From NCBI GenBank assembly GCA_018398585.1, contig JAGTTD010000010.1:1877501-1941500 (forward strand): DNA of 64,000 nucleotides. The letters run 5' to 3'. Below, piece by piece: positions 1-64,000 of this stretch. Origin of the DNA: Simmondsia chinensis (taxonomy: Eukaryota; Streptophyta; Magnoliopsida; Caryophyllales; Simmondsiaceae). Positions within the stretch are counted from its first letter, which is position 1. Every line of letters starts with the position of its first letter. Both the position numbers and the translations under genes were made by a program. The notes beneath the pieces were generated by a model. The model searched no databases. It had not been told where the DNA came from and saw nothing but the letters and a program-made list of their open reading frames with translations.

Positions 1-204
1 TCCATATTGGGGCTTGAAGCGTAGATTGTACACAGATCCACCTTATTACCTTGTGCTGAAATTATATTAATATTGATAAAGGGGTTGTTGAGATTCAAAC
101 TTCATGACCTCTCAATTAACAAGGATATGATACTATCTTAAGGAACTAATTTTTTCAAAAGTTAAGGATGAAGACCCAAAATCGGTTTTATACTCTAATA
201 TGTG
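1..204. repeat. fragment of a dispersed repeat shared with 28890-29150, 36298-36720 and 50480-50800
   Basis: The stretch shares phrases with the other three locations: a 'ttgaagcgtagat' block, a 'cttgtgctgaaattatatt' block, a 'tgacctctcaattaac' block and a final 'ggttttatactctaatatg' block. The order of the blocks is the same, so this is one family. The class is unknown. In better copies the complement carries a B-box-like motif (gagttcgaatc), so a tRNA-derived origin is possible. Confidence 0.4.
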
Positions 205-365
205 AATCTAGTAAGAAATCTCATATTGGAGTTATGAAAGAAAATAAATCAATGTATAAGTCTAGTGGTTTACCCACTTAATATTAATTGGTTTTATAAT
301 AAAATTTTACTTGGACTTATATGTGAACTTTGCATATGTCAGTTCCATAGGTTAGGCCAAAAATA
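205..365 (+). mobile_element. degraded TRIM-like solo LTR
   Basis: It follows the block order of the intact copy at 8170-8365: 'ctcatattggagtt', a gap, 'tataagtctagtggttta', 'attaattggtttta', 'acttggacttatatgtg', then 'cagttccataggttaggcc'. No target-site duplication is recognisable, so this is an old copy. About 360 bases of AT-rich DNA without recognisable content follow, up to 725. Confidence 0.45.
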
Positions 366-725
366 CGATGAAATGTAATGTACATCAGCTAATTAAGATT
401 GCATGCTTTGTATATTTGAAAGTTTTCTACGTGTAATAAGGTAAGTTATTATGGCCCCGAAGCTTAGTGGGCAGCCCTACATAAACATTCGCAACCGATG
501 GCAATATTCAAGCCCGAATCTAGTGCTTCGTCATACGATATCCTACACAAAATTATTTAGAATAGTTTTAGGGCTTATTTGACCAATTTTTTTTGGAAAA
601 AAACTTTTTCCGGACTTTAATAGTGCTTGGCCAAAAAATAGTGATTCTCCTTTTTATTAGAAACTAAAGCGAAAACTAAAACCTTTTTGGTCAAATTGAT
701 ATATATGATTTTTGAATTGAATATA

Positions 726-1297
726 TGATGCAACGCGTGAAATGAGTAATAGGGGTACGGGAAGATTCAACAACCTTCTCTTTAATTTTATTAAATAGGT
801 AATAAAATAAAGAGGAAAAGGGATAACTCATTTCTCGCAACACGAGAAATCGAGAATCAAAACATAACAATTCAAATTCTAAAGAATAAGCTAACTCTAC
901 TTGCCTCCTTTATATAAAGGAGATGTTATAAATTCAAAATTCAAATTTAAAATCAAATAAAGGAATGAAAAATCACAAGGAAATCAAAAAAACGGAAAGA
1001 AATTGAAGTCAAATTCAAATCCCGATTTTCAAGCCGTGAATCTCACCCTGAATTTGAATCCCACGTGTCCCGCCTTCAGCCTGCGCCTGTGAGCCTTGTC
1101 CAAGCCGTGCCGCCAACTCATCGCCTGCCACGTCTTGCCGTAGTCGGGTCGCGTACCATTCGTGCCACCAACCGGTCCTTGCCACGAAGCGATGCGCCAA
1201 TCACGGACGTGGTGCTGCCACTTCTCACCTATTCTTGGCGTTCTCTTCATGCCTATTCTGAGCTTCACCGTCTTGTTCTACATGACCGGCTGCATCA
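726..1297 (-). mobile_element. solo LTR, TGATGCA...TGCATCA family
   Basis: The element starts tgatgcaacgcg and ends ggctgcatca, so its ends are inverted repeats. It is flanked by a perfect 5-bp target-site duplication, atata, at 721-725 and 1298-1302. It shares the 'ggtaataaaataaagagg', 'cgcaacacgagaaatcgag' and 'ctttatataaagg' blocks with 30710-31076, and in opposite orientation with 10613-10981. Orientation is taken from the TATA-like block. The copy is about 200 bp longer than its relatives; the extra length is a GC-rich stretch (about 1050-1290). No internal retrotransposon sequence is adjacent, so it is a solo LTR. Confidence 0.82.
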
Positions 1298-1499
1298 ATA
1301 TATACGATATAAAAACATTAGATTATAAAAAAAATTAATATTATATTAGTTTTTTATTCTACATAATGTATAAGCCCGTTAATATAAGCCACGGCCTTAG
1401 CCCAAGACTAGTAACGTTGGACGAAACCTTAGCATTAATGGGCTGTCCATTTAGGGTACCTAATTATAGGCCTCATAGTTTACACATGAATTAAATTTC

Positions 1500-1770
1500 T
1501 GCAGGAAGATATATTTCCCGATAATTTATTTCATGCGTCAACTTTTCAAGAAGTAGGTAAAAAATATTTGGTTGTCGGGATAGGAAATAGAACTTCTTTA
1601 GAAAAGCTAGTTAAAAACGAAGGAATTAGAACTTATCTAGAACAGCTGCGTAAGTTACTTCACGTACTTTGAAGCAATTTCAACTTCTTAAATTTTGTCT
1701 ACCTTTTGCAAATCACCAAACAAGAGCTTAAATCCGATACTTCCCGTATACCAAACAAGGCTTAAATTAA
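1500..1770. repeat. dispersed MITE-like repeat, inverted relative to 5209-5500
   Basis: The block 'caacttttcaagaagtaggt', followed by 'gggataggaaatagaacttc', is matched in reverse complement at about 5400-5465. The right end, 'cttcccgtataccaaacaa', resembles the reverse complement of 'ctcgtttggtatgcag' at 5213. The pair looks like two diverged copies of a non-autonomous DNA element. Short reading frames inside both copies are a by-product of this similarity and I do not treat them as genes. Confidence 0.35.
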
Positions 1771-2583
1771 AAAAAATTGATCAAACAGACTATGTTCGTT
1801 TGTCTTTCGTCTTTCGTATGGACTTCTATGTATGTTCCACCTAAACTTCAGGTTTAGTACTGTTTAGTTTAGGCCAAACTGTGAAAAAAAATATTTTTTC
1901 GGAAAAAAAGCTCTTTTGGAAAAAGTTTTATAAATAAGGGTATTCATGTTTGAGAATTTTTTTAGTTTTTACTTTTGTATTTTTTTTTAAAAGAGAAGGC
2001 CTTTTTTTTTTTTTTTGACTGTTTCTATTTAAAAATAAAAAAAATAGCTTCTATATATATTTGAAAGCATTTTTCTCAGTCCAAGCTAGATATCCTTAAA
2101 ATTTTAAAAATTACTTTATTCTCGAAAAAATGTTGTCATGAAAATAAGTATAAAACAAAAAATATATTGACCGGTATATATCAAAATACATCATAGTAAA
2201 TTAAAAACCTCAATAAAAGTTGAGCTAAATTTTTAGTTAAATGAGCGGTCTTAGTAAAGCTAGAGCTTGAAGCTTGAAGTTTGCGAGCCTAAATGAGTCT
2301 AAATAAGCAAACTTCAATATAAGTCGTAAATTAAATCTGGCAAACTTAAGCCTGGTTCAAGCCTATATGAGCTTCTATCAAGCTAAATTAGCATAGCCGG
2401 GAACTTACTAAGGTTCGAGTTCAGCCAAGTCGAAGCAGACTTGAACTCAAAGTTTCAAGACTTACTGGGCTTCACAGTATTTTTTTTTAATAACAGTAAG
2501 AAGGTGTAACATTATCTTAGACAGGACCATCAATAGGGATTTAAACCTAAGACCTCATATGTTACAAAAGGGTAGTTTAACCA
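1771..2583. other. intergenic AT-rich DNA with repeat remnants
   Basis: No coding sequence is recognisable. About 1860-2110 resembles the 'gcttttggccaaac' type of MITE seen elsewhere. About 2215-2480 is rich in diverged 'gagctcgaa'/'caagctt' words, like the hAT-like elements at 5550-6584 and 13924-14466. Confidence 0.4.
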
Positions 2584-2783
2584 CTATATAAAAGCAACAA
2601 AGCAACATACCTAGTGCCCAAGGGCTCCGGCCCAAGCAGGGTCTGGGGGAGTGGATGCACGCAGCCTTCCCCCTTCGGGGTATTACTCCTGAAGAGAGGC
2701 TGTTTCCGAGTGCCCCGAGCCTGGTGAGGACTTCCCAGGAGGTCACTGGTCCTGATACTACTCTCGCCCAAGCATGCTTAACT
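2584..2783 (-). mobile_element. 5S-rRNA-headed SINE, minus strand, degraded tail
   Basis: Reading the complement, a 5S rRNA segment (positions 2783 down to about 2726, with box A 'agcatgcttgggcgagag' and box C-like 'agtagtatcagg') is followed by the shared 3' module. That module contains 'ggaaacagcctctctt', 'cagaccctgcttgggc' and 'ggcactagg'. The TTG tail has decayed to 'gttgctttgttgctttt'. The 5' part of the 5S head is missing. No clear target-site duplication was found. Confidence 0.72.
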
Positions 2784-3524
2784 TATATCAGATCCAATAT
2801 TAACAGTTGTGTTTTGCACATAAAGCATGCCGTGATAGCCCAAGTTATTGGGCCTTAATTGGGCCAGTTGGACCATGGGCTTGTCTAGGTTTCCTTATAA
2901 ACATAGTGTCCCTTGGTCAAAATGTGAAAAATTTAGGGTTTAGGGTTTAGATCATCTGTACTTTTAGATTATCGGCACTTTCAGATCATCCATATTATTT
3001 ATCTGGACATTTCTTACTACTCCGTTAGTCAGTTTTGACGCAGATCGTGTCCAAAGTTGGGCCCTTCACTAACTCGGCTTTAATCATGATGCGCAAACTT
3101 TTTGCCTTTTTGTTTTTCCTTTTCGAAACTTTATGTACCAAGGGGACTGCTCTCTTTTTAATTATGAAAAAAAGAAACGATACCTGAATACGACTCGTTG
3201 TAATGTGATTATCAATTTTTGGACAAATTAGACCAACATATCTATTCTATTTTATTACGCTTTAAGATTTTCTTTTTTAAATAATAAAAAAAAGACTCCT
3301 TAAGATTACCCTCACTTGATAGGAAACCCCTAAGACATCAACTCGGATAAAACGAGAAGAGTGCTCTACCTTGAACACAATCCCACACAAAAATACCTGA
3401 ACTTTCATGACCCAAATTCACCAGCCAGTTAGCCAACCTACTGGCTTTCCTATAGCAGTAATTGAAAGAGACTTAAGCTAAGCTGATTCAAACCTACCAA
3501 ATTATGCTTTAAGATGTACATATG
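2784..3524. other. intergenic; short telomere-like repeat
   Basis: Positions 2935-2951 hold 'tttagggtttagggttt', two and a half plant telomere units, about 40 bp downstream of a TATA-like 'ccttataaaca'. This could be the promoter or leader region of an old LTR, but nothing else supports that. No gene is recognisable. Confidence 0.35.
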
Positions 3525-3538
3525 TACACATTCAACAT

Positions 3539-3799
3539 AAACAACAACAACAACAACAGATGTAGTGCCTCAAAGGCTCCCGCCTAAGCGGGGTCTAGTG
3601 GGGTGGATGTACGCAACCTTACCCCTTCAAGGTAACCCCTCCCAAAGGATGTTTCCGAAGACCCCAGTCTTATAGGGTTTACAACACGAGAACTTCCAAG
3701 GAGTTCACCCATCCTGGTACTACTCTCGCCCAAGCACACTTAACTTCGGAGTTCTAATGGAATCTGATGCCTTAGTGCTCAGTAAATAAACCCTATATA
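3539..3799 (-). mobile_element. full-length 5S-rRNA-headed SINE, minus strand
   Basis: The plus strand reads tail to head: (aac)n at 3541-3558, the shared 3' module, then a nearly complete 5S rRNA sequence in reverse complement (about 3675-3790), with 'cttaacttcggagttctaat' and 'actactctcgcccaagc'. Perfect 14-bp target-site duplications (tacacattcaacat) lie at 3525-3538 and 3800-3813. Length is 261 bp. The pol III boxes A and C of the 5S gene are recognisable with a few changes. Confidence 0.88.
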
Positions 3800-4030
3800 T
3801 ACACATTCAACATGACATTAGAATCCAAAGTACATAAAAAAAAAAAAGAAAATTTGTACAAGTAGAAAGTGCCTCCAAGTAAATGTTACTTTATGCTCAG
3901 TTGATTCAAACCTACCAAATTACATGGTGCTTGGGTATTTTATTGAGAAAAGGATTGACCTAATGTATTTGTCTAAATAAAAAAATATAAATCAATAACA
4001 ATTGAAGGAAACTGAAAGATACAAAAAAAA

Positions 4031-4440
4031 GTTTGGATCTCGCTTTTCTTCATTGTGGTCTAGGTAATATGGAATGCCAAGAACGTCACAGTCTTTAGAG
4101 GTGATCCTTGGGACGAAGAGAGTGTATAGTGGAACGTTAAAATATGCTTAGGTTTCTGGACCAGGACTTGGTGTGCTGACTTCCCGTATAGTCCCGATGA
4201 GGTGGCCAGATGTATTGAGTGTGTTACTTTGGATCAGGATGAAGCTCCTTCTTCTTATCCTGGTTGTTCTTCATGATAATGTCTTCTTCTGATTTTGGTC
4301 CGTGGTGTCCTTTTTTTTTGTGATTTTCTTTTCTTAGATTTCGAGGGTTGCGTGGGTTTTGCCACTTTGTTGTCTTGTATTTTGCTTGTCTGTATTGTAT
4401 TGCTTATGTACGTTCAATTATCGGAAAAAAAGGAAGAAGA
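4031..4440 (+). mobile_element. 5'-truncated L1-type LINE (end of ORF2 plus 3' UTR)
   Basis: In the frame ending at 4276 the sequence reads WNAKNVTVFRGDPWDEESV, then a stop, then WNVKICLGFWTRTWCADFPY and on to ARCIE, ending in a stop. This resembles the C-terminus of plant L1 ORF2 proteins. Two in-frame stops (about 4063 and 4120) make it dead. A T/G-rich 3' UTR follows, ending 'caattatcggaaaaaaa', the L1 tail type also seen at 8385, 28272, 30306, 31778 and 53664. No target-site duplication was settled. Confidence 0.65.
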
Positions 4441-4606
4441 AAAATAGTAACCTACTTTTATCAGCCAGTTTGATTATGTATTGGGTTCGAGGTAACAAAG
4501 ATTGATTGTATAGACAACACTGAAGGATCAAAGAGAATAAAGATGACTTAGACATATACCAGAAAATCTATATGGATGGCCCATCTCATCATATGGTTTA
4601 GACTCA

Positions 4607-4872
4607 ACAACGACAAACAACAATAGATCCAGTGCTTCAAGGGATCCCACCTAAGTGGAGTCCGGAGGGATGGATGTACGCAGTCTTACCCCTTCAGAAT
4701 GTAATCCTGCTAAGAGGCTGTTTCCGAGAACTCCCAACCTTATAAGGTTGGCAACACGGGGACTTCCCCAGGAGGTCACCCATCCTCGTACTACTTTCGC
4801 CCAAGCACATTTAACTTCGGAGTTCTAATGGGATTCGGTGTATTAATGCTTGGTAAATGAACCCTAATACAT
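4607..4872 (-). mobile_element. full-length 5S-rRNA-headed SINE, minus strand
   Basis: The tail is 'aacgacaaacaacaat' on the plus strand. The shared module follows, then a 5S head in reverse complement (about 4750-4862) with 'aacttcggagttctaatggg' and 'gaggtcacccatcctcgtac'. A 10-bp duplication, tttagactca, flanks it at 4597-4606 and 4873-4882. Length is 266 bp. It lies 0.8 kb from the similar copy at 3539 but has its own target-site duplication, so the two are independent insertions. Confidence 0.85.
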
Positions 4873-4914
4873 TTTAGACTCATGTTTAGTAATTTTACAA
4901 TAGATGCTTTTTTT

Positions 4915-5117
4915 ATCACAAGGCCGCACATTAACCCTAAGCAACCCAAGCACCCACTTGGGGCCCCCGAATTTTTGGGACCCCCTAAATTTTAGAGGTT
5001 GTCGTTCTTAAAGTAATAATCGTCAATATTAATGAGTTATAAAAGAAATGTTATTATATATGAAATGCCCCATTTGAAAATTTTGCTTGAGGCCCCGAGA
5101 ACGCCAAGACCGGCCCT
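4915..5117. mobile_element. hAT-like MITE ending in agggccgg
   Basis: The copy runs from 'aaggccgcacattaaccc' to 'ccaagaccggccct' and contains 'cttggggcccc' and 'ccccatttgaaaattttgct'. The same blocks recur at 18784-19110, 43416-43602 and 57431-57601. The last copy has an 8-bp target-site duplication, which fits the hAT superfamily. Confidence 0.5.
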
Positions 5118-5208
5118 ATTTTAACAAACTAAAATATAAAGTATAAAATGCAAGTTAATGTTTAAACACATTCATTTATTTTTTATCATGACTGCAATAT
5201 AAATCTTT

Positions 5209-5500
5209 AGTCTCGTTTGGTATGCAGCAGTAGAGTCGAGAAATAAAAATTCATAGAAAATATAAATTTTTGCTCTTATTTGGTTACAAGCAGTTGAAAT
5301 TGTTTGTCAATTTCCAATTCTTTCAAAAATGTAAGAAATAATTTATATAGCACCTCGTAAATAAGTTCTAATTCCTTGTTTTTAACTAACCTCTCCAAGA
5401 AAGTTCTGTTTCCTATCCCGATAATCAAACACTTTGTACCTACTTCTTGGAAAGTTGACACGGGAAGTGAATTCCCCAAATACACAACTTCCCGTGGAAA
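5209..5500. repeat. dispersed MITE-like repeat, partner of 1500-1770
   Basis: It carries the reverse complement of the 'caagaagtaggt...gggataggaaacag' block seen near 1545-1600. It starts 'ctcgtttggtatgcagcag' and ends 'acttcccgtggaaattg'. The class cannot be settled from the ends. Confidence 0.35.
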
Positions 5501-5549
5501 TTGAATTCATGTAGTAACGAAACGATGTCTTTGTTATTGAAGTCACAAG

Positions 5550-6584
5550 TAGGGGTGTATTTGAGCCGAGCCGAGCCGAGCCCGAGCCTGTCAGGCTTGG
5601 GGCTCAGCTCGTTAGCTTTAAGCTCAGCTCGGGCTTGGCTCGAAGCTCGCCAAGCTTTGAAAATTCGGGCTCGACTCGGCTCGATCTAAGTTTTTTAGCT
5701 GAAAATGAAACTTGTAATATTGCGGCTCATTTAAACTCAACATAGGCTCATTTGGGCTCGTTTAAGCTCATGCTCGGCTCCTTTATGCTCCAATATGGAT
5801 TCATTGGGCATATTTAAGCAAATATATTATGTTTAAAAAAAGCTTGCTTAGGCTTGCGAGCCTACGAGCTCGAGCTTCAATAGGTTCAGTAGGGGTGTCA
5901 ACGAGCTGAGCCGAGCTGAGCATCCCCTTGTTCGAACTCGAGTTCGATAAGGCTTATCAAGTTCGAGTTCGAGCCGAGCTCTTATCGAGCATTTCTAACC
6001 CTTGTTCGAACTCGGTTCGATAAGAATATAGTGTGTTTGATACTCGGCTCGGCTCAGGTAGTTAGGCTTATCAAGCCGAGTCAAGCTCGTTATCTAGTCG
6101 AGTCGAGCTCACTATCGAGCCCAATCGAGTTTAAAGCCGAGCCAAGCTTGCAATAGAGTCGAGCTCATTAACAAGCCAAGTTCTTTAAGTTATTATCGAG
6201 CCATTACTGAATCATTTTTCAACTGATACCAACTATTATTGAGCTCATAACAAGCCTTTAACAAGCTCATATCGAGCTCCCTAACGAGCTCTTATCGAGC
6301 CCTTATCAAACTGTTCGTGAACATTAGTGAGCCGAGCACCCCCTTGTTCGAACTCGACTCGTTAAGCTTATCGAGCCTGCACGAACTTCACTCGATAAGC
6401 TATCAAGCCCTCAGAACGAATACGAACGAGCCCTAATCGATTTCTAACACGAGTAGTTCATCGAACGTTCAGTTCGTTTACACCAGACTTAACTTAAGTT
6501 AAACGAGCCGGCTCAGCTCGTCTCGAGCTCAAAGTGAGCCGAGCTTTTCGAGCTTTATGACAAGCCGGCTCATTTACACCCCTA
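5550..6584. mobile_element. two adjoining hAT-like elements built of gagctcga-type words
   Basis: Starts 'taggggtgta' occur at 5550 and again at 5890, and a matching inverted end 'tttacacccct' occurs at 6574-6584. The interior is made of short words such as 'gagccgagc' and 'ttcgagttcgag', giving strong self-complementarity. I could not confirm target-site duplications here. The related element at 13924-14466 has a 7/8 matching 8-bp duplication, which is why I call the family hAT-like. There is no transposase. Confidence 0.5.
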
Positions 6585-6659
6585 TTCAAGTGACCGAAGT
6601 TCCAAGCTTTATGGAACAAATTGTTGACGTGGAAGGGAGAAAAAAGTTGGTCAATTTGA

Positions 6660-7076
6660 TTTAACTCTCTCTCTCTATTGAAAGTCCATTATTAGGTAGG
6701 CCTTGACCTATGGCTTCATTTGTTATCCCTTAAGCTTTTCTACCGTCCAAACTTGAGAATTGTCTTACACATTCGGCTTACGTGTGAAGTCTGGTTTAAG
6801 GGATCGTGTTTTATGAGATTGAGGATTCGACTGATCTGATTAGGCTCATGAGCATGAGAGTTTTTTGCTCGTTATAGATTTTGTTGGTTAAAGCGTACCG
6901 CTAAAATTACCTCTTCTACTCCAATCAAATAGTGAAATTATTGCGCTTTTCTCTCGGTAGATGTGGGCTTTAAGCCTAACCACGTAAATTTTGGTGTTCA
7001 TAATTTTTTCTCAATTTTCTGCTTGTGTTTAATATTTCAAATTAAAGTTTGATATTTATGGGTGGTCCTAACAATA
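6660..7076 (+). mobile_element. 3' part of a copia-type LTR (relic)
   Basis: The order 'ttttctctcggtagatgtgg', 'aaccacgtaaattttggtgt' and 'gggtggtcctaaca' is characteristic of the R-U5 end of plant Ty1-copia LTRs. A similar end occurs near 22810-22835. The 5' limit is not clear. No internal element sequence follows, so it is probably a solo LTR. Confidence 0.45.
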
Positions 7077-8029
7077 GATACTAAATATTTTTCTTAAAAA
7101 GGTAAAAATCGAGCTCCAAACCTAAATACGTTCTCTTAAGAGAGTATAGGGTGGCATAATTTTCATCTAAAATTCACTAGATTTTGATAAAAATAAATCC
7201 TATAACTAAATTCAAGAACATCTAAGTAATAAAATTTTTACTTTTTGTTTCTGCTTCTTCTTCTGCTTCTGTTTAGAATGAGAAGCACCAAATTTTTACT
7301 TCTTCTTAAAAATAGAAAAATAATTTCTACTTCGATGTTTATCAAATATCCTCCAAATCTCCAAAAAATACTTTTTTTAGAAAAAACACTTTTTTTTCCT
7401 GAATAAGCTAAGCCAAACACGCTCTAAATATCAGAATACCTATTCAATAAATCATTAAGCTCCATATTAATTACCTAAATAATAAATTTCCTATCTTTAT
7501 ATATATTATTGCAAATTTTTCCACACCCAAATTCCTCCATTTATTAATCCAAGCAATTTTATTATTCACTATTCAATTTCACTATAAAATCTAAATTAAT
7601 TCATAAAATCACCATGAGAGCATTTGAAAAAAAATGTTAATATATTAATAAAGAGTTAAAAATGATAATTTAAGTTTGAACTAATGAAAACATTATCGAT
7701 ATGACATTATTAAATCTTTTTAAAATATAAACATTTTCCGTATATCGCACTAAATTACACTAATAATTTTTAATTTAACGATTTTCTATGATAAAAAGTC
7801 AGTAAACAAAATTCAAAGCCGTAAAAGACAGGCAAGAAAATTCAATTAATCTGAGCACTTTAAATTTGAAAAGTCGTTATCCTATAACGGAATTTCACTA
7901 TGCTATTCCTTTGGTTTCCATTTCTGTAGGAACCTGCCGTAAGGGTTCCCTCCCTCGCAAACCAAAGTCGGCGGCCACCGATGCTCTCGTTTTAATATAT
8001 ATAATAAGGTTTTTTTGGTTCCAATGTAC
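7077..8029. other. AT-rich intergenic DNA
   Basis: No host coding sequence is recognisable. About 7230-7430 is a decayed MITE of the 'gaagcagaa...ccaaacacgctct' type. The reading frame across 7866-8345 spans a SINE and an LTR and is not a gene. Confidence 0.4.
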
Positions 8030-8164
8030 GCTGGATCCTCGGATACAGTCTCTCTTCAAGGGTAAGACCTTGAAGGAGGTAAGGCTGTCTACATCTTCCC
8101 TACTCCCTCCTCCGACCTTGCATATGCGTGAGCCCTTGAGGCACTGGGTCGGTTGTTGTTGTTG
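8030..8164 (+). mobile_element. 5'-truncated copy of the TTG-tailed SINE/LINE 3' module
   Basis: The copy holds only the shared 3' module: 'ggatcctcggatacagtctc', 'gaaggaggtaaggctgtc', 'gcccttgaggcactgggt', then a (gtt)n tail. No 5S or LINE coding sequence remains, so its parent cannot be assigned. A solo LTR (8170-8365) inserted immediately behind the tail. Confidence 0.75.
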
Positions 8165-8169
8165 TGGAG

Positions 8170-8365
8170 TGTTGAAGACTCCATATGTGAGTCTTGTGGA
8201 ATCCCACATCGGAGTTGAGAGAAAGAAAAGATCACTTTATAAGCCTAGTAGGTTACTCCACCTATTGCCAATTGGTTCTAGGATGGAATCCCACTTGGGC
8301 TTATATGTGGATCTCGTAAGTTCCAACTCCGTGGGTCGGGCCTGAAGGCCTGATAAAATTTAACA
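8170..8365 (+). mobile_element. TRIM-like solo LTR with 5-bp target-site duplication
   Basis: It starts tgttgaagactcc and ends aaatttaaca (TG...CA ends), 196 bp long, with a perfect 5-bp duplication, tggag, at 8165-8169 and 8366-8370. It contains 'ataagcctagtaggttac' and 'cccacttgggcttatatgtg'. Related copies lie at 205-365, 13499-13893 and 35878-36050 and in the reticulon gene (57350-58290, 58843-59035). The small LTR and lack of coding partners suggest a TRIM, but no complete element is present here. Confidence 0.8.
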
Positions 8366-8384
8366 TGGAGCATATTGCATCAAT

Positions 8385-8640
8385 GGATTATGGGCTTGGC
8401 CGATTTGTTTTCCTGTCCTTGGTTCGTTTCACCTTATTCCAAGTTCAAAGTGAGTCATTTCCGGAGGTGGTTGAGACACTTGCTGGTTGTTGGCTTTTGC
8501 CTGCCTTTTTATTTCACTTGTTCTTTTCTTGTACTTCTGTTTTTTGTCTTTGTTCTCCATTTCTATACGGATTAATTTAGGGCTTGTCTGTATGACTTAT
8601 TTATTTTGTATTGGGACTTTGTCGCTAATTAATAAAAAGA
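8385..8640 (+). mobile_element. L1-type LINE 3' tail
   Basis: This is a T/G-rich stretch ending 'gggactttgtcgctaattaa' and a short A-rich end. The ending 'actttgtcgctaatt' recurs, on the opposite strand, at 53667-53695. No coding part remains. The short reading frames here are compositional. Confidence 0.55.
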
Positions 8641-8659
8641 ACTTATTTGAAAACCTAGT

Positions 8660-8927
8660 AGATATTTATGTTAAGTTCGTAATAAAATTTTTAATGGTTC
8701 GGCCACAAATTTGGGTTAAATTGAATAAATGGACGAATTTATAATAAGTTGCTTGCATCTAAAGTAATTTTGCCATTCAAAATTACAACATTAACTTAAC
8801 TTAAATTTGACCAATGGATTAAATTGACACATTTTGAATTGTTCAGGAACAAAATTGACATAATTAAAAGTACAATGACCAAATTGACACAATGGATAAA
8901 GTACACGGATTTTTGGCATAAATAACC
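8660..8927. mobile_element. partial Mutator-like MITE
   Basis: It matches the right two thirds of the element at 27799-28154: 'gttaaattgaataaatgg', 'ttgcttgcatctaa', 'aaattgacacattttgaatt', ending 'ggcataaataaccc'. The left terminal part is absent and the L1 tail lies there instead. Confidence 0.5.
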
Positions 8928-9101
8928 CATTTTTTTTTTTTAATATCTGGATACTCTCTAATAAAATGTAGAATGTGGCATATCATATTACGATAATATA
9001 TAAGTAATAAAAATAATATATGCAATTTAAATTATATGTATATATTTTTTTTTATCATCGTATTTTCAATAAGTCAAAAAAGAAAATTGTCTAAACATTA
9101 C

Positions 9102-9109
9102 TATAAATA
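9102..9109 (+). promoter_or_regulatory. TATA box of the PIP-like peptide gene
   Basis: The sequence tataaata lies 110 bp upstream of the start codon at 9219. This is a plausible distance for a plant TATA box followed by a leader of about 80 nt. Confidence 0.5.
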
Positions 9110-9218
9110 AGCATCCTTAAAACTCCAATTTTTATGCCTTGTACTACACACCAAACCCAAACCATATATTATGAAACTATACCACATCTATTCTCTATAG
9201 AAAAAATAAAACACTAAT

Positions 9219-9482
9219 ATGCCTAGGATATTTATCTTATTCTTTCTTTTCTCTCTCCTGTTATGCACCATGCCTTCGAAAACCGAGGGTCGGGTATCGA
9301 AAGAGATTAGATACAGCTCGGCTAGAAAGATAAAGACAGAAGAGGTCTACGACAAGTCTATTTTTGAGGCTATGAAGAGCTCAGGCCCCAGCAAAGGTGG
9401 TGGAGGTCATAGAGTTCACACTACCGAAGGGTCCATGGACTCAGTTGGTGGTGCCCCTAGTAATCGTGGTGGTGGGCATTAG
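9219..9482 (+). CDS. PIPL: PIP/PIPL-type secreted signalling peptide precursor
   Basis: The 87-residue single-exon protein starts with a signal peptide (MPRIFILFFLFSLLLC, cleavage likely near residue 24). A charged variable region of about 40 residues follows, then two copies of the conserved motif of PAMP-induced secreted peptides: SGPSKGGGGH (about residues 55-64) and APSNRGGGH at the extreme C-terminus (about 79-87). In the family, SGPS-GxGH peptides are released from the precursor, often hydroxylated at proline, and perceived at the cell surface by leucine-rich-repeat receptor kinases to modulate immunity and growth. Two motifs per precursor are known in some members. A TATA box lies 110 bp upstream. 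The assignment rests on the signal peptide plus both motifs. Which member it is, and its receptor, cannot be told. Confidence 0.85.
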   Translation: MPRIFILFFLFSLLLCTMPSKTEGRVSKEIRYSSARKIKTEEVYDKSIFEAMKSSGPSKGGGGHRVHTTEGSMDSVGGAPSNRGGGH

Positions 9483-10267
9483 TTACGTAAGTATTGATAA
9501 CCATCAAATAGAATTGAGGGTTATTACATGATTTCAAGCACCGGTTGGATGTCCTGACATCTCTACCTATTATTGATGGAGAATCCTTGCAGGTTGGTCT
9601 CCATAGTCATCTCCAGTTCTATGTCCAGGCTAGTTCTTCTAACAAGTTTTGCCTCCGATCATCTTCAAAGCTAAGCGCCATTTATGTCCAACTTTGATCT
9701 TGATGCATAATTAGGCTTCGAGATCGAGGTTTTTGGTGTTTTGACTTTATGCTTTCTTTCATTGGAAAGATGATATGTACTTCCTTGAGAATACCTTCCA
9801 TTTCTTACTTATCAAAAAAATTGATGCCCGTTGATATATTATATGTACAGGAAATGAAACATTATATTTACCTTTCTTTTATTGCTTCCAGTAGTTATAT
9901 AGCCAGATATGCTACAGTTGTCAAAGCATGACGAATACTACATCCATGTATATGAAAGCACATATATACTAATCTCGATGCTCATTCGCCATTTCAAAAT
10001 ATTGGTGTCTCTATTTATGAAATTGGTGTATCCTTCTTACTGCTCATATATATATATATATAGAAGTACATGCAGATAGATAACTATATTAACTGCACAT
10101 GTATATTGCATTCCGATGATTTGCATATCATTTTATCCTAGAAAGTTAATCTAATTCATTAACTTAGCTAAATGAGTCCAAATTTACTGCTCAAGTCCGA
10201 AGAATGTCGTTCATTGGCAGGCAAAATCGAAAAGTAAAATACATAATTACGTTAAGTAGTTGCTTCT
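9483..10267. other. 3' flank of the peptide gene and AT-rich DNA
   Basis: The first few hundred bases presumably include the peptide mRNA 3' UTR. I see no further gene. An (at)n run lies near 10048-10062. Confidence 0.4.
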
Positions 10268-10375
10268 TTTTTTTTCGATAGTTAAACACAAGCCCCATAA
10301 AATACGATGGTGCAAGGCAGGGATAACGGACAGACAGTAAACACCCGTGACAGTTACCAAAACAAAGTTCCTTTT
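10268..10375 (-). mobile_element. L1-type LINE 3' tail, minus strand
   Basis: A T-run followed by 'cgatagttaaacacaagccc' and an A/C-rich stretch has the layout of the L1 tails at 28272 and 31778 in reverse orientation. It is only about 108 bp long. No target-site duplication was settled. Confidence 0.4.
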
Positions 10376-10568
10376 TTTTTTTTGGATCATTTAAGAAGCT
10401 AAGTTTGATGAATTTTTTTTAAATTGATTTTTCATATTTAATTCTTGATAATGGTGTCGTATACCATGAATCGTGCACGTATTTCCCAGCTTAAAATTAG
10501 TGTACTATTCTAGCCTAGCTACTTGTCTTTTGGGACTTGCTTCAAACTTGATAATTATTTTTATTTTT

Positions 10569-11266
10569 CTTAGTTATTCGCCTATTGTGTCAATTTAGTC
10601 TTTATAGTTTTATAATGCAACCCGTGCCTAAGGCTTGGCGGATCACACGGCGGATACGGGTTGGCGGAAGAGGGGCATGGCTGGAAGGACGAGTTTTACT
10701 TAGATTAGGATTAGTTTAAATTTCAGATTTGTCTTTTATTATTTATGTGTATCTCTTAGAGTTTTATTCTTATTTATATAGCTCCTCTATATATACTAGA
10801 GGAAATATAGGATTTCCATTATTCAATTTTCAGATTTTTACTTTCTATTTCGAGCCTCTTTCTCGAGTTGTGAGAATTGAGCGTTTATTTTTCTCTTTTC
10901 TTTTATAAGTGATTAATAAAATTAAAGGGAAGGTTGTTGACTCCTTCCCGTTCCCCAAATTTTCATTTACGCGCTACATCATTTTAGTTGTGTTAATTTG
11001 ATCCTTAGAGTAAAATTTATGTTAACTTATTGAAGAAATTTTTAATAGATTGGGTTAAATTGAGTAAATTGACGAAGTTGTAGTGGGCTACTTGCATCTA
11101 ACATGATTACACCGTTAAAAATTGCGTCAATAACTTAACTAAAATTTGACGAAATGAGTAAATTGACGCATTATAAATTGTAGAAGGACGAAATTGAAAC
11201 AACTAAAAATATAGGAACCAAATTAATACAATGATACAAATATAGGGACCTTTGGAGTAAATAACC
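10569..11266. mobile_element. Mutator-like MITE split by a solo LTR
   Basis: Left part 'attgtgtcaatttagtcttt' at 10574 and right part 'gtgttaatttgatccttaga' from 10990 become contiguous when the LTR at 10613-10981 and one target duplication are removed. The right end, 'ggagtaaataaccc', matches the family end at 8927. Family relatives lie at 8660-8927, 27799-28154 and 33707-34059. Confidence 0.65.
10613..10981 (+). mobile_element. solo LTR of the TGATGCA family, nested in a MITE
   Basis: It starts taatgcaacccgtgcc and ends cgcgctacatca. A perfect 5-bp duplication, tttta, lies at 10608-10612 and 10982-10986. Length is 369 bp, almost the same as the copy at 30710-31076 (367 bp), in the opposite orientation. 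The promoter-like 'atatagctcctctatata' and the 'gttgtgagaattgag' block are shared with the other two copies. It interrupts a Mutator-like MITE, so it is the younger insertion. Confidence 0.85.
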
Positions 11267-12014
11267 CTTTTATTTTTCATTTGTAAAGCATATTTAAAAG
11301 TAAAAAAATCATTAATAATATTTCAATATAGGAGATTAGAAAATGCTAATGACGGTTCCATGATTCTGAAGTAAACCATACCTAAATCATAATATTTTAA
11401 GGGAGTTGTTACTGTCAAGAAAAAATTATTATTGTCAGAGTAATAATATGACTTACAAACATCTAAAAATACAAAATTATTTTAAAAACTATGATCTTAT
11501 TTTGATAATAATAATTTTATCCGAATAATAATATTATATTGTTTTAAAACCTATTAATAACTTATAATACGTATTATTAATGATATTATTAAATTCTCTA
11601 ACTTTTTGGGTAACGGGAGATTGGGCTGCCCAACTAAATCCGGTTGAGCATGTAAGTCATGAGTATATTCTCAGCGAAAATCGAACTCCTGAACCCTGAC
11701 CGATAATTATATGGGTAGAAGATATCACCAACTGAGACACTCTCATGATGAGTTAAATTCACGAACTTCTTAATACTTAAATGACTAATTCCACAAAAGT
11801 AGAAATTATGTTCATGATTGAAGATCTATTTTGGGCTTGACATCTTGAAATATCTATCAAACAATTAAAGAAAAGCCCATTTAAGGCCCATTATTAATCT
11901 TTTCTTTGGGCCCACTTGCAGTTAGAACTTAGAAGCCCATCTCATCATCATTTTCATTTAGGGCCCACTATCATGAAGGAAGCCTATTATCGAGAATCAG
12001 TTTATATCATACGA
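11267..12014. other. intergenic DNA with a tRNA-like repeat fragment
   Basis: About 11600-11745 resembles a common plant repeat whose complement carries a tRNA-like B-box word (from 'aaaatcgaactcctgaacc') and an A-box-like 'tcagttggtgat'. It is too degraded to call a tRNA gene. The remainder is AT-rich without recognisable content. Confidence 0.35.
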
Positions 12015-12252
12015 TAGATGCTCGAGTTGGAGTAGGGTAGTCTAGCTTATTAGTGCTAGGCCTTGACATCGTCCTGGCACACTTAGGGTCTCATGTTCTA
12101 TGCTGCGGACCAGTTTCTCAGGTTTGGGGGTCCTCGGAAATAGCCTCTCTTCAGGGTAGCCTCCTGAAGGGGGAAGACTACGTACATCTACCCCTAGAAC
12201 TTGCTTTTGCGGGAGCCCGTGCAGACACTGGATTTGTTGTTGTTGTTGTTGT
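12015..12252 (+). mobile_element. 5'-truncated RTE LINE, 3' UTR only
   Basis: A perfect 16-bp duplication (agtttatatcatacga) lies at 11999-12014 and 12253-12268. The insert begins inside the LINE 3' UTR: 'ggagtagggtagtc' and 'attagtgctaggcc' match the complement of the LINE at 34073-34800 near 34545-34580. It continues through the shared 3' module to (gtt)n. Confidence 0.85.
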
Positions 12253-12268
12253 AGTTTATATCATACGA

Positions 12269-13106
12269 GAACTATAAATTTAATACGTTGGTAAATTATT
12301 CCACACTATATATAAAAGGTTTGTTTGAAGATAATTATAAATAAATCACATATGATCACAACTCTTTTTAAATATTGATATAGTGTGAAAGAATATAATT
12401 ATGTCAATTTTAATTTTTCTTTGACAGTATTATCTATTATAGCGGTAAATATTTTTTTATTCAACATATTATAACAATAATTATAAGTCAATAAATTATA
12501 TAGAATATGAATATTTGATTCAAGGATAATTAAGATTATTATCAAAACATCTTTTACTTTTTGTTTAAAAAAAATATAAATACACGTAATGTAACATATA
12601 TTATACAACAAATATAAAAAATATTTATCTTATGATATTATTAACAATTATACCACATAAATGTCATTTCTTAACATAAAAAATATGTGTTTAATCCGTC
12701 AATTATAAGCATATTTCGCTAACAATAATTAATTTAAAAGTAACACAATTATATTTTAATATATTAAAAAATAATTCAACTATATCATCTAATAAAAAAA
12801 TAACCAAACTCTAATTGTTCTATCAAAAAATAACTAATATTTAACCTTTGTACAAAAAAAAAAACCAAAGCGTCATATCATGTATCACGCTTGGCCACAA
12901 ATTTAGTATTTTTCTTATTAATAGCAAAGTTAAAATTGGATTACTTTCTTACTAAAAAATATAACTAAATTATTTTTCAACACAACGGAATATAATTGAA
13001 TTACTTTTTAGATTAATTATTAGATTTTACTATGTTCTCTACAGCCTAAAAATCTCATTTTATGGTCAACATATTAAAATAAAAAAAAGGAAAAAAGAAA
13101 TTGTAG
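12269..13106. other. AT-rich upstream flank of the pseudouridine synthase gene
   Basis: I see no gene or well-defined element. This region must contain the promoter of the gene starting at 13107, but no convincing core promoter motif stands out from the AT-rich background. Confidence 0.35.
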
Positions 13107-16100
13107 ATGGCTGAACCCTACCTCCTCCGCCGCGCCTCGGCCGCCGCTTCCCGATCCGCCGCTGTTCTCCACCGCCAATCTCACCGGATCATCGCTTCCG
13201 CCGCCTCTACTACCGCTTCCGCCGACGCCGGCGCAGTATCAGAAGACGATCAGTTAGCCAAAAGCAAGGATAAAAAAGGGAAGTGGTTCACTTTACCCCA
13301 GTATACTTCCGCCATTGATGCAGCTTCGCTAGGGAAGAAGCTTGCGGGCCGAAGTTCAGTACAAAATGAGTGCAGAAGTTGCATGACGGCGCTGAAATGG
13401 ACTCTGAAGTGCTGCCCGCAGGTGCCGAGGTCGCTTGTTCACAAGTTGTTTCGCTTAAGACAGGTCTCTCTCGATCTCGATTAGTTAATCTTTTGTAACG
13501 TTGAGGACTCCACATGTGAGTATAATAAAAATCCTGTCGGTGGTGAAGCCACGTACTAGTGAGAATGGGCAATTGCGTACACAGGGGTAGTAAAATACAT
13601 TTGATTGTATTGTATAGTTATAAATAATACAAAAAATAAGTGCCAATTGCTTACACTAGAGTACTTAAATGATAATTGCTATTATAGTTGTCCTTACTGG
13701 CTTTAGGTCCTAGCGCCACCACGGAATTCTACATAGGAGTTGTGAGAGTGAAGAGATCAATATATAAGCCCTAATAGGCTACTTCACCTTATCCCAATTG
13801 GTTTAGAATGGAACTCCACTTAGGCTCATATATGAATTTTATGTGTGCCAACTTCTTGGGGTGGGCCTAAAGCTTGGTAAAATTTAACGCCTAATGTTCT
13901 TTGTTAATTGAAAGATGCATAGCTAGGGGTGTTATCGAAACAACATTCAAGGAACTACTCGAGTATTGAAATGGATTATGGCTTGTTTGGGTTTGTTTTA
14001 GGGCTTGATAAGCTTAAGGAGCCTGGTTCAAATAATGGGGTGCTTTGTTCGTTAAAGTTCATTAACGGTTTGATAAGGGCTCGATAAGAGCTCATTACGG
14101 GACTTGATAAGAGTTCGCTAAGGGCTTGAGCTTGTTGTTAATTGCATGTTAAGAGCTTGTTAACTCGAATATGGTTCAATAAAAGTTTGATAATAACTCG
14201 AAGAGCTCAGTTTTGGTAGCGAACTCGACATGATGGCTAGCTGGGGTTAGTTATGAGCTCGATTTAGATCGTTAACAAGCTCCAATCGGTGTGATTAGGC
14301 TAACGAACCAAGTCGAACCGCATATCGAATACCTTAAAATATTATCAAAAGGATTTTGAACAAAGGTATGAAAGCTCGATAAGAGCTTGACTCAAACTTG
14401 AGCTTGATAAGGTTGATCATGCTCAAAGTTCGAACAAGGGGATGCTCGGCTCACTTACACCCCCTATCCATAGCATGTTTGTAATTTGACTGGATTGCCG
14501 CAGTTGCGCTCGTGTTTTGAATTGTGCTCTTGAATTTTCCAATTTGAAGGAAATTTATGGGTGCCTACCTACTAGTGTAGATGAACTAAACCTTCAATGA
14601 ACTACTCGTGTTCAAAATCGGTTAATACTTGTTCATGTTCGTTTAAATGAATAAATAGCTTATTGAACCGAGTTTGAGCAGACTCTATAAGCTAACAAGC
14701 TGATGACAGGGGATGCTTGACTTATTAACGTTGTTGCTAGCTCAAAAATGGTTCGATAGCAACTAGATAATAACTCAAATAGCTCACTCGATAGCAAACT
14801 CGACTAGATTAAGAGCTCGACTCGGATCAGTTAGGATAAGTAGATGAGTTTTGCAGAGTTTCAAAAATCCTACTATCTTATCGAAAGAGTCTGAATAAAG
14901 GTTTAGAAAGCTCAATAGAAGTTCAACTTGAACATTGGTATCAAGCTTGAATTCGAACTTGAGGTTTTTGAGGGGTAATGGGGGGGTTAGAACTTACTCT
15001 CTGTTATCCCTTTTTCCTTCCAAATTTGGGGGTAAAGAGGGAAGGGTAAAATTTTAAAAAAAATTGCACAATTTTACCCTCATTTTAATGTTAACTCCCT
15101 TTACCCTTATCCTTTTACCTAATCGTCAAATAAGGGTAATCGATTTAATCTTTTTACCCTTATCCTGTTCTATCAAGGGTAACCCTTACGCCCTTATGAA
15201 ACAAGGATAGGAGAACCCCTTGTATTTCCTCTCTTTATCCTCATTTACCCTCGTTTACTATGGCTTAATTTTGTGTGGTCTTGCAGGTTAGACGACAATG
15301 CTGTGATACAAGTAATCATCATCTCGGTATCCAGCCTAATGAACGTCAACTGAAAAGGGTAACTTGGCAGTTCCTTAAGTTCTATTTTGACAATATTTAT
15401 TTTAGTAGACTAATTTATCTCCTACTCTTGCTAGTAAATGGTGATTGTGAAAATTCTCTTACTAGTCGAGTTTGAAAGTGAGTGCTTGAATCGTTAATGT
15501 TTGCAAATAGTTTGATAAGGGCTCATTAAAGAGCTCGAGAAGCACTCGTTAAGATCTTGATAAGTGCTCATTAAGAGCTCGTTAATGGCCTGTTAACGGT
15601 TAGTATTAGCTTGAAAACGGTTTGATAATGGTTCAATAGTAACTCAAATCACTCTACTTAGTAACAAGCTCGATTTGATAGTAGGTTTGGTTCAATTCGA
15701 TAGTGAACTCGATCAGGCTGATGAGCTGAGTCAAATCAAATATCGAACAAACTAATATCTTATCAAATTAAGTTATGACAGAGTTTTGAAACCTCAATAA
15801 AAGCTGAGCTTGGAGTTCGAGTTCAAACACAGGAATTCTTGGCCCAACTTGTTTAAACCCTTGCGTACCGGGTTCACTATTTTCTTACGAACTTTTCTTT
15901 TCCTTGATAATTCAAATTCTCGAAAGGTGGCAGCTAAGGACTTGATGAAATGCGGAGACAGAATCTTTCTTCCTATAATTGTTCTGGAACCTCCCGTCAA
16001 GAAACACGATGATCATTGCAATGAAGAAGAAATGAACTTCATTCACAGCGTCGAGTTTTACAAGGTTTAGTCCGAACGTTTGCGTGTATTACTAGCAGTT

Positions 16101-18129
16101 CTGGTTTGTATGTCCTGGCAGGCTTGTAACATGTTTAAATTGTTGCATATAGGATTCAGCCATTATTGCAATCAATAAACCTCCTGGGTTGCCAGTTCAG
16201 GTAAATGATTGAGGACAATTCTTTGTGATTGTTAAGGGTCTATTTGTTATCGTTTTCCATTTGTGGTTTTTGATTTTTTTCGGGGAAACGAAAAACTGAG
16301 GATTGTTTAGGGGAAAAAAAAGAAGAATTTTTCAATTTTTTGGGGAAATGTTTCTAGGAAAACTGGAAAACTAGAGAATTTGAAAAGTTGTTTAAAAGCA
16401 TGGTTTTCCAATTGGAGAAGTTGGAAAATAGATTTGCGGTTTTCACTATTGTTTTGGAAATTTGGAAAACAGTTAAATGATTTTCCCTGTTTTCTAGAAT
16501 TTTCTATCTCCATGTTTTCCATGGATTTCTTTTTACTCTCTCTTATTCTCCGCTTTATTCTCTTTCTTTTTCTTCACTATACCCTTCTCTTTGACTCGTT
16601 CTCTTGAAAATTGAAAAACTGATATTACTTGAACGCATTTTCCAATTTTCCAATAGCAAAAACAACTAATGATCTTCTATTTCTAAACATGTGTGCCAAA
16701 TTGAAAGTGGAAAAGGGAAATTGAAAATGAAAAGAAAAACTAGAGAGGGAAAATGAAAATTATTTTATGTTTCTAAATAAGGCCTAGATTATGGAAAATA
16801 TTTTTCTTATTTTTGGTTTTTGTTTTCAGTTATACCCAAATTAGGCAAAAATTGAAAACAAAAAACAAAAAAATCATAAAAGCGTTAACATATTCTAGTT
16901 TTTAGCTTTTCAAAAACCAGATCCGCAAACAAAATGCCATGCCAAACAGGCCCTAAATTTCTGTTGAATGTTCTGTGAGGTAGGTATTTTCACTCTTAGC
17001 ATTTTTCTACCCTTTCATTCTGAGTGTCACTGTTGCTAGGGTGGCATTGGCGTCAAGAAGAGTTTAGACGAGCTGGCTTCCATGTATTTACGACATGATT
17101 GTTCAGAACCTCCTCGGTTGGTGAGTTTTGCTGGAATTTTCTGCGATTTTATTGAGTCTACTTATGAAAAGAGTATGGCGAAAGCACATGTTAACTAGCA
17201 CCTTGTACCCCGGCATAAAACAAATACAGCACGAATGAAAGTGCTAGAGGTATATATGAGCCAACCAAGCCCCAACTCGTGAGCATATTTGTGCTAATAA
17301 GTTGTATTAATATAATTTTGTAGTTCATTACTTTTAGCTTTGAAGAAATATTGTTGAGTTTAGTACTTGGGTAGCAAGTTGTGCTACATCACCTTGTTTC
17401 TAAAGTCAACAGACTTTTTCTTTCTTTTTTTTTTTGGGTAAGTTAAGGTTCACAGACTGGATAGAGATAGTAGCGGCGTCTTGGTGATGGGAAGAACTCA
17501 AACAAGTACTGCACTGCTGCATTCCATCTTCCGTGAGAAGACCTCCGGAGCATCAAATAATGTGAGTCATCCTAACTTTAGGATTTGAAAATCACCCTTT
17601 GATTAAGTTAATTTCATGGGAATTTATTACTTAGGTATCATGAGGTTTGAGCATTTATCACCTGGGTATCTTGACATTCATCATATCTCTATCTCTATCC
17701 TTATTTTTATCTTCGTCTTATCTGTTGATCTGTGCCTGATGTGGCGTGCTTTGAGTCTGTTGTTTTGCTCGCCGTGTGTTTTGCCCTACTCGTGCATTTG
17801 ATGCTTCTCCTGTTGCCAGGTCTTTAGCTCAGTGCTGCAGACCAGCTTTTCAGGCTGGGGGTCCTCGGAAACAGCCTCCCTTCAGGGTAGCCCCCCGAAG
17901 GGGGAAGGCTGCGTACATTTACCCCCCCCCCCCCGACCCTACTTATGTGGGAGCCCTTTGAGGCACTGGGTTTGTTGTTGTTGTTGTTGTTTGTATCTTG
18001 GCATTCATCATATGAAATAAGGTGCCAAGTTTGAAATTTTATCACCTACGTACCATACATTGAATTTTGGTAATTTTTTATCATAATCTAGTCAAGTTTG
18101 AAAACGTTGATATGGTATATAATTATGAT

Positions 18130-18171
<42 letters not shown>

Positions 18172-21100
18172 ATACTGGTTTTTTGCAATAATTTTGCGGA
18201 ATATGGTAAAAATTCTGGACTTGAAGATACTTGTGTATTCTGAAATCATGCGTCATTCAGCATTTTTCGCACAAAAAAAAAAAAAAAAAAAAAAAAACAG
18301 TTTTTGGTATGGGATATTTATATGTTGTTGTAGTTGTGTTCCATATCATCATTTTTCAACTAAAATCCAACAAATTTTGGTAAATGGTACCTGATTGATG
18401 TTTAAACTTCAAGGTACCTTAGTGATAAAATTTTTAAATCTCAGGGTTCCTCATTGTATATATATTAAAATGGCATGGTATCTAAGTGATTAATTTCATT
18501 TCTCGAAGGATATCAACAGTGGGAAGAGGCTCCTGCAAAAGAGATATTTGGCACTCGTCATTGGGGTTCCTAAGCAGATGAAAGGATTGATCTCAGGACC
18601 ACTTGCAAAGGTAAGCATAACTGAGTTGTTTATTAGGCCTGTTTGACCAGGCTGTGGAAAACCTTATTCTTTTGCATGAAACATTTTTGCACCCCTAAAA
18701 TAAAAACTATTAAAAGGATGCAAAATTAATGATTGTATGACTATTCATTCAAAAATTTGTGAACATAAGCCTTGAAGCAACCAGGGAGAGCCTAGAGATT
18801 TTAGGAGCTTAAAGCAAATTTGATCAATGGGTTCATTTTTTGGTAAAGGGGGTGTCTTGGTCAGGCTGCATACATCTCACCCCCCCAGATCCTGCTTTAG
18901 TGGGAGCCCTTAAGGCACAGGGTCTGTTGTTGCTGCTGTTGTTGTTAGGGTGTCGTGGTCACCTTAAATGAATAAGTTAGTATTTCTTCAATTATGAATG
19001 ATAATATGCAATAAAAGGAAACTCATGATATAATTAATCTTCCATCGGGGTCCACAAATTGGGGGCTCCAAGCAATTGTTTGGGTTGCTTAGGGTCTTAA
19101 CCGACTCTAAAAACAACTTATGATTTGCACAAAACTGTTACATAATCATGATTTAGTCCATAGTACAATATCAGTTTGAGCTATAAAGATCTGCTTATCA
19201 TGAATATTTCTTGCTTTGTCATTTTCGACACTGGTCCCGTGTTTCAGGTGGTGATGGACGATGGGAAATCAGAAAGAGTGATTGTAACTGATGATACATC
19301 CTCATCTCAGCATGCATTAACGGAGTATCGAGTCATTGAAACATCCCCTCTTGGTTGGTGTTCTCTTTCCTATTTGTGTAATCTCACTATCTTAGTGATG
19401 TTTTTTCAGCAACAACAAGAAGAAAAATAAACCCAGTGCCTGAAAAGTCTCCCCGCCTTGGGTGAAATTTACGCAGCCTTAGCCGTACAGGGTGTTACCT
19501 TGAATAGAGGCTATTTTCAAGGGCCCCTCACCCTAAAAACTTAGTGATGTTTTTATTGTGTCTGAGAAATATGGTATTAGGGGAGTCACAATATATTGAT
19601 ATAGCCAACGTAGAAAAGTAATTTACTCATATCAAGTTGATAATCTTATGCACGGTTGAACGAAGCGGAAGCGGGAGAGCGAGCAATCATAGAAGTTTCT
19701 AGGGTTGGAAGCGTGAAGGGATCGATTATATTACTATATACACAAGAAAAAGTAATAAAATGTTATCAATTGACTATTAAAGCATAAACATCAAAACAAA
19801 ATTAATATTAAGCAATAACCAAGAAAATTAAGTACTCCGATGAATAAAATATATAGAAAATTGACTTTAACATGTTCACACAATTCAATCATTCTTTAAA
19901 ATCGAGCAATATAATTAGTCCAAATAATCTATTAGGTATCCTATTATCAAAATGATTCCGCAATTGTTTGAATCGTGTTTCCATCGAATTTAACGTGAAT
20001 CTGACTTTGAAATGCCAAATCGCATTTTCGAAGCGTGAAATGTTAGTATTTTAGGAGTTTCCTGCAACTATGATCTTATGGAAATTTTAGTCTCAAAAAT
20101 TACCTGAAATGTCTTTTATTTTCAATTTAATTACCTAATAGAAAAACATAGCAAATATTTCCTAACAGAAATGTCGGGAAAGATCATGCATACGCAACAG
20201 AAGCAAAAATTAACATAAAGCTACAAACAAAGAATACAATAATTTTACATGGAAATTCTCTCTCAACTAAAGTGAAAAACCATGGACCTGGTCAGGTACC
20301 TAATCCACTATTGAAATTTTAGAATTACAATCCCGAGTCATAACTAAAAACTCAATCTCACTAACTCTCAAGTCAAATGTAACTTTTGTACAAATAGGGT
20401 TACGACCTCTTCAATAACTTTTGCAACCCTCTACTAAGAAGTAATGATGTATATAGAACATATTTTTTAAAGTAACTATATAAGAAGAACATAACATATA
20501 ACCCCGCTTGGACTCTCTAAAGACATGGTCCATTACTGAATAAAATGGCGACGTGTGATCTATGTTACAACCCCATCTAGCCACGGGGGGGAGGAAGCTT
20601 AATTTGGTATATTTTCAATCACTCACTTGCTCATAGTGGTGTTTTTAAATAACATAGTTTTTTTCTTTATAATTGACGAGATAAGTTGCAATACAAGAGC
20701 CAACGCGCCAGTAGTGATGGGCCCAGAAAAACTCACCAATGTAAGAAAGTTAAGGATATGTTTGATATCATTTTTTATTTACAATATTTAAGAAATCAGA
20801 AAACGGATAGTGATTACTGCATGTGCTTAGAGTACTGCCAAGCCAATGGAACCACTAGCCTTGATCCTTCACATTGTGCAGAAAAGCTCAAGCATCATCA
20901 TAGCCCCTTTAAATAACATAGTTATTAATTGTGAATTTCATTTTCTTTTCTTTTGATTATTTTCTCCACTGAATTTTCCAGGTTACGCATGGTTAGAGCT
21001 CTGTCCATTGACTGGCAGGAAGCATCAGGTATAAACAGAAGAATTACTTCACATGTATTATTTGACGGGAATTTGTTATTTAGGTATCTTGAGGTTTGGT

Positions 21101-21885
21101 CTTTTATTAACTTGGTACATTGAGGTTTCAGTATATACACAGAGGTCTAAAAATTTTATCGCTCAAATATTTCAAAATTTACTAATTTTGTCATTGAGGT
21201 ACCCTCTACTAGAACTCGACAAGAAGATGCTAACTTTGAACACAATATATGATTGCAAGGAGATATAGCTACTGATTTCCTATCATAATCCCATGAATTT
21301 TTTGTGAAGATATTAACAGTACTCGTATATGCTATGGCAGTTATGATCATATCAGTATTTTATGGTGAAAATTCGTCATATTCTATCAAAAGTTGACCAA
21401 ACTCTAGCATAGAGGTACCTCATTATATATATAAGCTAAGCACCTAACTGATAAATGCTCAAACCTCATGATATATAAGTGATACACTCCCTTATTTCTG
21501 TTCATCCATAAACACACAGCTTCGAGTACACTGTGCTGAGATACTAGGAACGCCGATGCTAGGAGACTACAAGTACGGATGGCAAGCTCACCGAGGCTGG
21601 AGACCTTTACGAAATGTGAGAAGGGGCGTGGACGAGGAATGCGGAAGTATAAGTGAGAAGCAGCCTCACCTACATCTTCATTGTAAAGAGATGGTTTTGC
21701 CCAACGTTGCACTTGCTCTCAAGCATGTCTCTTTAGACTCGAACTTTGATTTCTCCAAGTTTGAAAGGCTTAATTTGGTGGCTCCTTTGCCATTTCATAT
21801 GCAAAATAGTTGGGACATCTTGAATTCTCTACAAGGTAACGAGTTTCCTTCCGTTGATTCAGATAAAGGTTGTTATATAGGGTAA
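13107..21885 (+). CDS. RNA pseudouridine synthase, RluA family, mitochondrial type (10 exons)
   Basis: Exons: 13107-13463, 15287-15358, 15927-16064, 16153-16200, 17040-17120, 17448-17561, 18509-18610, 19248-19353, 20982-21028, 21520-21885. All introns are GT-AG and the phases fit, giving 476 residues. The Ala/Ser/Arg-rich start looks like an organelle transit peptide. Residues about 110-150 form an S4-like region ([10 protein letters not shown]...[11 protein letters not shown]). The active-site motif HRLDRDSSG is in exon 6, with Asp about 237 expected to be catalytic. Further RluA blocks are [25 protein letters not shown] and [13 protein letters not shown]. The enzyme isomerises uridine to pseudouridine in RNA. 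The closest known plant type is RNA pseudouridine synthase 3/4, mitochondrial; the RNA target is unknown. The introns hold many transposon copies. The reading frame looks intact. Confidence 0.93.
13499..13893 (+). mobile_element. TRIM-like solo LTR with a nested insertion of about 200 bp
   Basis: It lies in intron 1 of the pseudouridine synthase gene. The LTR start 'gttgaggactccacatgtga' is separated from the next family block ('tacataggagttgtgaga', 13730) by about 200 bp of unrelated sequence (about 13519-13720). The ends of that insert show weak inverted similarity (ggtggtgaagcca near 13540 versus tggcttt...gccacca near 13700). The LTR resumes to its end 'ggtaaaatttaacg'. Confidence 0.6.
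13924..14466. mobile_element. hAT-like non-autonomous element, intron 1
   Basis: The ends are taggggtgt and acaccccccta-like (cttacaccccccta region, inverted). They are flanked by tgcatagc (13916-13923) and tccatagc (14467-14474), a 7/8 match, as expected for hAT elements. The 543-bp interior consists of words such as 'gctcgataagagctc' and codes for nothing. Confidence 0.6.
14560..15280. repeat. more gagctcga-type repeat and a gggtaa-rich MITE-like stretch in intron 1
   Basis: 14570-14975 resembles the hAT-like family but without identifiable ends. About 14980-15250 is rich in 'ttaccctta'/'taagggtaa' words in both orientations, similar to 56530-56790. It is probably an inverted-repeat DNA element. 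A further gagctcga-type remnant lies in intron 2 (about 15475-15830). Confidence 0.4.
16236..16953. mobile_element. Tourist-like MITE in intron 4
   Basis: The ends are gggtctatttgttat and gccaaacaggccc (inverted repeats), flanked by the 3-bp duplication taa at 16233-16235 and 16954-16956. This is the PIF/Harbinger target-site pattern. Length is 718 bp and no transposase is present. Confidence 0.65.
17687..17992 (+). mobile_element. 5'-truncated RTE LINE 3' end in intron 6
   Basis: It starts in the ctatct-rich part of the LINE 3' UTR, passes 'gcttctcctgttgccaggtc' and the shared 3' module, and ends with six ttg units. Duplications of 21 bp with one mismatch lie at 17666-17686 and 17993-18013. 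A C-run of about 14 lies in the module. Confidence 0.88.
18133..18178. repeat. (AT)23 microsatellite
   Basis: This is an uninterrupted at repeat in intron 6 of the pseudouridine synthase gene. A run of 25 A follows at 18273-18297. Confidence 0.95.
18784..19110. mobile_element. hAT-like MITE with a nested SINE fragment, intron 7
   Basis: 'gcttaaagcaaatttgatca' and 'gggttcatttt' on the left and 'gggggctccaagcaattgtt' and 'ggttgcttagggtc' on the right correspond to the family seen at 4915-5117. The fragment at 18864-18947 interrupts it. Confidence 0.45.
18864..18947 (+). mobile_element. 84-nt 3' fragment of the TTG-tailed family
   Basis: It begins 'ggctgcatacatctc' and ends in an interrupted ttg/ctg tail. 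It is flanked by 14-bp duplications with one mismatch (gggtgtcttggtca at 18850-18863, gggtgtcgtggtca at 18948-18961). Confidence 0.82.
19406..19539 (-). mobile_element. 134-nt 3' fragment of the TTG-tailed family, minus strand, intron 8
   Basis: Tail on plus: 'cagcaacaacaag'. The module words are 'cccagtgcc' and 'acgcagcctta'. Perfect 15-bp duplications (cttagtgatgttttt) lie at 19391-19405 and 19540-19554. It sits about 50 bp beyond the exon 8 donor, without disturbing it. Confidence 0.82.
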
Positions 21886-22290
21886 TGACTGTTATGTATT
21901 GGATTTTGAACTAATTGTTACGGATGTGCTTGGTGTAGTTTGATATTTGCAGTTTTTAGTTTTTCAAAAAATAGAAGCCATATTTCATGGACTATTCTTT
22001 TCCTTTTCTTTTTCTAGTTTCAATGAAAACTGAAAAACTAGAGGTTTTTTTTTTTTAAACCTAGTTTTAGTTTCTCAAAAACTAAAAACTGCAGATAAAA
22101 AACAAACCATACAGGTCCCAAGTGATTGGCTATTATGGAACAGATTTTGAGCTAACGATTACATGAATTGAGCACTACCCTTACCGTCGCAATTTCAAAA
22201 GAAGTTGGGATAATCTGAATATTTCTAGCATGGTTTTTCTGCCCCGTTTCCAAGAGGATCTCGGGCTCGATTTGGTTTAATATCAAGGTG
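21886..22290. other. 3' flank of the pseudouridine synthase gene with a small inverted-repeat element
   Basis: About 21940-22115 contains 'gcagtttttagtttttca' and, 120 bp on, 'aaaactaaaaactgc', an inverted pair typical of a MITE. No target duplication was confirmed. No gene is visible. Confidence 0.4.
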
Positions 22291-22835
22291 ATCATGAAAA
22301 TAAAGGACGTTATATGTAGTATATGTCGCATTTATTTGTGGAGTTTAGTCGTTCCGAGTCTTATTTATGAAGTAGAGGATGCGTAGATTCGATTTAGGCC
22401 CATGACACACTAGGGTTTAGATTAGTGTGTGGCTCTTTATATACACTGGGGGTTCTATATGTTGAATTAGGGTCGAGAGTTGAGACGTCTGATATAACTT
22501 TTCTCGGATATAGTGAAATTATTCTGCTTCCCCTAGTGGATGTAGGCTTCGGTTTTTTTTTAACATAAAAGCCCGAGGGCAAGAAACTAGATTAATAACC
22601 GGTCAAAGTTTGCAAGGGAAATCAAAGGTGGAGGGGGGGCCGCCCACCAGTGATGAGTACAACGACGACTCAAGTGACAACGAGCAACGAAATGGGCCAC
22701 CCTATTACATGTAGGCTTCGGTTGGACTACTTAAATTTAGTGTCCCTTGTCTTCGCTCCCTTTCCCAATTGTATGATTATTATTTTGATTTAGATTCCGA
22801 TCTACATGGGTGGTCCTAATGGTATAATAGTTTTT
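22291..22835 (+). mobile_element. copia-type solo LTR, split by a small retroposon
   Basis: A promoter-like 'ctctttatatacac' lies at 22433. The right part has the copia U5-type order 'gtggatgtaggcttcggt' (broken by the insertion at 22555-22708), then 'ttggactacttaaattt' and 'gggtggtccta' at 22810. The 5' limit is approximate. Confidence 0.5.
22555..22708 (-). mobile_element. 154-bp poly(A) retroposon inserted in the copia LTR
   Basis: The minus strand ends in a short A-run and is flanked by perfect 15-bp duplications (atgtaggcttcggtt, 22540-22554 and 22709-22723). The body, for example 'gcaaactttgaccggtt', matches no other copy in this window, so the source is unknown. The long duplication and A tail show L1-type retroposition. 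Confidence 0.75.
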
Positions 22836-24129
22836 ATGTAATAAATTTTGAGTCGTATTTATTGAAATTTATGTGAAGATGTTTACGCAAAATGTATAGT
22901 GTGTGGGTTTTATAAATGGGTGCTCGAGGGCACTCAGGTACGGAAAGAATACAAGAAGATTGTTTAAGAGTGTTCTGTTTGTGAGTTTTTATAATCAATG
23001 TTTGTGTAGTTCACCCGAGCATGAAATTGATTCATACTTTGGTGCTTTTATCGAGTCTTTGTAACTTGAGCCATCAAAAAACTGCATTGTGGATGAGAAA
23101 CCCGTTTATGTCCCGTGATTTTTTTTCCTAAAGAGGGTTTTCATGTAAATTCTTATGTGTCATTTTCAGTGTTTTACGCTTCTGTTTGTGCATTTGTGTG
23201 CGTCCCCTTGTATATGGGGGGGATAGTGTATAGTCAATGTTAATGAGAAGCACGTAACATCTTTGGAGTATAATAAAGCAGTAGTGGTTTGCTTGAAACT
23301 CAATATCTAATATTAATATTCTTATGGATAGATTTCTTGGTATATTTATATTTATATACGTTTTGCAAGAATATTGATTAGTTGACTCAATGATAGATTA
23401 ATTAATAATAATATTAATAAACAAATAGAATTAAATAGATAAGAGTTGTTATTTCTTGACAAAAAAATGCTATTTTCAGAGCAATTATGTGATTTACAGA
23501 CAATAAAAGTCACAAAATTATCTTGAAAATTACAATCTTGCTCTGTCAATTAACAATTTTGTTCTGACAGTAATATTACTCAAAATAAATCTCTGTGTCT
23601 ATTATGGAGAACTTCTCTCTCTTTTTTTTTTTAAATTATCTGTTCTCCGTCTCCATAAAAGAACTCGAAACTAAATAATGAAACTTTAAATCTACTATAA
23701 AAGAATTGATATAATTTAGAATTGTTATGAAACAACTTCCATAGGTCTAGATTATATCTGTACAACAGGTTGAACCAGGTTGAGTCTAATTGGTCAGACA
23801 CAGATCAGACATATTGCCTAAACTGACTCAATGAATAATCTCTGACATTTTCAAAAACAACTGTTGATAAAAAATTATATCAATTATAGGAAGATAAATC
23901 ATATCAATTACACATAAGAATGAACGGGAAAAACGTTTGGATAACTCTAGACATTTATAATATGGTCGAATAACATGTATGCACGTCAAACAATTTTTCA
24001 ACAATAGAAAGCAAATTTCGTTCACGAACTTTACAAATCAAAAACTACAAGATAATATATAAAATAAAAGCAATCGTGTATCGTACCGGAAAAATCTAGT
24101 TTATATTCATGATGTTGTTATAGGTAGAG
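22836..24129. other. intergenic DNA without recognisable genes
   Basis: It is AT-rich. About 23450-23600 resembles 'gtcagagtaataat'/'acaattttgttctgacag' repeat words seen near 11410-11560, 39040-39140 and 43310-43410 (a short diverged family). Nothing else is supported. Confidence 0.35.
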
Positions 24130-24700
24130 TAGGAATACCAGAATGATTGTCTGTAGGTGAAATTCTAGGACCAAATATTATAGTATAAATTCAATATTAT
24201 ATTTATATTTGACAGCTTAAATTTTTAGAATAATTAGTTTAATATGATACAAGGATAATATAAAATATATGATTCATGAAGATAGCTGGATTAGAAGGAA
24301 TTTAAATATATTTGTACTTTTAACTCTGTAGATATTAGTTTATCCTTTAGATTTATTGATTTATGTTAGTTTTATATTTATGCAAGGTTTCTTATTCTTA
24401 CGGGAAATCCTTTTAATTAGATTTCCTTTTAATTTAGTTTTTATTTTTCTATTCAAATTAATATTGTTTATTTTTTTTTTCTCTATAAATAGGAATCTTA
24501 GGTTATTGCAATAGCAACTCTTCTTTATTATTCAATAAAATATAACATGAGGTTTGTTATTTTCCCGAGTTTAGGGATTTTCTTTGCTGGATTCTGAGTA
24601 TGTCCGTTCGAGCCAAATTTGAGCAACACCCATTCGTGTCTTACGAACTTAACAATTTTGAAATGCGCTTCCGTCCTGCGTCATAGTTTCTTATCATGAC
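24130..24700 (+). mobile_element. probable LTR of a retrotransposon (relic)
   Basis: A U3-like AT-rich stretch leads to 'ctctataaatagg' (24482) and, 50 bp later, 'caataaaat', the usual TATA and polyadenylation spacing of plant LTRs. After the presumed end, 'tgacatcggagc' (24699) is 9/12 identical to the initiator-tRNA-Met primer site. No coding part follows. The limits are uncertain. Confidence 0.4.
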
Positions 24701-25165
24701 ATCGGAGCTTTGCAAACTAAGAGATCATAAGTTTGAATCTCAATAGCCATATTCTCAAAATTTTTATAATTACAGCAAAAGATATGAGATAAGCTTGTGA
24801 ACTATTCACGCTTGAAACCCAACAAGTATTCATGTAACAGGGCTCGCTAAAGTTATAAAATTATTCTTAGGCTTACACACATTAGTTTAAACTTTTGGAA
24901 TACTTGATTTTTTAATTTATATTTATCGATGATCTTCTGTAGTTTGTTCTTGAATTCAACTACTTTTTGTGTTCCTATTTTCTTTTTCGATGAAGGGCTG
25001 TAAAGTTTTTCAGTAATCAAATCAAACATGAGGCTACCTTCGAGGGTGCAGTGGCACAGCACTTTCGAAATTTTTTCTTTCAGTTATTGTTGGTTTTTAA
25101 TAAAAATTCATGTTTGCTCTTCCTTTAAATAATAATAATAATAATAATTAAAAAAAAGGAAAAAA

Positions 25166-25213
25166 CAAAGTGCCGTTGGGCACTACTGTAACGCCAAGCC
25201 CAACGGCACTTTG
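25166..25213. repeat. perfect 16-bp inverted repeat with 16-nt loop
   Basis: The arm caaagtgccgttgggc at 25166-25181 is exactly complementary to gcccaacggcactttg at 25198-25213. The arms are GC-rich in an AT-rich setting. It can form a strong hairpin or cruciform. No T-run follows, and its role is unknown. Confidence 0.85.
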
Positions 25214-25239
25214 CATTAGATGGGCCCTTAATACTCAAC

Positions 25240-25640
25240 GGGTAAAAATGATTTTATTATTAGTGCTTTTGATCTTGTTTTACCCTATAAACAGAGATTA
25301 AAATGTGATATTTTATATACACAATAACAAGCTTTCATCTTCTTCTACTTGCCTATAATTCCCGTCTTTTATTTTTGAGTTAAGAGTGTTTGGTAGTTTT
25401 GGCCTCTTATATCAGTGCAGGGTCTAAGAGCGTTGGCGATAGCTGAGCGTTGTATCCTGGGGACGGCGCGCTGTTTACCTACTGCATCGGGCTTATCCGT
25501 AGGAGCGTGGAAATCGTCCTAAAGAAAGCGTGATCCGTGCCTCTCGGCTCTACTTCATCGGTAACTCTTCACTTCCACGCTATTGAGGTAATAATTTTAT
25601 TTATATTCTCTAACAGTTATACATATATAATCTAATTGAT
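25240..25640. other. GC-richer island, possible LTR fragment
   Basis: A TATA-like 'ccctataaacag' at 25283 lies about 130 bp upstream of a patch of higher GC ('gggacggcgcgctg', 25456). The layout suggests an LTR or leader, but I recognise no family. Confidence 0.3.
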
Positions 25641-27789
25641 AAAATATATCACGTGATAGTGTAAAAAATAAAGCGCAGTAACCCAAAAAGTTAAAATATA
25701 GAAAGTTTAAAATGAAAAATAAGTTTTAATTTGTCATATTGTAAATCAAAGTACCCTCTCGTGTGTATGTATCAATATAATTTTTTATTAATTATTTATT
25801 TAATTTTAACAACGCTCTCCAATAGAAGTTGACATTGCATTATGTGCTAATTTATTAGCTATTGTTAATTGTTAATGCTTGCTTACATAAGTAAGCAGCA
25901 AAAATAATTTAAATTTTTTTCATCAATGAGATTTTAAGAAATAAATAATTTTTTTTTTATATCACTATTGATCTAGCGTAAGTCTTTGAGGTTGTATTTA
26001 GAGCATAGAATTGGACTTGAGACTGGAATTAAGGCCTAAAATTTCAATTTTATTATTTGGTTTACCTGCTGAAATTGAAATTATAATTCCACTGCCCAAT
26101 TTCATAAAATTGGATTTTAACTGAAAATCTTACTTTCTAATTTATTAGGATGGGGGTAAGGAATTGCAATTCTATATTACTCTATTAACTTAAAACTCAA
26201 AATAACCCCACTTAATTAATTCAAACTCAATAGTACTTAAAATATAAAGACTTAGACACAACATAAACTTTGACCCGAATCTTGAAAACACCCAACTCGA
26301 ATGACTTGAACTTTATATATTCTAAATGACCTTAGCTCAAAGTTCAAAGTAACACAACCCAATTGACCCAAACCTTGAGATGACTCAAATCAAAAGAAAT
26401 GAAACTACTTAACTTGAAGTGATGTAAACAAGCTAAGCCAAAGTGGAAAACCAAATGGACTCAAAACGTAATACAGTATGACCTCGATAAATTAATATCC
26501 TTTGAACCATAAAAAAATATTAATTAACCGAGATATTATTTACCACATTGGTTCCAAGTTGAAATAGACCAAAAATATTATTTAATCGAGGTTATTAATT
26601 CGTCAAGTATTAATTTCTCGAGGTTATACTATACGATCCAAATCCAAAATGAGCCAACTCATCTCAAACTCAGCCTAATATGACTAAAAATTTGAAATGA
26701 TACAACTTGATTGTCCTAAAACTAAGATAACTCGAGCAAGAAAGGACCTAACTCGATTAACTGAAAATCTGAGATAACTTAAAAATGATCCGATCCGATA
26801 CTCGACTGAGTTTGACTTGAAACTCAAACAATTCGAACTCAAAAAGAATTGTTTTGACTATAATAACTCGAACATAATGTGAACCGCTCTAATCAAAATC
26901 TGAACATAGTTGTTTTTAAACTCGAAATACTCGAACTCGATTGACCGAAAACCCTTGATGATTCTAATCATTATTGAATTATAATTCCGGCCTCCAATTC
27001 CTCTAATGAACCATATCACGGAATTTCAATTCCATAAGAGTTCTAATTCCATCAGAATTAGAATTAGACTTGCAATTTCACAGTCTAATTTCAATTTCAT
27101 GTGTCAAACAGAACTATATTAGTGTCTTTCATCTTACTCTAATACAAAATGGGTGAATTTATTTCAAAAAGGCTTTTTTATTGAAAATCACCTAAAATTT
27201 AAGTGTCGTTTCAAACATTACTAAATTTTTCTAATTTTCAAAATCACACCTAAACTTTCCAAAAATTTTCAATGTCACACCATAATATTAACGCCATTAA
27301 CTTCTGTTAGTTTTTGCTAACGTGGCTTTTAAAAAAAGAGAGAAAATAATTTTAAAAATTTTGAATTTATATTTATAATAATTTAAATCTTTTAAATACT
27401 TAAAAAAAATTATAAATATCTACAAAAATTATTTTTCAAAATTTCACGTTAGCATAAACTAACGGATGTTAATGATGTTATATTAAGGCATGACAAAAGT
27501 TTGAAAAATTGAGGTATAACTTTGAAAAATATAAAAATGCAGGTGACTTTTTTTAAACTTTAACTAAAATAGGTGGCTTTTAGTTATATAAAAAAAAAAA
27601 GCCCCTTTCTAAAACTAGTTAAAAATTTTTATAAAACAACATTTTCAAAAAGAATGTTGATAAAAATAGGATTATTTACGCTATTAGTTTATGTACTTTA
27701 TCTATTGTATCTATTAAATTCTTAGACTTTTAATTAATATCAATTTAGATCATATATAATATTGAAATTGTTTCAATCAAAGTTCAATA
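25641..27789. other. long gene-free AT-rich stretch
   Basis: About 26200-26960 is a degenerate stretch of 'aactcgaa', 'gacccaa' and 'gatgactcaa' words, similar to 40000-40400, probably a decayed DNA element. About 26460-26630 holds 'aatatt...taattaaccgag' words in both orientations. About 27170-27600 has 'aaaatcacctaaa' and 'gcaggtgactttttt' at opposite ends, consistent with an inverted-repeat element. No coding sequence is recognisable. Confidence 0.4.
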
Positions 27790-27798
27790 TTGAAATTA

Positions 27799-28154
27799 GG
27801 GTTATTTACACCAAAAGTCTATGTACTTTGCTCATTATATCAATTTAGTTCCTATACTTTTAATTGTATCAATTTAGTTTCCGTACAATTGATGTTGTGT
27901 CGATTTGGTCCTTAGAGTAAAATTTATGTTATGCTATTAATGAAAATTTTAATGTTTAATTCACAAATTTAATTGAATTGAGTTAATGGATGGATTTATA
28001 GTGAGTTATTTGCATTTAATATGATTGTGCTGTTAAAAATTACATCAATAACTAAACAAGAATCTGACCAAATGACTAAATTGACATAACTAAAAGTACA
28101 AAGACTAAAATGACGCAATAAGAAAAGTACAGGAACTTTTGGTGCAAATAATTC
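27799..28154. mobile_element. Mutator-like MITE with 9-bp target-site duplication
   Basis: The left end gggttatttacacc and right end ggtgcaaataattc are the start of terminal inverted repeats of about 50 bp. A perfect 9-bp duplication, ttgaaatta, lies at 27790-27798 and 28155-28163, diagnostic of Mutator-like elements. It is the best-preserved of four copies and has no transposase. Confidence 0.8.
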
Positions 28155-28271
28155 TTGAAATTATTGTTAATTTCTGGCTAAAACTACAATATTAATTAAC
28201 ATTTGTATGCGTATACAACATCGAAGGTGCGTGGGTTGACATGTGCATCGAATAAACATGTTGCGCGATTG

Positions 28272-28556
28272 TGTTTTTTTTTTTTTTTTTTTGATAATTG
28301 AGAATTTATAAATATGAAGATTAATCAAGAGATTGCAATACAAAAACACAGCAAGCAAAGGCAAACCGACAAAAAGCCCTCCCACAAAAACCCCAAACCC
28401 CAACAACACCCAGAGAAAAGAAGACACCACAGACATGAAACATGCCAAACCAGGCTCAGGAAACAACAAAAGCGCGGCCCAGAGCTCAAGCAACCAACAA
28501 AAAAACCAGACAAACACAAACGGGCACAAGGAGGCGAAGAGGAGAGAGCCAAGACA
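28272..28556 (-). mobile_element. L1-type LINE 3' tail, minus strand
   Basis: A T-run (tail of the minus-strand element) is followed by 'gataattgagaatttata' and an A/C-rich 3' UTR. The 14-bp duplications atgttgcgcgattg (28258-28271) and atgttgtgcgattg (28557-28570) differ at one base. Overlapping reading frames here are compositional. Confidence 0.78.
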
Positions 28557-28889
28557 ATGTTGTGCGATTGCTAATTAGCGTTATGATTTTAACCAAAAAT
28601 AAGTGCGTAATTTTGAGTCTTAGTTGAAATAATTTTAATTGTACATGAACTAAACTAATACGATAAGTAAAGTATAATTACTAATAACATAAATAACGGA
28701 AAAGAAAAATATATTTTTTGGTCCAATCACAAGAAACTGGGACTCAACTGCTTGGAAAGCAGTTTAGTTCCTAATCCTACCTACTTTTTCGTAAGATCAC
28801 CAGTCAATAATGACCTTCTCACAAATGAAAATGATCTTATCTTCCTCTTTAATTAAATATGATTTATGTATACTGTACTTTTTAAAAAG

Positions 28890-29150
28890 TTTAAACTGAT
28901 AGGTAAAAGTTTATGATTAATTTTATAGTCTAATATGTCCTCTCATGTAAATATTTATTGGGTTTAAAATGTAGATATTGCACAGAATCACAGCATACAA
29001 TATTTTTAAATTATGTTAATATTGAAAGAGGGATTGTTGGGATTGGAACTCGTACCTCTTGATCAAGAAGGCTCTTATATCAAAGAACCAACTTTTTTAA
29101 AAAGTTAAGCTGAAGAGTAAAAGACGTTTGATTGATTTTATAGTCCAACG
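28890..29150. repeat. dispersed repeat, family of 36298-36720
   Basis: The shared blocks are 'aaaagtttaaactgat', 'tctaatatgtcctctc', 'aaattatgttaatattgaaa', 'tgggattggaactcg' and 'cctcttgatcaa'. The first block recurs at 29100, so the copy is bounded by partial direct repeats of about 20 bp. Confidence 0.45.
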
Positions 29151-29261
29151 TACATAATCAAGTATATATTTGAATATTTATACATAACCAAAAAAAAAAA
29201 AAAATCATTACATAATAAATCTTATTTGTTATAACACATTCAATTTTTAATTATCTCGGAC

Positions 29262-29362
29262 ACAACCTCTCTTTTAAGGTAACATCCCGAATGGGTAAGG
29301 CTACGTATATCTCATCCTTGAACTCTGCTTCGACGGGAGTCTTCGAGATGCCGGAATTGTTG
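29262..29362 (+). mobile_element. 5'-truncated TTG-tailed family copy
   Basis: 'ctcggacacaacctctc', 'gggtaaggctacgtatat' and 'ttgttgttg' mark the shared module. No target duplication was found, and only about 100 bp are present. Confidence 0.65.
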
Positions 29363-29499
29363 TTGCTAGATGATTGAAGGAGAGCAAAAATTGATGTTGT
29401 TTGGACCAAAGTCTGGGGGTTGGTGCTAATGGGACCCATAAGTTGTTGACTCTTCCTTCCTGCTTTCATGTAGCTTTATGTGGTCAATCTTTTGCTACA

Positions 29500-29678
29500 G
29501 TTGCTCTCATTATTTCAGGTTCTAAACTTCCCTGATAGCATGTTTTTCAGGTTAGAGGTTCTCGAAAACGGTATTCCTTCAGAGTAGCTCATTAAAAGGG
29601 GAAAGGTTGCGTACATTCACCCCCCAGACCCTCCGTATGCGAGAGCTCTTGTGACAGTGGGACTGTTGGTGGTGTTGT
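29500..29678 (+). mobile_element. 5'-truncated RTE LINE 3' end
   Basis: A perfect 14-bp duplication, aatcttttgctaca, lies at 29486-29499 and 29679-29692. The first 65 nt resemble the LINE 3' UTR just before the shared module. The tail is degenerate ('gttggtggtgttg'). Confidence 0.78.
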
Positions 29679-29692
29679 AATCTTTTGCTACA

Positions 29693-30305
29693 CTTCATTT
29701 TTTGGCTACCAAATATCCAATTATCGGATAAATTCCAATTCATACAACGACCTATATATTATAGGAGTCAGTTAAGTCAGAGATTTCTCAGGGAAATGTT
29801 CAATGAAGGAATCGAACTCCAGACCCTTTGGCTTAATGCAGTACTCTATCCACTCACTCGCTTCCTACTACTAAGGCAAGGTCCTAAGGGGTACACTTCA
29901 TTTATTAAAAGGATATTTTGTCATGTACACATAGTCTAATAGTGAAGTTCTCTTAATGCTAACAGTACGAATCGGGTTTGATTCCCATCAGAGTAATAGT
30001 CGCTCTCATTTAAAGGGAATTTATGGATATTTATGTTCTTCTCAATGCATTACCATTGGTAAAAAAAAAGGATATTATTTATAAATACCTAATTTGTAAC
30101 TATATTAATCATTTAACATGTTACAAAAATTATTATTGTATAAAAATGTGTTTTTTGATCTTTTTCAGTAAAAAAAATGCATATAATATGCGTATAACAC
30201 ATGCATATATTTTCCTGTTTAACAAGAGTGTTTATGTACAATACGCAATTTCAGAGAAAGATCTTAGACTTTCACATTCCAAATACATTTCAATATACCT
30301 AATCT
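29693..30305. other. intergenic DNA without recognisable genes
   Basis: Two tRNA-like words occur ('gaaggaatcgaactcc' on the complement near 29812 and 'gggtttgattccc' near 29970), but no cloverleaf could be built around either. The remainder is AT-rich. Confidence 0.35.
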
Positions 30306-30645
30306 GAGGTGGTTGGTTTTGGGGTTGAGGTTTCAGTTCAGCTCCTGTTTTTCGTGTTTTTTTGTCTGATTTTTCTTCAGCTAAGTTCCAGCCAGGTGGT
30401 TTTTTGGGTGGCTCTGCTTCAGCTTCTTCCGTCGTCCTGTCTTTTTTGTTTTTTTGTCACCTTCTCCTGTTTTGGTGGTCGTGGTTTGTTCTGCTTTTTG
30501 GTTTGGTTGCGCCTATTTCTTGTTGTTGTCTCCCTGTTTTTCTCTTTTGGGTCTGTTCTGTAAGTCTCCCGGTTTCGGGATTTCCAGGGGCTCGTTTTGT
30601 AGAGTTCCCTATTTTGTTGTACGGTTTTGCCGCTAATTACCAAAA
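30306..30645 (+). mobile_element. L1-type LINE 3' tail
   Basis: A T/G-rich, low-A 3' UTR ends 'gttttgccgctaattaccaa' with an A-run, matching the style and end of the other L1 tails. Long open frames in this stretch result from base composition. Confidence 0.6.
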
Positions 30646-30709
30646 AAAACCTAAACCTTTTCCTTCTAATTGTGTTTTTATATTCAAAGTATGATTGGGA
30701 TAAAAAAAT

Positions 30710-31076
30710 TGATGCAACGCGTAAATAAAAAATTGGGAACGGGAAGGAGTCAACAGCCTTCCCTTTAATTTTGTTAACGAAATAATAAAACTTCAAGAGG
30801 AAAATAAACTTGATTCTCACAACCCGAGAAAAGAGCCTCTAGAATTGGGAATTAAATCTGAAAATTGAATGAGAAAAACCCTAAATTCCTCTCCTTATAT
30901 AGAGGAACTAATTAACTTCTAATAGAACTCTAAAACATTTAAAAGATAATTCAAAATTCGAAATAGGCTAAATCCTAATCTGAATCCAGCTTCGACCAGC
31001 TTCGTGTCCCGCTTCTACCAAGTCCAAGCATCCCGCCAAGCATGCATCCCGTGCCTCGCCTTAACGGGCTGCATCA
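30710..31076 (-). mobile_element. solo LTR, TGATGCA...TGCATCA family
   Basis: It starts tgatgcaacgcg and ends gggctgcatca, with a perfect 5-bp duplication, aaaat, at 30705-30709 and 31077-31081. Length is 367 bp. The blocks 'gaacgggaaggagtcaac', 'ctcacaacccgagaaa' and 'ccttatatagaggaac' are shared with 726-1297 and, inverted, 10613-10981. Confidence 0.85.
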
Positions 31077-31192
31077 AAAATTAGGAACGTATACAATAGA
31101 ATATGGATAGTAAATACAGTAAAATTATAAATACTGCGGGAATTAAATACGTGTGTCCTTCTTTATTTCAAAATTTACAAATAATATTATTT

Positions 31193-31620
31193 CAACAACA
31201 ACAACAACAACAAACTCAGTGCCTCCAAGGGCTCCCGCATAAGCAGGGTCTGGGGGGTAGATGTACGCAACCATCCCCCTTCAGGGGGCTACCCTGAAGA
31301 GAGACTGTTTCCGAAGACCCCCAACCTGAGAAGTTGGTCCGCAGCAATGAGCAAAAGACCTGGCAGCAGGATAGCATCAAAGCATAAGTAAGGCAAAACA
31401 CATGGTGAACAAAACAACGAACTCAAAGCAAGCTACATCAGGCACAAATTAACAAATAAGATAAAGATAAAGATAAGGATAAGAATAGAGATAAATGATA
31501 GAGATAGAGATAGAGATAGAGATAAAGATAAGTAGGTCAGTAGCGAGTCAGCTCATGAGAGCCAGTACACAGCCTGCGTGCGCCAAAAGGGTGTCAAGAT
31601 CTAGTACTAGTAAGCAGGAC
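31193..31620 (-). mobile_element. 5'-truncated RTE LINE 3' end, minus strand
   Basis: The plus strand reads (aac)n, the shared module, then the LINE 3' UTR including a gataga-rich tract (31455-31535) and 'ctcatgagagccagtaca'. Perfect 11-bp duplications, taatattattt, lie at 31182-31192 and 31621-31631. Length is 428 bp. Confidence 0.88.
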
Positions 31621-31777
31621 TAATATTATTTTAAAAATATAAATATATCCGTACCTCACACCGTGCTAAATATAAAGTAAAGGTTTATTTTTTATATAAT
31701 TAATATTAAAGGTTCTAGTTAGTGGAATCCAACCACAAAAACAGTTTTGTATTTGATAATCAAATTCATTCATACAT

Positions 31778-31997
31778 TTTTTTTAATATAATTATCGGCA
31801 TAGCCGTAGTACATACAGGCAATTCGACTAGGCAAGTCCTTAGCGACCCCCTAAACTGTAGTGGGTACAAGAAAAGACCAGAACAAACAGGAAAAACAAT
31901 AGGCACCAAAAAAAGAAAAGCAACAAAGCGGGAAAAAACCACAAACACAAGAGGAGACCAAAACAAGCAGGACACGGATGGAGCCGAAGCAGATACA
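31778..31997 (-). mobile_element. L1-type LINE 3' tail, minus strand
   Basis: It is flanked by perfect 17-bp duplications (caaattcattcatacat, 31761-31777 and 31998-32014). A T-run, 'aattatcggcatagcc' and an A-rich body are as in the other L1 tails. Confidence 0.82.
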
Positions 31998-32014
31998 CAA
32001 ATTCATTCATACAT

Positions 32015-32341
32015 GTTCATTGCTTTTCCATTTTTAGAGAAATAAAACTTAATGACACAATTCAAAAACAAAAAGTAAGGGATACTTTAGATATAAATAA
32101 ATATATACAGGCCTTTACTTAGAAGAGAGGTATATGATGCATAAAAATACTGAACAGCCTTTTGTGTCCTCCCCCCCCCCCCCTCTTTCTAGGTCTCTCT
32201 CCTCTTTCTATCTCTAGTTCTCTTCCTCCTATTTTGTTATACTATGTAAATCCTATATTTTGTACGAATCATACGAGATTATATATAATATAATTGATCT
32301 ATTCGTTGATTTGTGCTTCCATTGATTATGGATTGCAACAC
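32015..32341. other. intergenic DNA with a C-run
   Basis: A run of about 14 C at 32169-32182 is followed by 'tctctcc'-rich DNA. No gene is recognisable. Confidence 0.35.
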
Positions 32342-32344
32342 TTA

Positions 32345-32883
32345 GGCTCCGTTTATTTCGCCTTTTTCTTTGTTTAGCGCATCATTAGCTCAAGGAACCC
32401 TTTCAAAATAGGGGAAATTGTGATTCTAAATGGCTCAGAAACCTTGGCGGTTATCATTACGCAAATCGAGATCGAATCAAAATAAACCAGACTGTACTAT
32501 AGACATTTAACGTCAATAACGGACAAGAATTAGACTAAATAATTAAAAGTAGCTTGGATACTACTTTATTATTGTTGCAAAGAATAATTTTAATCAAGTT
32601 AAATTGTTATATAATATTATAGAAGAAAATTATCTGGGTAATATTTTATTTTATTACTTCATATATGTTGTATTATTACTTATGTTGTCCTATAAAAAGA
32701 TATAAAATGATTGGTGAAAAATATTTTTTTAAAATATACACGAAGACATCACAATAGAGAATTAATTTTTCCTTTGAAACAAACAACGGAAAATCACACT
32801 CGGAATTTATATTTCCTTGGAAAACCTTTTCCGAAGAAAAATTAATTCTTAGATTCTACTTTTTTATCAAAACAAACGGAGCC
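32345..32883. mobile_element. Tourist-like MITE (PIF/Harbinger)
   Basis: The ends ggctccgtttatttc and aaacaaacggagcc are inverted repeats. The 3-bp duplication tta lies at 32342-32344 and 32884-32886. Length is 539 bp. The end sequence is the familiar 'ggctccgttt' of plant Tourist elements. Confidence 0.75.
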
Positions 32884-33706
32884 TTAATAAGGATATTGTT
32901 ATATTGTTATTACCATAATAATATTATAAACATAATGAATAATAATGATAAAATTTTACTATATTATTGTAACAAATTTTTGCCCATGAAATATCATAAT
33001 CCTAATGAACTTCCATATATGAAAATAAAATAAAACTTAACAAGGATATTGTTATATTGTCCTACATTTGGGGCAAGTAGCTCTAGTAATTAACCCGGTA
33101 AATTATATACTAGTACTCTAAAGTTTGGTGTATTAATTTTTTAGTTCTTAAATTTTATAAAATAATATTATATTTTAAAATTGTATGTATATAATAAAAT
33201 AGTTCAAAGTATATATAATAAAATAGTTCAAAGTGTAGTGTGTAAGGGTGTAAACAGGCTTCTAACCCAACTTTTCTATATCAACAGCGTCACAATATTG
33301 CAATTCGCATGTGTGACGTGGACAATAACAAAGGGATAGTGAATTTAGCAACAAATAACAACGAGTTTTAGCATTTTTACACCGTAATTTAGATTATTTT
33401 ATTAAATATATATTACTTTTTGAACAAAAAATTATTGTTCAAAATTTTAAAATTAAAAATTTAATAGATCAAATATAATAATATGTAAATTATCTTAATT
33501 AATTCGTGGAAATGGAGGAGCATAAAAAGTGACGTTACGATGACGTGGGGCATATCACCAACCACACCCCGTTTATGCATGCATATTAATATATGAAAAT
33601 GAATTAAAAAAGAAATAATGTCATTATCTAAACAAAATTATTAGTATCAGAATAATATTATAATATTTAAGATAATTCTGTTATTTTTATTATTTATAAA
33701 TTATAG

Positions 33707-34059
33707 AGTTATTTATATTAAAGATTTCTATACTTTGTTCATTATATCAATTTAATTATTGTATTTTTATTTGTGTCAATTTAATCCTTTGATCAAATTG
33801 AAATTAAGTTAATACATAATAATTTTGAACGGTAAAATTATATTAGATGCAAGTAACTTATTATAAATTCATCCATTTACTCAATTTTACTCAATTCATG
33901 GTCGAACCATTAAAATTTTATTAAAAACTTAACATAAGATTTTCTCTAAGTGCTAAATTGGCACATTTTGAATTATACAGAGACTAAATTGACACAACTA
34001 AAAGTATAAGGACTAAATTGATACAATAGGCAAAGCACAGGAACCTTTGACATAAATAC
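33707..34059. mobile_element. Mutator-like MITE, diverged copy
   Basis: It has the family order, from 'gttatttatattaaag' and 'tcattatatcaatttaatta' to 'gacataaatacc'. The 9-bp duplication is not clear. A truncated LINE inserted directly at its right end. Between 32887 and 33706 I see only AT-rich DNA. Confidence 0.55.
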
Positions 34060-34072
34060 CCTCAATTATATA

Positions 34073-34800
34073 ACAACAATAACAACAAACCCAGTGTCTC
34101 CAGGGGCTCCCGCATAAGCAGGGTCTGGGGTGTATATGTACGCAGCATTCCCCTTTCAGAGGGCTACCCTAAAAGGAGGCTATTTTCAAGGACCCCCAAC
34201 CTGAAAAGTTGGTCCGCAACAATGAGCCAAAGACCTAGCTATAGGAGAAGCAACAAATGCATCAGAATGGCAACCAAAAAAAAATGCAAGTTAAAACAAC
34301 AAACTCAAAGTATGCCACAACAGGCACAGAACACAGATATAATGAAGATAGAGATACGGATAAAGATAAAGGATAGAGATAGAGATAGAAGAGATAGAGA
34401 AAGAGAATGAGATAGGGATAGATATAGAGGATAGATAAAGGGGTAGAGATTATGTTCAAAAAAAAAAAGATAAAGGGGTAGAGATAGAGAAAAGTAGGTA
34501 AGTAGCAAGTAACAGCTCATGATATTCAGAACACAGCCTACATGCGCCAAGAGGACCTAGCATTATTAAGCTGGATGACCCTACTCTTACCGGATCATCT
34601 AATACCCCCCTATGCTAGCCCTCCATTGGGCCCTATCTAAGGCCATCTCCTCCCGAAGGTTTAGGTAGGTGAGGTATTGTCGGATCGTCTCAAGCGATCT
34701 CTTATTTGGTTTGCCTCTGCCTCTTCTGCCTAATGTAGTGAGGGGCTGTTCGCATCTCCTGATTGGAGTGTTGTCCGGTCTCCTTCTGACATGTCCGAAT
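34073..34800 (-). mobile_element. 5'-truncated RTE LINE, minus strand, with the end of its ORF
   Basis: Perfect 13-bp duplications, cctcaattatata, lie at 34060-34072 and 34801-34813, which defines a 728-bp insertion. On the minus strand it begins inside the reverse-transcriptase ORF (34799-34599). A 3' UTR with a gataga/tatctc-rich tract and an internal A-run (34458-34468) follows, then the same 3' module and (ttg)n tail as the 5S-headed SINEs. This copy ties the TTG-tailed family to an RTE-clade LINE. Confidence 0.9.
34599..34799 (-). pseudogene. C-terminal end of an RTE-type LINE reverse-transcriptase ORF
   Basis: The 66 codons plus stop begin FGHVRRRPDNTPIRRCEQ, include RRGRGKPNKRSLETIRQYL and end DRAQWRASIGGY. 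GHVxRRP, RGRGRPxxxW/SxETIRxDL and DRAQWR are typical of the C-terminus of plant RTE-clade ORFs. The fragment has no internal stop but lacks the catalytic domains through 5' truncation at insertion. The copy at 55752 overlaps its last residues (RAQWRASIG) and then differs by a homopolymer length change, so the true C-terminus is uncertain. Confidence 0.82.
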
Positions 34801-35075
34801 CCTCAATTATATATTATTAAAAAATAATTTTTATTTTACAATAATAATTAAAAAAATGAATAATATTTATTTATGTTTTTTAAAGGGATAGCTAACATGT
34901 CGCTTTACCATTGCATTTTTTTGGTATTTATACCCAACTCCTCTCCTCTTTTCTTCTGCCCCCATATCATCTCTCCTTTATTCTCTCTCTCCTCATATTT
35001 TGAATTTCTTTTTCTTGTTTTAATTCAAGAAAATTATTTTTCATTAATTTTAAGGAAAATTAATTGGAGGAAAAA

Positions 35076-38000
35076 ATGGGAAGCCAAGAAGCAAAGAGGA
35101 CAATCACAGGATGGGCTGCAAAGGACTCCTCTGGTGTTCTCTCTCCGTACTCTTACTCCCTCAGGTTCGGGTTTTTTTGATCAAGTTTTTTTTTTAACAG
35201 ATTGTTCGTTTACGAGAAAGTAATATAGAAATTTGAAATTTATAAAAAGCGGGTATTTACGCTCTTGTTTCATTACCAGAAAATTCGTAATATATGAAAA
35301 GTTTAAGAAGTAAGTTACTTAGCTGCCCAGGTTCTAATTTATGTGAATTATAATCATACATAAATATTTACTTGCTAAAAGTTGATACAAGAATTGAATT
35401 TCTTAGATATATATCACTTTCTATATGAATTTTAATCTTGTGCTAACCAAAAAAAAAGTAACATTTTTGGTGTCCTAACATCTCCCGTCTAAGCATGATC
35501 TGGGGATAGATGTACACAGCTTTTTTCCTTCAGGGTGCTATCTTAAAGAGAGATTGTTTCCAAAAATCACCAACGTAAAGGGTGCAACACAAAAACTTTC
35601 TTGGAGATCACTCGTCTCGGTAAAGGGCATCTTTTTTTTTCATGATTTTAGGTTGTTTTTGGCCAAAAACAGTACTCTTAAATTAAATTAGAAATTATTT
35701 TTTCATTTTTAAGTAGAAAGTAAAGCAAAAGTAATAACAAAAACTAAAATTTTTCAGATAAAAATATCTCTTTTAAAACATATTTGTGTAAAATGCTTAT
35801 ACAGAAAGTGTTTACAATAAAAAATAGTCATTTCATAATTTAGCCAAAGATGTTCAATATTATCTAAAGTCGTGATGTCTGTTAAATTTGCACGCCACAA
35901 AGTTGGTGCATATGAGGTTTTTATATAAATTTAAGTAGAGTTTTATTCTAAAACTAATTGGTAATAGGCGGAGCAACCTACTAGACTTATAGATTGATCT
36001 CTTTACTCTGATAACTTTAATATATAATTTTGTTACAGTATATTCTTATTAAACTGACATGCGAAGTAATAAAACGGGAACAGGAAAACAGGGGAAGAGG
36101 ATGTGTACATAAAGGTGATGTGCTGTGGAGTATGTCACACTGATCTTCATCAAACCAAGAATCATCTCGGCATGTCCAATTACCCTATGGTTCCTGGGTA
36201 TTTTTTCTCTCTTTTTTTTTAATTATATTAAAGATAATAATTCATGAATTTTATTAACTTGTTTTATCTTTTTATTTTAATTTACTTGATGTTAAAAAAT
36301 TATCTGTCCCAAAAGCTTAAGCTTGTGGGTAAAGGTGTAAGACTGGATTTACTCTTACCTAGTACTTAAATTATGTTAATACTGAAAGTAAGTGTTGGGA
36401 TTTCAACTCGTGACCTTTTAGTCAACAATGATACGTTGTTGAGAAATTATGTGTCCCAAAAGTTTAAGCTGATAATTGAAAATTCAAGAGTGGTTTTATG
36501 CTCTAATATGTGCGTGGATCGATATTGCAGAGGGCTCACCTCTTACCTTGTGTTTAAATTATATTAATACTGAAAGTAGGTGTGGGGATTCGAACTCGTG
36601 AACTCTCAATCAACACGGCTCTGATATTATGTTAAGAAATTACTTGTTTCAAAAGCTTAAACTGATGGTTGAAAGTCCACAACTGGTTTATACACTACCA
36701 GTAGATTATAATATTAATCATCTAATCAAATATAACCCAAGCCGGGCTCCGTTTGTTTAGGAGAAAATTAGATTCTAGACTTGATTTTTCTCTTTTGTTG
36801 TTTGATGTGCGTTTTTAAACGGAAAATATTTTTTGAGAGAAGAGGTTTTTTTTTCAAAAGGTGGAAAATGACTTCAATTGTAAAATGTGAAAAATCATCA
36901 ATGCAAACCTTCAAAGTATATTTATCAGTCGGAATTTGGATCAGATTAAATTTATGTTGGTTATAAAATAATTTATTGAATAATTAGTAGAAAATATTTT
37001 TAAAAATAAACAAAAAAAAACATCATAATATGAAAATAAATATTTTGTTGAAACAAATAAAAAAACTTTTTCACATGTGGGGTAAGTTGGAAAGACTAGG
37101 GTGCGTTTTTCCTCGTTGAAAACTCTTCGTTTTCTAGAAGATTATTTTATTGAGGTCCGAGTTTTTATTATCTAAGTATTTTTATATTTTAATATATATA
37201 ATAAAGTATTTTATATTTTTAAAATTTTATCATTTAGATATTTTATATAAGAATTTAGTAAAATTTTATCAAAATTTGATTAATTTTTATCATAAAATAT
37301 TAATATGATACATGATAATATATAAGTACCATATCCGTTGGTGAAAATTCAGCAAATTATAAAAAAAAAAGGTATATTGAATTATAACAGAAGATATTTA
37401 TACGCTGGCAAAGTAGTGTGTCATAATAGCTTTATACGGTAAAAAATCATAGCTTTATAATAAAGGATATTTATATATTGTTCTAATCATATTCTATCTT
37501 AGCACTTTTTAATAAAAATCTATTAAATTTTGGTAAAATATATCTAATTGTATATTCTTAACATCCGAGGTGCTTGATCGATAGAAGTTTAAAACCTTGA
37601 GATATCTCATTATATATATTAAATCAAGCTATTAGGTGATAAATGCACAAATCTTAAGATATCTGAGTGATAAATTCGCTTATGACTAAAAATATAATTT
37701 TTAATTTTTTATGACTAAGAGTTTATTTATCAGATACTAATGTAATCGGATCTCATTAGAACTCCGAAGTTAAACATGCTTGGGCGAAAGTAGTACTAGG
37801 ATGGATAACCTCCTAGAAAGTCATTGTGTTGTTAATATTATAAAGTTAGAGGTTCTCAAAAATAGTCTTTTAGCAGGGTTATACCCTAAAGGGATAAGGC
37901 TGTGTATATTCACCTTCTTCAAATCCCGTTTATATAAAAGCTTTTGAAAAATTGGGTCTGCCGTTGTCGTGGTCGTCGTCGTCGTCGGTAGTGGTGGAAA

Positions 38001-41000
38001 ACATAGTGATTGAAGAGCAATAATAGACTAGTTTAACCAATCGTCAATTGACAAATATTTTTTTTTTTTAATGACTAAGGTTACTTGATTGCAAAATCTG
38101 AACATTTAATTCTTTTTATTTAAGAAATTATATTCGTCCTTCTTTAGTCAGATGCTGTCTATTACTATTACTGATATTATATTTAGGAAATTTTATGATT
38201 TTCGTTTTAAAATACTAACATAATACATTATCTTGCTTATATATAAATATTTTGTCATAAATTAACGACTTTTTCCTAATATATTAGATTTTATTAAAAG
38301 CATTGATATAATGCATATGTATTATCATTGTCATATATTATATCAATAATTTTATGATAAAAATTGATCAAATTGTACAAAAGTTGACCAAGTTCTTGCA
38401 AAACATAAAGTATCTAAGCGGTAGTTTGTCTTTTTATATAATTTTTTATGGGTTTTATTTCGGAAAATTTAGGTTTTAAAGAGAATTTACTTATTTATTT
38501 ATTATTTCAATTTCATTAAAATTAAAAACAAAAGTAAAAAGGGGCGTCGTGTTATTTCTAACACAAAAATATAAATGTGAAAACAAATTTTTAAAATTTT
38601 GTAACTATTATTTATTACAAGTTATATCAGCAATAATAATAGATTCAGTGCCTTAAGAGCTCCTGCATAAGTGAGGTCTGAGAGGGGTGGATGTACGTAG
38701 CCTTACCCCTTTATGGTATAACCTTGTTGAGAGGCTATTTTTTAGGACCCCGAATCTTATAAGGTTGATAACACGAGGGCTTTCGAGGAGGTCACCTATT
38801 TTGGTATTACTCTTGTCCAAGCGCGCTTAACTTCAGAGTTTTATTATTATTTTAAAATAAAAATAAAAATTATTTCTAATTTTTTATTTAAAAAAAATCA
38901 AAAAAATAGAAATGATGTTAGTGGGTGGAAATGTTGGGAGAAAGCGACCCTGTTGTGGTTGGAATTTGCAAAATGTCTTCTTACAATGATCCTGACACTT
39001 GACTGTAATATGTCGTATAGCTATTGTGAAAGGTAAAAATTATTATTGACGAGTAATAAGGTAATTTATAAATTATAAGAGTTATAAAATTATTTTAAAA
39101 ATTATATTTTTTACTCTAGTAATAAAAATTTAGCCCTGTCAATAACATAACCTAATTTATAATGTATATATTAGTATCATGAGATTTGATGTATTTATTT
39201 TTTTCACGACCTTGTGAAATTAGTTTAAAAGTTTAATATATTTAATAAAATGGCTCAAATGTTAGTATATAGGGGTATAAAATTGATCATTCTTTTTTAT
39301 TAATAGTGTCATAAGATTATGATTCATAAATTGAATGGGGGGAAGCTTTACCAACAAATAACAGTAAGTTTTATACCCTTTTATATCGTTATTTGAACTA
39401 TTTTATCAGTCATGTGTAACTTTTGGGCTAAAAAATTATTTCACGAATTTTGTGGACTGAAATATTAATATACCAAACTTTAAGGTATTAATATGTATAG
39501 TACCCTTTATAAAATTTTATTATGAATTACACAGTCGATTTGACAATAACGTTTTTCGCTGACGTTAACTCCACCCTAGTTTCTATTCTATAATTTGATT
39601 GACCTAATAAGGTTATAGTTAAATAATCGTGTATTCTAATATTTAAAGGAATGGTTCATTTACCAGGCACTAATGCAATCGGATCTCATTAGAACTCCGA
39701 AATTAAACGTGTTTGGGCGAGAGTGGTACCATAATGGGTGACATCCTGGGAAATCCTCGTATTGCCAACCCTATAAGGTTAGGGGTTCTCGGAAACAGCC
39801 TCTCGACAGGGTTATACCTTGAAGAGATAAGGCTGCGTACATCCACCCCTCAGACTTCGCCGAGGCGGGAGCCCTTGAGGCATTGGGTCTGTTATTGTTG
39901 TTGTTGTTGTCTAATACTTAAAGAAAGAAATGTTAATTGCATATTAATTTCACTTACCCAAAACTTACAAAATCTAATTGATCTGAAATCTTAGATAAAA
40001 TCAAAGTGACCTAACTTGGCTTGAATTTGACCTGAAATTTGAAACGGCATAGTTCTATTTATCCTACCCTACTCGCGTGGACTCCGTGCTCCAAATGACT
40101 CAACTTGATGAACCCAAAACGTGGCCAGACTTGAACCTAACATTAACCCATACAACTTAGACTTTTAATCCTTTAGGCCAAACCAAGCTAACTCGAAACT
40201 CATAATGACTCAATCGAACCTAAAGGTAGTCGAAACCTGGCCAAATCCAACACAACTTAGAACTCGAAATATCTCAACCCAACCCGAGATCACTTAAACC
40301 TTAAAATAACTAAATTGATCAATTGATCTAAATTTAAGATGTATTGAACTTAAAATGACCTAACTTGAATTAGATCCGACACAAGCTTTCCCGAATAGTA
40401 AAATGGCCCAACTTAATCAATCATAATTTTGATTAATTTAATCATTCACATTGAAATTTCAATTCTATTTTATTTATAATTTAAGGAGTCCAAAACTACA
40501 ACTACTACTTATATTATATAAAAATAAAATAAAATATTCAAATGCTACCAAGGATAAGACACTTATCCTTTCACACTTTTTTTTTTCTGTGCATACATGG
40601 ATAACATATGTTTCTACTTTTTTATTTAAAAAATATTTTTATAAAAATTTGTTTCAAGACCGGGTTTGACTGTGGCAAAACCCAGCCCAATTCGAGGTTT
40701 GACCCGAGTCAGACCCACCCGGGTTTAACAGTAGCAAAACCCTGCCCAGTTGGAGGTTTGACCCGAGTCAAATCAGTGGCTCGATTCGACCAGTCCAGCA
40801 AATGATATTTGTCATTGGTCATATCGGGTTAGGAAAATTCCCCCCCCTAGACCCAACTCGGGTCGACCTGTTATATGAATGGACTAACTCAGTTCAATTT
40901 GTAGGTACCTCTGTTGGTCAAGTTCACCTATAATTTATATTTTGGACTTGTATTTGTACGTTCCTATTTAGATATACTTACCACTAATATAATAAAATAT

Positions 41001-44000
41001 ACATTTTCTTAATACTATTCATATAATATAGTATTATAACAATATTTAAATTTTTCGCATTTAAAATATAAATGGTAATTGGAATAATCAACTAATATCC
41101 GCACATAAATTAAATATTTATACTCTATATTTTGTTAATTTTGTCATTTGAACGCTCAAATTATTAATCATATTCTTCGGTTATCGTGTGTTATGCTTCT
41201 ACTACTACTATTGTGACAAACATTCTTCTTTACTTATATAAGTCATTGAAATTTAATTTCACCAAATTTTCGTATACAGCCAAATGATACGCATACATAT
41301 TGAATGTCGGTTAATTCCCGTACAGTATTTTACTAACGATGCGTTTTGGTGATGATAGGCATGAAGTGGTAGGGGAGGTGGTGGAGGTGGGATCGGGAGT
41401 GAACAAGCTCAAGAAAGGAGACATAGTAGGAGTCGGTGTTATCGTCGGGTGCTGCGAGAAATGTAGCCCTTGTAGAACCGAAGAAGAACAATATTGCAAC
41501 AAGAAGATTTGGAGTTACAATGACGTCTACACCGACGGTAACCCTACCCAGGGTGGCTTCGCTCCCTTCATGATCGTTCATAACAAGTAATTCCTGTTCT
41601 CTCTTTCTGATTATTTTCTTGCTTTATCGAAAAAACTGTAAAGAAAATGGAGAAATTCAGACTTAGGTATCCTAAGGTCTAATTTTTATGACATAGATAT
41701 CTTGATGTTTTAATATACACAATGTGGTATATATCTTTTTGTTCGAAAATTTTTATCTTTTAGATGCTCTAAAGTTTTCAACTTTTAAGAAATCAACCAT
41801 CATTCTACTAAAAATCGATAGATTTTAATTAAAAAAATATTAAAGTAAATTATGAATCCCATAATCTATGAACATTTTCGTTTAGAATTTGGTAATTTTT
41901 TTTTTTGTTAAAAAGTGCTACATAACATATGCTTTTGATAATATATAAGTAATTTATTTAAAATACCACGAACTTTTTAGTACTTCGTTGAATTTTTGCT
42001 AAAAGTATTGACATATTTTATATATATTACTGTGATCATATATTATATTAGTATTTATGTATAAAATTGTTTAAATTTTAATAGAAACTCATCGAATTAA
42101 AATAGAAAATACCTAAGTAATAAAGACTCAAAACTCAGCATATCTTAGTCATATTATTGCTTTAAAAATAAAATGTTTTATCCGATAATAATGCATCTAA
42201 ATCTCAAGCCTCTAAATAATAATTTTCTAAAAATATACATGTATAGCACGTGTAAAGGGCCATGTATTATGTATAGGAATTTTTTAACATGTACCCACCA
42301 TATTTTAATATTTAATTGATTAATAAAAAATTTATTATTATTATTAATTATATCTGGCCAATTAATATAAAAATATAGTACAATTAATACATATTAACGT
42401 AAGACCGTATGTATACTATATTTTGCTTGAAAAGCACTTAAATCCACGTGTCATGCTCACAGTAATCACGCAAATCAAAAGAAATCATATTTTTCTTATT
42501 TTTGGTAATAATGTGGGGTTGGTACCTGTCGGCCACGTAATACACGCATGGGCAACATTAAAGCAAAAGCAACATTTTCAGTAACCCAAAGACTCTCGTC
42601 TAAGCAGAGTATTGGGGGTAGATATACGGAGCCTTTATGGGAGGCTATTTTTAAGAACCCCCAACTTGAGGGTTGTAATACGAGGACTTCCCATGAGGTC
42701 ACCAATCTTGATACTATTCTCGCCCAAGCATGTTTAACGTTGGATGTCTAATAGGATCATGTGCTTGCGTGTTGGTACATGCATGGGTAACATTATGAGA
42801 GAATAAGGGTCTGTTTGGGATTGATTATTTTAAAAAAATAAGTGCTTTTTTTTCTTAAAAAAATAGTTTTCTAGAATCTGATGGGTGTTTGGTAAATATA
42901 AAAAAAGCACTTTTTATTAAAAGCAGAATTTTTTTTTGCTTATAAACATAAGCAGAAATTTGATACTTCTAATTATAAGTAGAAGCAGAATCAAAAATTT
43001 AAAATTTTTAGGACAAATAAACCCCTACTTAAACATTAAAATTACATCATACCATATCCTCTTTTAAAATCCTAACATTCTACCCAACCAATTTGGTCCT
43101 TTTCGGTAATTTGACCAAAAAAAATATTTTTCTTAAACACTGGCCAAATGTTAATAATAATAAAATAAATGCTTCTGACTGATTGAGCCAAACACAAACT
43201 ACTTTTTCAAAACATCACTTTTCACATAAGTGCTTTTACAGAAAATACTTTTGAAATAGGCAGTTTTTTCACAGCAATTCCAAACAGGCCCTAAGACAAT
43301 CAATTGTTATTTTCATAACAAAAATTATTATTAACAGAGTAATTAAGTGAGTCACAAAATTATTTTGAAAGCTGTGATTTTGCTTCAGTAATAATAATTT
43401 TATCCTGGTAATAATAAGGCCAGTCCGGACATTTTTTAGCTGCAAGCAAAAATTTCAATGGGGCCCTTCATATAGAATAAATTATAAAAATTTTGATTAT
43501 AAAATTTTGTAATATTAACAATTAATACTTTAAAATAATAATCCAAAATTTTGAGGACCCCAAACGGTTGCTTGGATCGCTTGAAGTTTATATCTGACTT
43601 TGGTAATAACGGTACCCAAAATATATGGGTGTGAATAGGCGTGCCTTATTTTGACCTCTAAGTTGAGTTATTCAACTTAACAAGTGGAGCCTGAATTTGA
43701 TGAAGTTCGAGCTTATAAGCATGAGAGTTTAGACGAGTCTATATTGACATAATTTACTAGATTAAATATGCTTAATCGAGTCAAGTTTGAACTTAAATAA
43801 AGTGAGCTTAGCGAGCTTTCCGAACTGTGTTCAAGCTCAATTGAACCAAGTTGAGCTCGTGTTTGAAGTTTTAAGCTCGGAGCTTCAAACCAAATTGAAT
43901 GTTGACAAGTCGAGATGCTGTTGGCTCAGCTCATATGCACCCCGGATTATATATTTTCAATTTTATAAATTAATATTGAAAAAAAATTATAAATTAATAA

Positions 44001-45935
44001 TTTTATAATATATACCTATCAGAATTAATTTTTTCAATTTTTTAAATTAATATTGAAAAATTTATAAATTAATACAACAACAACAAACCCAGTGCCTCCA
44101 AGAGCTCCCGCATAAGCAGGGTCTGGGGGGGTTGTACGTAGCATTTCCCCTTCAGGGGGCTACCATGTTCGAATGACGACTCGATCTTCAGGTTGGGGTT
44201 CCGCGGAAACAACCTCTCTTCTACCCGGAAGGGGGAAGGCTGCGTACATCCACCCCCCAGACCCCGCTCGTGTGAGAGCCTCTGTAGCACTGGGACTGTT
44301 GTTGTTTGTTTACCTGTTAGATAAACTGTTCAGTTAATTATTTTCTTTCTGAATTATTCTATATAATAAATTAGTATTAAATAATTTCATATTTTATATA
44401 CTGAGTGTAGAAAATATATGTATTCTTATATATATTTATATAGCATCTTTAAGCTAATTGGGTGTAGCGTAATACTTTCATATTTTAAATAAAACGAATA
44501 ATTTTTTTTTTTCACGACTTGACTAAATAAATCCTTAACACTTTCGTAATGTTTTATTTCAGATTTGTAGTCAAAATCCCAGATGGTATGGACCCGGAAC
44601 AAGCGGCACCACTACTATGTGCGGGGGTAACGGTTTACAGCCCGTTAAAGCACTTCGGGTTGAACAAAAGTGGCCTAAGGGGAGGCATACTGGGATTAGG
44701 TGGAGTGGGTCATATGGGTGTCAAAATAGCGAAAGCGATGGGCCATCACGTAACAGTAATAAGCTCATCCGATAAGAAACGGGAAGAGGCACTGGTCGAC
44801 TTGGGTGCAGACCAGTACCTGGTGAGCTCAGACTCGGCTAAGATGCAGGAGTTGGCTGACTCCATGGACTATATCATTGACACAGTCCCGGTTTTTCACC
44901 CTCTTGAGCCGTACCTCTCGCTTTTGAAGCTCAATGGCAAGCTCGTCTTGATGGGTGTGATCAACACTCCTCTCCAATTTGTCAGCCCTATGGTCATGCT
45001 TGGTGAGTTACGCTTTATATATATAATTCTGTTTGTTATTTTTTCTGTTTCAAACTATTTTGTTATGACCACCTACGAACATTGGAACTCTAAATCAATC
45101 CTTTAGTCTATGCATTTTGTTATTACAACAAGACTCTATACATGAACTTGACACGAAAGGTAATGAATTGTTAATGTCGTAAGAGTATAATAGATCCAGC
45201 AAAATGCATAAGAGTGTAAAATATATTTCGTTAAAAATTGATTAGGATGTCAAAAAGATGTTTGAGGAGAGCGCTATGCAAGTAAGGATGTAAATAAACC
45301 AAACGTTTGGTGAATTGCTCGGGTTCTAAATCAAATAGAGCTATTTTGAGTACGTTTTTGGCGCTCGATACATTATCGAGTGTAGCTCAAGTAGGCGTGA
45401 TAAGCATAAAAAACCTAATTCAAGTAAGGAGATGCTCAACTTGTTTATGCTAGCAAACAGTTCGAAAAGGACTCTTTAAATGGCTAATTAGTGGCTCAAT
45501 AATGGTTTGATAATGAATCAATAGTAACTCAATAACCCGACTCTGTTGCGAGCTAAACTCGATGCCACACTCAATTTCATCGAACCGGGTTCAAACAAAG
45601 CTCGATAACGTCTAAGATTGATGCCACCTATATCAAAGTTTTCAGCTATTACGTAAAGACCCATAAATAATTCTATACACTAAATTCTAAACGATATCTA
45701 ACGTCCATTTGGTTGGCGAACAGGACGGAAGTCGATAACAGGGAGCTTCATAGGGAGCATGAAAGAGACAGAGGAAATGTTAGCATTTTGCAAGGAAAAA
45801 GGCGTCACTTCTCAAATCGAGGTCGTCAAGATGGACTACGTCAACCAGGCCTTAGAGCGCCTCGAGAAGAACGATGTCCGATACCGTTTCGTCGTTGACG
45901 TTGCAGGTAGCAAGCTCGACGAAGCCCAACACTGA
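35076..45935 (+). CDS. CAD: cinnamyl alcohol dehydrogenase (5 exons)
   Basis: Exons: 35076-35164, 36084-36197, 41359-41586, 44563-45002, 45724-45935. Introns are GT-AG and phases fit, giving 360 residues, the usual CAD length. It is a zinc medium-chain dehydrogenase that reduces cinnamaldehydes to monolignols with NADPH in the cytosol, the last step before lignin polymerisation. Catalytic zinc ligands Cys47, His69 and Cys163 and structural zinc ligands Cys100, 103, 106 and 114 are present. So are GLGGVG (188-193), Ser212 for NADP, and the pocket residues Thr49, Gln53, Leu58, Met60, Trp119, Phe299 and Ile300, at the positions known from Arabidopsis CAD5. Val95 replaces the Cys95 I recall there. 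The start [20 protein letters not shown] is the standard CAD start. A CT-rich leader lies just upstream. Intron 2 is 5161 bp and holds three 5S-headed SINEs. The frame is intact, so this is a bona fide CAD rather than a mannitol-dehydrogenase-like paralogue. Confidence 0.96.
35461..35625 (-). mobile_element. degraded 5S-headed SINE, intron 1 of CAD
   Basis: Family blocks in reverse order are 'tcccgtctaagcatgatctg', 'agatgtacacagc' and 'gagagattgtttcc'. A short 5S remnant, 'ggagatcactcgtctcgg', follows. Tail and most of the head are lost. Confidence 0.6.
35878..36050 (-). mobile_element. degraded TRIM-like LTR, intron 1 of CAD
   Basis: 'aaagttggtgcatatgag', 'aactaattggtaataggcgg', 'cctactagacttatagattg' and 'atctctttactctga' follow the family order in the minus direction. 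No target duplication is visible. The copy ends about 35 bp before exon 2. Confidence 0.5.
36298..36720. repeat. partly tandem copy of a dispersed repeat with a tRNA-like box, intron 2 of CAD
   Basis: The unit ('cccaaaagcttaagctgatg', 'tactctaatatgtg', 'gggctcacctcttaccttgt', 'ggggattcgaactcgtgaa', 'ggctctgatattatgttaag') occurs about two and a half times with a period near 180 bp. The complement of the fourth block, gagttcgaatcc, fits a pol III B box, and 'tatcagagcc' lies where an A box or primer-binding-like site would be. The class is undecided. Confidence 0.5.
37719..37988 (+). mobile_element. 5S-rRNA-headed SINE, intron 2 of CAD
   Basis: The 5S head runs from 'tactaatgtaatcggatctc' through 'gaactccgaagttaaacatg', 'cttgggcgaaagtagtacta' and 'ggatggataacctcctag'. 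The shared module then ends in a tail mutated to repeated gtc/gtcg. No clear target duplication was found. Confidence 0.82.
38629..38840 (-). mobile_element. 5S-rRNA-headed SINE, minus strand, head partly lost, intron 2 of CAD
   Basis: The tail is 'caataataat'. The module words are 'gagctcctgcataagtgagg' and 'gatgtacgtagccttacccc'. The 5S remnant in reverse complement, 'tattactcttgtccaagcgc', ends at 'aacttcagagtt'. The first 50 nt or so of the 5S head are missing. Confidence 0.78.
39652..39909 (+). mobile_element. full-length 5S-rRNA-headed SINE, intron 2 of CAD
   Basis: It starts 'tggttcatttaccaggcact'. The 5S head continues to 'gggtgacatcctgggaaatc' and the shared module to 'gcattgggtctg' and (ttg)n. 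Duplications of 17 bp with two mismatches (39635-39651, 39910-39926) flank it. Length is 258 bp. This is the most legible head-to-tail copy on the plus strand. Confidence 0.88.
39970..40430. other. degenerate repeat stretch in intron 2 of CAD
   Basis: It is made of words such as 'gacctaacttg', 'aacccaacccgag' and 'ctcgaaact', like 26200-26960. The rest of the intron to 41358 is AT-rich, with a small 'gtttgacccgagtcag' direct repeat (about 40690 and 40757). Confidence 0.4.
42561..42780 (-). mobile_element. 5S-rRNA-headed SINE, minus strand, intron 3 of CAD
   Basis: The 15-bp duplications gcatgggcaacatta (42546-42560) and gcatgggtaacatta (42781-42795) differ at one base. The 5S part in reverse complement shows 'actattctcgcccaagcatg' and 'gaggtcaccaatcttg'. 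The module has an internal deletion, and the tail is decayed to 'aaagcaaaagcaac'. Length is 220 bp. Confidence 0.83.
42807..43291. mobile_element. Tourist-like MITE, intron 3 of CAD
   Basis: The ends gggtctgtttgggattg and caattccaaacaggccc are inverted repeats with the 3-bp duplication taa at 42804-42806 and 43292-43294. The 485-bp interior contains 'aagcagaa' and 'gtgctttt' words and no gene. Confidence 0.75.
43416..43602. mobile_element. hAT-like MITE, intron 3 of CAD
   Basis: 'ggccagtccggac', 'aatggggcccttcatat', 'aattttgaggacccc' and 'ggttgcttggatcgcttg' follow the order of the family at 4915-5117. Confidence 0.45.
43627..43945. repeat. gagctcga-type repeat, intron 3 of CAD
   Basis: It starts 'gggtgtgaataggcg' and ends 'cagctcatatgcacccc'. 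The interior words 'gttgagctcgtgtttg' and 'gagcttagcgagct' are as in the hAT-like elements. A related remnant lies in intron 4 (about 45276-45640). Target duplications were not confirmed. Confidence 0.45.
44072..44312. mobile_element. two head-to-head copies of the TTG-tailed 3' module, intron 3 of CAD
   Basis: The left half (about 44072-44168) is a minus copy: (aac)n, 'cccagtgcctcca', 'gcataagcagggtctggggg'. The right half (about 44185-44312) is a plus copy: 'gcggaaacaacctctc', 'gaagggggaaggctgcgtac', 'gagcctctgtagcactggg', gttgttg. Neither half has a 5S head. The arrangement forms an imperfect inverted repeat with arms of about 100 nt. Confidence 0.8.
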
Positions 45936-46654
45936 TCGAACCACCGACTCTCTTTACTGTTATTTCTTGCACTTTTTAAAAGTTTTTTTTTTTTTTTTCC
46001 AACAAGAAAAAGGGGTCTTGATGATGTAAAATTTGTGGTGGTGTGTGACTTTTATCATTGTAATTTGACCTGAGAAACTTGTTTACTTGTTAATCTTGTA
46101 TATTTGGGTGATTATAAATTGATATACCTCAATCTTAATGAAATTATTTTTTCATTAGTTAAGTTTTAGGATTGTTTAGTACAAGAAAATATGATAGAAA
46201 TAGAACAAAAAGAAAAAGAATAAATTACATATTATTATCTTAAGGTATGGTGTATTATTTTTCTAGTCCACAAATTTTGTAAATAATTTTTTATTTCAAA
46301 AAGTTATGTATATTTAATAAAATAATTTAAATAACAATGTGTAAGGAAACAAAACAGGCTCCACTTGTATTCTTTTATATCGTTGAATATATGTAACTTT
46401 TTAGATAAAAAAATTATTTTATAAAGTTTGTAGACAAAAAAATCAATACACTAGACCTTGAGGTACTAATATGTTATCCAAAATAATATCAAAGTATGGT
46501 GAAGAAAAGAGAAATTGTGAGCAGAATTGTGAAAGATCTCAAGCAACATCCCATTATTAAGAAAAAAGAATTAGCTTTGCATCACAACACAAGCTGTTAT
46601 TTGGCTTGATTAGTGAACATACTTAAATTGTTAAAATACTAGTCCAGACGACCA

Positions 46655-47042
46655 CGACGACAACCAAAAAAAAAAAAAAAAAATTCAATGCCTCAAGGGC
46701 TCATGCCTCTGTAGGGTTTGGGAGGGGTGGTATACGCAACCTTACCCCTTCAGGGTGCTACCCCAAAAAGGGGCTATGTCCGAAGACTCCCGACCTAGAA
46801 AGCATACAAACAACAGGGAAAGGCATAGAGCAACAATGGGCAATAGTAGACAATGAGCAGTAAGTAATAATAGCAATAAGCAACGAAGCAGCTAACATCA
46901 TGCCACATAGCACTACAAAGCACAAAACATTGCGGCACGAGCGATCAGCAACGCACAACAAAAACAAGTAGCAAGTATAAGCAAAACGGGGTACATATAA
47001 GCTTAGGGTCGGTCTCCCAGATGACCTTTGTCCAAAATAAGA
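46655..47042 (-). mobile_element. 5'-truncated RTE LINE 3' end (divergent subfamily), minus strand
   Basis: Perfect 14-bp duplications, agtccagacgacca, lie at 46641-46654 and 47043-47056. The plus strand reads 'cgacgacaacc', an A-run, then the shared module, then 240 bp of 3' UTR that differs in detail from the copies at 31193 and 34073. The 388-bp copy lies between the CAD gene and the PRKRIP1 homologue. Confidence 0.83.
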
Positions 47043-47096
47043 AGTCCAGACGACCAAATTGAATTTGTACAAGAGAATTCTAGCTTGTAATTCATA

Positions 47097-47115
47097 CAAC
47101 AACAAACCCAGTGCC
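47097..47115 (-). mobile_element. 19-nt retroinsertion: only the end of the TTG-tailed family
   Basis: The insert caacaacaaacccagtgcc is the complement of the last 19 nt of the family (ggcactgggtttgttgttg). Perfect 16-bp duplications, tagcttgtaattcata, flank it at 47081-47096 and 47116-47131. It is an extreme 5' truncation. Confidence 0.9.
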
Positions 47116-47479
47116 TAGCTTGTAATTCATAATACCAATTATTGTCCAAATTGATGATCTTTCGGTATCCAAGTTTGAATCGATGAACACTAATATAAAG
47201 ATGATGGTTTATACAAAAATGGATTGGATCCCCAATTTAAGGGCAAGAATCCAATAGTCCGACTATCATATGGTTTATACTAAGAAAAAAGTACTTCTAA
47301 AATACAGATTGTAGCCAAAAAAAAATTTCCCCAGTTCTCTCATATGTCAGACTCCGAATTCAAATGGGTCAAAATACCTCGAAAGAGCGTTATGTTAAAG
47401 GATCATCATGTTTGATACATACAGAAAAGGGAGCAATATGTTTCAGAAAGGAACGTACAAATTCTGCAAACCTGATTAA

Positions 47480-47708
47480 GGGTATGTTCGACAAAGCTGG
47501 GAGAAAACTACTATTTTGTCTAAATAAGGGTATTTTCGTTTGAAAATTTTGCTTTTGCTCTGGTTTGAAGGAGAAACACTACTTTTTACTTCTGTTTAAA
47601 AGAAGAAACTAGATCTCTTTTCAGACCAACACTCTTGAAGTCTGAAAAAAATGTCGTTTCCAGAAATAAAACAATTTCGTCTAGAAAAGGAACTTGGCCA
47701 AACAGATC
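47480..47708. mobile_element. Tourist-like MITE downstream of the PRKRIP1 homologue
   Basis: The left end is gggtatgttcgacaaag and the right end cttggccaaacagatc, with taa on both sides (47477-47479, 47709-47711). Length is 229 bp. The interior words match 42807-43291. Confidence 0.5.
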
Positions 47709-47876
47709 TAAAGACGTCATAGAGTTCTAATAGTGTCAGAAACAAGCCCACCATCTTAGAACTTTCCACTTTCGTGTACTAATAAGACAGAATACACGTT
47801 AACATAATGCTCTTCCAAGATATTTTAAATGATTCAAACTTTTCCCTCCAGTTGTTACCTGCAAGCTTTACTGGGC

Positions 47877-50800
47877 TCATGCTTGTTCACCATTGTCGCT
47901 GTCACCGCTATCATCAGAAGATTCCTCGTTCCGATGCTCTTCTCCACCAGCATTAAGTTTGCTTTTCTTCTCCTTCTTTCTCTGCTTCTTCTTCTGACGC
48001 TTCTGACGTTTCTTTGCTGTGCGTTCCTCAGCAGCTTTCAGTCGTTGTTCCCTTCTCATGTTGAACTCTGCCACCTCCTTCCTCCTTTGATAGTCCACGT
48101 CCATCCTTGCAAGCCGGTCTTGCTCTTTTCGTCTCATTTGTCGATACTAAGAGCAAGGATAAAGGGAAATCAAGAGATGTAAATGAGCGGAGAACTCATG
48201 AAACAACGGTATTAATCACTGCCCATGTAAGTTTAAGTCCTGTTTGCTAGTTGTTAAAAAAATGTTTTTTCAAGCACTTTTTAGAAGCACTTTTGTAAAA
48301 AGTACTTTCGATAAGGGTATTTTTATTTGAAAAAGTTTTAGATTTTGCTTGTCCTTTTGCTTTGAAGGAGAAATACTTTCATTTGCTTCTACTTAAAAGC
48401 TGAAAACTAGCTTATGCTTCTAAACACGCTCAAATTATGGAAGTGTTTCTTCCATAAAAATAAATAAAAGCACTTCTAAAAAAAAAAAAAAAAGAAGGCC
48501 AAACAGACCCTTAACAAGAAATCTGCATCAAAATAACAAAAGGGGAAAAAAATCAACATATAAGTTCAGCGTGCTACTCCAACTAAGCCAATTGCTTTTA
48601 AGATGAAACCTATTTGGCAAATCTCTTTGAGTAACACTACTCAAGTAGAACTCTCTTTTTATGAAATTCTAAATTTTACATATTCACATTCGTAGTTCCT
48701 ACATATGATCAGGTTTATATATTGATGTCATATATGGCAACTCTGTGAGTTGAGTCCAAGGCCATGTTAGATTTCATTAGCTCCGCATAAAGCTAAGGTA
48801 GCTCAACTCATTACAAGTCTGAGCATAGCTCAAACCTTGTAAAGCTCGAGGTCATGAGCATACGGTTTAAACAAGCTTAATTATTGAAAAGTATGCCAGT
48901 TTATACCACGGGATCAACAACGGCCATAAAGCATAACCTGTCAAACACATGATCAGTGAACTGCAGATAAACATCAAAAAATTTCTTCTTTTTGGTAACA
49001 TGCTTCTCCATTGTTTGCCAAGAATAATGAGCCATGCGTGAATTTCTTTCTAGGTAGGAAGCTTGTTACTTTGCAATACAAAGACTGATACGCCGTGGAT
49101 TATCAAGACTCTGATTCAAGTTATTAACAGACAAGTTGGAAAAGGCACCCATTTCGGAGCCAACTATACGGCCAGAGAGACGAATAGTGAAGTAGACTGA
49201 GTAGTCAAGGAAGAAATGAGCGTTAACTAGAGGATTGCTTCGAACTACCCCCTCCGCAGCTTGCAAAAATTGTAATCCTCGAATTGAAAACCTTTTCTTT
49301 GAACAAACAGGTTTCTCGAATCTCCGGTAGCAAGTCTAAGGAGAAAGGCACAATCTTGAGACATCAAAAAGACGTATTTGGACGTGGATCACAGACGAAC
49401 ACCTTCCGCTAAGAACTCACTGGTTTTTTTGAGATACACGACTCATTAGGTATGCATTCATGGAAGCTAAGTCTACACCCTAAAACGATACCCCATGTTT
49501 GGAACCCATTGTTCAGAAACGGCGCAGTGTGCTCAGATAAAACTCCAACAAAAATCTACTACCACCGATTGAATCTAAAAAAAACCCGGTTTGGATTCAT
49601 GGCCATAAGAGAATCCTCTACTTTGACATTCCACAAGATAAAGTTCCCTCCATCGGCTTTTAAGTGCCTTATGGTAAGCACAACAGTACTTTCACCAATG
49701 AAGCATAATACCAAACGATGTATCGAGTTCCTATACTGGATAAGTATCCAGGTTTGTCAAACGAGCCAAACTACTTCACATCACGACATCACTGGAAAAT
49801 CTATTGCCTCCAATCATAATCTAGCAATTGAGAGATTGCAACTTCCAAAGCATTCATAGAACATGCCAGACATCGAAATAGTAAACCCTGAACAGATTTA
49901 TATTATTACAATCTTCCTCCCCATGTAGGAACAATTTACAAGGAGATAGATTTCCCATCAAAATTCCAGGATACAAAACAGGATGAACAAAGACTAAGTG
50001 AAATCAAAGTGATCTCTCAACTTTTTAAGTTATCGAACGCACCTCTATAACTATGTATTTGTATTCATTCAACCCGGTGTTGCAATTTTCTTACAAGTTC
50101 AATTCTATCACAAGCTAAGTTTACGTGTATATCAATTTATTAGCTTGATATGCCTTCAATCAAATCATCCACATCATATGATGTTATCTTTTCATTTTCT
50201 CTTTTTACAAATGCAAGATGCAACAAGAGAGTCTTAATGATCAACGAACTTTCTGAGTGACTTCTTGTTATTAGTATCGGATAGTGACTCCAATCGTATG
50301 TCAGTAAACCAACTATCCTATAACTATAATTTCAATTACCAACAGCGTTAGGGAAAAAAAATGGATGAATTGGAGTACAGAGCTAAATTGATACAAAATG
50401 ATAATTGAGGAGATATGATGAAATCAAAGTCAAATGGATAACTTTAATATCAAGTAATAGTTCAACAATTTTAATCGCAATTATCCTAAATTTCAAGCTA
50501 AGATAAGCTATAATTAGTGCGAAACAACCAACTCTCCTACAAGCTTAAGTTGATGGATGAAGGCCAATGAATGATATTATAATCTAACATATGTCCCCTC
50601 ACGCGAATGGCCATAGGCTCAAAGCGTGATTAGTGCATATGCCCACCCCATACTCGTGCTTAAATTACGTTAATAATCAAAGTGGAGGCGGTTGAGTTTC
50701 AAACTCGTGACTTCTTGGTCAAGAAGGCTGCTCTGATACCATGTTCGGCAACAAGCATTCTCAAAAACTTAAATTGATGGATGAAGGACCAAGATTGGTT

Positions 50801-51236
50801 TTGTTCTCACACAATGGTTACTCTAATATCAAGCAATAATTAAACAACTTGAATCAAATTTATCCTAAAACGCAAGCTATCAAGAGATGCAATAAGTTTT
50901 AGCCTAGGGTTTTGCTAGGGTTTTCAATAGATAAATCCCAAAGATAAAGATGAAATTAACCTGATGAAAATCGCCGGATCCGGACCCGGCGGAACTACCG
51001 GAAGTATTGCTAACACGAACTGGAACATTCTCGATGATTCGCCGGAGCTTAATCTCCAAATCCTCCTCTTCTTCCCTGAACACCAGCGCCGGCGGCACGT
51101 ACTCTACAATCGCGCTAGACTTGGCGCCGTCGCCGGGAGGCTTTGGCGGCAGCCCCACCGCCTTCGCGGTGTCGGTTTTCGCCTCCACCAGTTGCAAGTG
51201 CCCTTCGAGGACGGACTTCGCTTGACCCGTCGACAT
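47877..51236 (-). CDS. PRKRIP1: PRKRIP1 (DUF1168) homologue, spliceosome-associated
   Basis: Exon 1 is 51236-50961 and exon 2 is 48146-47877, with a 2814-bp GT-AG intron in phase 0, giving 181 residues. Residues 1-92 include the block IVEYVPPALVFREEEEDLE and a Ser/Gly-rich linker ending GDFHQ. Residues 93-132 (YRQMRRKEQDRLARMDVDY onward) form a charged helix. Residues 135-155 are almost all Lys/Arg/Gln, and the tail is acidic (EESSDDSGDSDNGE). This order matches PRKR-interacting protein 1, a nuclear RNA-binding protein found in late human spliceosomes. A spliceosomal role in plants is inferred from that. The gene runs towards CAD, whose stop lies 1.9 kb away. The intron contains MITEs and an unexplained open stretch (49066-49326). 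Confidence 0.9.
48236..48510. mobile_element. Tourist-like MITE in the PRKRIP1 homologue intron
   Basis: It starts agtcctgtttgctag and ends gaaggccaaacagaccc, with tta at 48233-48235 and 48511-48513. It starts about 90 bp inside the intron from exon 2, on the acceptor side. Confidence 0.6.
49066..49326 (-). pseudogene. unidentified open stretch, possible exon relic, in the PRKRIP1 intron
   Basis: On the minus strand the frame is open for about 85 codons before a stop at 49066, with non-repetitive composition: KKRFSIRGLQFLQAAEGVV, SNPLVNAHFFLDYSVYFTIR and NLNQSLDNPRRISLCIAK are successive pieces. The residue mix looks protein-like, unlike the low-complexity frames elsewhere. I do not recognise the family, and there is no start context or neighbouring exon. 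It may be a relic of a gene, or chance. Confidence 0.3.
50480..50800. repeat. dispersed repeat, family of 36298-36720, in the PRKRIP1 intron
   Basis: It has 'cctacaagcttaagttgatg', 'atatgtcccctcacgcgaat', 'gtttcaaactcgtgacttc' and 'gctctgataccatgtt'. A diverged direct repeat of about 60 bp surrounds it ('taatatcaagtaatagttca' at 50448 and 'taatatcaagcaataattaa' at 50824). This suggests a short element with terminal direct repeats. Confidence 0.45.
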
Positions 51237-51582
51237 TACGAGTGACGAGAGTGGCGGTGGCAGAAGCTAATGTAGATATTGACTATATTTGACAAATAAT
51301 TTTTATAATATTTTTGTTATCTTTTAGTTTTTTAATTAGTCAAAAAGTTAATAATATTATTTGGTTAAAATTTTATTGTTAGTATTTTTTATAGTGTTTA
51401 AATTTTAAAAAATAGCTTTTTAAAAGCTAAGCAATTTAGTTCTTAGTTTTTTATTATATAACCAAATTTTATTTATCTTTTTATAATAATTCACTAACTT
51501 CAGCTAAATGCTAATAGCTAATAATTACAACCAAACATAGTCATTGCAAAATCTAACAAGACACCATAATTTAAAAAAAAGG

Positions 51583-52690
51583 ATAATATTCAAAAAAAGA
51601 CCTCCAACTGTTAGACAAAAATCAAAATGACTCATTAAACTTTTAATTTCATCAAAAATATTTTCAAACTATTAGTGAAAATCAATATAATCCCCCCAAC
51701 TTTTAATTTCATCAAAAATATCCCGTAAACTATTCACCAAAGTCAATTGACCCTTCCACCTTTTAATTTTATCAAAGACACCCCAAAACTACTAACTAAA
51801 ATTAATTGATCTTCCAACTTTAAAAATTATATCATAGATATCCGAAATAATTAAAAAATTCAAAAACTTTGATTTAGAATTTCTAAAACTTGATAATATA
51901 CCTTTCAGGTGTTATAAGTTTTTAAAATATTTTCATAATAGCCTAAATTTTGATAATTTGTTTCCATGTTCTATCTATATAACTCTGTTAGTATTTCATT
52001 AAATTAGACTAACTCCATGCTTGAAAAATAACTCCCCTGTAGGGAAAAAAATGTCATATATACTTAAAACAATTATAAAATAAAAAAATTTATAATAATT
52101 TTTATTTATTAATTTTTAAAATTATTTATTAGCAGATTTAGTTAGTTCTAGAATTTTTAAAATTTTAAAATTGTTTTAAATATAAATAATAACTAAATTA
52201 TGTTTGACAAAAAATAATTAAATTATGTTTAAGATATTTTTTTAAATTTTATTTGTTATATCATCATAATTTAGCAGAATATTAATAAAGCTGCGGGGAG
52301 AATATTTGAAAAGGAAATTAAAAAGTTTCTCAAAAATATTTTAAAATCTTGGGGCATTTATAAAATAAATTGTTAAGCGTCAATGTAACAAAAATAATTT
52401 TTTTCTATATTTTGACATTTTTGAATATTTTTGGTAAAATTTAATGCTAAGGATTAAATTGGTGTTCATTAATAGTTTGGGGTGTCATTGACATAATTTA
52501 GAAGTTGGAGGGGTTACATTGATTTTTACTGTATTTGATAAAATTAGAAGTTGGGTTATTATATTAATTTTGACCAATAGTTTGGTGGTATTTTTAATGA
52601 AATTGAAAGTTCGGAGGTCACTTTGACTGTAACTAATAGTTCGGGAAGTCTCTTTGAATATTATTTAAAAAAATTGATAGTGAATTTTGA
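51583..52690. mobile_element. fold-back element with 60-bp tandem repeats in its arms
   Basis: Left arm: four consecutive repeats of 60 bp at 51601-51840, each carrying 'aacttttaatttcatcaaa'-like words. Right arm (about 52440-52670): the same words in reverse complement ('gataaaattagaagttggg', 'aatgaaattgaaagttcgg'). The extreme ends 'ggataatattcaaaaaaag' and 'tctttgaatattatttaaa' are complementary. The central part (about 51850-52430) is AT-rich without a gene. Confidence 0.65.
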
Positions 52691-53651
52691 TATGTACCTA
52701 AATTAGGTATTTAGAGTCTATAGCATTAGGGTAACCTAACATGTAGTGTAGTGGGTCCCGCTGAAGTATAAATTATTATATAAATAGTGGGTCATTGCAT
52801 TTACAAGTTATCGAATGAAATATTATCTTAATGTTTTCTCTCTCTCTCTCTCTTTAATTTTTAATATTTTAATATTTTCTTTTAATTTTTAGTCTATTTT
52901 AATTTAGATCGTATTAGATTTGAATTTGGGGTTACCCTTTTAATCAGCTTAGATAACTGGGTTAAATTTAAGTTTGACCCATTTAACTTGAAATTAACAT
53001 GTTTAGCTTGTTTATAAAATAACTTGAACTATATTTAATAATATTTATCAGATGGTTTATTCTAACAATTAATAATATGTCATGTGTTTACTATTAGTAT
53101 CAATCGTAAGGTGTATTATTAATATGTTTGTAAATTGATAGCTACTATTTGGTGAAAATAGTCACAAATATAATTGAATGGATAATTCACGGGCTACCGT
53201 TTAATAATCGGGTTAGGCAGGGGTTGAGAGTTCATAATTCGTTTAATAAATGGATTAAGTTTATGTTGACTTGTCTAGGCTTCATCCTGTGTAATGTATG
53301 TGTGGTATTTGTTGTGTATTGTATTTTATAATTGTGAATTTTTGTATTAACTGAATAAATTATTTTAAATTACATAAACTAATGTTTAATGTACATAATT
53401 TGCATTGTAATAAATTATGAAACGCCTGATCCAAAAGATCAAGAAATTATTGGCTAATAAATTTGATGTCTTGTCTCTCTTTATGGTCTCATCTCGATAA
53501 TTTGGCTTGCTCTCCCACTTGAAGTATGTTGTGATTAGTAGTTTAGTGTTTCATTTTAAATAGTTAATACAAACCAAAATATAATAGTTAAGCGAAGGAT
53601 ATTTAAGTATGATAAATAAACAAGTTAAGTTCTATATTTTCAAGTACCCCT
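52691..53651. other. AT-rich intergenic DNA
   Basis: A (ct)n run lies near 52838-52853. 'cgggctaccgtttaataatcgg' and similar words near 53190 belong to no family I recognise. No gene is visible. Confidence 0.35.
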
Positions 53652-53663
53652 CCCCCTAACTCT

Positions 53664-54278
53664 TTTTTCGATAATTAGCGACAAAGTCACGGTACAAAGC
53701 AGGCCACTCGACTAAGCGAGATTCGAGTCCACCCGTAGAAGAACGGGCCACAAGAGACAACAAAAAACAGGGAGACAATCAAAAACAGGAAAAAACACGA
53801 GCCTCAAACACTACTACTCAAGACATCGAACTACATGGTCAACTCAACTGCAGGAAACTCGAGCAACGACACGCTGAAACTATTGAAGCACGGGATTCGG
53901 GGAGGGTGGATCAAAGCCTTTGCCATAGTTCAGATCAAATCTCAACAGGAGTCTCTCCGCTGGGCACCTAGCACAGCCTTCTACGGAGCAAAGCACTCAC
54001 CATAGGCGGGTCGAAGCCATAAAAATTCAGACTTAGTCTTTTTTCCATCTCTATTACTCTGACAGCCTCCTCGATTTTACTAGCATCAATAATGTTGTCG
54101 CCCCGATTCGCCATATTCCTCTTTTTCTTTTGTCTTAACTGGTTTCTGTGCATTTCTTCTGGGCGACAAGTCCTTCAAGAAATCTTGTAGTTCCCGCTTC
54201 TCCTTTTCTTTCATCTTACGCTCCAAAGCTCACTTATCCCTTTTTGTCGTCTGCATTTTCTCCCTTTTCTCCTTTTTT
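53664..54278 (-). mobile_element. L1-mobilised insertion with an unidentified 5' half, minus strand
   Basis: Perfect 12-bp duplications, ccccctaactct, lie at 53652-53663 and 54279-54290 and define a 615-bp insert. The minus-strand 3' part (53950-53664) is a typical L1 3' UTR ending 'gtcgctaattatcgaaaaaa'. The 5' part holds a short open frame (54153-53968) with MANRGDNIIDASKIEEAVRV and LNFYGFDPPMVSALLRRRL, preceded by a Lys/Glu-rich open stretch. It may be a piece of L1 ORF1 or captured sequence; I cannot place it. Confidence 0.7.
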
Positions 54279-54325
54279 CCCCCTAACTCTGTATATAATG
54301 ATCCTTAGTTGGAAGAGAGGTAAGA

Positions 54326-54569
54326 CACTAAAGAGGGTAACAACATGCCGTCACCATATCTCATTAGAACTTCGAAGTTAAGCGTGCTTGGGCGAGAGCA
54401 GTACTAGGATGGATTACCTTCTGGGAAGTCCTCACACTTAGGTTGGAGGCACTCGGAAACAGTTTCTCTTCATGGGTACTACCCTAAAGAGGGAAGGCTG
54501 CGTACATCCAGCCCTCCCGACCCTGCTTAGGCGGGAGCCCTTGGGGCACTGAATATGTTATTTTTTGCT
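54326..54569 (+). mobile_element. full-length 5S-rRNA-headed SINE with well-kept pol III boxes
   Basis: Perfect 21-bp duplications lie at 54305-54325 and 54570-54590. The 244-bp insert carries a 5S head with box A (agttaagcgtgcttgggcga, from 54376) and box C (gcagtactaggatggattac, about 54398-54417). The head passes at 'cctcacacttaggttggagg' into the shared module, and the insert ends in a short tail 'atgttattttttgc'. Of the nine copies this has the best internal promoter and the longest duplication, so it may be among the younger. Confidence 0.92.
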
Positions 54570-54590
54570 TTAGTTGGAAGAGAGGTAAGA

Positions 54591-55751
54591 TGGATGAATA
54601 TTAATTAAGTTCCATCTCTCTCCCCTCTCTCTCTAAAACTCCCTCCCCTTTCAATCTAGTTTATCCTTCCCAGTATCTTTCCTCATACTGTATAAATCGC
54701 TACACTTGTAATTCCCTATACTTTGAATATATTACTATCTTGAGTTATTTGATCGATGAATTTGTTGTGGATTAATTGTGATTTTGATCGATTTTATATC
54801 ACAACAATAGTAAACCATATTTTCTTATTTACCGTATAATTTAATGGATTGTGGTTACATTATTTATTGTTGGTCTTTCATATGGCATCATTGGACTTCT
54901 ACGATGAGCGCCACAATTCAATTTCCTTTAGTTAAATAGATGACCTTCTTGGAATTGGTGTCCTAAAAATCTAATTAATTAGTTTTAAATATTAAATAAA
55001 AAATATTTTATTTATTTATTGTCTGATTATGTTTTATAACCTAAACACGCATGTGATTGTTTTCCAAAGCGTTCAATGAGATGGATGTGGTTCAAGATGA
55101 CATTTCAGGTTTGGTTTAAGTGATCAATGAGATTGAATCACGGATAGACTTAGGTCAAACTAGTGACATGTTGTCAAATTATGTTCGTAGTCGGTGATAA
55201 GTTCAGATAACTTATTTGATAAGACTATAATATAATACTTTTGATGACTTATTTTACTCATGGGGATAGGAATGCAAGAGTATTATGTTGGTGTTGTTAA
55301 TAAGATTGGAACACTAAGTATGATCATCTGAATTAGTTGTTTCTTTAATTGCTATCAGCAATAATTAATCTATAAGTCAATAACTCCAAATCCAAGAAAT
55401 AGTATGAACTCATGCATGGATTGTTCGTTGCTTTGATGTGCTAAAAGGATTAGGCAAAGTGCGTTGACTTGAATCTTACGTGTGTTGGATAACGGCATGA
55501 AGTGTGGTGAGAACAGTTGTTTTATGTGGAATCTATAGTATTAATGAGATAAAGATGTCCCCTTAGTTGATTCGCAGATATACAAATAGATTCTATAATA
55601 TTTGGCGAGAGTATTCCATATGTTTGATATTTAGAATTAATACGCAAATTGTTTTTGTGTTATTGAATTGTTCAAGAAGGGCGAGTTGGGAACTACAGCG
55701 AGAGATGTAAAAAAAGTAACGATAGTAGTTAAAGTTAATTTTACTCACTGA
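54591..55751. other. intergenic DNA without recognisable genes
   Basis: It contains a leader-like 'ctctctcccctctctctc' and AT-rich DNA. I found no coding frame and no family match. Confidence 0.35.
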
Positions 55752-56168
55752 GATCTACTAGGGCCCAATGGAGGGCTAGCATAGGGGTATTAGATGATCC
55801 GGTTAGAGTAGAGTAATCTTCGTCTTGACCTTATCTTTAGCTATACTTTTTCTATCCCTATCCCATTCTCGTTCTCTTTCTTTATCTCTTTTACCTCTAC
55901 CTCTTTTATCCCTATCCTTTTTTTTTTGTTTTTTTGTTTTTTTTTTTTTTTTTTGCTGCTTGCTTGCCATTCTCATGCATTTTTTATGCTTCTCCTGTGC
56001 CAAGTCTTTGGCTGATGAATGCATACCAACTATTTAGGCTGGGGGTCCTCAGAAACAGCCTCCCTTCAGGGTATCCCCCTGAAGGGGGGAGGCTGCGTAC
56101 ATCTACCTTCCCCAGACCCTGCTTTTGGCGGGAGCCCTTGGAGGCACTGGATTTGTTGTTGTTATTGT
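55752..56168 (+). mobile_element. 5'-truncated RTE LINE, last codons plus 3' UTR
   Basis: It begins 'ctagggcccaatggagggct', encoding RAQWRASIG as in the ORF end at 34599-34799. It continues through a ctatccc/tctctt tract, T-runs, 'atgcttctcctgtgccaagt' and the shared module to 'ttgttgttattg'. It confirms independently that the LINE ORF and the TTG-tailed module belong to one transcript. No clear target duplication was found. Confidence 0.85.
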
Positions 56169-57081
56169 ACTCTACGTCTGCTCCAGTCAGTTCGAAATTT
56201 TTTGTTGAAATATGTTCCTAACAGACCTTTGGGTTATCCATATAATTATGGGATTAGGGAGGTACGGGTTTCTAACCCATTCAATAAACAAGTAGGGTTT
56301 GGGTTGACTCGATTTTGAAGACCCTGGCCCTCATATAACATGAAAACGATACAACATGCATTTTTTTGCCCTAATTGTAGTAGACATTGTTTCACATAAC
56401 TTATCAATTAATAAAATCAAAATTATTTAACCCACCAGAGCCTTCTCTTAGTAGTATGAGACAATTAAGGGAATAAAGTGTTATTTTAGATCAAAAGGTA
56501 TGGAGTTTGACTCTCCCTTTAAACCTCTCCCCAATGCCTTGTTTGGCAACTGAGTAAAGTGGGGTAAAGAGGGGGAGGTACCCTTATTTGACAATTGGGT
56601 AAAGTGGTAAGGATAAATAAAGTTATAGTCAAAATAAGGGTAAACTTATTTAAAATTTATTTAAAATATTTCTTACCCTCCGTTACCCTCATTACCCTTA
56701 TTAAAACATTGCCAAACGAAGGTAAGAGTTTACTCTCATTACCCTTACCCCTCTTTACCCCCATTACTCTGTTGCTAAATAGGAGGTAAGAAATATCTGA
56801 GTTAATTGATTCATGTGGTGTATGAGTCACTATATGCGCTAGGCCCAGGGTTTACTAGGTAACCGAATTTCTCGTTCAAAAAAAAAATCAAAAATATTTA
56901 TCTAGAGCTGTATAAATCTTCTTTTTTGGTTATGATTTATGTAACATATATAACCATAAATATTAAAGTGATGCTCCAAAAATAACTACACTTTCCAATC
57001 CAAATTTTCGTTCTTCCCTGTTCGGTGTTGGTTACATTTTCACAGTCTCGAAATCAAGATCGGAAAAACCCTAATTTCTCC
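56169..57081. other. upstream flank of the reticulon gene
   Basis: About 56530-56790 is rich in 'gggtaaagtgg' and 'ttaccctcattacccttatt' words in both orientations, a probable inverted-repeat MITE similar to that near 15000-15250. The promoter of the reticulon gene should lie in the last few hundred bases. I see no decisive motif. Confidence 0.4.
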
Positions 57082-59447
57082 ATGGGCGAAACCCTAAATC
57101 CTCGACGAAATTCCGTTCATCAATCTCTCGGCGGTGGTTCTGGTCTCTCTCTCTCTTTCTGATTCTTATTTTGTTATATAATTTGCCTTGTTATCATCTT
57201 CGATCTCTTTTCTTACTCAACCAGGATCCGTTCTTTTTGGTTAGAGAATGTGTTGAACATTATAATCTGCGAAGTTAGCATAGTTCTTGAATCAATTTCT
57301 TTTGATTTCTTGGTAGAATGTGTATATAATTGTTTCTTTTTGTTGAATTTTACCGGGGTTTTTTAGGCCCGACTCACGGAGTTGGCATATATGAAATTTA
57401 CGTATAAATCCAATCGGGGTCTATCCAAACAGGGCTGGAGATAACCCCAAGCCACTGCTTGGGGCCCGGAATTTTAGAAGTTATGGTTTTTAAAATAACA
57501 ATTGTTAATATTATTAGGTTTTAACGGGAATATTACTATATTTAAAAGGCCCCATTTGAAAATTTTGCGTAGGGCCCCGAGAATGTTAGGACCAATCTTA
57601 CATCCAAAAAATAATTTTCATCTTAACAATTGTAATGATCTCTTCTCCCTCACACAAGTTCGATGCGAGATTCAAGTGGACTCACATTTGGAGTTCTCGA
57701 CACTTTTGCTTAGTTTTCTTGTTTTGTTTTTTTTAAATTTCACCGGGAAACCTACGAAGTTGGCATATCTTAAATTTACATATAAGTCAAAGTGGGGTTC
57801 AATCCAAAAACTAATTGGCATTAGGTAGCCTAACCTACTAGGCTTATATATTGATCTCTTCTCTCTCACAACTTCAATGTGTGATTCAACTAAAGTCACA
57901 ATTTTTTAGGCCCGACTCACGGAGTTGGTAGACATGAAATTCACACATAAGCCCAAGCGGGGTTCTATCCAAAAAATTAATTGGCATTAGGTGTGATAAC
58001 CCACTAGGCATATACATTGATCTTTTCTCTCTCACAACTCCAATGGGAGATTCAACTAACTATGATGTAGAGTTCTTACCATTTTGTTAAATTTCACCGG
58101 GATCTTTTATGCCCAACCTACAGAGCTGGCATATATGAAATTCACATATAAGCTCAAGTGGGATTCTATCCCAAAACTAATTGGCATTAAGTGGAGTCAC
58201 CCACTGAGCTTATATATTGATTGCTTCTCCTTGCACAACTCTAATGTGGGATTCAATTAAATTCACGTGTGGATTTCTTAACGCGTTTGCTTCAATTTCT
58301 TGGTAATTGACAGTGGCCGATGTGCTATTATGGAGAAAACGTTTGGGAAGTGTTCTGCTGCTATTCTCCGCAACATTTCTATGGTTTCTATTCCAAGTTG
58401 CTGGTTACAATCCTTTATCCTTTGTCGCAAATGTGCTTTTGCTTCTTGTTATAATCCTTTTTTTCTGGGCTAAATCTGCTTCTCTCCTTAACCGGTAAGC
58501 GTGTTTGAACCTTATAAATCTTACTATTTGCCACCATTTTATTTGCATCTTCATCCTTTTGGGTGATTATGTTAGTGACAAGTAATTTGATAAACGAATT
58601 GTTGATGACAAATATCTATCTAGGCCTTTGCCGCCAATTCCTGATATGGAAATATCGGATATATCGATTGAGATGATCACTGATGAAATTCGAATCTGGT
58701 TCAATCAAGCGTTGTCTGTTGCACGTGAGATTGCAGTTGGTGGAAATTTGAGGGTTCTTATCCAGGTAGAATATAATCTGCCCTTTTTCTCTTGGTTCTT
58801 GCATGATTTGTGGACGTTCATACTAATGTGAATACCTTATGTGAAATTTGACCCAGCCGTAGGGCCGGCCTATGGAATTAGCCTATACATAAGTTCCGCA
58901 TATAAGTCCAAGTGGGTTTCAAACCCTAAACTAATTGACATTGAGTAGAGTAGCACACTAGACTTACATATTAATCGCTTTTCTCTAACAACTACAATAT
59001 GGTACAACAAAGTTCTTAACACTTAAGTTGAGCAAAGTTTAATCCTAACTATTTATTTGCTTCTATAATCTTTCTTTTCTAACGCGTGCTTTTGCACTTA
59101 GGTTGCTACCATTTTGTGGGTGATTTCATATGTTGGTAGTCTCTTCAGTTTCCTTACTCTTGTCTATATTGGTGAGGTGTTCTCCTCCTTGTTAGGTTGC
59201 ACTATTTCTTCGATTTCACTTGTGAAGATTGTTAAAGATTGGTTTGTTTTTCACTTATATTGATATTTTGGCAGGGGTTCTTCTTTCTTTATCAGTTCCA
59301 TTATTGTATGAAAAGCATCGGGACAGGATTGATGACAAGCTTCATGTAGCATGCAAGCTCTTTGAATCAGGCTATAGAAAGATTGATGAAACAGTGTTAA
59401 CAAAGATTCCAATTCCCATGAACATGGCAAAGAAGAAGATTCAGTAG
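57082..59447 (+). CDS. RTNLB: reticulon-like protein, group B (5 exons)
   Basis: Exons: 57082-57142, 58314-58494, 58624-58765, 59102-59171, 59275-59447. GT-AG introns and phases fit, giving 208 residues. A short N-terminus ([20 protein letters not shown]) leads straight into the reticulon domain: [10 protein letters not shown], a long hydrophobic segment (about residues 32-77), a polar loop with [13 protein letters not shown] and [13 protein letters not shown], a second hydrophobic segment (about 128-162), then [12 protein letters not shown] and a lysine-rich end (MAKKKIQ) typical of ER retention. Reticulons insert hairpins into the endoplasmic reticulum membrane and bend it into tubules. Plant RTNLB proteins also affect receptor traffic. 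Introns 1 and 3 carry tandem TRIM-like LTRs. The frame is intact. Confidence 0.93.
57350..58290 (-). mobile_element. tandem array of four TRIM-like LTRs in intron 1 of the reticulon gene
   Basis: The approximate copies are 57350-57705 (interrupted by the MITE at 57431-57601), 57733-57898, 57899-58080 and 58087-58285. Each has 'cggagttggcata'-, 'aactaattggcatta'-, 'ctaggcttatatattgatc'- and 'ctctctcacaactccaat'-like blocks in the same order, reverse to the copy at 8170-8365. Neighbouring LTRs are joined with little or no internal sequence. One more copy is in intron 3 (58843-59035). Confidence 0.75.
57431..57601. mobile_element. hAT-like MITE nested in a TRIM-like LTR
   Basis: It starts agggctggagataacccc and ends gttaggaccaatctt. 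It splits an LTR copy between 'gtctatccaaac' and 'catccaaaaaa'. The flanks atccaaac (57423-57430) and atccaaaa (57602-57609) match at 7 of 8 bases, which fits hAT. Confidence 0.65.
58843..59035 (-). mobile_element. TRIM-like LTR, intron 3 of the reticulon gene
   Basis: 'tgaaatttgacccagccg', 'ggaattagcctatacata', 'taagtccaagtgggtttc', 'aactaattgacattgagtag' and 'agttcttaacactt' follow the family order in minus orientation. Target duplications are unclear. Confidence 0.6.
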
Positions 59448-60537
59448 GTTGAATGTAAGACATCTCTCAGTCTTTCCGCCACAATCAGATTTCATTAGTG
59501 CTATACGGTATGCTACCTTTTGCCTTACTCTATTGCTACTATTGCTGATGGACATTTGAAGGGTTTGTTTTAATGCATTCGAAGTGTTAGTTCTTTATTC
59601 TTCAGCATTTTTCTACGGTCTTTAGATACTAGATTTTGTGGTTGTGGGTACTTTGAAACTACCGAGGATAATTGGCCATCTTCTCAGAAGTATACTTCAA
59701 TGTGATTTCAGAGTGAAGTGAATCTGGGTTAGACAAATGGTGTTTGAACGTTTCGAAGCAAAGAGTTACCCCTAGATGGGATATGAACTTAATGGATATT
59801 CGCAAGTTTTGAGAGAGAATGAAAAGAAAGGGAGATGTGTGTTTAGTCTTGTAGCGCATACGGCAAATGATAAGGGATTGTAACCAGAAAAGTTGAATAG
59901 AAACCATAGAATTGCTGCAGAGTGTAGCAAAGAGCACTTTCAAACCATTTTATCCACAATAACACGTCCACCGCTATCAAATTACCAAGAGAAAGAAGCT
60001 GAAGAAACAAGTACCTATGAATTATATTGTACTATTGCTAACTTTGTACAATATAATGGCATAGAATTCTATTTCAAGAACAGTTAAAGCGTGTTTTCTT
60101 GCTGAAAAGAATGGATCTAAATCGAGAAGGAAAGGAGATCATGATGATAACTAGGCAAATTATTGAATAAGATAAATGTAAGAAAACCACTGCTTTTGCG
60201 GAAGCAGTAAGTATCAAAGATGAATCAAATTATTACCTGCTAGTCTCATGTGAGGAGGGTCCTTGGATTTGTTAATTTGTTAGTTAGATAACCTTGCTGT
60301 TATAGAATTTGTCTCATAAGCGTGTTTTATTTTTCTTTGTTTGGGCTGTTGTAGAATTTTCTCCTTGCTCTTTTCTTTCCTTTATGAATCATATCAATTC
60401 AAAAGCGAATCAACCAACTCAATCAATCAATCCACGAATCAAAGTAGTATATTCGTATGTAACTTATATAAGTCATACAAGAGTATAGAGGTTTACAAGT
60501 ATAAGAGAAGGTAGGGGGAGATAGAGGGGGGAGGGAG
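59448..60537. other. 3' flank of the reticulon gene
   Basis: The first part probably includes the reticulon 3' UTR. Short open frames on both strands (for example 59893-60087) show no recognisable domain. A purine-rich stretch 'gtagggggagatagaggggg' precedes the retrotransposon at 60538. Confidence 0.35.
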
Positions 60538-61179
60538 TGTCACGAGCCTAGGTCCGTCACTTAAGTTCAAGACCGGATTGATCAATGAACTTAGGGTTTA
60601 GAAGTTTTAGGGTTAAGATGAGGAAGAGAAGGTGAAAATTAGATGAGAAGTAGAGATAGAATTAAGACGAGAAAGAGAAGTATTTCATTGATATTTGTTT
60701 GGATGATCAGTACAAGTATAAGTTCCCTTATTTATGCTACTTACATCAATTCAAAAATGAGCGGGAAAGAACTAACTACAATTCAAATAATTGGCGGGAA
60801 ATAACCGTCCAAGCTAAAGGCGGGAAGGGGTGGAGCGTGTTGGCTCAACCGTCTCTAGAGTGTTCTAGATTATCCTATATTCCCATGTGACTAATTAATT
60901 GAATTAATACCCAATTTATATTTATTGTTATTGGGCTTTAATCCAACTAAGTATGGGCCAAAAAACAAGAAAAGATAATAGGCCTTGAGAATATCTGACT
61001 ATGATGGTGCGCGTCCTGGGCCGGGCCCAAGACAATGTCATGACATCCCTGGCAGCGAACTGGAGCGGTCCTGGACAAGCGAGCTGGGCCGGGCCTGGAC
61101 ATTCTTCTGGACGGACCTTGACAAGCCTCTGGCGCGACCTAGTGCAGACCCGACAGTGACCTGGGCTGAGCCCGTGACA
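60538..61179 (-). repeat. 3' LTR of the Ty3/gypsy derivative
   Basis: The ends are tgtcacgag at 60538 and ccgtgaca at 61179, so tgtcac/gtgaca are inverted. Its first 413 bp align with 63614-64000 apart from a 26-bp indel (60793-60818) between direct repeats ggcgggaa and scattered substitutions. The remaining 229 bp have their counterpart beyond the window. Part of this region (60980-61180) is GC-rich. Confidence 0.82.
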
Positions 61180-61208
61180 GTGCCGCCCCCATAAAACGAT
61201 CCTTGTCC

Positions 61209-62236
61209 TTAAGGATTGAAGTGGGGAAACTGCTGGTGTATGAAAGCCCAGTCTTCCCAAGTCTCTTCTGCTACGTTCTTCCACTCGATCAGCACTTGTG
61301 CGATCTTCTTCTTGTCCCTTGTCACGGTTCGATGTTGGAGCACCTCTTGAGGCATGACTTCCGGGTCCCCGTTTGAGTCACATTGTGGGAGTTCATTACT
61401 AATTTGAGCCCGTTGCCCAATCTTCTTCTTGAGTCTGGACACATGAAAGACCGGATGAATTTGGGCCCCTTCTGGAAGGCCCAACTTATAAGCAACTGAT
61501 CCGATCTTGGCTATGACTGGGTATGGCCCATAGTAGCGAGCTGCCAGCTTTAGGTTCCTCCTTAGGGCCAAAGAAGTTTGACGGTATGGCTGAAGCTTGA
61601 GGTAGACCAAGTCACCTACCTCAAACGTGCTTTCCGTCCTTTTCAAATCTGCCATCTGTTTGTAACGGTGCTGTGCTGCCTTCAAATTTTCTTTGAGGAC
61701 GTTGATCATGATGCCTCGTTCTGTGACGAAGTCCTCTACATCAGGAGAAGTTGAGTGGCAGGGCACATCCCAAGCCAAGAGGCGTGGTTCATACCCGTAT
61801 AAGGCCTTGAACGGTGAAGTCTTTAAGGATGAGTGATAATTGGTATTGTACCAAAATTCTGCAAGAGGCATCCATTGGGCCCATAGCTTGGGCTTGAGGA
61901 GGACCATAGTATGGAGGTAATTCTCTAGGCACTGGTTGACTCTCTCGGTCTGCCCATCAGTTTGTGGGTGGTACGAGCTGCTCATAAGCAAATTCACTCC
62001 AGCAAGACGTATTAGTTCCTTCCAGAATAGACTCAAGAAGGAAGAGTCCCTGTCCGAAACTATGTCCTTTGGTAAGCCATGTAGACGGTAAATGTGGTCC
62101 AAGAAGAGCTGGGCCACACGTGCTGCTGTATAAGGATGCGCCAACGTCAAAAAATGGGCGTATTTGGTGAAACGATCCACCACAACCAAGATCACGTCCT
62201 TCCTTTGGGACCTAGGGAGGCCCTCTTCTTGATAGA
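61209..62236 (-). pseudogene. integrase fragment with chromodomain-like C-terminus, Ty3/gypsy
   Basis: The open frame from the deletion junction starts EGLPRSQRKDVILVVVDRFT, then HGLPKDIVSDRDSSF (second catalytic Asp) and SYHPQTDGQTERVN (catalytic Glu). It continues through LAEFWYNTNYHSS, YYGPYPVIAKIGSVAYKLGL and HPVFHVSRLKK to a chromodomain-like end (VLIEWKNVAEETWED). The family's first catalytic Asp, in the MDFI-type motif just before EGLP, is removed by the deletion, as is the zinc-binding N-terminus. It is in a different frame from gag, and the first ATG (62195) is internal. Not functional as an integrase. Confidence 0.9.
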
Positions 62237-63544
62237 ACCCCTCAAACGCATTGTGTTATGAGTAATGCGTCCAGAGAGAGCGTTGAGGGAGATCTCCATC
62301 ACACTGGTTTCTTCCTCCTGAGCCTCTTCTTCTTCCTGTATTTCCTCCTCTTGCTCTTCTTCCACTTCCTCTTGTCCCTCCATACTTTGGAGCTGCTTTG
62401 ACTTACATACGTGTCCAGGAAAATAACGCTCCTGACACTTATAACACTGGCCGGGTTCGCGCCTTGGGGCGCTGGAGCCTGAGGAGGACGCTGGGCCAGA
62501 CCGTGCCCCCTGGAACCTTGACACGGACCCTGGGCCTGAGAAAGACACATGCGACCCTGGGCGCGCACTGGACTGGGGCTTGACATGGGATCCAGGCCTA
62601 GCGACACCCGATCCGGTCCCTTTGAAGCCACGGATCTCAGCGATAGCCAAATCTTGAAGTTTGGCTTGTTCAAATGCCAAACTTAGGTCCTGTGGGTGTG
62701 CTGCTTTGACTGAGGCTCTGAGTACAGGCTTGAGGCCGCTTATGAAGCTAGAAACGAAGTAATCTTCTGTCAAGGCTGGGTGATAAATCAGCATCCAACT
62801 CTTGAGTTCTTCAAAACGCATGATATAGTCCTCCACAGTATTGTTTTGGACGATTTTGCTGAATTCCTCCACTATGTCCTGAAGGGACCGATCCCCAAAT
62901 CTCTTGCAAAGCTCATCCACAAAGAACTGCCATGTGATCATGGGATTTTTGAGCTCCAAGGCTTGGTACCAAGCCTCTCCTTGATCGGGCAAGTGATTGG
63001 AGGCAAACTCTACCCATTCTTCAGCTGGCACGTGGTACCAACGGAAATACTTGAGCAATCTCCTGATCCAACCCCTAGGATTTGATCCATCAAAGCGAGG
63101 AGGATCTAATTTGGCGGTATGCTGCGAGTTCCGGGTACGGTTGCTTCCATTGTTGCCACTGTTGTCAGCCTCATCACCCACACGTGAAGGAACACGTTCA
63201 TTTCTGACCTCCGGAGGTGGAGGTGGAGGAGGAATCAAGCCACTTCCTCCAATTGGAACATAATTGCCAGAGCCTCCAGCAGTAACTTGAGTTGGAGCGG
63301 CCGGCATTGCCACCTCAGGTCGTTTCTCTTGGCTAATTGTGAACCTCTACATTGTAGCGTTCAAAGTCTCCATGGTCATCCTAAGATTCTCGGTAATCTG
63401 AGCTTGAGAATCAATGGAAGTTTTTAGTTCGTTGCTTATCTGAACTTGATTTTTAGAAATTCTCTCCAATCTCTCCAATCGCCGTTCAACAGATTCAAAT
63501 CGTTGTTGAACTTGTGAATCAGCGGTTTCCTCTGATGAAGACAT
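62192..63544 (-). pseudogene. gag of the Ty3/gypsy derivative, interrupted by one stop
   Basis: The likely start is MSSSEETADSQVQQRFESVE at 63544, opening into a coiled-coil-like stretch. A single in-frame TAG at 63347-63349 cuts it, and the frame is open again to 62192. The retrotransposon gag domain (KLDPPRFDGSNPRGWI, WYHVPAEEWVEFASNHLPDQ, DYIMRFEELKSWM) is followed by a Ser/Gly/Pro-rich stretch, a zinc knuckle (CYKCQERYFPGHVC), an acidic tract and the first residues of protease (SLNALSG...MRLRGSIKKR). There it meets the deletion and runs out of frame to a stop. Confidence 0.9.
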
Positions 63545-63597
63545 TGTGGCAGCGGATCGAGTGCTTCTAGTAATGGCCAGTTTGGTGATCGTAAGAT

Positions 63598-63610
63598 GGC
63601 TCTGATACCA
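63598..63610 (-). other. primer-binding site, initiator tRNA-Met type
   Basis: The minus strand reads tggtatcagagcc, the standard plant site complementary to the 3' end of initiator tRNA-Met. It lies 3 nt from the LTR end at 63614. Confidence 0.9.
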
Positions 63611-63613
63611 CCT

Positions 63614-64000
63614 TGTTAAGAGCCTAGGTCCGTGACTTAAGTTCGAGATCAGATTGATCAATGAACTTAGGGTTTAGAAGTTTTAGAGTTAAGATGAGAA
63701 AGAGAAGGTGAAAATTAGATGAGAAGTAGAGATAGAATTAAGACGAGAAAGAGAAGTATTTCATTGATATTTGTTTGGATGATCAATACAAGTATAAGTT
63801 CCCTTATTTATGCTACTTACATCAATTCAAAAATGAGCGGGAAAGAACTAACTACAATTCAAATAATTGGCGGGAAGGGGTGGAGCGTGTTGGCTCAACC
63901 GTTTCTAGAGTGTTCTAGATTATCCTATATTCCCATGTGACTAATTAATTGAATTAATACCCAATTTATATTTATTGTTATTGGGCTTTAATCCAACTAA
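63614..64000 (-). repeat. 5' LTR of the Ty3/gypsy derivative, truncated by the window edge
   Basis: It starts (plus strand) tgttaagagcctaggtcc and aligns with the 3' LTR from 60538. It lacks 26 bp relative to that LTR where one of two ggcgggaa direct repeats and the intervening bases are gone (near 63871). About 230 bp more are expected to the right. Confidence 0.88.

Follow-up and report, generated by a model that had tools for sequence, protein, structure and literature searches.

SINEs with a head derived from 5S rRNA are reported from animals and fungi (zebrafish SINE3, AmnSINE1, HaSE3, PxSE4/5, and Aspergillus elements). Their heads carry an A box, an IE, and a C box, several have a LINE-related 3′ end, and they occur in thousands of copies, PxSE4 being put at 4,415 (PMC8010984). 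Plant SINEs are described as tRNA-derived in a review of transposable elements in plants from 2022 (PMC9033089). For RTE LINEs of flowering plants, the reported 3′ terminus is (TTG)n or (TTGATG)n in 7 of 7 families (PMC3747384), and legumes are reported to have SINEs of RTE LINEs with a T end.

Here, we describe two families of plant elements, A and B, that resemble the animal and fungal elements in their 5S head with its boxes, their LINE-related 3′ end, and their thousands of copies. We consider it highly probable that both are 5S-headed SINE families ending in the 3′ end of a TTG-tailed, probably RTE-type LINE, presumably transcribed by pol III and mobilised by RTE machinery.

In the window, by which we mean the whole 64,000-nt stretch of DNA analysed, a sequence-only reading had placed nine copies joining 5S rRNA to a body with a (ttg)n tail. 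A 5S-like sequence is indeed joined to a common body at all nine places, weakly at 35461 (E 0.046), and the copies consist of a near-whole 5S rRNA followed by ~120-130 nt of LINE-type 3′ end (Table 1). They do not form a single set. Five belong to family A and carry a tail of the TTG type, which has decayed in 37719 and 38629. Four belong to family B, with another junction and a T-rich, TATGTTGCTTT-like end, and because of this tail the (ttg)n description fits only part of the set. The existence of two families with distinct junctions and tails, and of a likely partner LINE within the same window, had been missed. The target-site duplications (TSDs) that the copies were said to have are clear in six of the nine (3539, 4607, 37719 by eye, 39652, 42561, and 54326), but not in 2584, 35461, or 38629; that of 4607..4864 ends 8-9 nt before GGGTTC. 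Three copies (37719, 38629, and 39652) do lie, as claimed, within one CAD intron, intron 2, between the exons at 36082-36198 and ~41330-41590.

Table 1. Copies of the two 5S-headed families, and 3′ ends of their likely partner LINE, in the window
Feature	Position	Strand	Evidence and remarks
Family A copy, full length	39649..39909	+	Rfam 5S 54.1 bits; 5S head ~39650-39763, then a LINE-type body whose (TTG)n tail stops at 39909
TSD of the copy at 39649..39909	39635-39648 / 39910-39923		TCTAATAYTTAAAG
Family A copy, TCG-decayed tail, then ~75 nt of additional sequence with a final T run	37720..38063	+	Rfam 5S 42.1 bits
TSD-like TTTTTTxATGACTAAG of the copy at 37720..38063	37704-37719 / 38064-38079		Read by eye, with the 3′ extension; script found none
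Family A copy, 5′-truncated	38628..38850	-	76% to copy 39650-39912; alignment; no clear TSD
Family A copy, full length	3539..3793	-	Rfam 5S 61.1 bits; 19 bp TSD ATGTTGAATGTGTAYATAT, 1 mismatch
Family A copy, full length	4607..4864	-	Rfam 5S 57.2 bits; TSD TGAGTCTAAA
Family B copy, full length	54326..54569	+	Rfam 5S 52.1 bits; perfect 21 bp TSD TTAGTTGGAAGAGAGGTAAGA
Family B-like copy, body deletion, CAD intron 3	42561..42775	-	Rfam 5S 43.4 bits; 20 bp TSD, 2 mismatches
Family B copy, decayed head	2584..2830	-	Alignment; below Rfam cut-off; no clear TSD
Family B-like copy, decayed and truncated, CAD intron 1	35455..35620	-	Alignment; below Rfam cut-off; no clear TSD
5′-truncated LINE, probably RTE type, likely partner	34072..34800	-	TSD TATATAATTGAGG; translation with stop; body alignment; ORF end (34799-34602), 3′ UTR, then family A body and TTG-type tail
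3′ end of partner LINE, (TTG)n	31193..31600	-	~200-340 nt in common with 34072, 17852, and 56036
3′ end of partner LINE, (TTG)n	17687..17991	+	21 bp TSD, 1 mismatch
3′ end of partner LINE with last ORF codons	55759..56168	+	55760-55786 encodes RAQWRASIG

Six of the nine window copies pass the gathering cut-off of RF00001 (5S_rRNA) over the full model, 1-120, with E values from 2.3e-10 to 2.5e-5, and all six Rfam 5S matches in the window are SINE heads. The truncated or decayed copies at 2584, 35461, and 38629 were not recovered by this search even at E 1. A 27-mer of the 5S core, allowing ≤3 mismatches, occurs five times in the window and in none of 100 shuffles. Chance juxtaposition of 5S and body was tested and set aside. 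A tRNA head was rejected as well: ARAGORN found no tRNA in the window, nor did it find one in the 10 loci sampled.

The junction between the two parts is family-specific. In A, the 5S sequence runs to about nt 112 and is followed by CCAAC...; in B, it stops at nt 107 and is followed by ACCC and then TCAGG.... A shared junction was one of the tests that the sequence-only reading had set for itself, and both junctions recur thousands of times: with ≤3 mismatches in the 831 Mb host genome, the 30-mer across the A junction has 4,220 matches and the B junction 10,069, and the reversed control patterns have 0. A tree of CAD puts the host with the Caryophyllales. In 160.6 kb of sequence flanking 59 fetched loci, the body follows each of the 10 additional 5S heads (nine by BLAST and the tenth, with its body partly deleted, by eye). 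The best 40 of 6,346 first-look A candidates each cover at least positions 3-248 of the 252-nt query at 92-94% identity, the 41st being a 50-nt partial match; the A consensus is 252 nt long. For 20 sampled loci, 10 from each family, RF00001 scores 59.7-80.1 bits at the fetched element in every case. The fetched copies, which are the best-scoring ones and no random sample, lie on average 4-5% from one consensus in each family.

These counts bear on whether a self-copying SINE family is needed at all, since each copy could instead be an independent chimera produced by a template switch between 5S rRNA and LINE RNA. A possible example is a whole 5S followed by a B-SINE at L018 733-1103 (the C29 dimer), apparently inserted as one unit. 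However, a single junction recurring thousands of times and family-specific consensus heads and bodies, together with the 4-5% mean divergence, require master copies, and we regard independent chimeras as extremely improbable. A chimera of this kind, although contradicted for A and B themselves, may have been their beginning.

By their heads, both families are members of the 5S-derived SINE class. Against the host 5S, both consensuses match at 15 of 15 positions of the A box, 6 of 6 of the IE, and 16 of 18 of the C box, with box limits taken from a 5S numbering scheme. Over 5S nt 27-107, the A and B consensus heads are identical to each other, with 3 differences from the host 5S in 81 positions. 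In the C box, the SINE heads have AGG/CCTGG where the host 5S genes have AAG/CTTGG (CTTGG in 9 and AAG in 8 of the 9 host genes sampled). The genome-wide 5S search gave 51,838 first-look candidates, and of the 47 that were scored, 46 lie in two clusters on C8. A change in CCCATTAG was considered as a SINE marker and rejected; it is also present in the host 5S genes that were sampled, and it therefore says only that the 5S fits the host lineage.

Whether A and B go back to one 5S capture, with ends later exchanged or trimmed, or to two captures is, in our judgment, evenly balanced. At a site that reads TACTAAG in the host 5S, both consensuses read TACCAGG, and this, with the identity over nt 27-107, speaks for a single event. 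The families are nevertheless unlike in their 5′ ends, junctions, and tails, and if an earlier 5S of the host had TACCAGG, both heads would result without common descent.

Among 30 A loci, 26 have TSDs of 13-23 bp that end at -4 to +2 of GGGTTCATTT, 19 of the 26 at -1 or 0, and shuffling the flank pairs gave 0 in 100 rounds. Of 29 B loci, 23 likewise have TSDs, against a mean of 0.66 and at most 2 over 50 rounds of shuffling, although one of the 23 has its end 26 nt away from the start of the query. Across both families the duplications measure 13-24 bp; by the criteria used they are absent from 4 of 30 A and 6 of 29 B loci.

T occupies 107 of 192 positions at -8 to -11 from the TSD start against a background of 33% (p 1e-10, sites treated as independent); with the positions shifted as a control, the count was 59-71 of 192 for seven offsets and 86 of 192 for offset 200. 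The first base of the TSD is T in 32 of 48 cases, and a TA start is seen in only 17 of 48. T runs of ≥4 near the site are modestly commoner (7 of 26 vs 2 and 3 for A; 8 of 22 vs 4 and 3 for B). For plant RTE LINEs and their SINEs, a T stretch ~10 nt upstream and a TSD starting with T and then A (Tn-TA) are reported (PMC13295347), and the T enrichment around the A and B TSDs matches the signature so reported.

The body also occurs without 5S at 12 further places in the window, and at least five of these (34072, 56036, 31193, 17852, and 12124) are tied to one LINE by their upstream sequence. This is what is expected of a SINE/LINE pair and therefore does not refute the reading. The A consensus matches the LINE at 124 of 141 nt and the B consensus at 108 of 122. 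In A, both the tail and the 3′ sequence agree with the TTG-tailed LINE; B departs from this in its T-rich tail, although the legume SINEs mentioned above end in T as well. Being short, with a 5S head, TSDs of variable length, and a 3′ end shared with a LINE, A and B have the structure of SINEs.

We take the partner to be probably of RTE type from a C-terminal motif; a protein search with the ORF end had no match, and Pfam gave no confirmation. That the assignment goes by this motif leaves some room for an L1-type enzyme as the mover, and L1 is reported to be the prevailing kind of LINE in flowering plants (PMC3747384). The reports on RTE elements are, however, matched by A in its (TTG)n tail, by the 3′ end in common with a TTG-tailed LINE, and by the T enrichment upstream of the TSDs, and we think an L1-type mover very unlikely.

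The 5S sequences could instead be parts of Cassandra LTR elements. In plants, Cassandra is the element known to have a 5S promoter (PMC10853983), and the same-strand copies at 37721 and 39654 form 194-nt direct repeats 1.9 kb apart. Yet these two are only 78% alike, and the copy at 39652 has a TSD of its own. The related 5S TRIM Ajax is reported to have TSDs of 5 bp (PMC10886601), against 13-24 bp here, and our elements have (TTG)n or T-rich tails and a LINE 3′ end in common. Cassandra is also reported to mirror changes in the host 5S promoter (PMC10853983), whereas the SINE heads differ from the host at the C box. The TSDs, which in A end at or within 4 nt of the 5S start, the tails, and the LINE end thus argue against Cassandra, as the sequence-only reading had maintained, and we give that explanation almost no credence.

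For 5S-headed SINEs moved by an RTE-type LINE, the following cycle can be proposed. Through its type-1 internal promoter, made up of A box, IE, and C box, the 5S head would recruit TFIIIA, TFIIIC, and TFIIIB, and pol III would start at 5S nt 1. The LINE reverse transcriptase would recognise the 3′ end common to SINE and LINE, so that we infer RTE mobilisation in trans, and target-primed reverse transcription would insert the copy downstream of T-rich stretches, giving TSDs of 13-24 bp. The families probably originated in a template switch, in which the LINE enzyme left LINE RNA for 5S rRNA during cDNA synthesis.

A more far-reaching possibility is that a plant lineage of 5S-headed SINEs arose through repeated 5S capture by an RTE LINE, the SINE RNA perhaps being kept in the 5S fold. 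The head ends can still pair despite their changed sequence, as GGGUU/AACCC in A where the host has GGGUGC/GCACCC. In B, they pair as GAGG/CCUC in the centroid fold, but the minimum-energy fold pairs GAGG differently. In the best fold of the full-length A RNA, the AACC side is also used in another hairpin, which lowers the odds for a retained 5S fold. The full A RNA folds slightly better than its shuffles (z -1.77), and the SINE heads have z scores of -1.56 and -1.57, compared with -2.33 for the host 5S. A covariation test of the body in 18 copies gave a weak result (15 pairs, 6 with a double change, -3.9 kcal/mol), and we therefore claim no conserved body structure. On balance, we find repeated capture with a kept fold doubtful. 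Under it, the C29 dimer may be a capture caught in the act and, if the fold is kept, TFIIIA or RPL5 may bind the SINE RNA, so that it moves as a particle like that of 5S.

Among the open-access literature matches listed, we found no 5S-headed SINE from a plant. The combination of a 5S head and a LINE tail is known from animals and fungi, and the plant case would appear to be new among those matches. In collections other than plants, three patterns for A/B relatives had 0 matches in viral contigs and one had 0 in prokaryote contigs. With more than 14,000 5S-headed junctions in a single genome, the tRNA-only rule for plant SINEs would no longer hold, and an independent capture of 5S by LINE machinery in plants would be suggested. 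Such elements would also provide a non-LTR counterpart to Cassandra, such that TFIIIA-dependent amplification could be compared between the two routes. For those annotating such genomes, it is worth noting that AnnoSINE is reported to drop candidates nearly identical to Rfam RNAs (PMC8825457), and that counts of 5S genes could be inflated.

How, then, do A and B differ from the systems already described? Their host is a plant, which sets them apart from the 5S SINEs of animals and fungi. Their body holds GGTAAGGCTGCGTACAT, a stretch found in Au/TS-type plant SINEs. The Angio-SINE superfamily, attributed to Seibt et al. in 2020, reportedly has a 37 bp Angio-domain near its 3′ end. Plant SINEs are described as tRNA-derived (PMC9033089), whereas A and B are 5S-headed.

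The tobacco TS SINE and a potato RTE LINE are reported to have ~100 nt of 3′ end in common and to end, both of them, in TTG repeats (PMC3747384), much like A and its LINE; TS, however, is listed under a tRNA head (PMC9033089) and not a 5S rRNA head. The moth 5S SINEs are reported as ~63% alike to 5S (PMC8010984), while the A and B heads depart from the host 5S at just the 3 positions given above. SINE3 proper is a DeuSINE family, marked by a Deu domain and a CR1-type 3′ end. The 3′ end of SINE3 is reported to be that of CR1 (PMC3747384), and that of A and B matches a TTG-tailed LINE. Finally, the Cassandra TRIM has a 5S promoter in plants, as A and B do, but it is an LTR element, whereas A and B have long TSDs and a LINE-type 3′ end and tail.

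The nine places that the sequence-only reading had named as SINEs with a 5S rRNA head do join a 5S sequence to a common body, and all were recovered in alignment or by a search of the window, in which the copy at 39650-39912, used as query, found the other eight, that at 35461 only at E 0.046. The same query matched 12 more window places (E below 1e-5), the alignments there starting only near the point where the 5S part ends. Six of the nine copies score at or above the Rfam gathering threshold for 5S_rRNA with the whole model covered, and a scan with this model up to E 1 gave no 5S in the window outside the named copies. Target-site duplications (TSDs), which had been claimed for the copies, are clear in six (five by script, that of 37719 by eye) and not in the other three. 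When aligned, the copies split into two groups, A and B, by junction and tail (see the table); the (ttg)n tail attributed to the whole set belongs to the five A copies, and the four B copies lack it. In the better-kept members of B, 54326 and 2584, the body opens with GGCACTCGG; the other two, 42561 and 35461, seem to represent an older branch.

Features in the window and in two loci (L018, L053) fetched from the host genome
Feature	Position	Description
Group A copies	39652, 4607, 3539, 38629, 37719	GTTGCCAACCYTATAAGG-like junction; TTG-type tail, which in 37719 and 38629 is decayed
Group B copies	54326, 2584, 42561, 35461	Junction unlike A; TATGTTGCTTT-like tail
LINE copy	34072-34800	TSD; ORF end FGHVRRR...EEMALDRAQWRASIGGY, stop, UTR, body
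Miniature LINE form without 5S	12015-12252	LINE-derived with internal deletion: LINE ORF stop codon, then last ~170 nt; 16 bp TSD
Two LINE-type 3' ends	44074-44306	CAD intron 3; opposite orientation
Extra 3' sequence of the 37719 copy	37986-38079	Seemingly ~75 nt, T run, then second TSD copy (ATGACTAAG)
Third 5S head type	42561-42775; L053 1970-2190	Older-looking; body deleted
5S + B-SINE dimer	L018 733-1103	Complete 5S, TTTA after 5S, B-SINE
Ty3/gypsy LTR retrotransposon remains	61209-63673 (-)	Ty3 capsid and SH3_Tf2-1 above Pfam cut-off; integrase core just below it

The extra 3' sequence of the 37719 copy could stem from transcription that ran on to a pol III stop at its source locus (3' transduction), and the third head type is possibly a family of its own.

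Both families are widespread in the host genome (831 Mb, 35 contigs; the window is C5:1877501-1941500). A 252 nt query derived from the A copies of the window was scored at the best 40 of 6,346 first-look candidates; each covers at least nt 3-248 at 92-94% identity, and they are spread over many contigs. Among 30 fetched A loci, 26 show TSDs 13-23 bp long, with the 5' copy stopping within -4 to +2 of GGGTTCATTT (at -1 or 0 in 19 of the 26), a result that shuffled flank pairings never matched in 100 rounds. Because the 5' TSD copies stop there, the A element starts at or beside the first 5S base. For B, the best 40 of 6,738 candidates were scored, and TSDs were found in 23 of 29 loci versus 0.66 on average after shuffling. 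From their consensus the copies differ on average by 5.1% in A (2.8-6.7; best-scoring copies only) and by 4.0% in B.

A shared 5S/body junction had been proposed as the test of the family, and it is there: a 30 nt pattern at ≤3 mismatches, which more diverged copies escape, has whole genome-wide counts of 4,220 (A) and 10,069 (B), and the reversed patterns gave 0 matches for either family at the same limit. Heads joined to the body also recur around 59 loci (picked for holding a SINE, and so not a random genome sample): their flanks, 160.6 kb in all, hold 10 further 5S heads. BLAST showed the body following nine of these within 7-19 nt, and the tenth, in L053, has, by eye, its own TSD and a body that is partly deleted. 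Another 24 matches in the same flanks are to the body alone, with no 5S head; they could be the ends of LINEs or SINEs that lost their 5' part.

Genome-wide, 47 5S matches were scored, 46 in two clusters on contig C8 and one, the dimer, on C29. The C8 clusters (L001-L010, L012-L017) are separate; their repeats are spaced differently, at about 435 nt in one and 421 nt in the other, and differ slightly in sequence. Both SINE consensuses equal host 5S over nt 27-78, A box and IE included, and nt 98-107, with three differences in between, at nt 79 and at two places in the C box; the first and last parts of the head depart from 5S in both families. At the two C-box places sampled host genes read AAG (8/9) and CTTGG (9/9), and the SINE heads AGG/CCTGG, the usual plant 5S state. 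Since the SINEs keep this state, their heads were probably captured before the host C-box change and have not followed it. In the predicted A-head fold GGGUU pairs with AACCC; GAGG/CCUC pairing in the B head appears in the centroid fold, not in the minimum-energy fold, and folding scores against shuffles are modest. That the 5S fold is under selection is only an idea, because the best fold of full-length A RNA puts the AACC side in a different hairpin.

The body leads to a candidate partner LINE. Against a consensus of five window LINE 3' ends, the A consensus agrees at 124/141 positions, starting directly after the 5S part, and the B consensus at 108/122. A second LINE copy, adjoining an A-SINE in L035, has an ORF end similar to that in the table (58% over 26 residues). 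We take this kind of ORF end to be a putative RTE C-terminus, an identity that protein search and Pfam did not confirm. Independent support comes from the surroundings of 48 TSDs: at 8-11 bases upstream, T is enriched (107/192 versus 33%, p 1e-10; 59-86 of 192 at eight shifted positions), and the first TSD base is T in 32/48; long T-runs nearby are only modestly enriched. The pattern is of the same kind as the T-stretch signature that the matched text of PMC13295347 gives for plant RTE LINEs, ending (GTT)n, and their SINEs, ending Tn. Matched passages of PMC3747384 describe plant RTE ends as (TTG)n or (TTGATG)n, and ~100 nt common to the TS SINE and an RTE LINE. The 3' end of our SINEs is thus probably of RTE type.

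As for origin, TATATTAAA lies by eye on both sides of the whole L018 dimer (not a strong TSD, since the left-hand one forms the end of an AT repeat); the B-SINE alone has no such flanking repeat there. The 5S and B-SINE were apparently inserted as one unit. This one example suggests that the insertion process can put a 5S RNA onto the 5' end, which would most simply occur by template switching.

The joined protein of the CAD gene in the window has ≤83% identity to any of the 120 proteins listed. A FastTree of the listed matches shorter than 400 residues groups it with Carnegiea, Saponaria, and four unnamed proteins (support 0.93), with Ancistrocladus and Dionaea next (0.968). The four named genera belong to Caryophyllales, and so, probably, does the host.

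SINEs with 5S heads are known from vertebrates and moths, in the matched parts of PMC3747384 and PMC8010984, and are also described in Aspergillus. Plant SINEs are tRNA-derived in the text matched from a 2022 review (PMC9033089), and a 2024 Cassandra paper (PMC10853983), in its matched passage on gaining promoters such as 5S, cites SINEs in animals. The sequence-only reading knew of no established plant family with a 5S head and this body; among the open-access literature matches listed, no plant SINE with a 5S head appears, though an earlier description may exist. We judge the 5S-headed kind of SINE to be already known, and this plant form of it, which has a probably RTE-type 3' end and a very high copy number, to be new.
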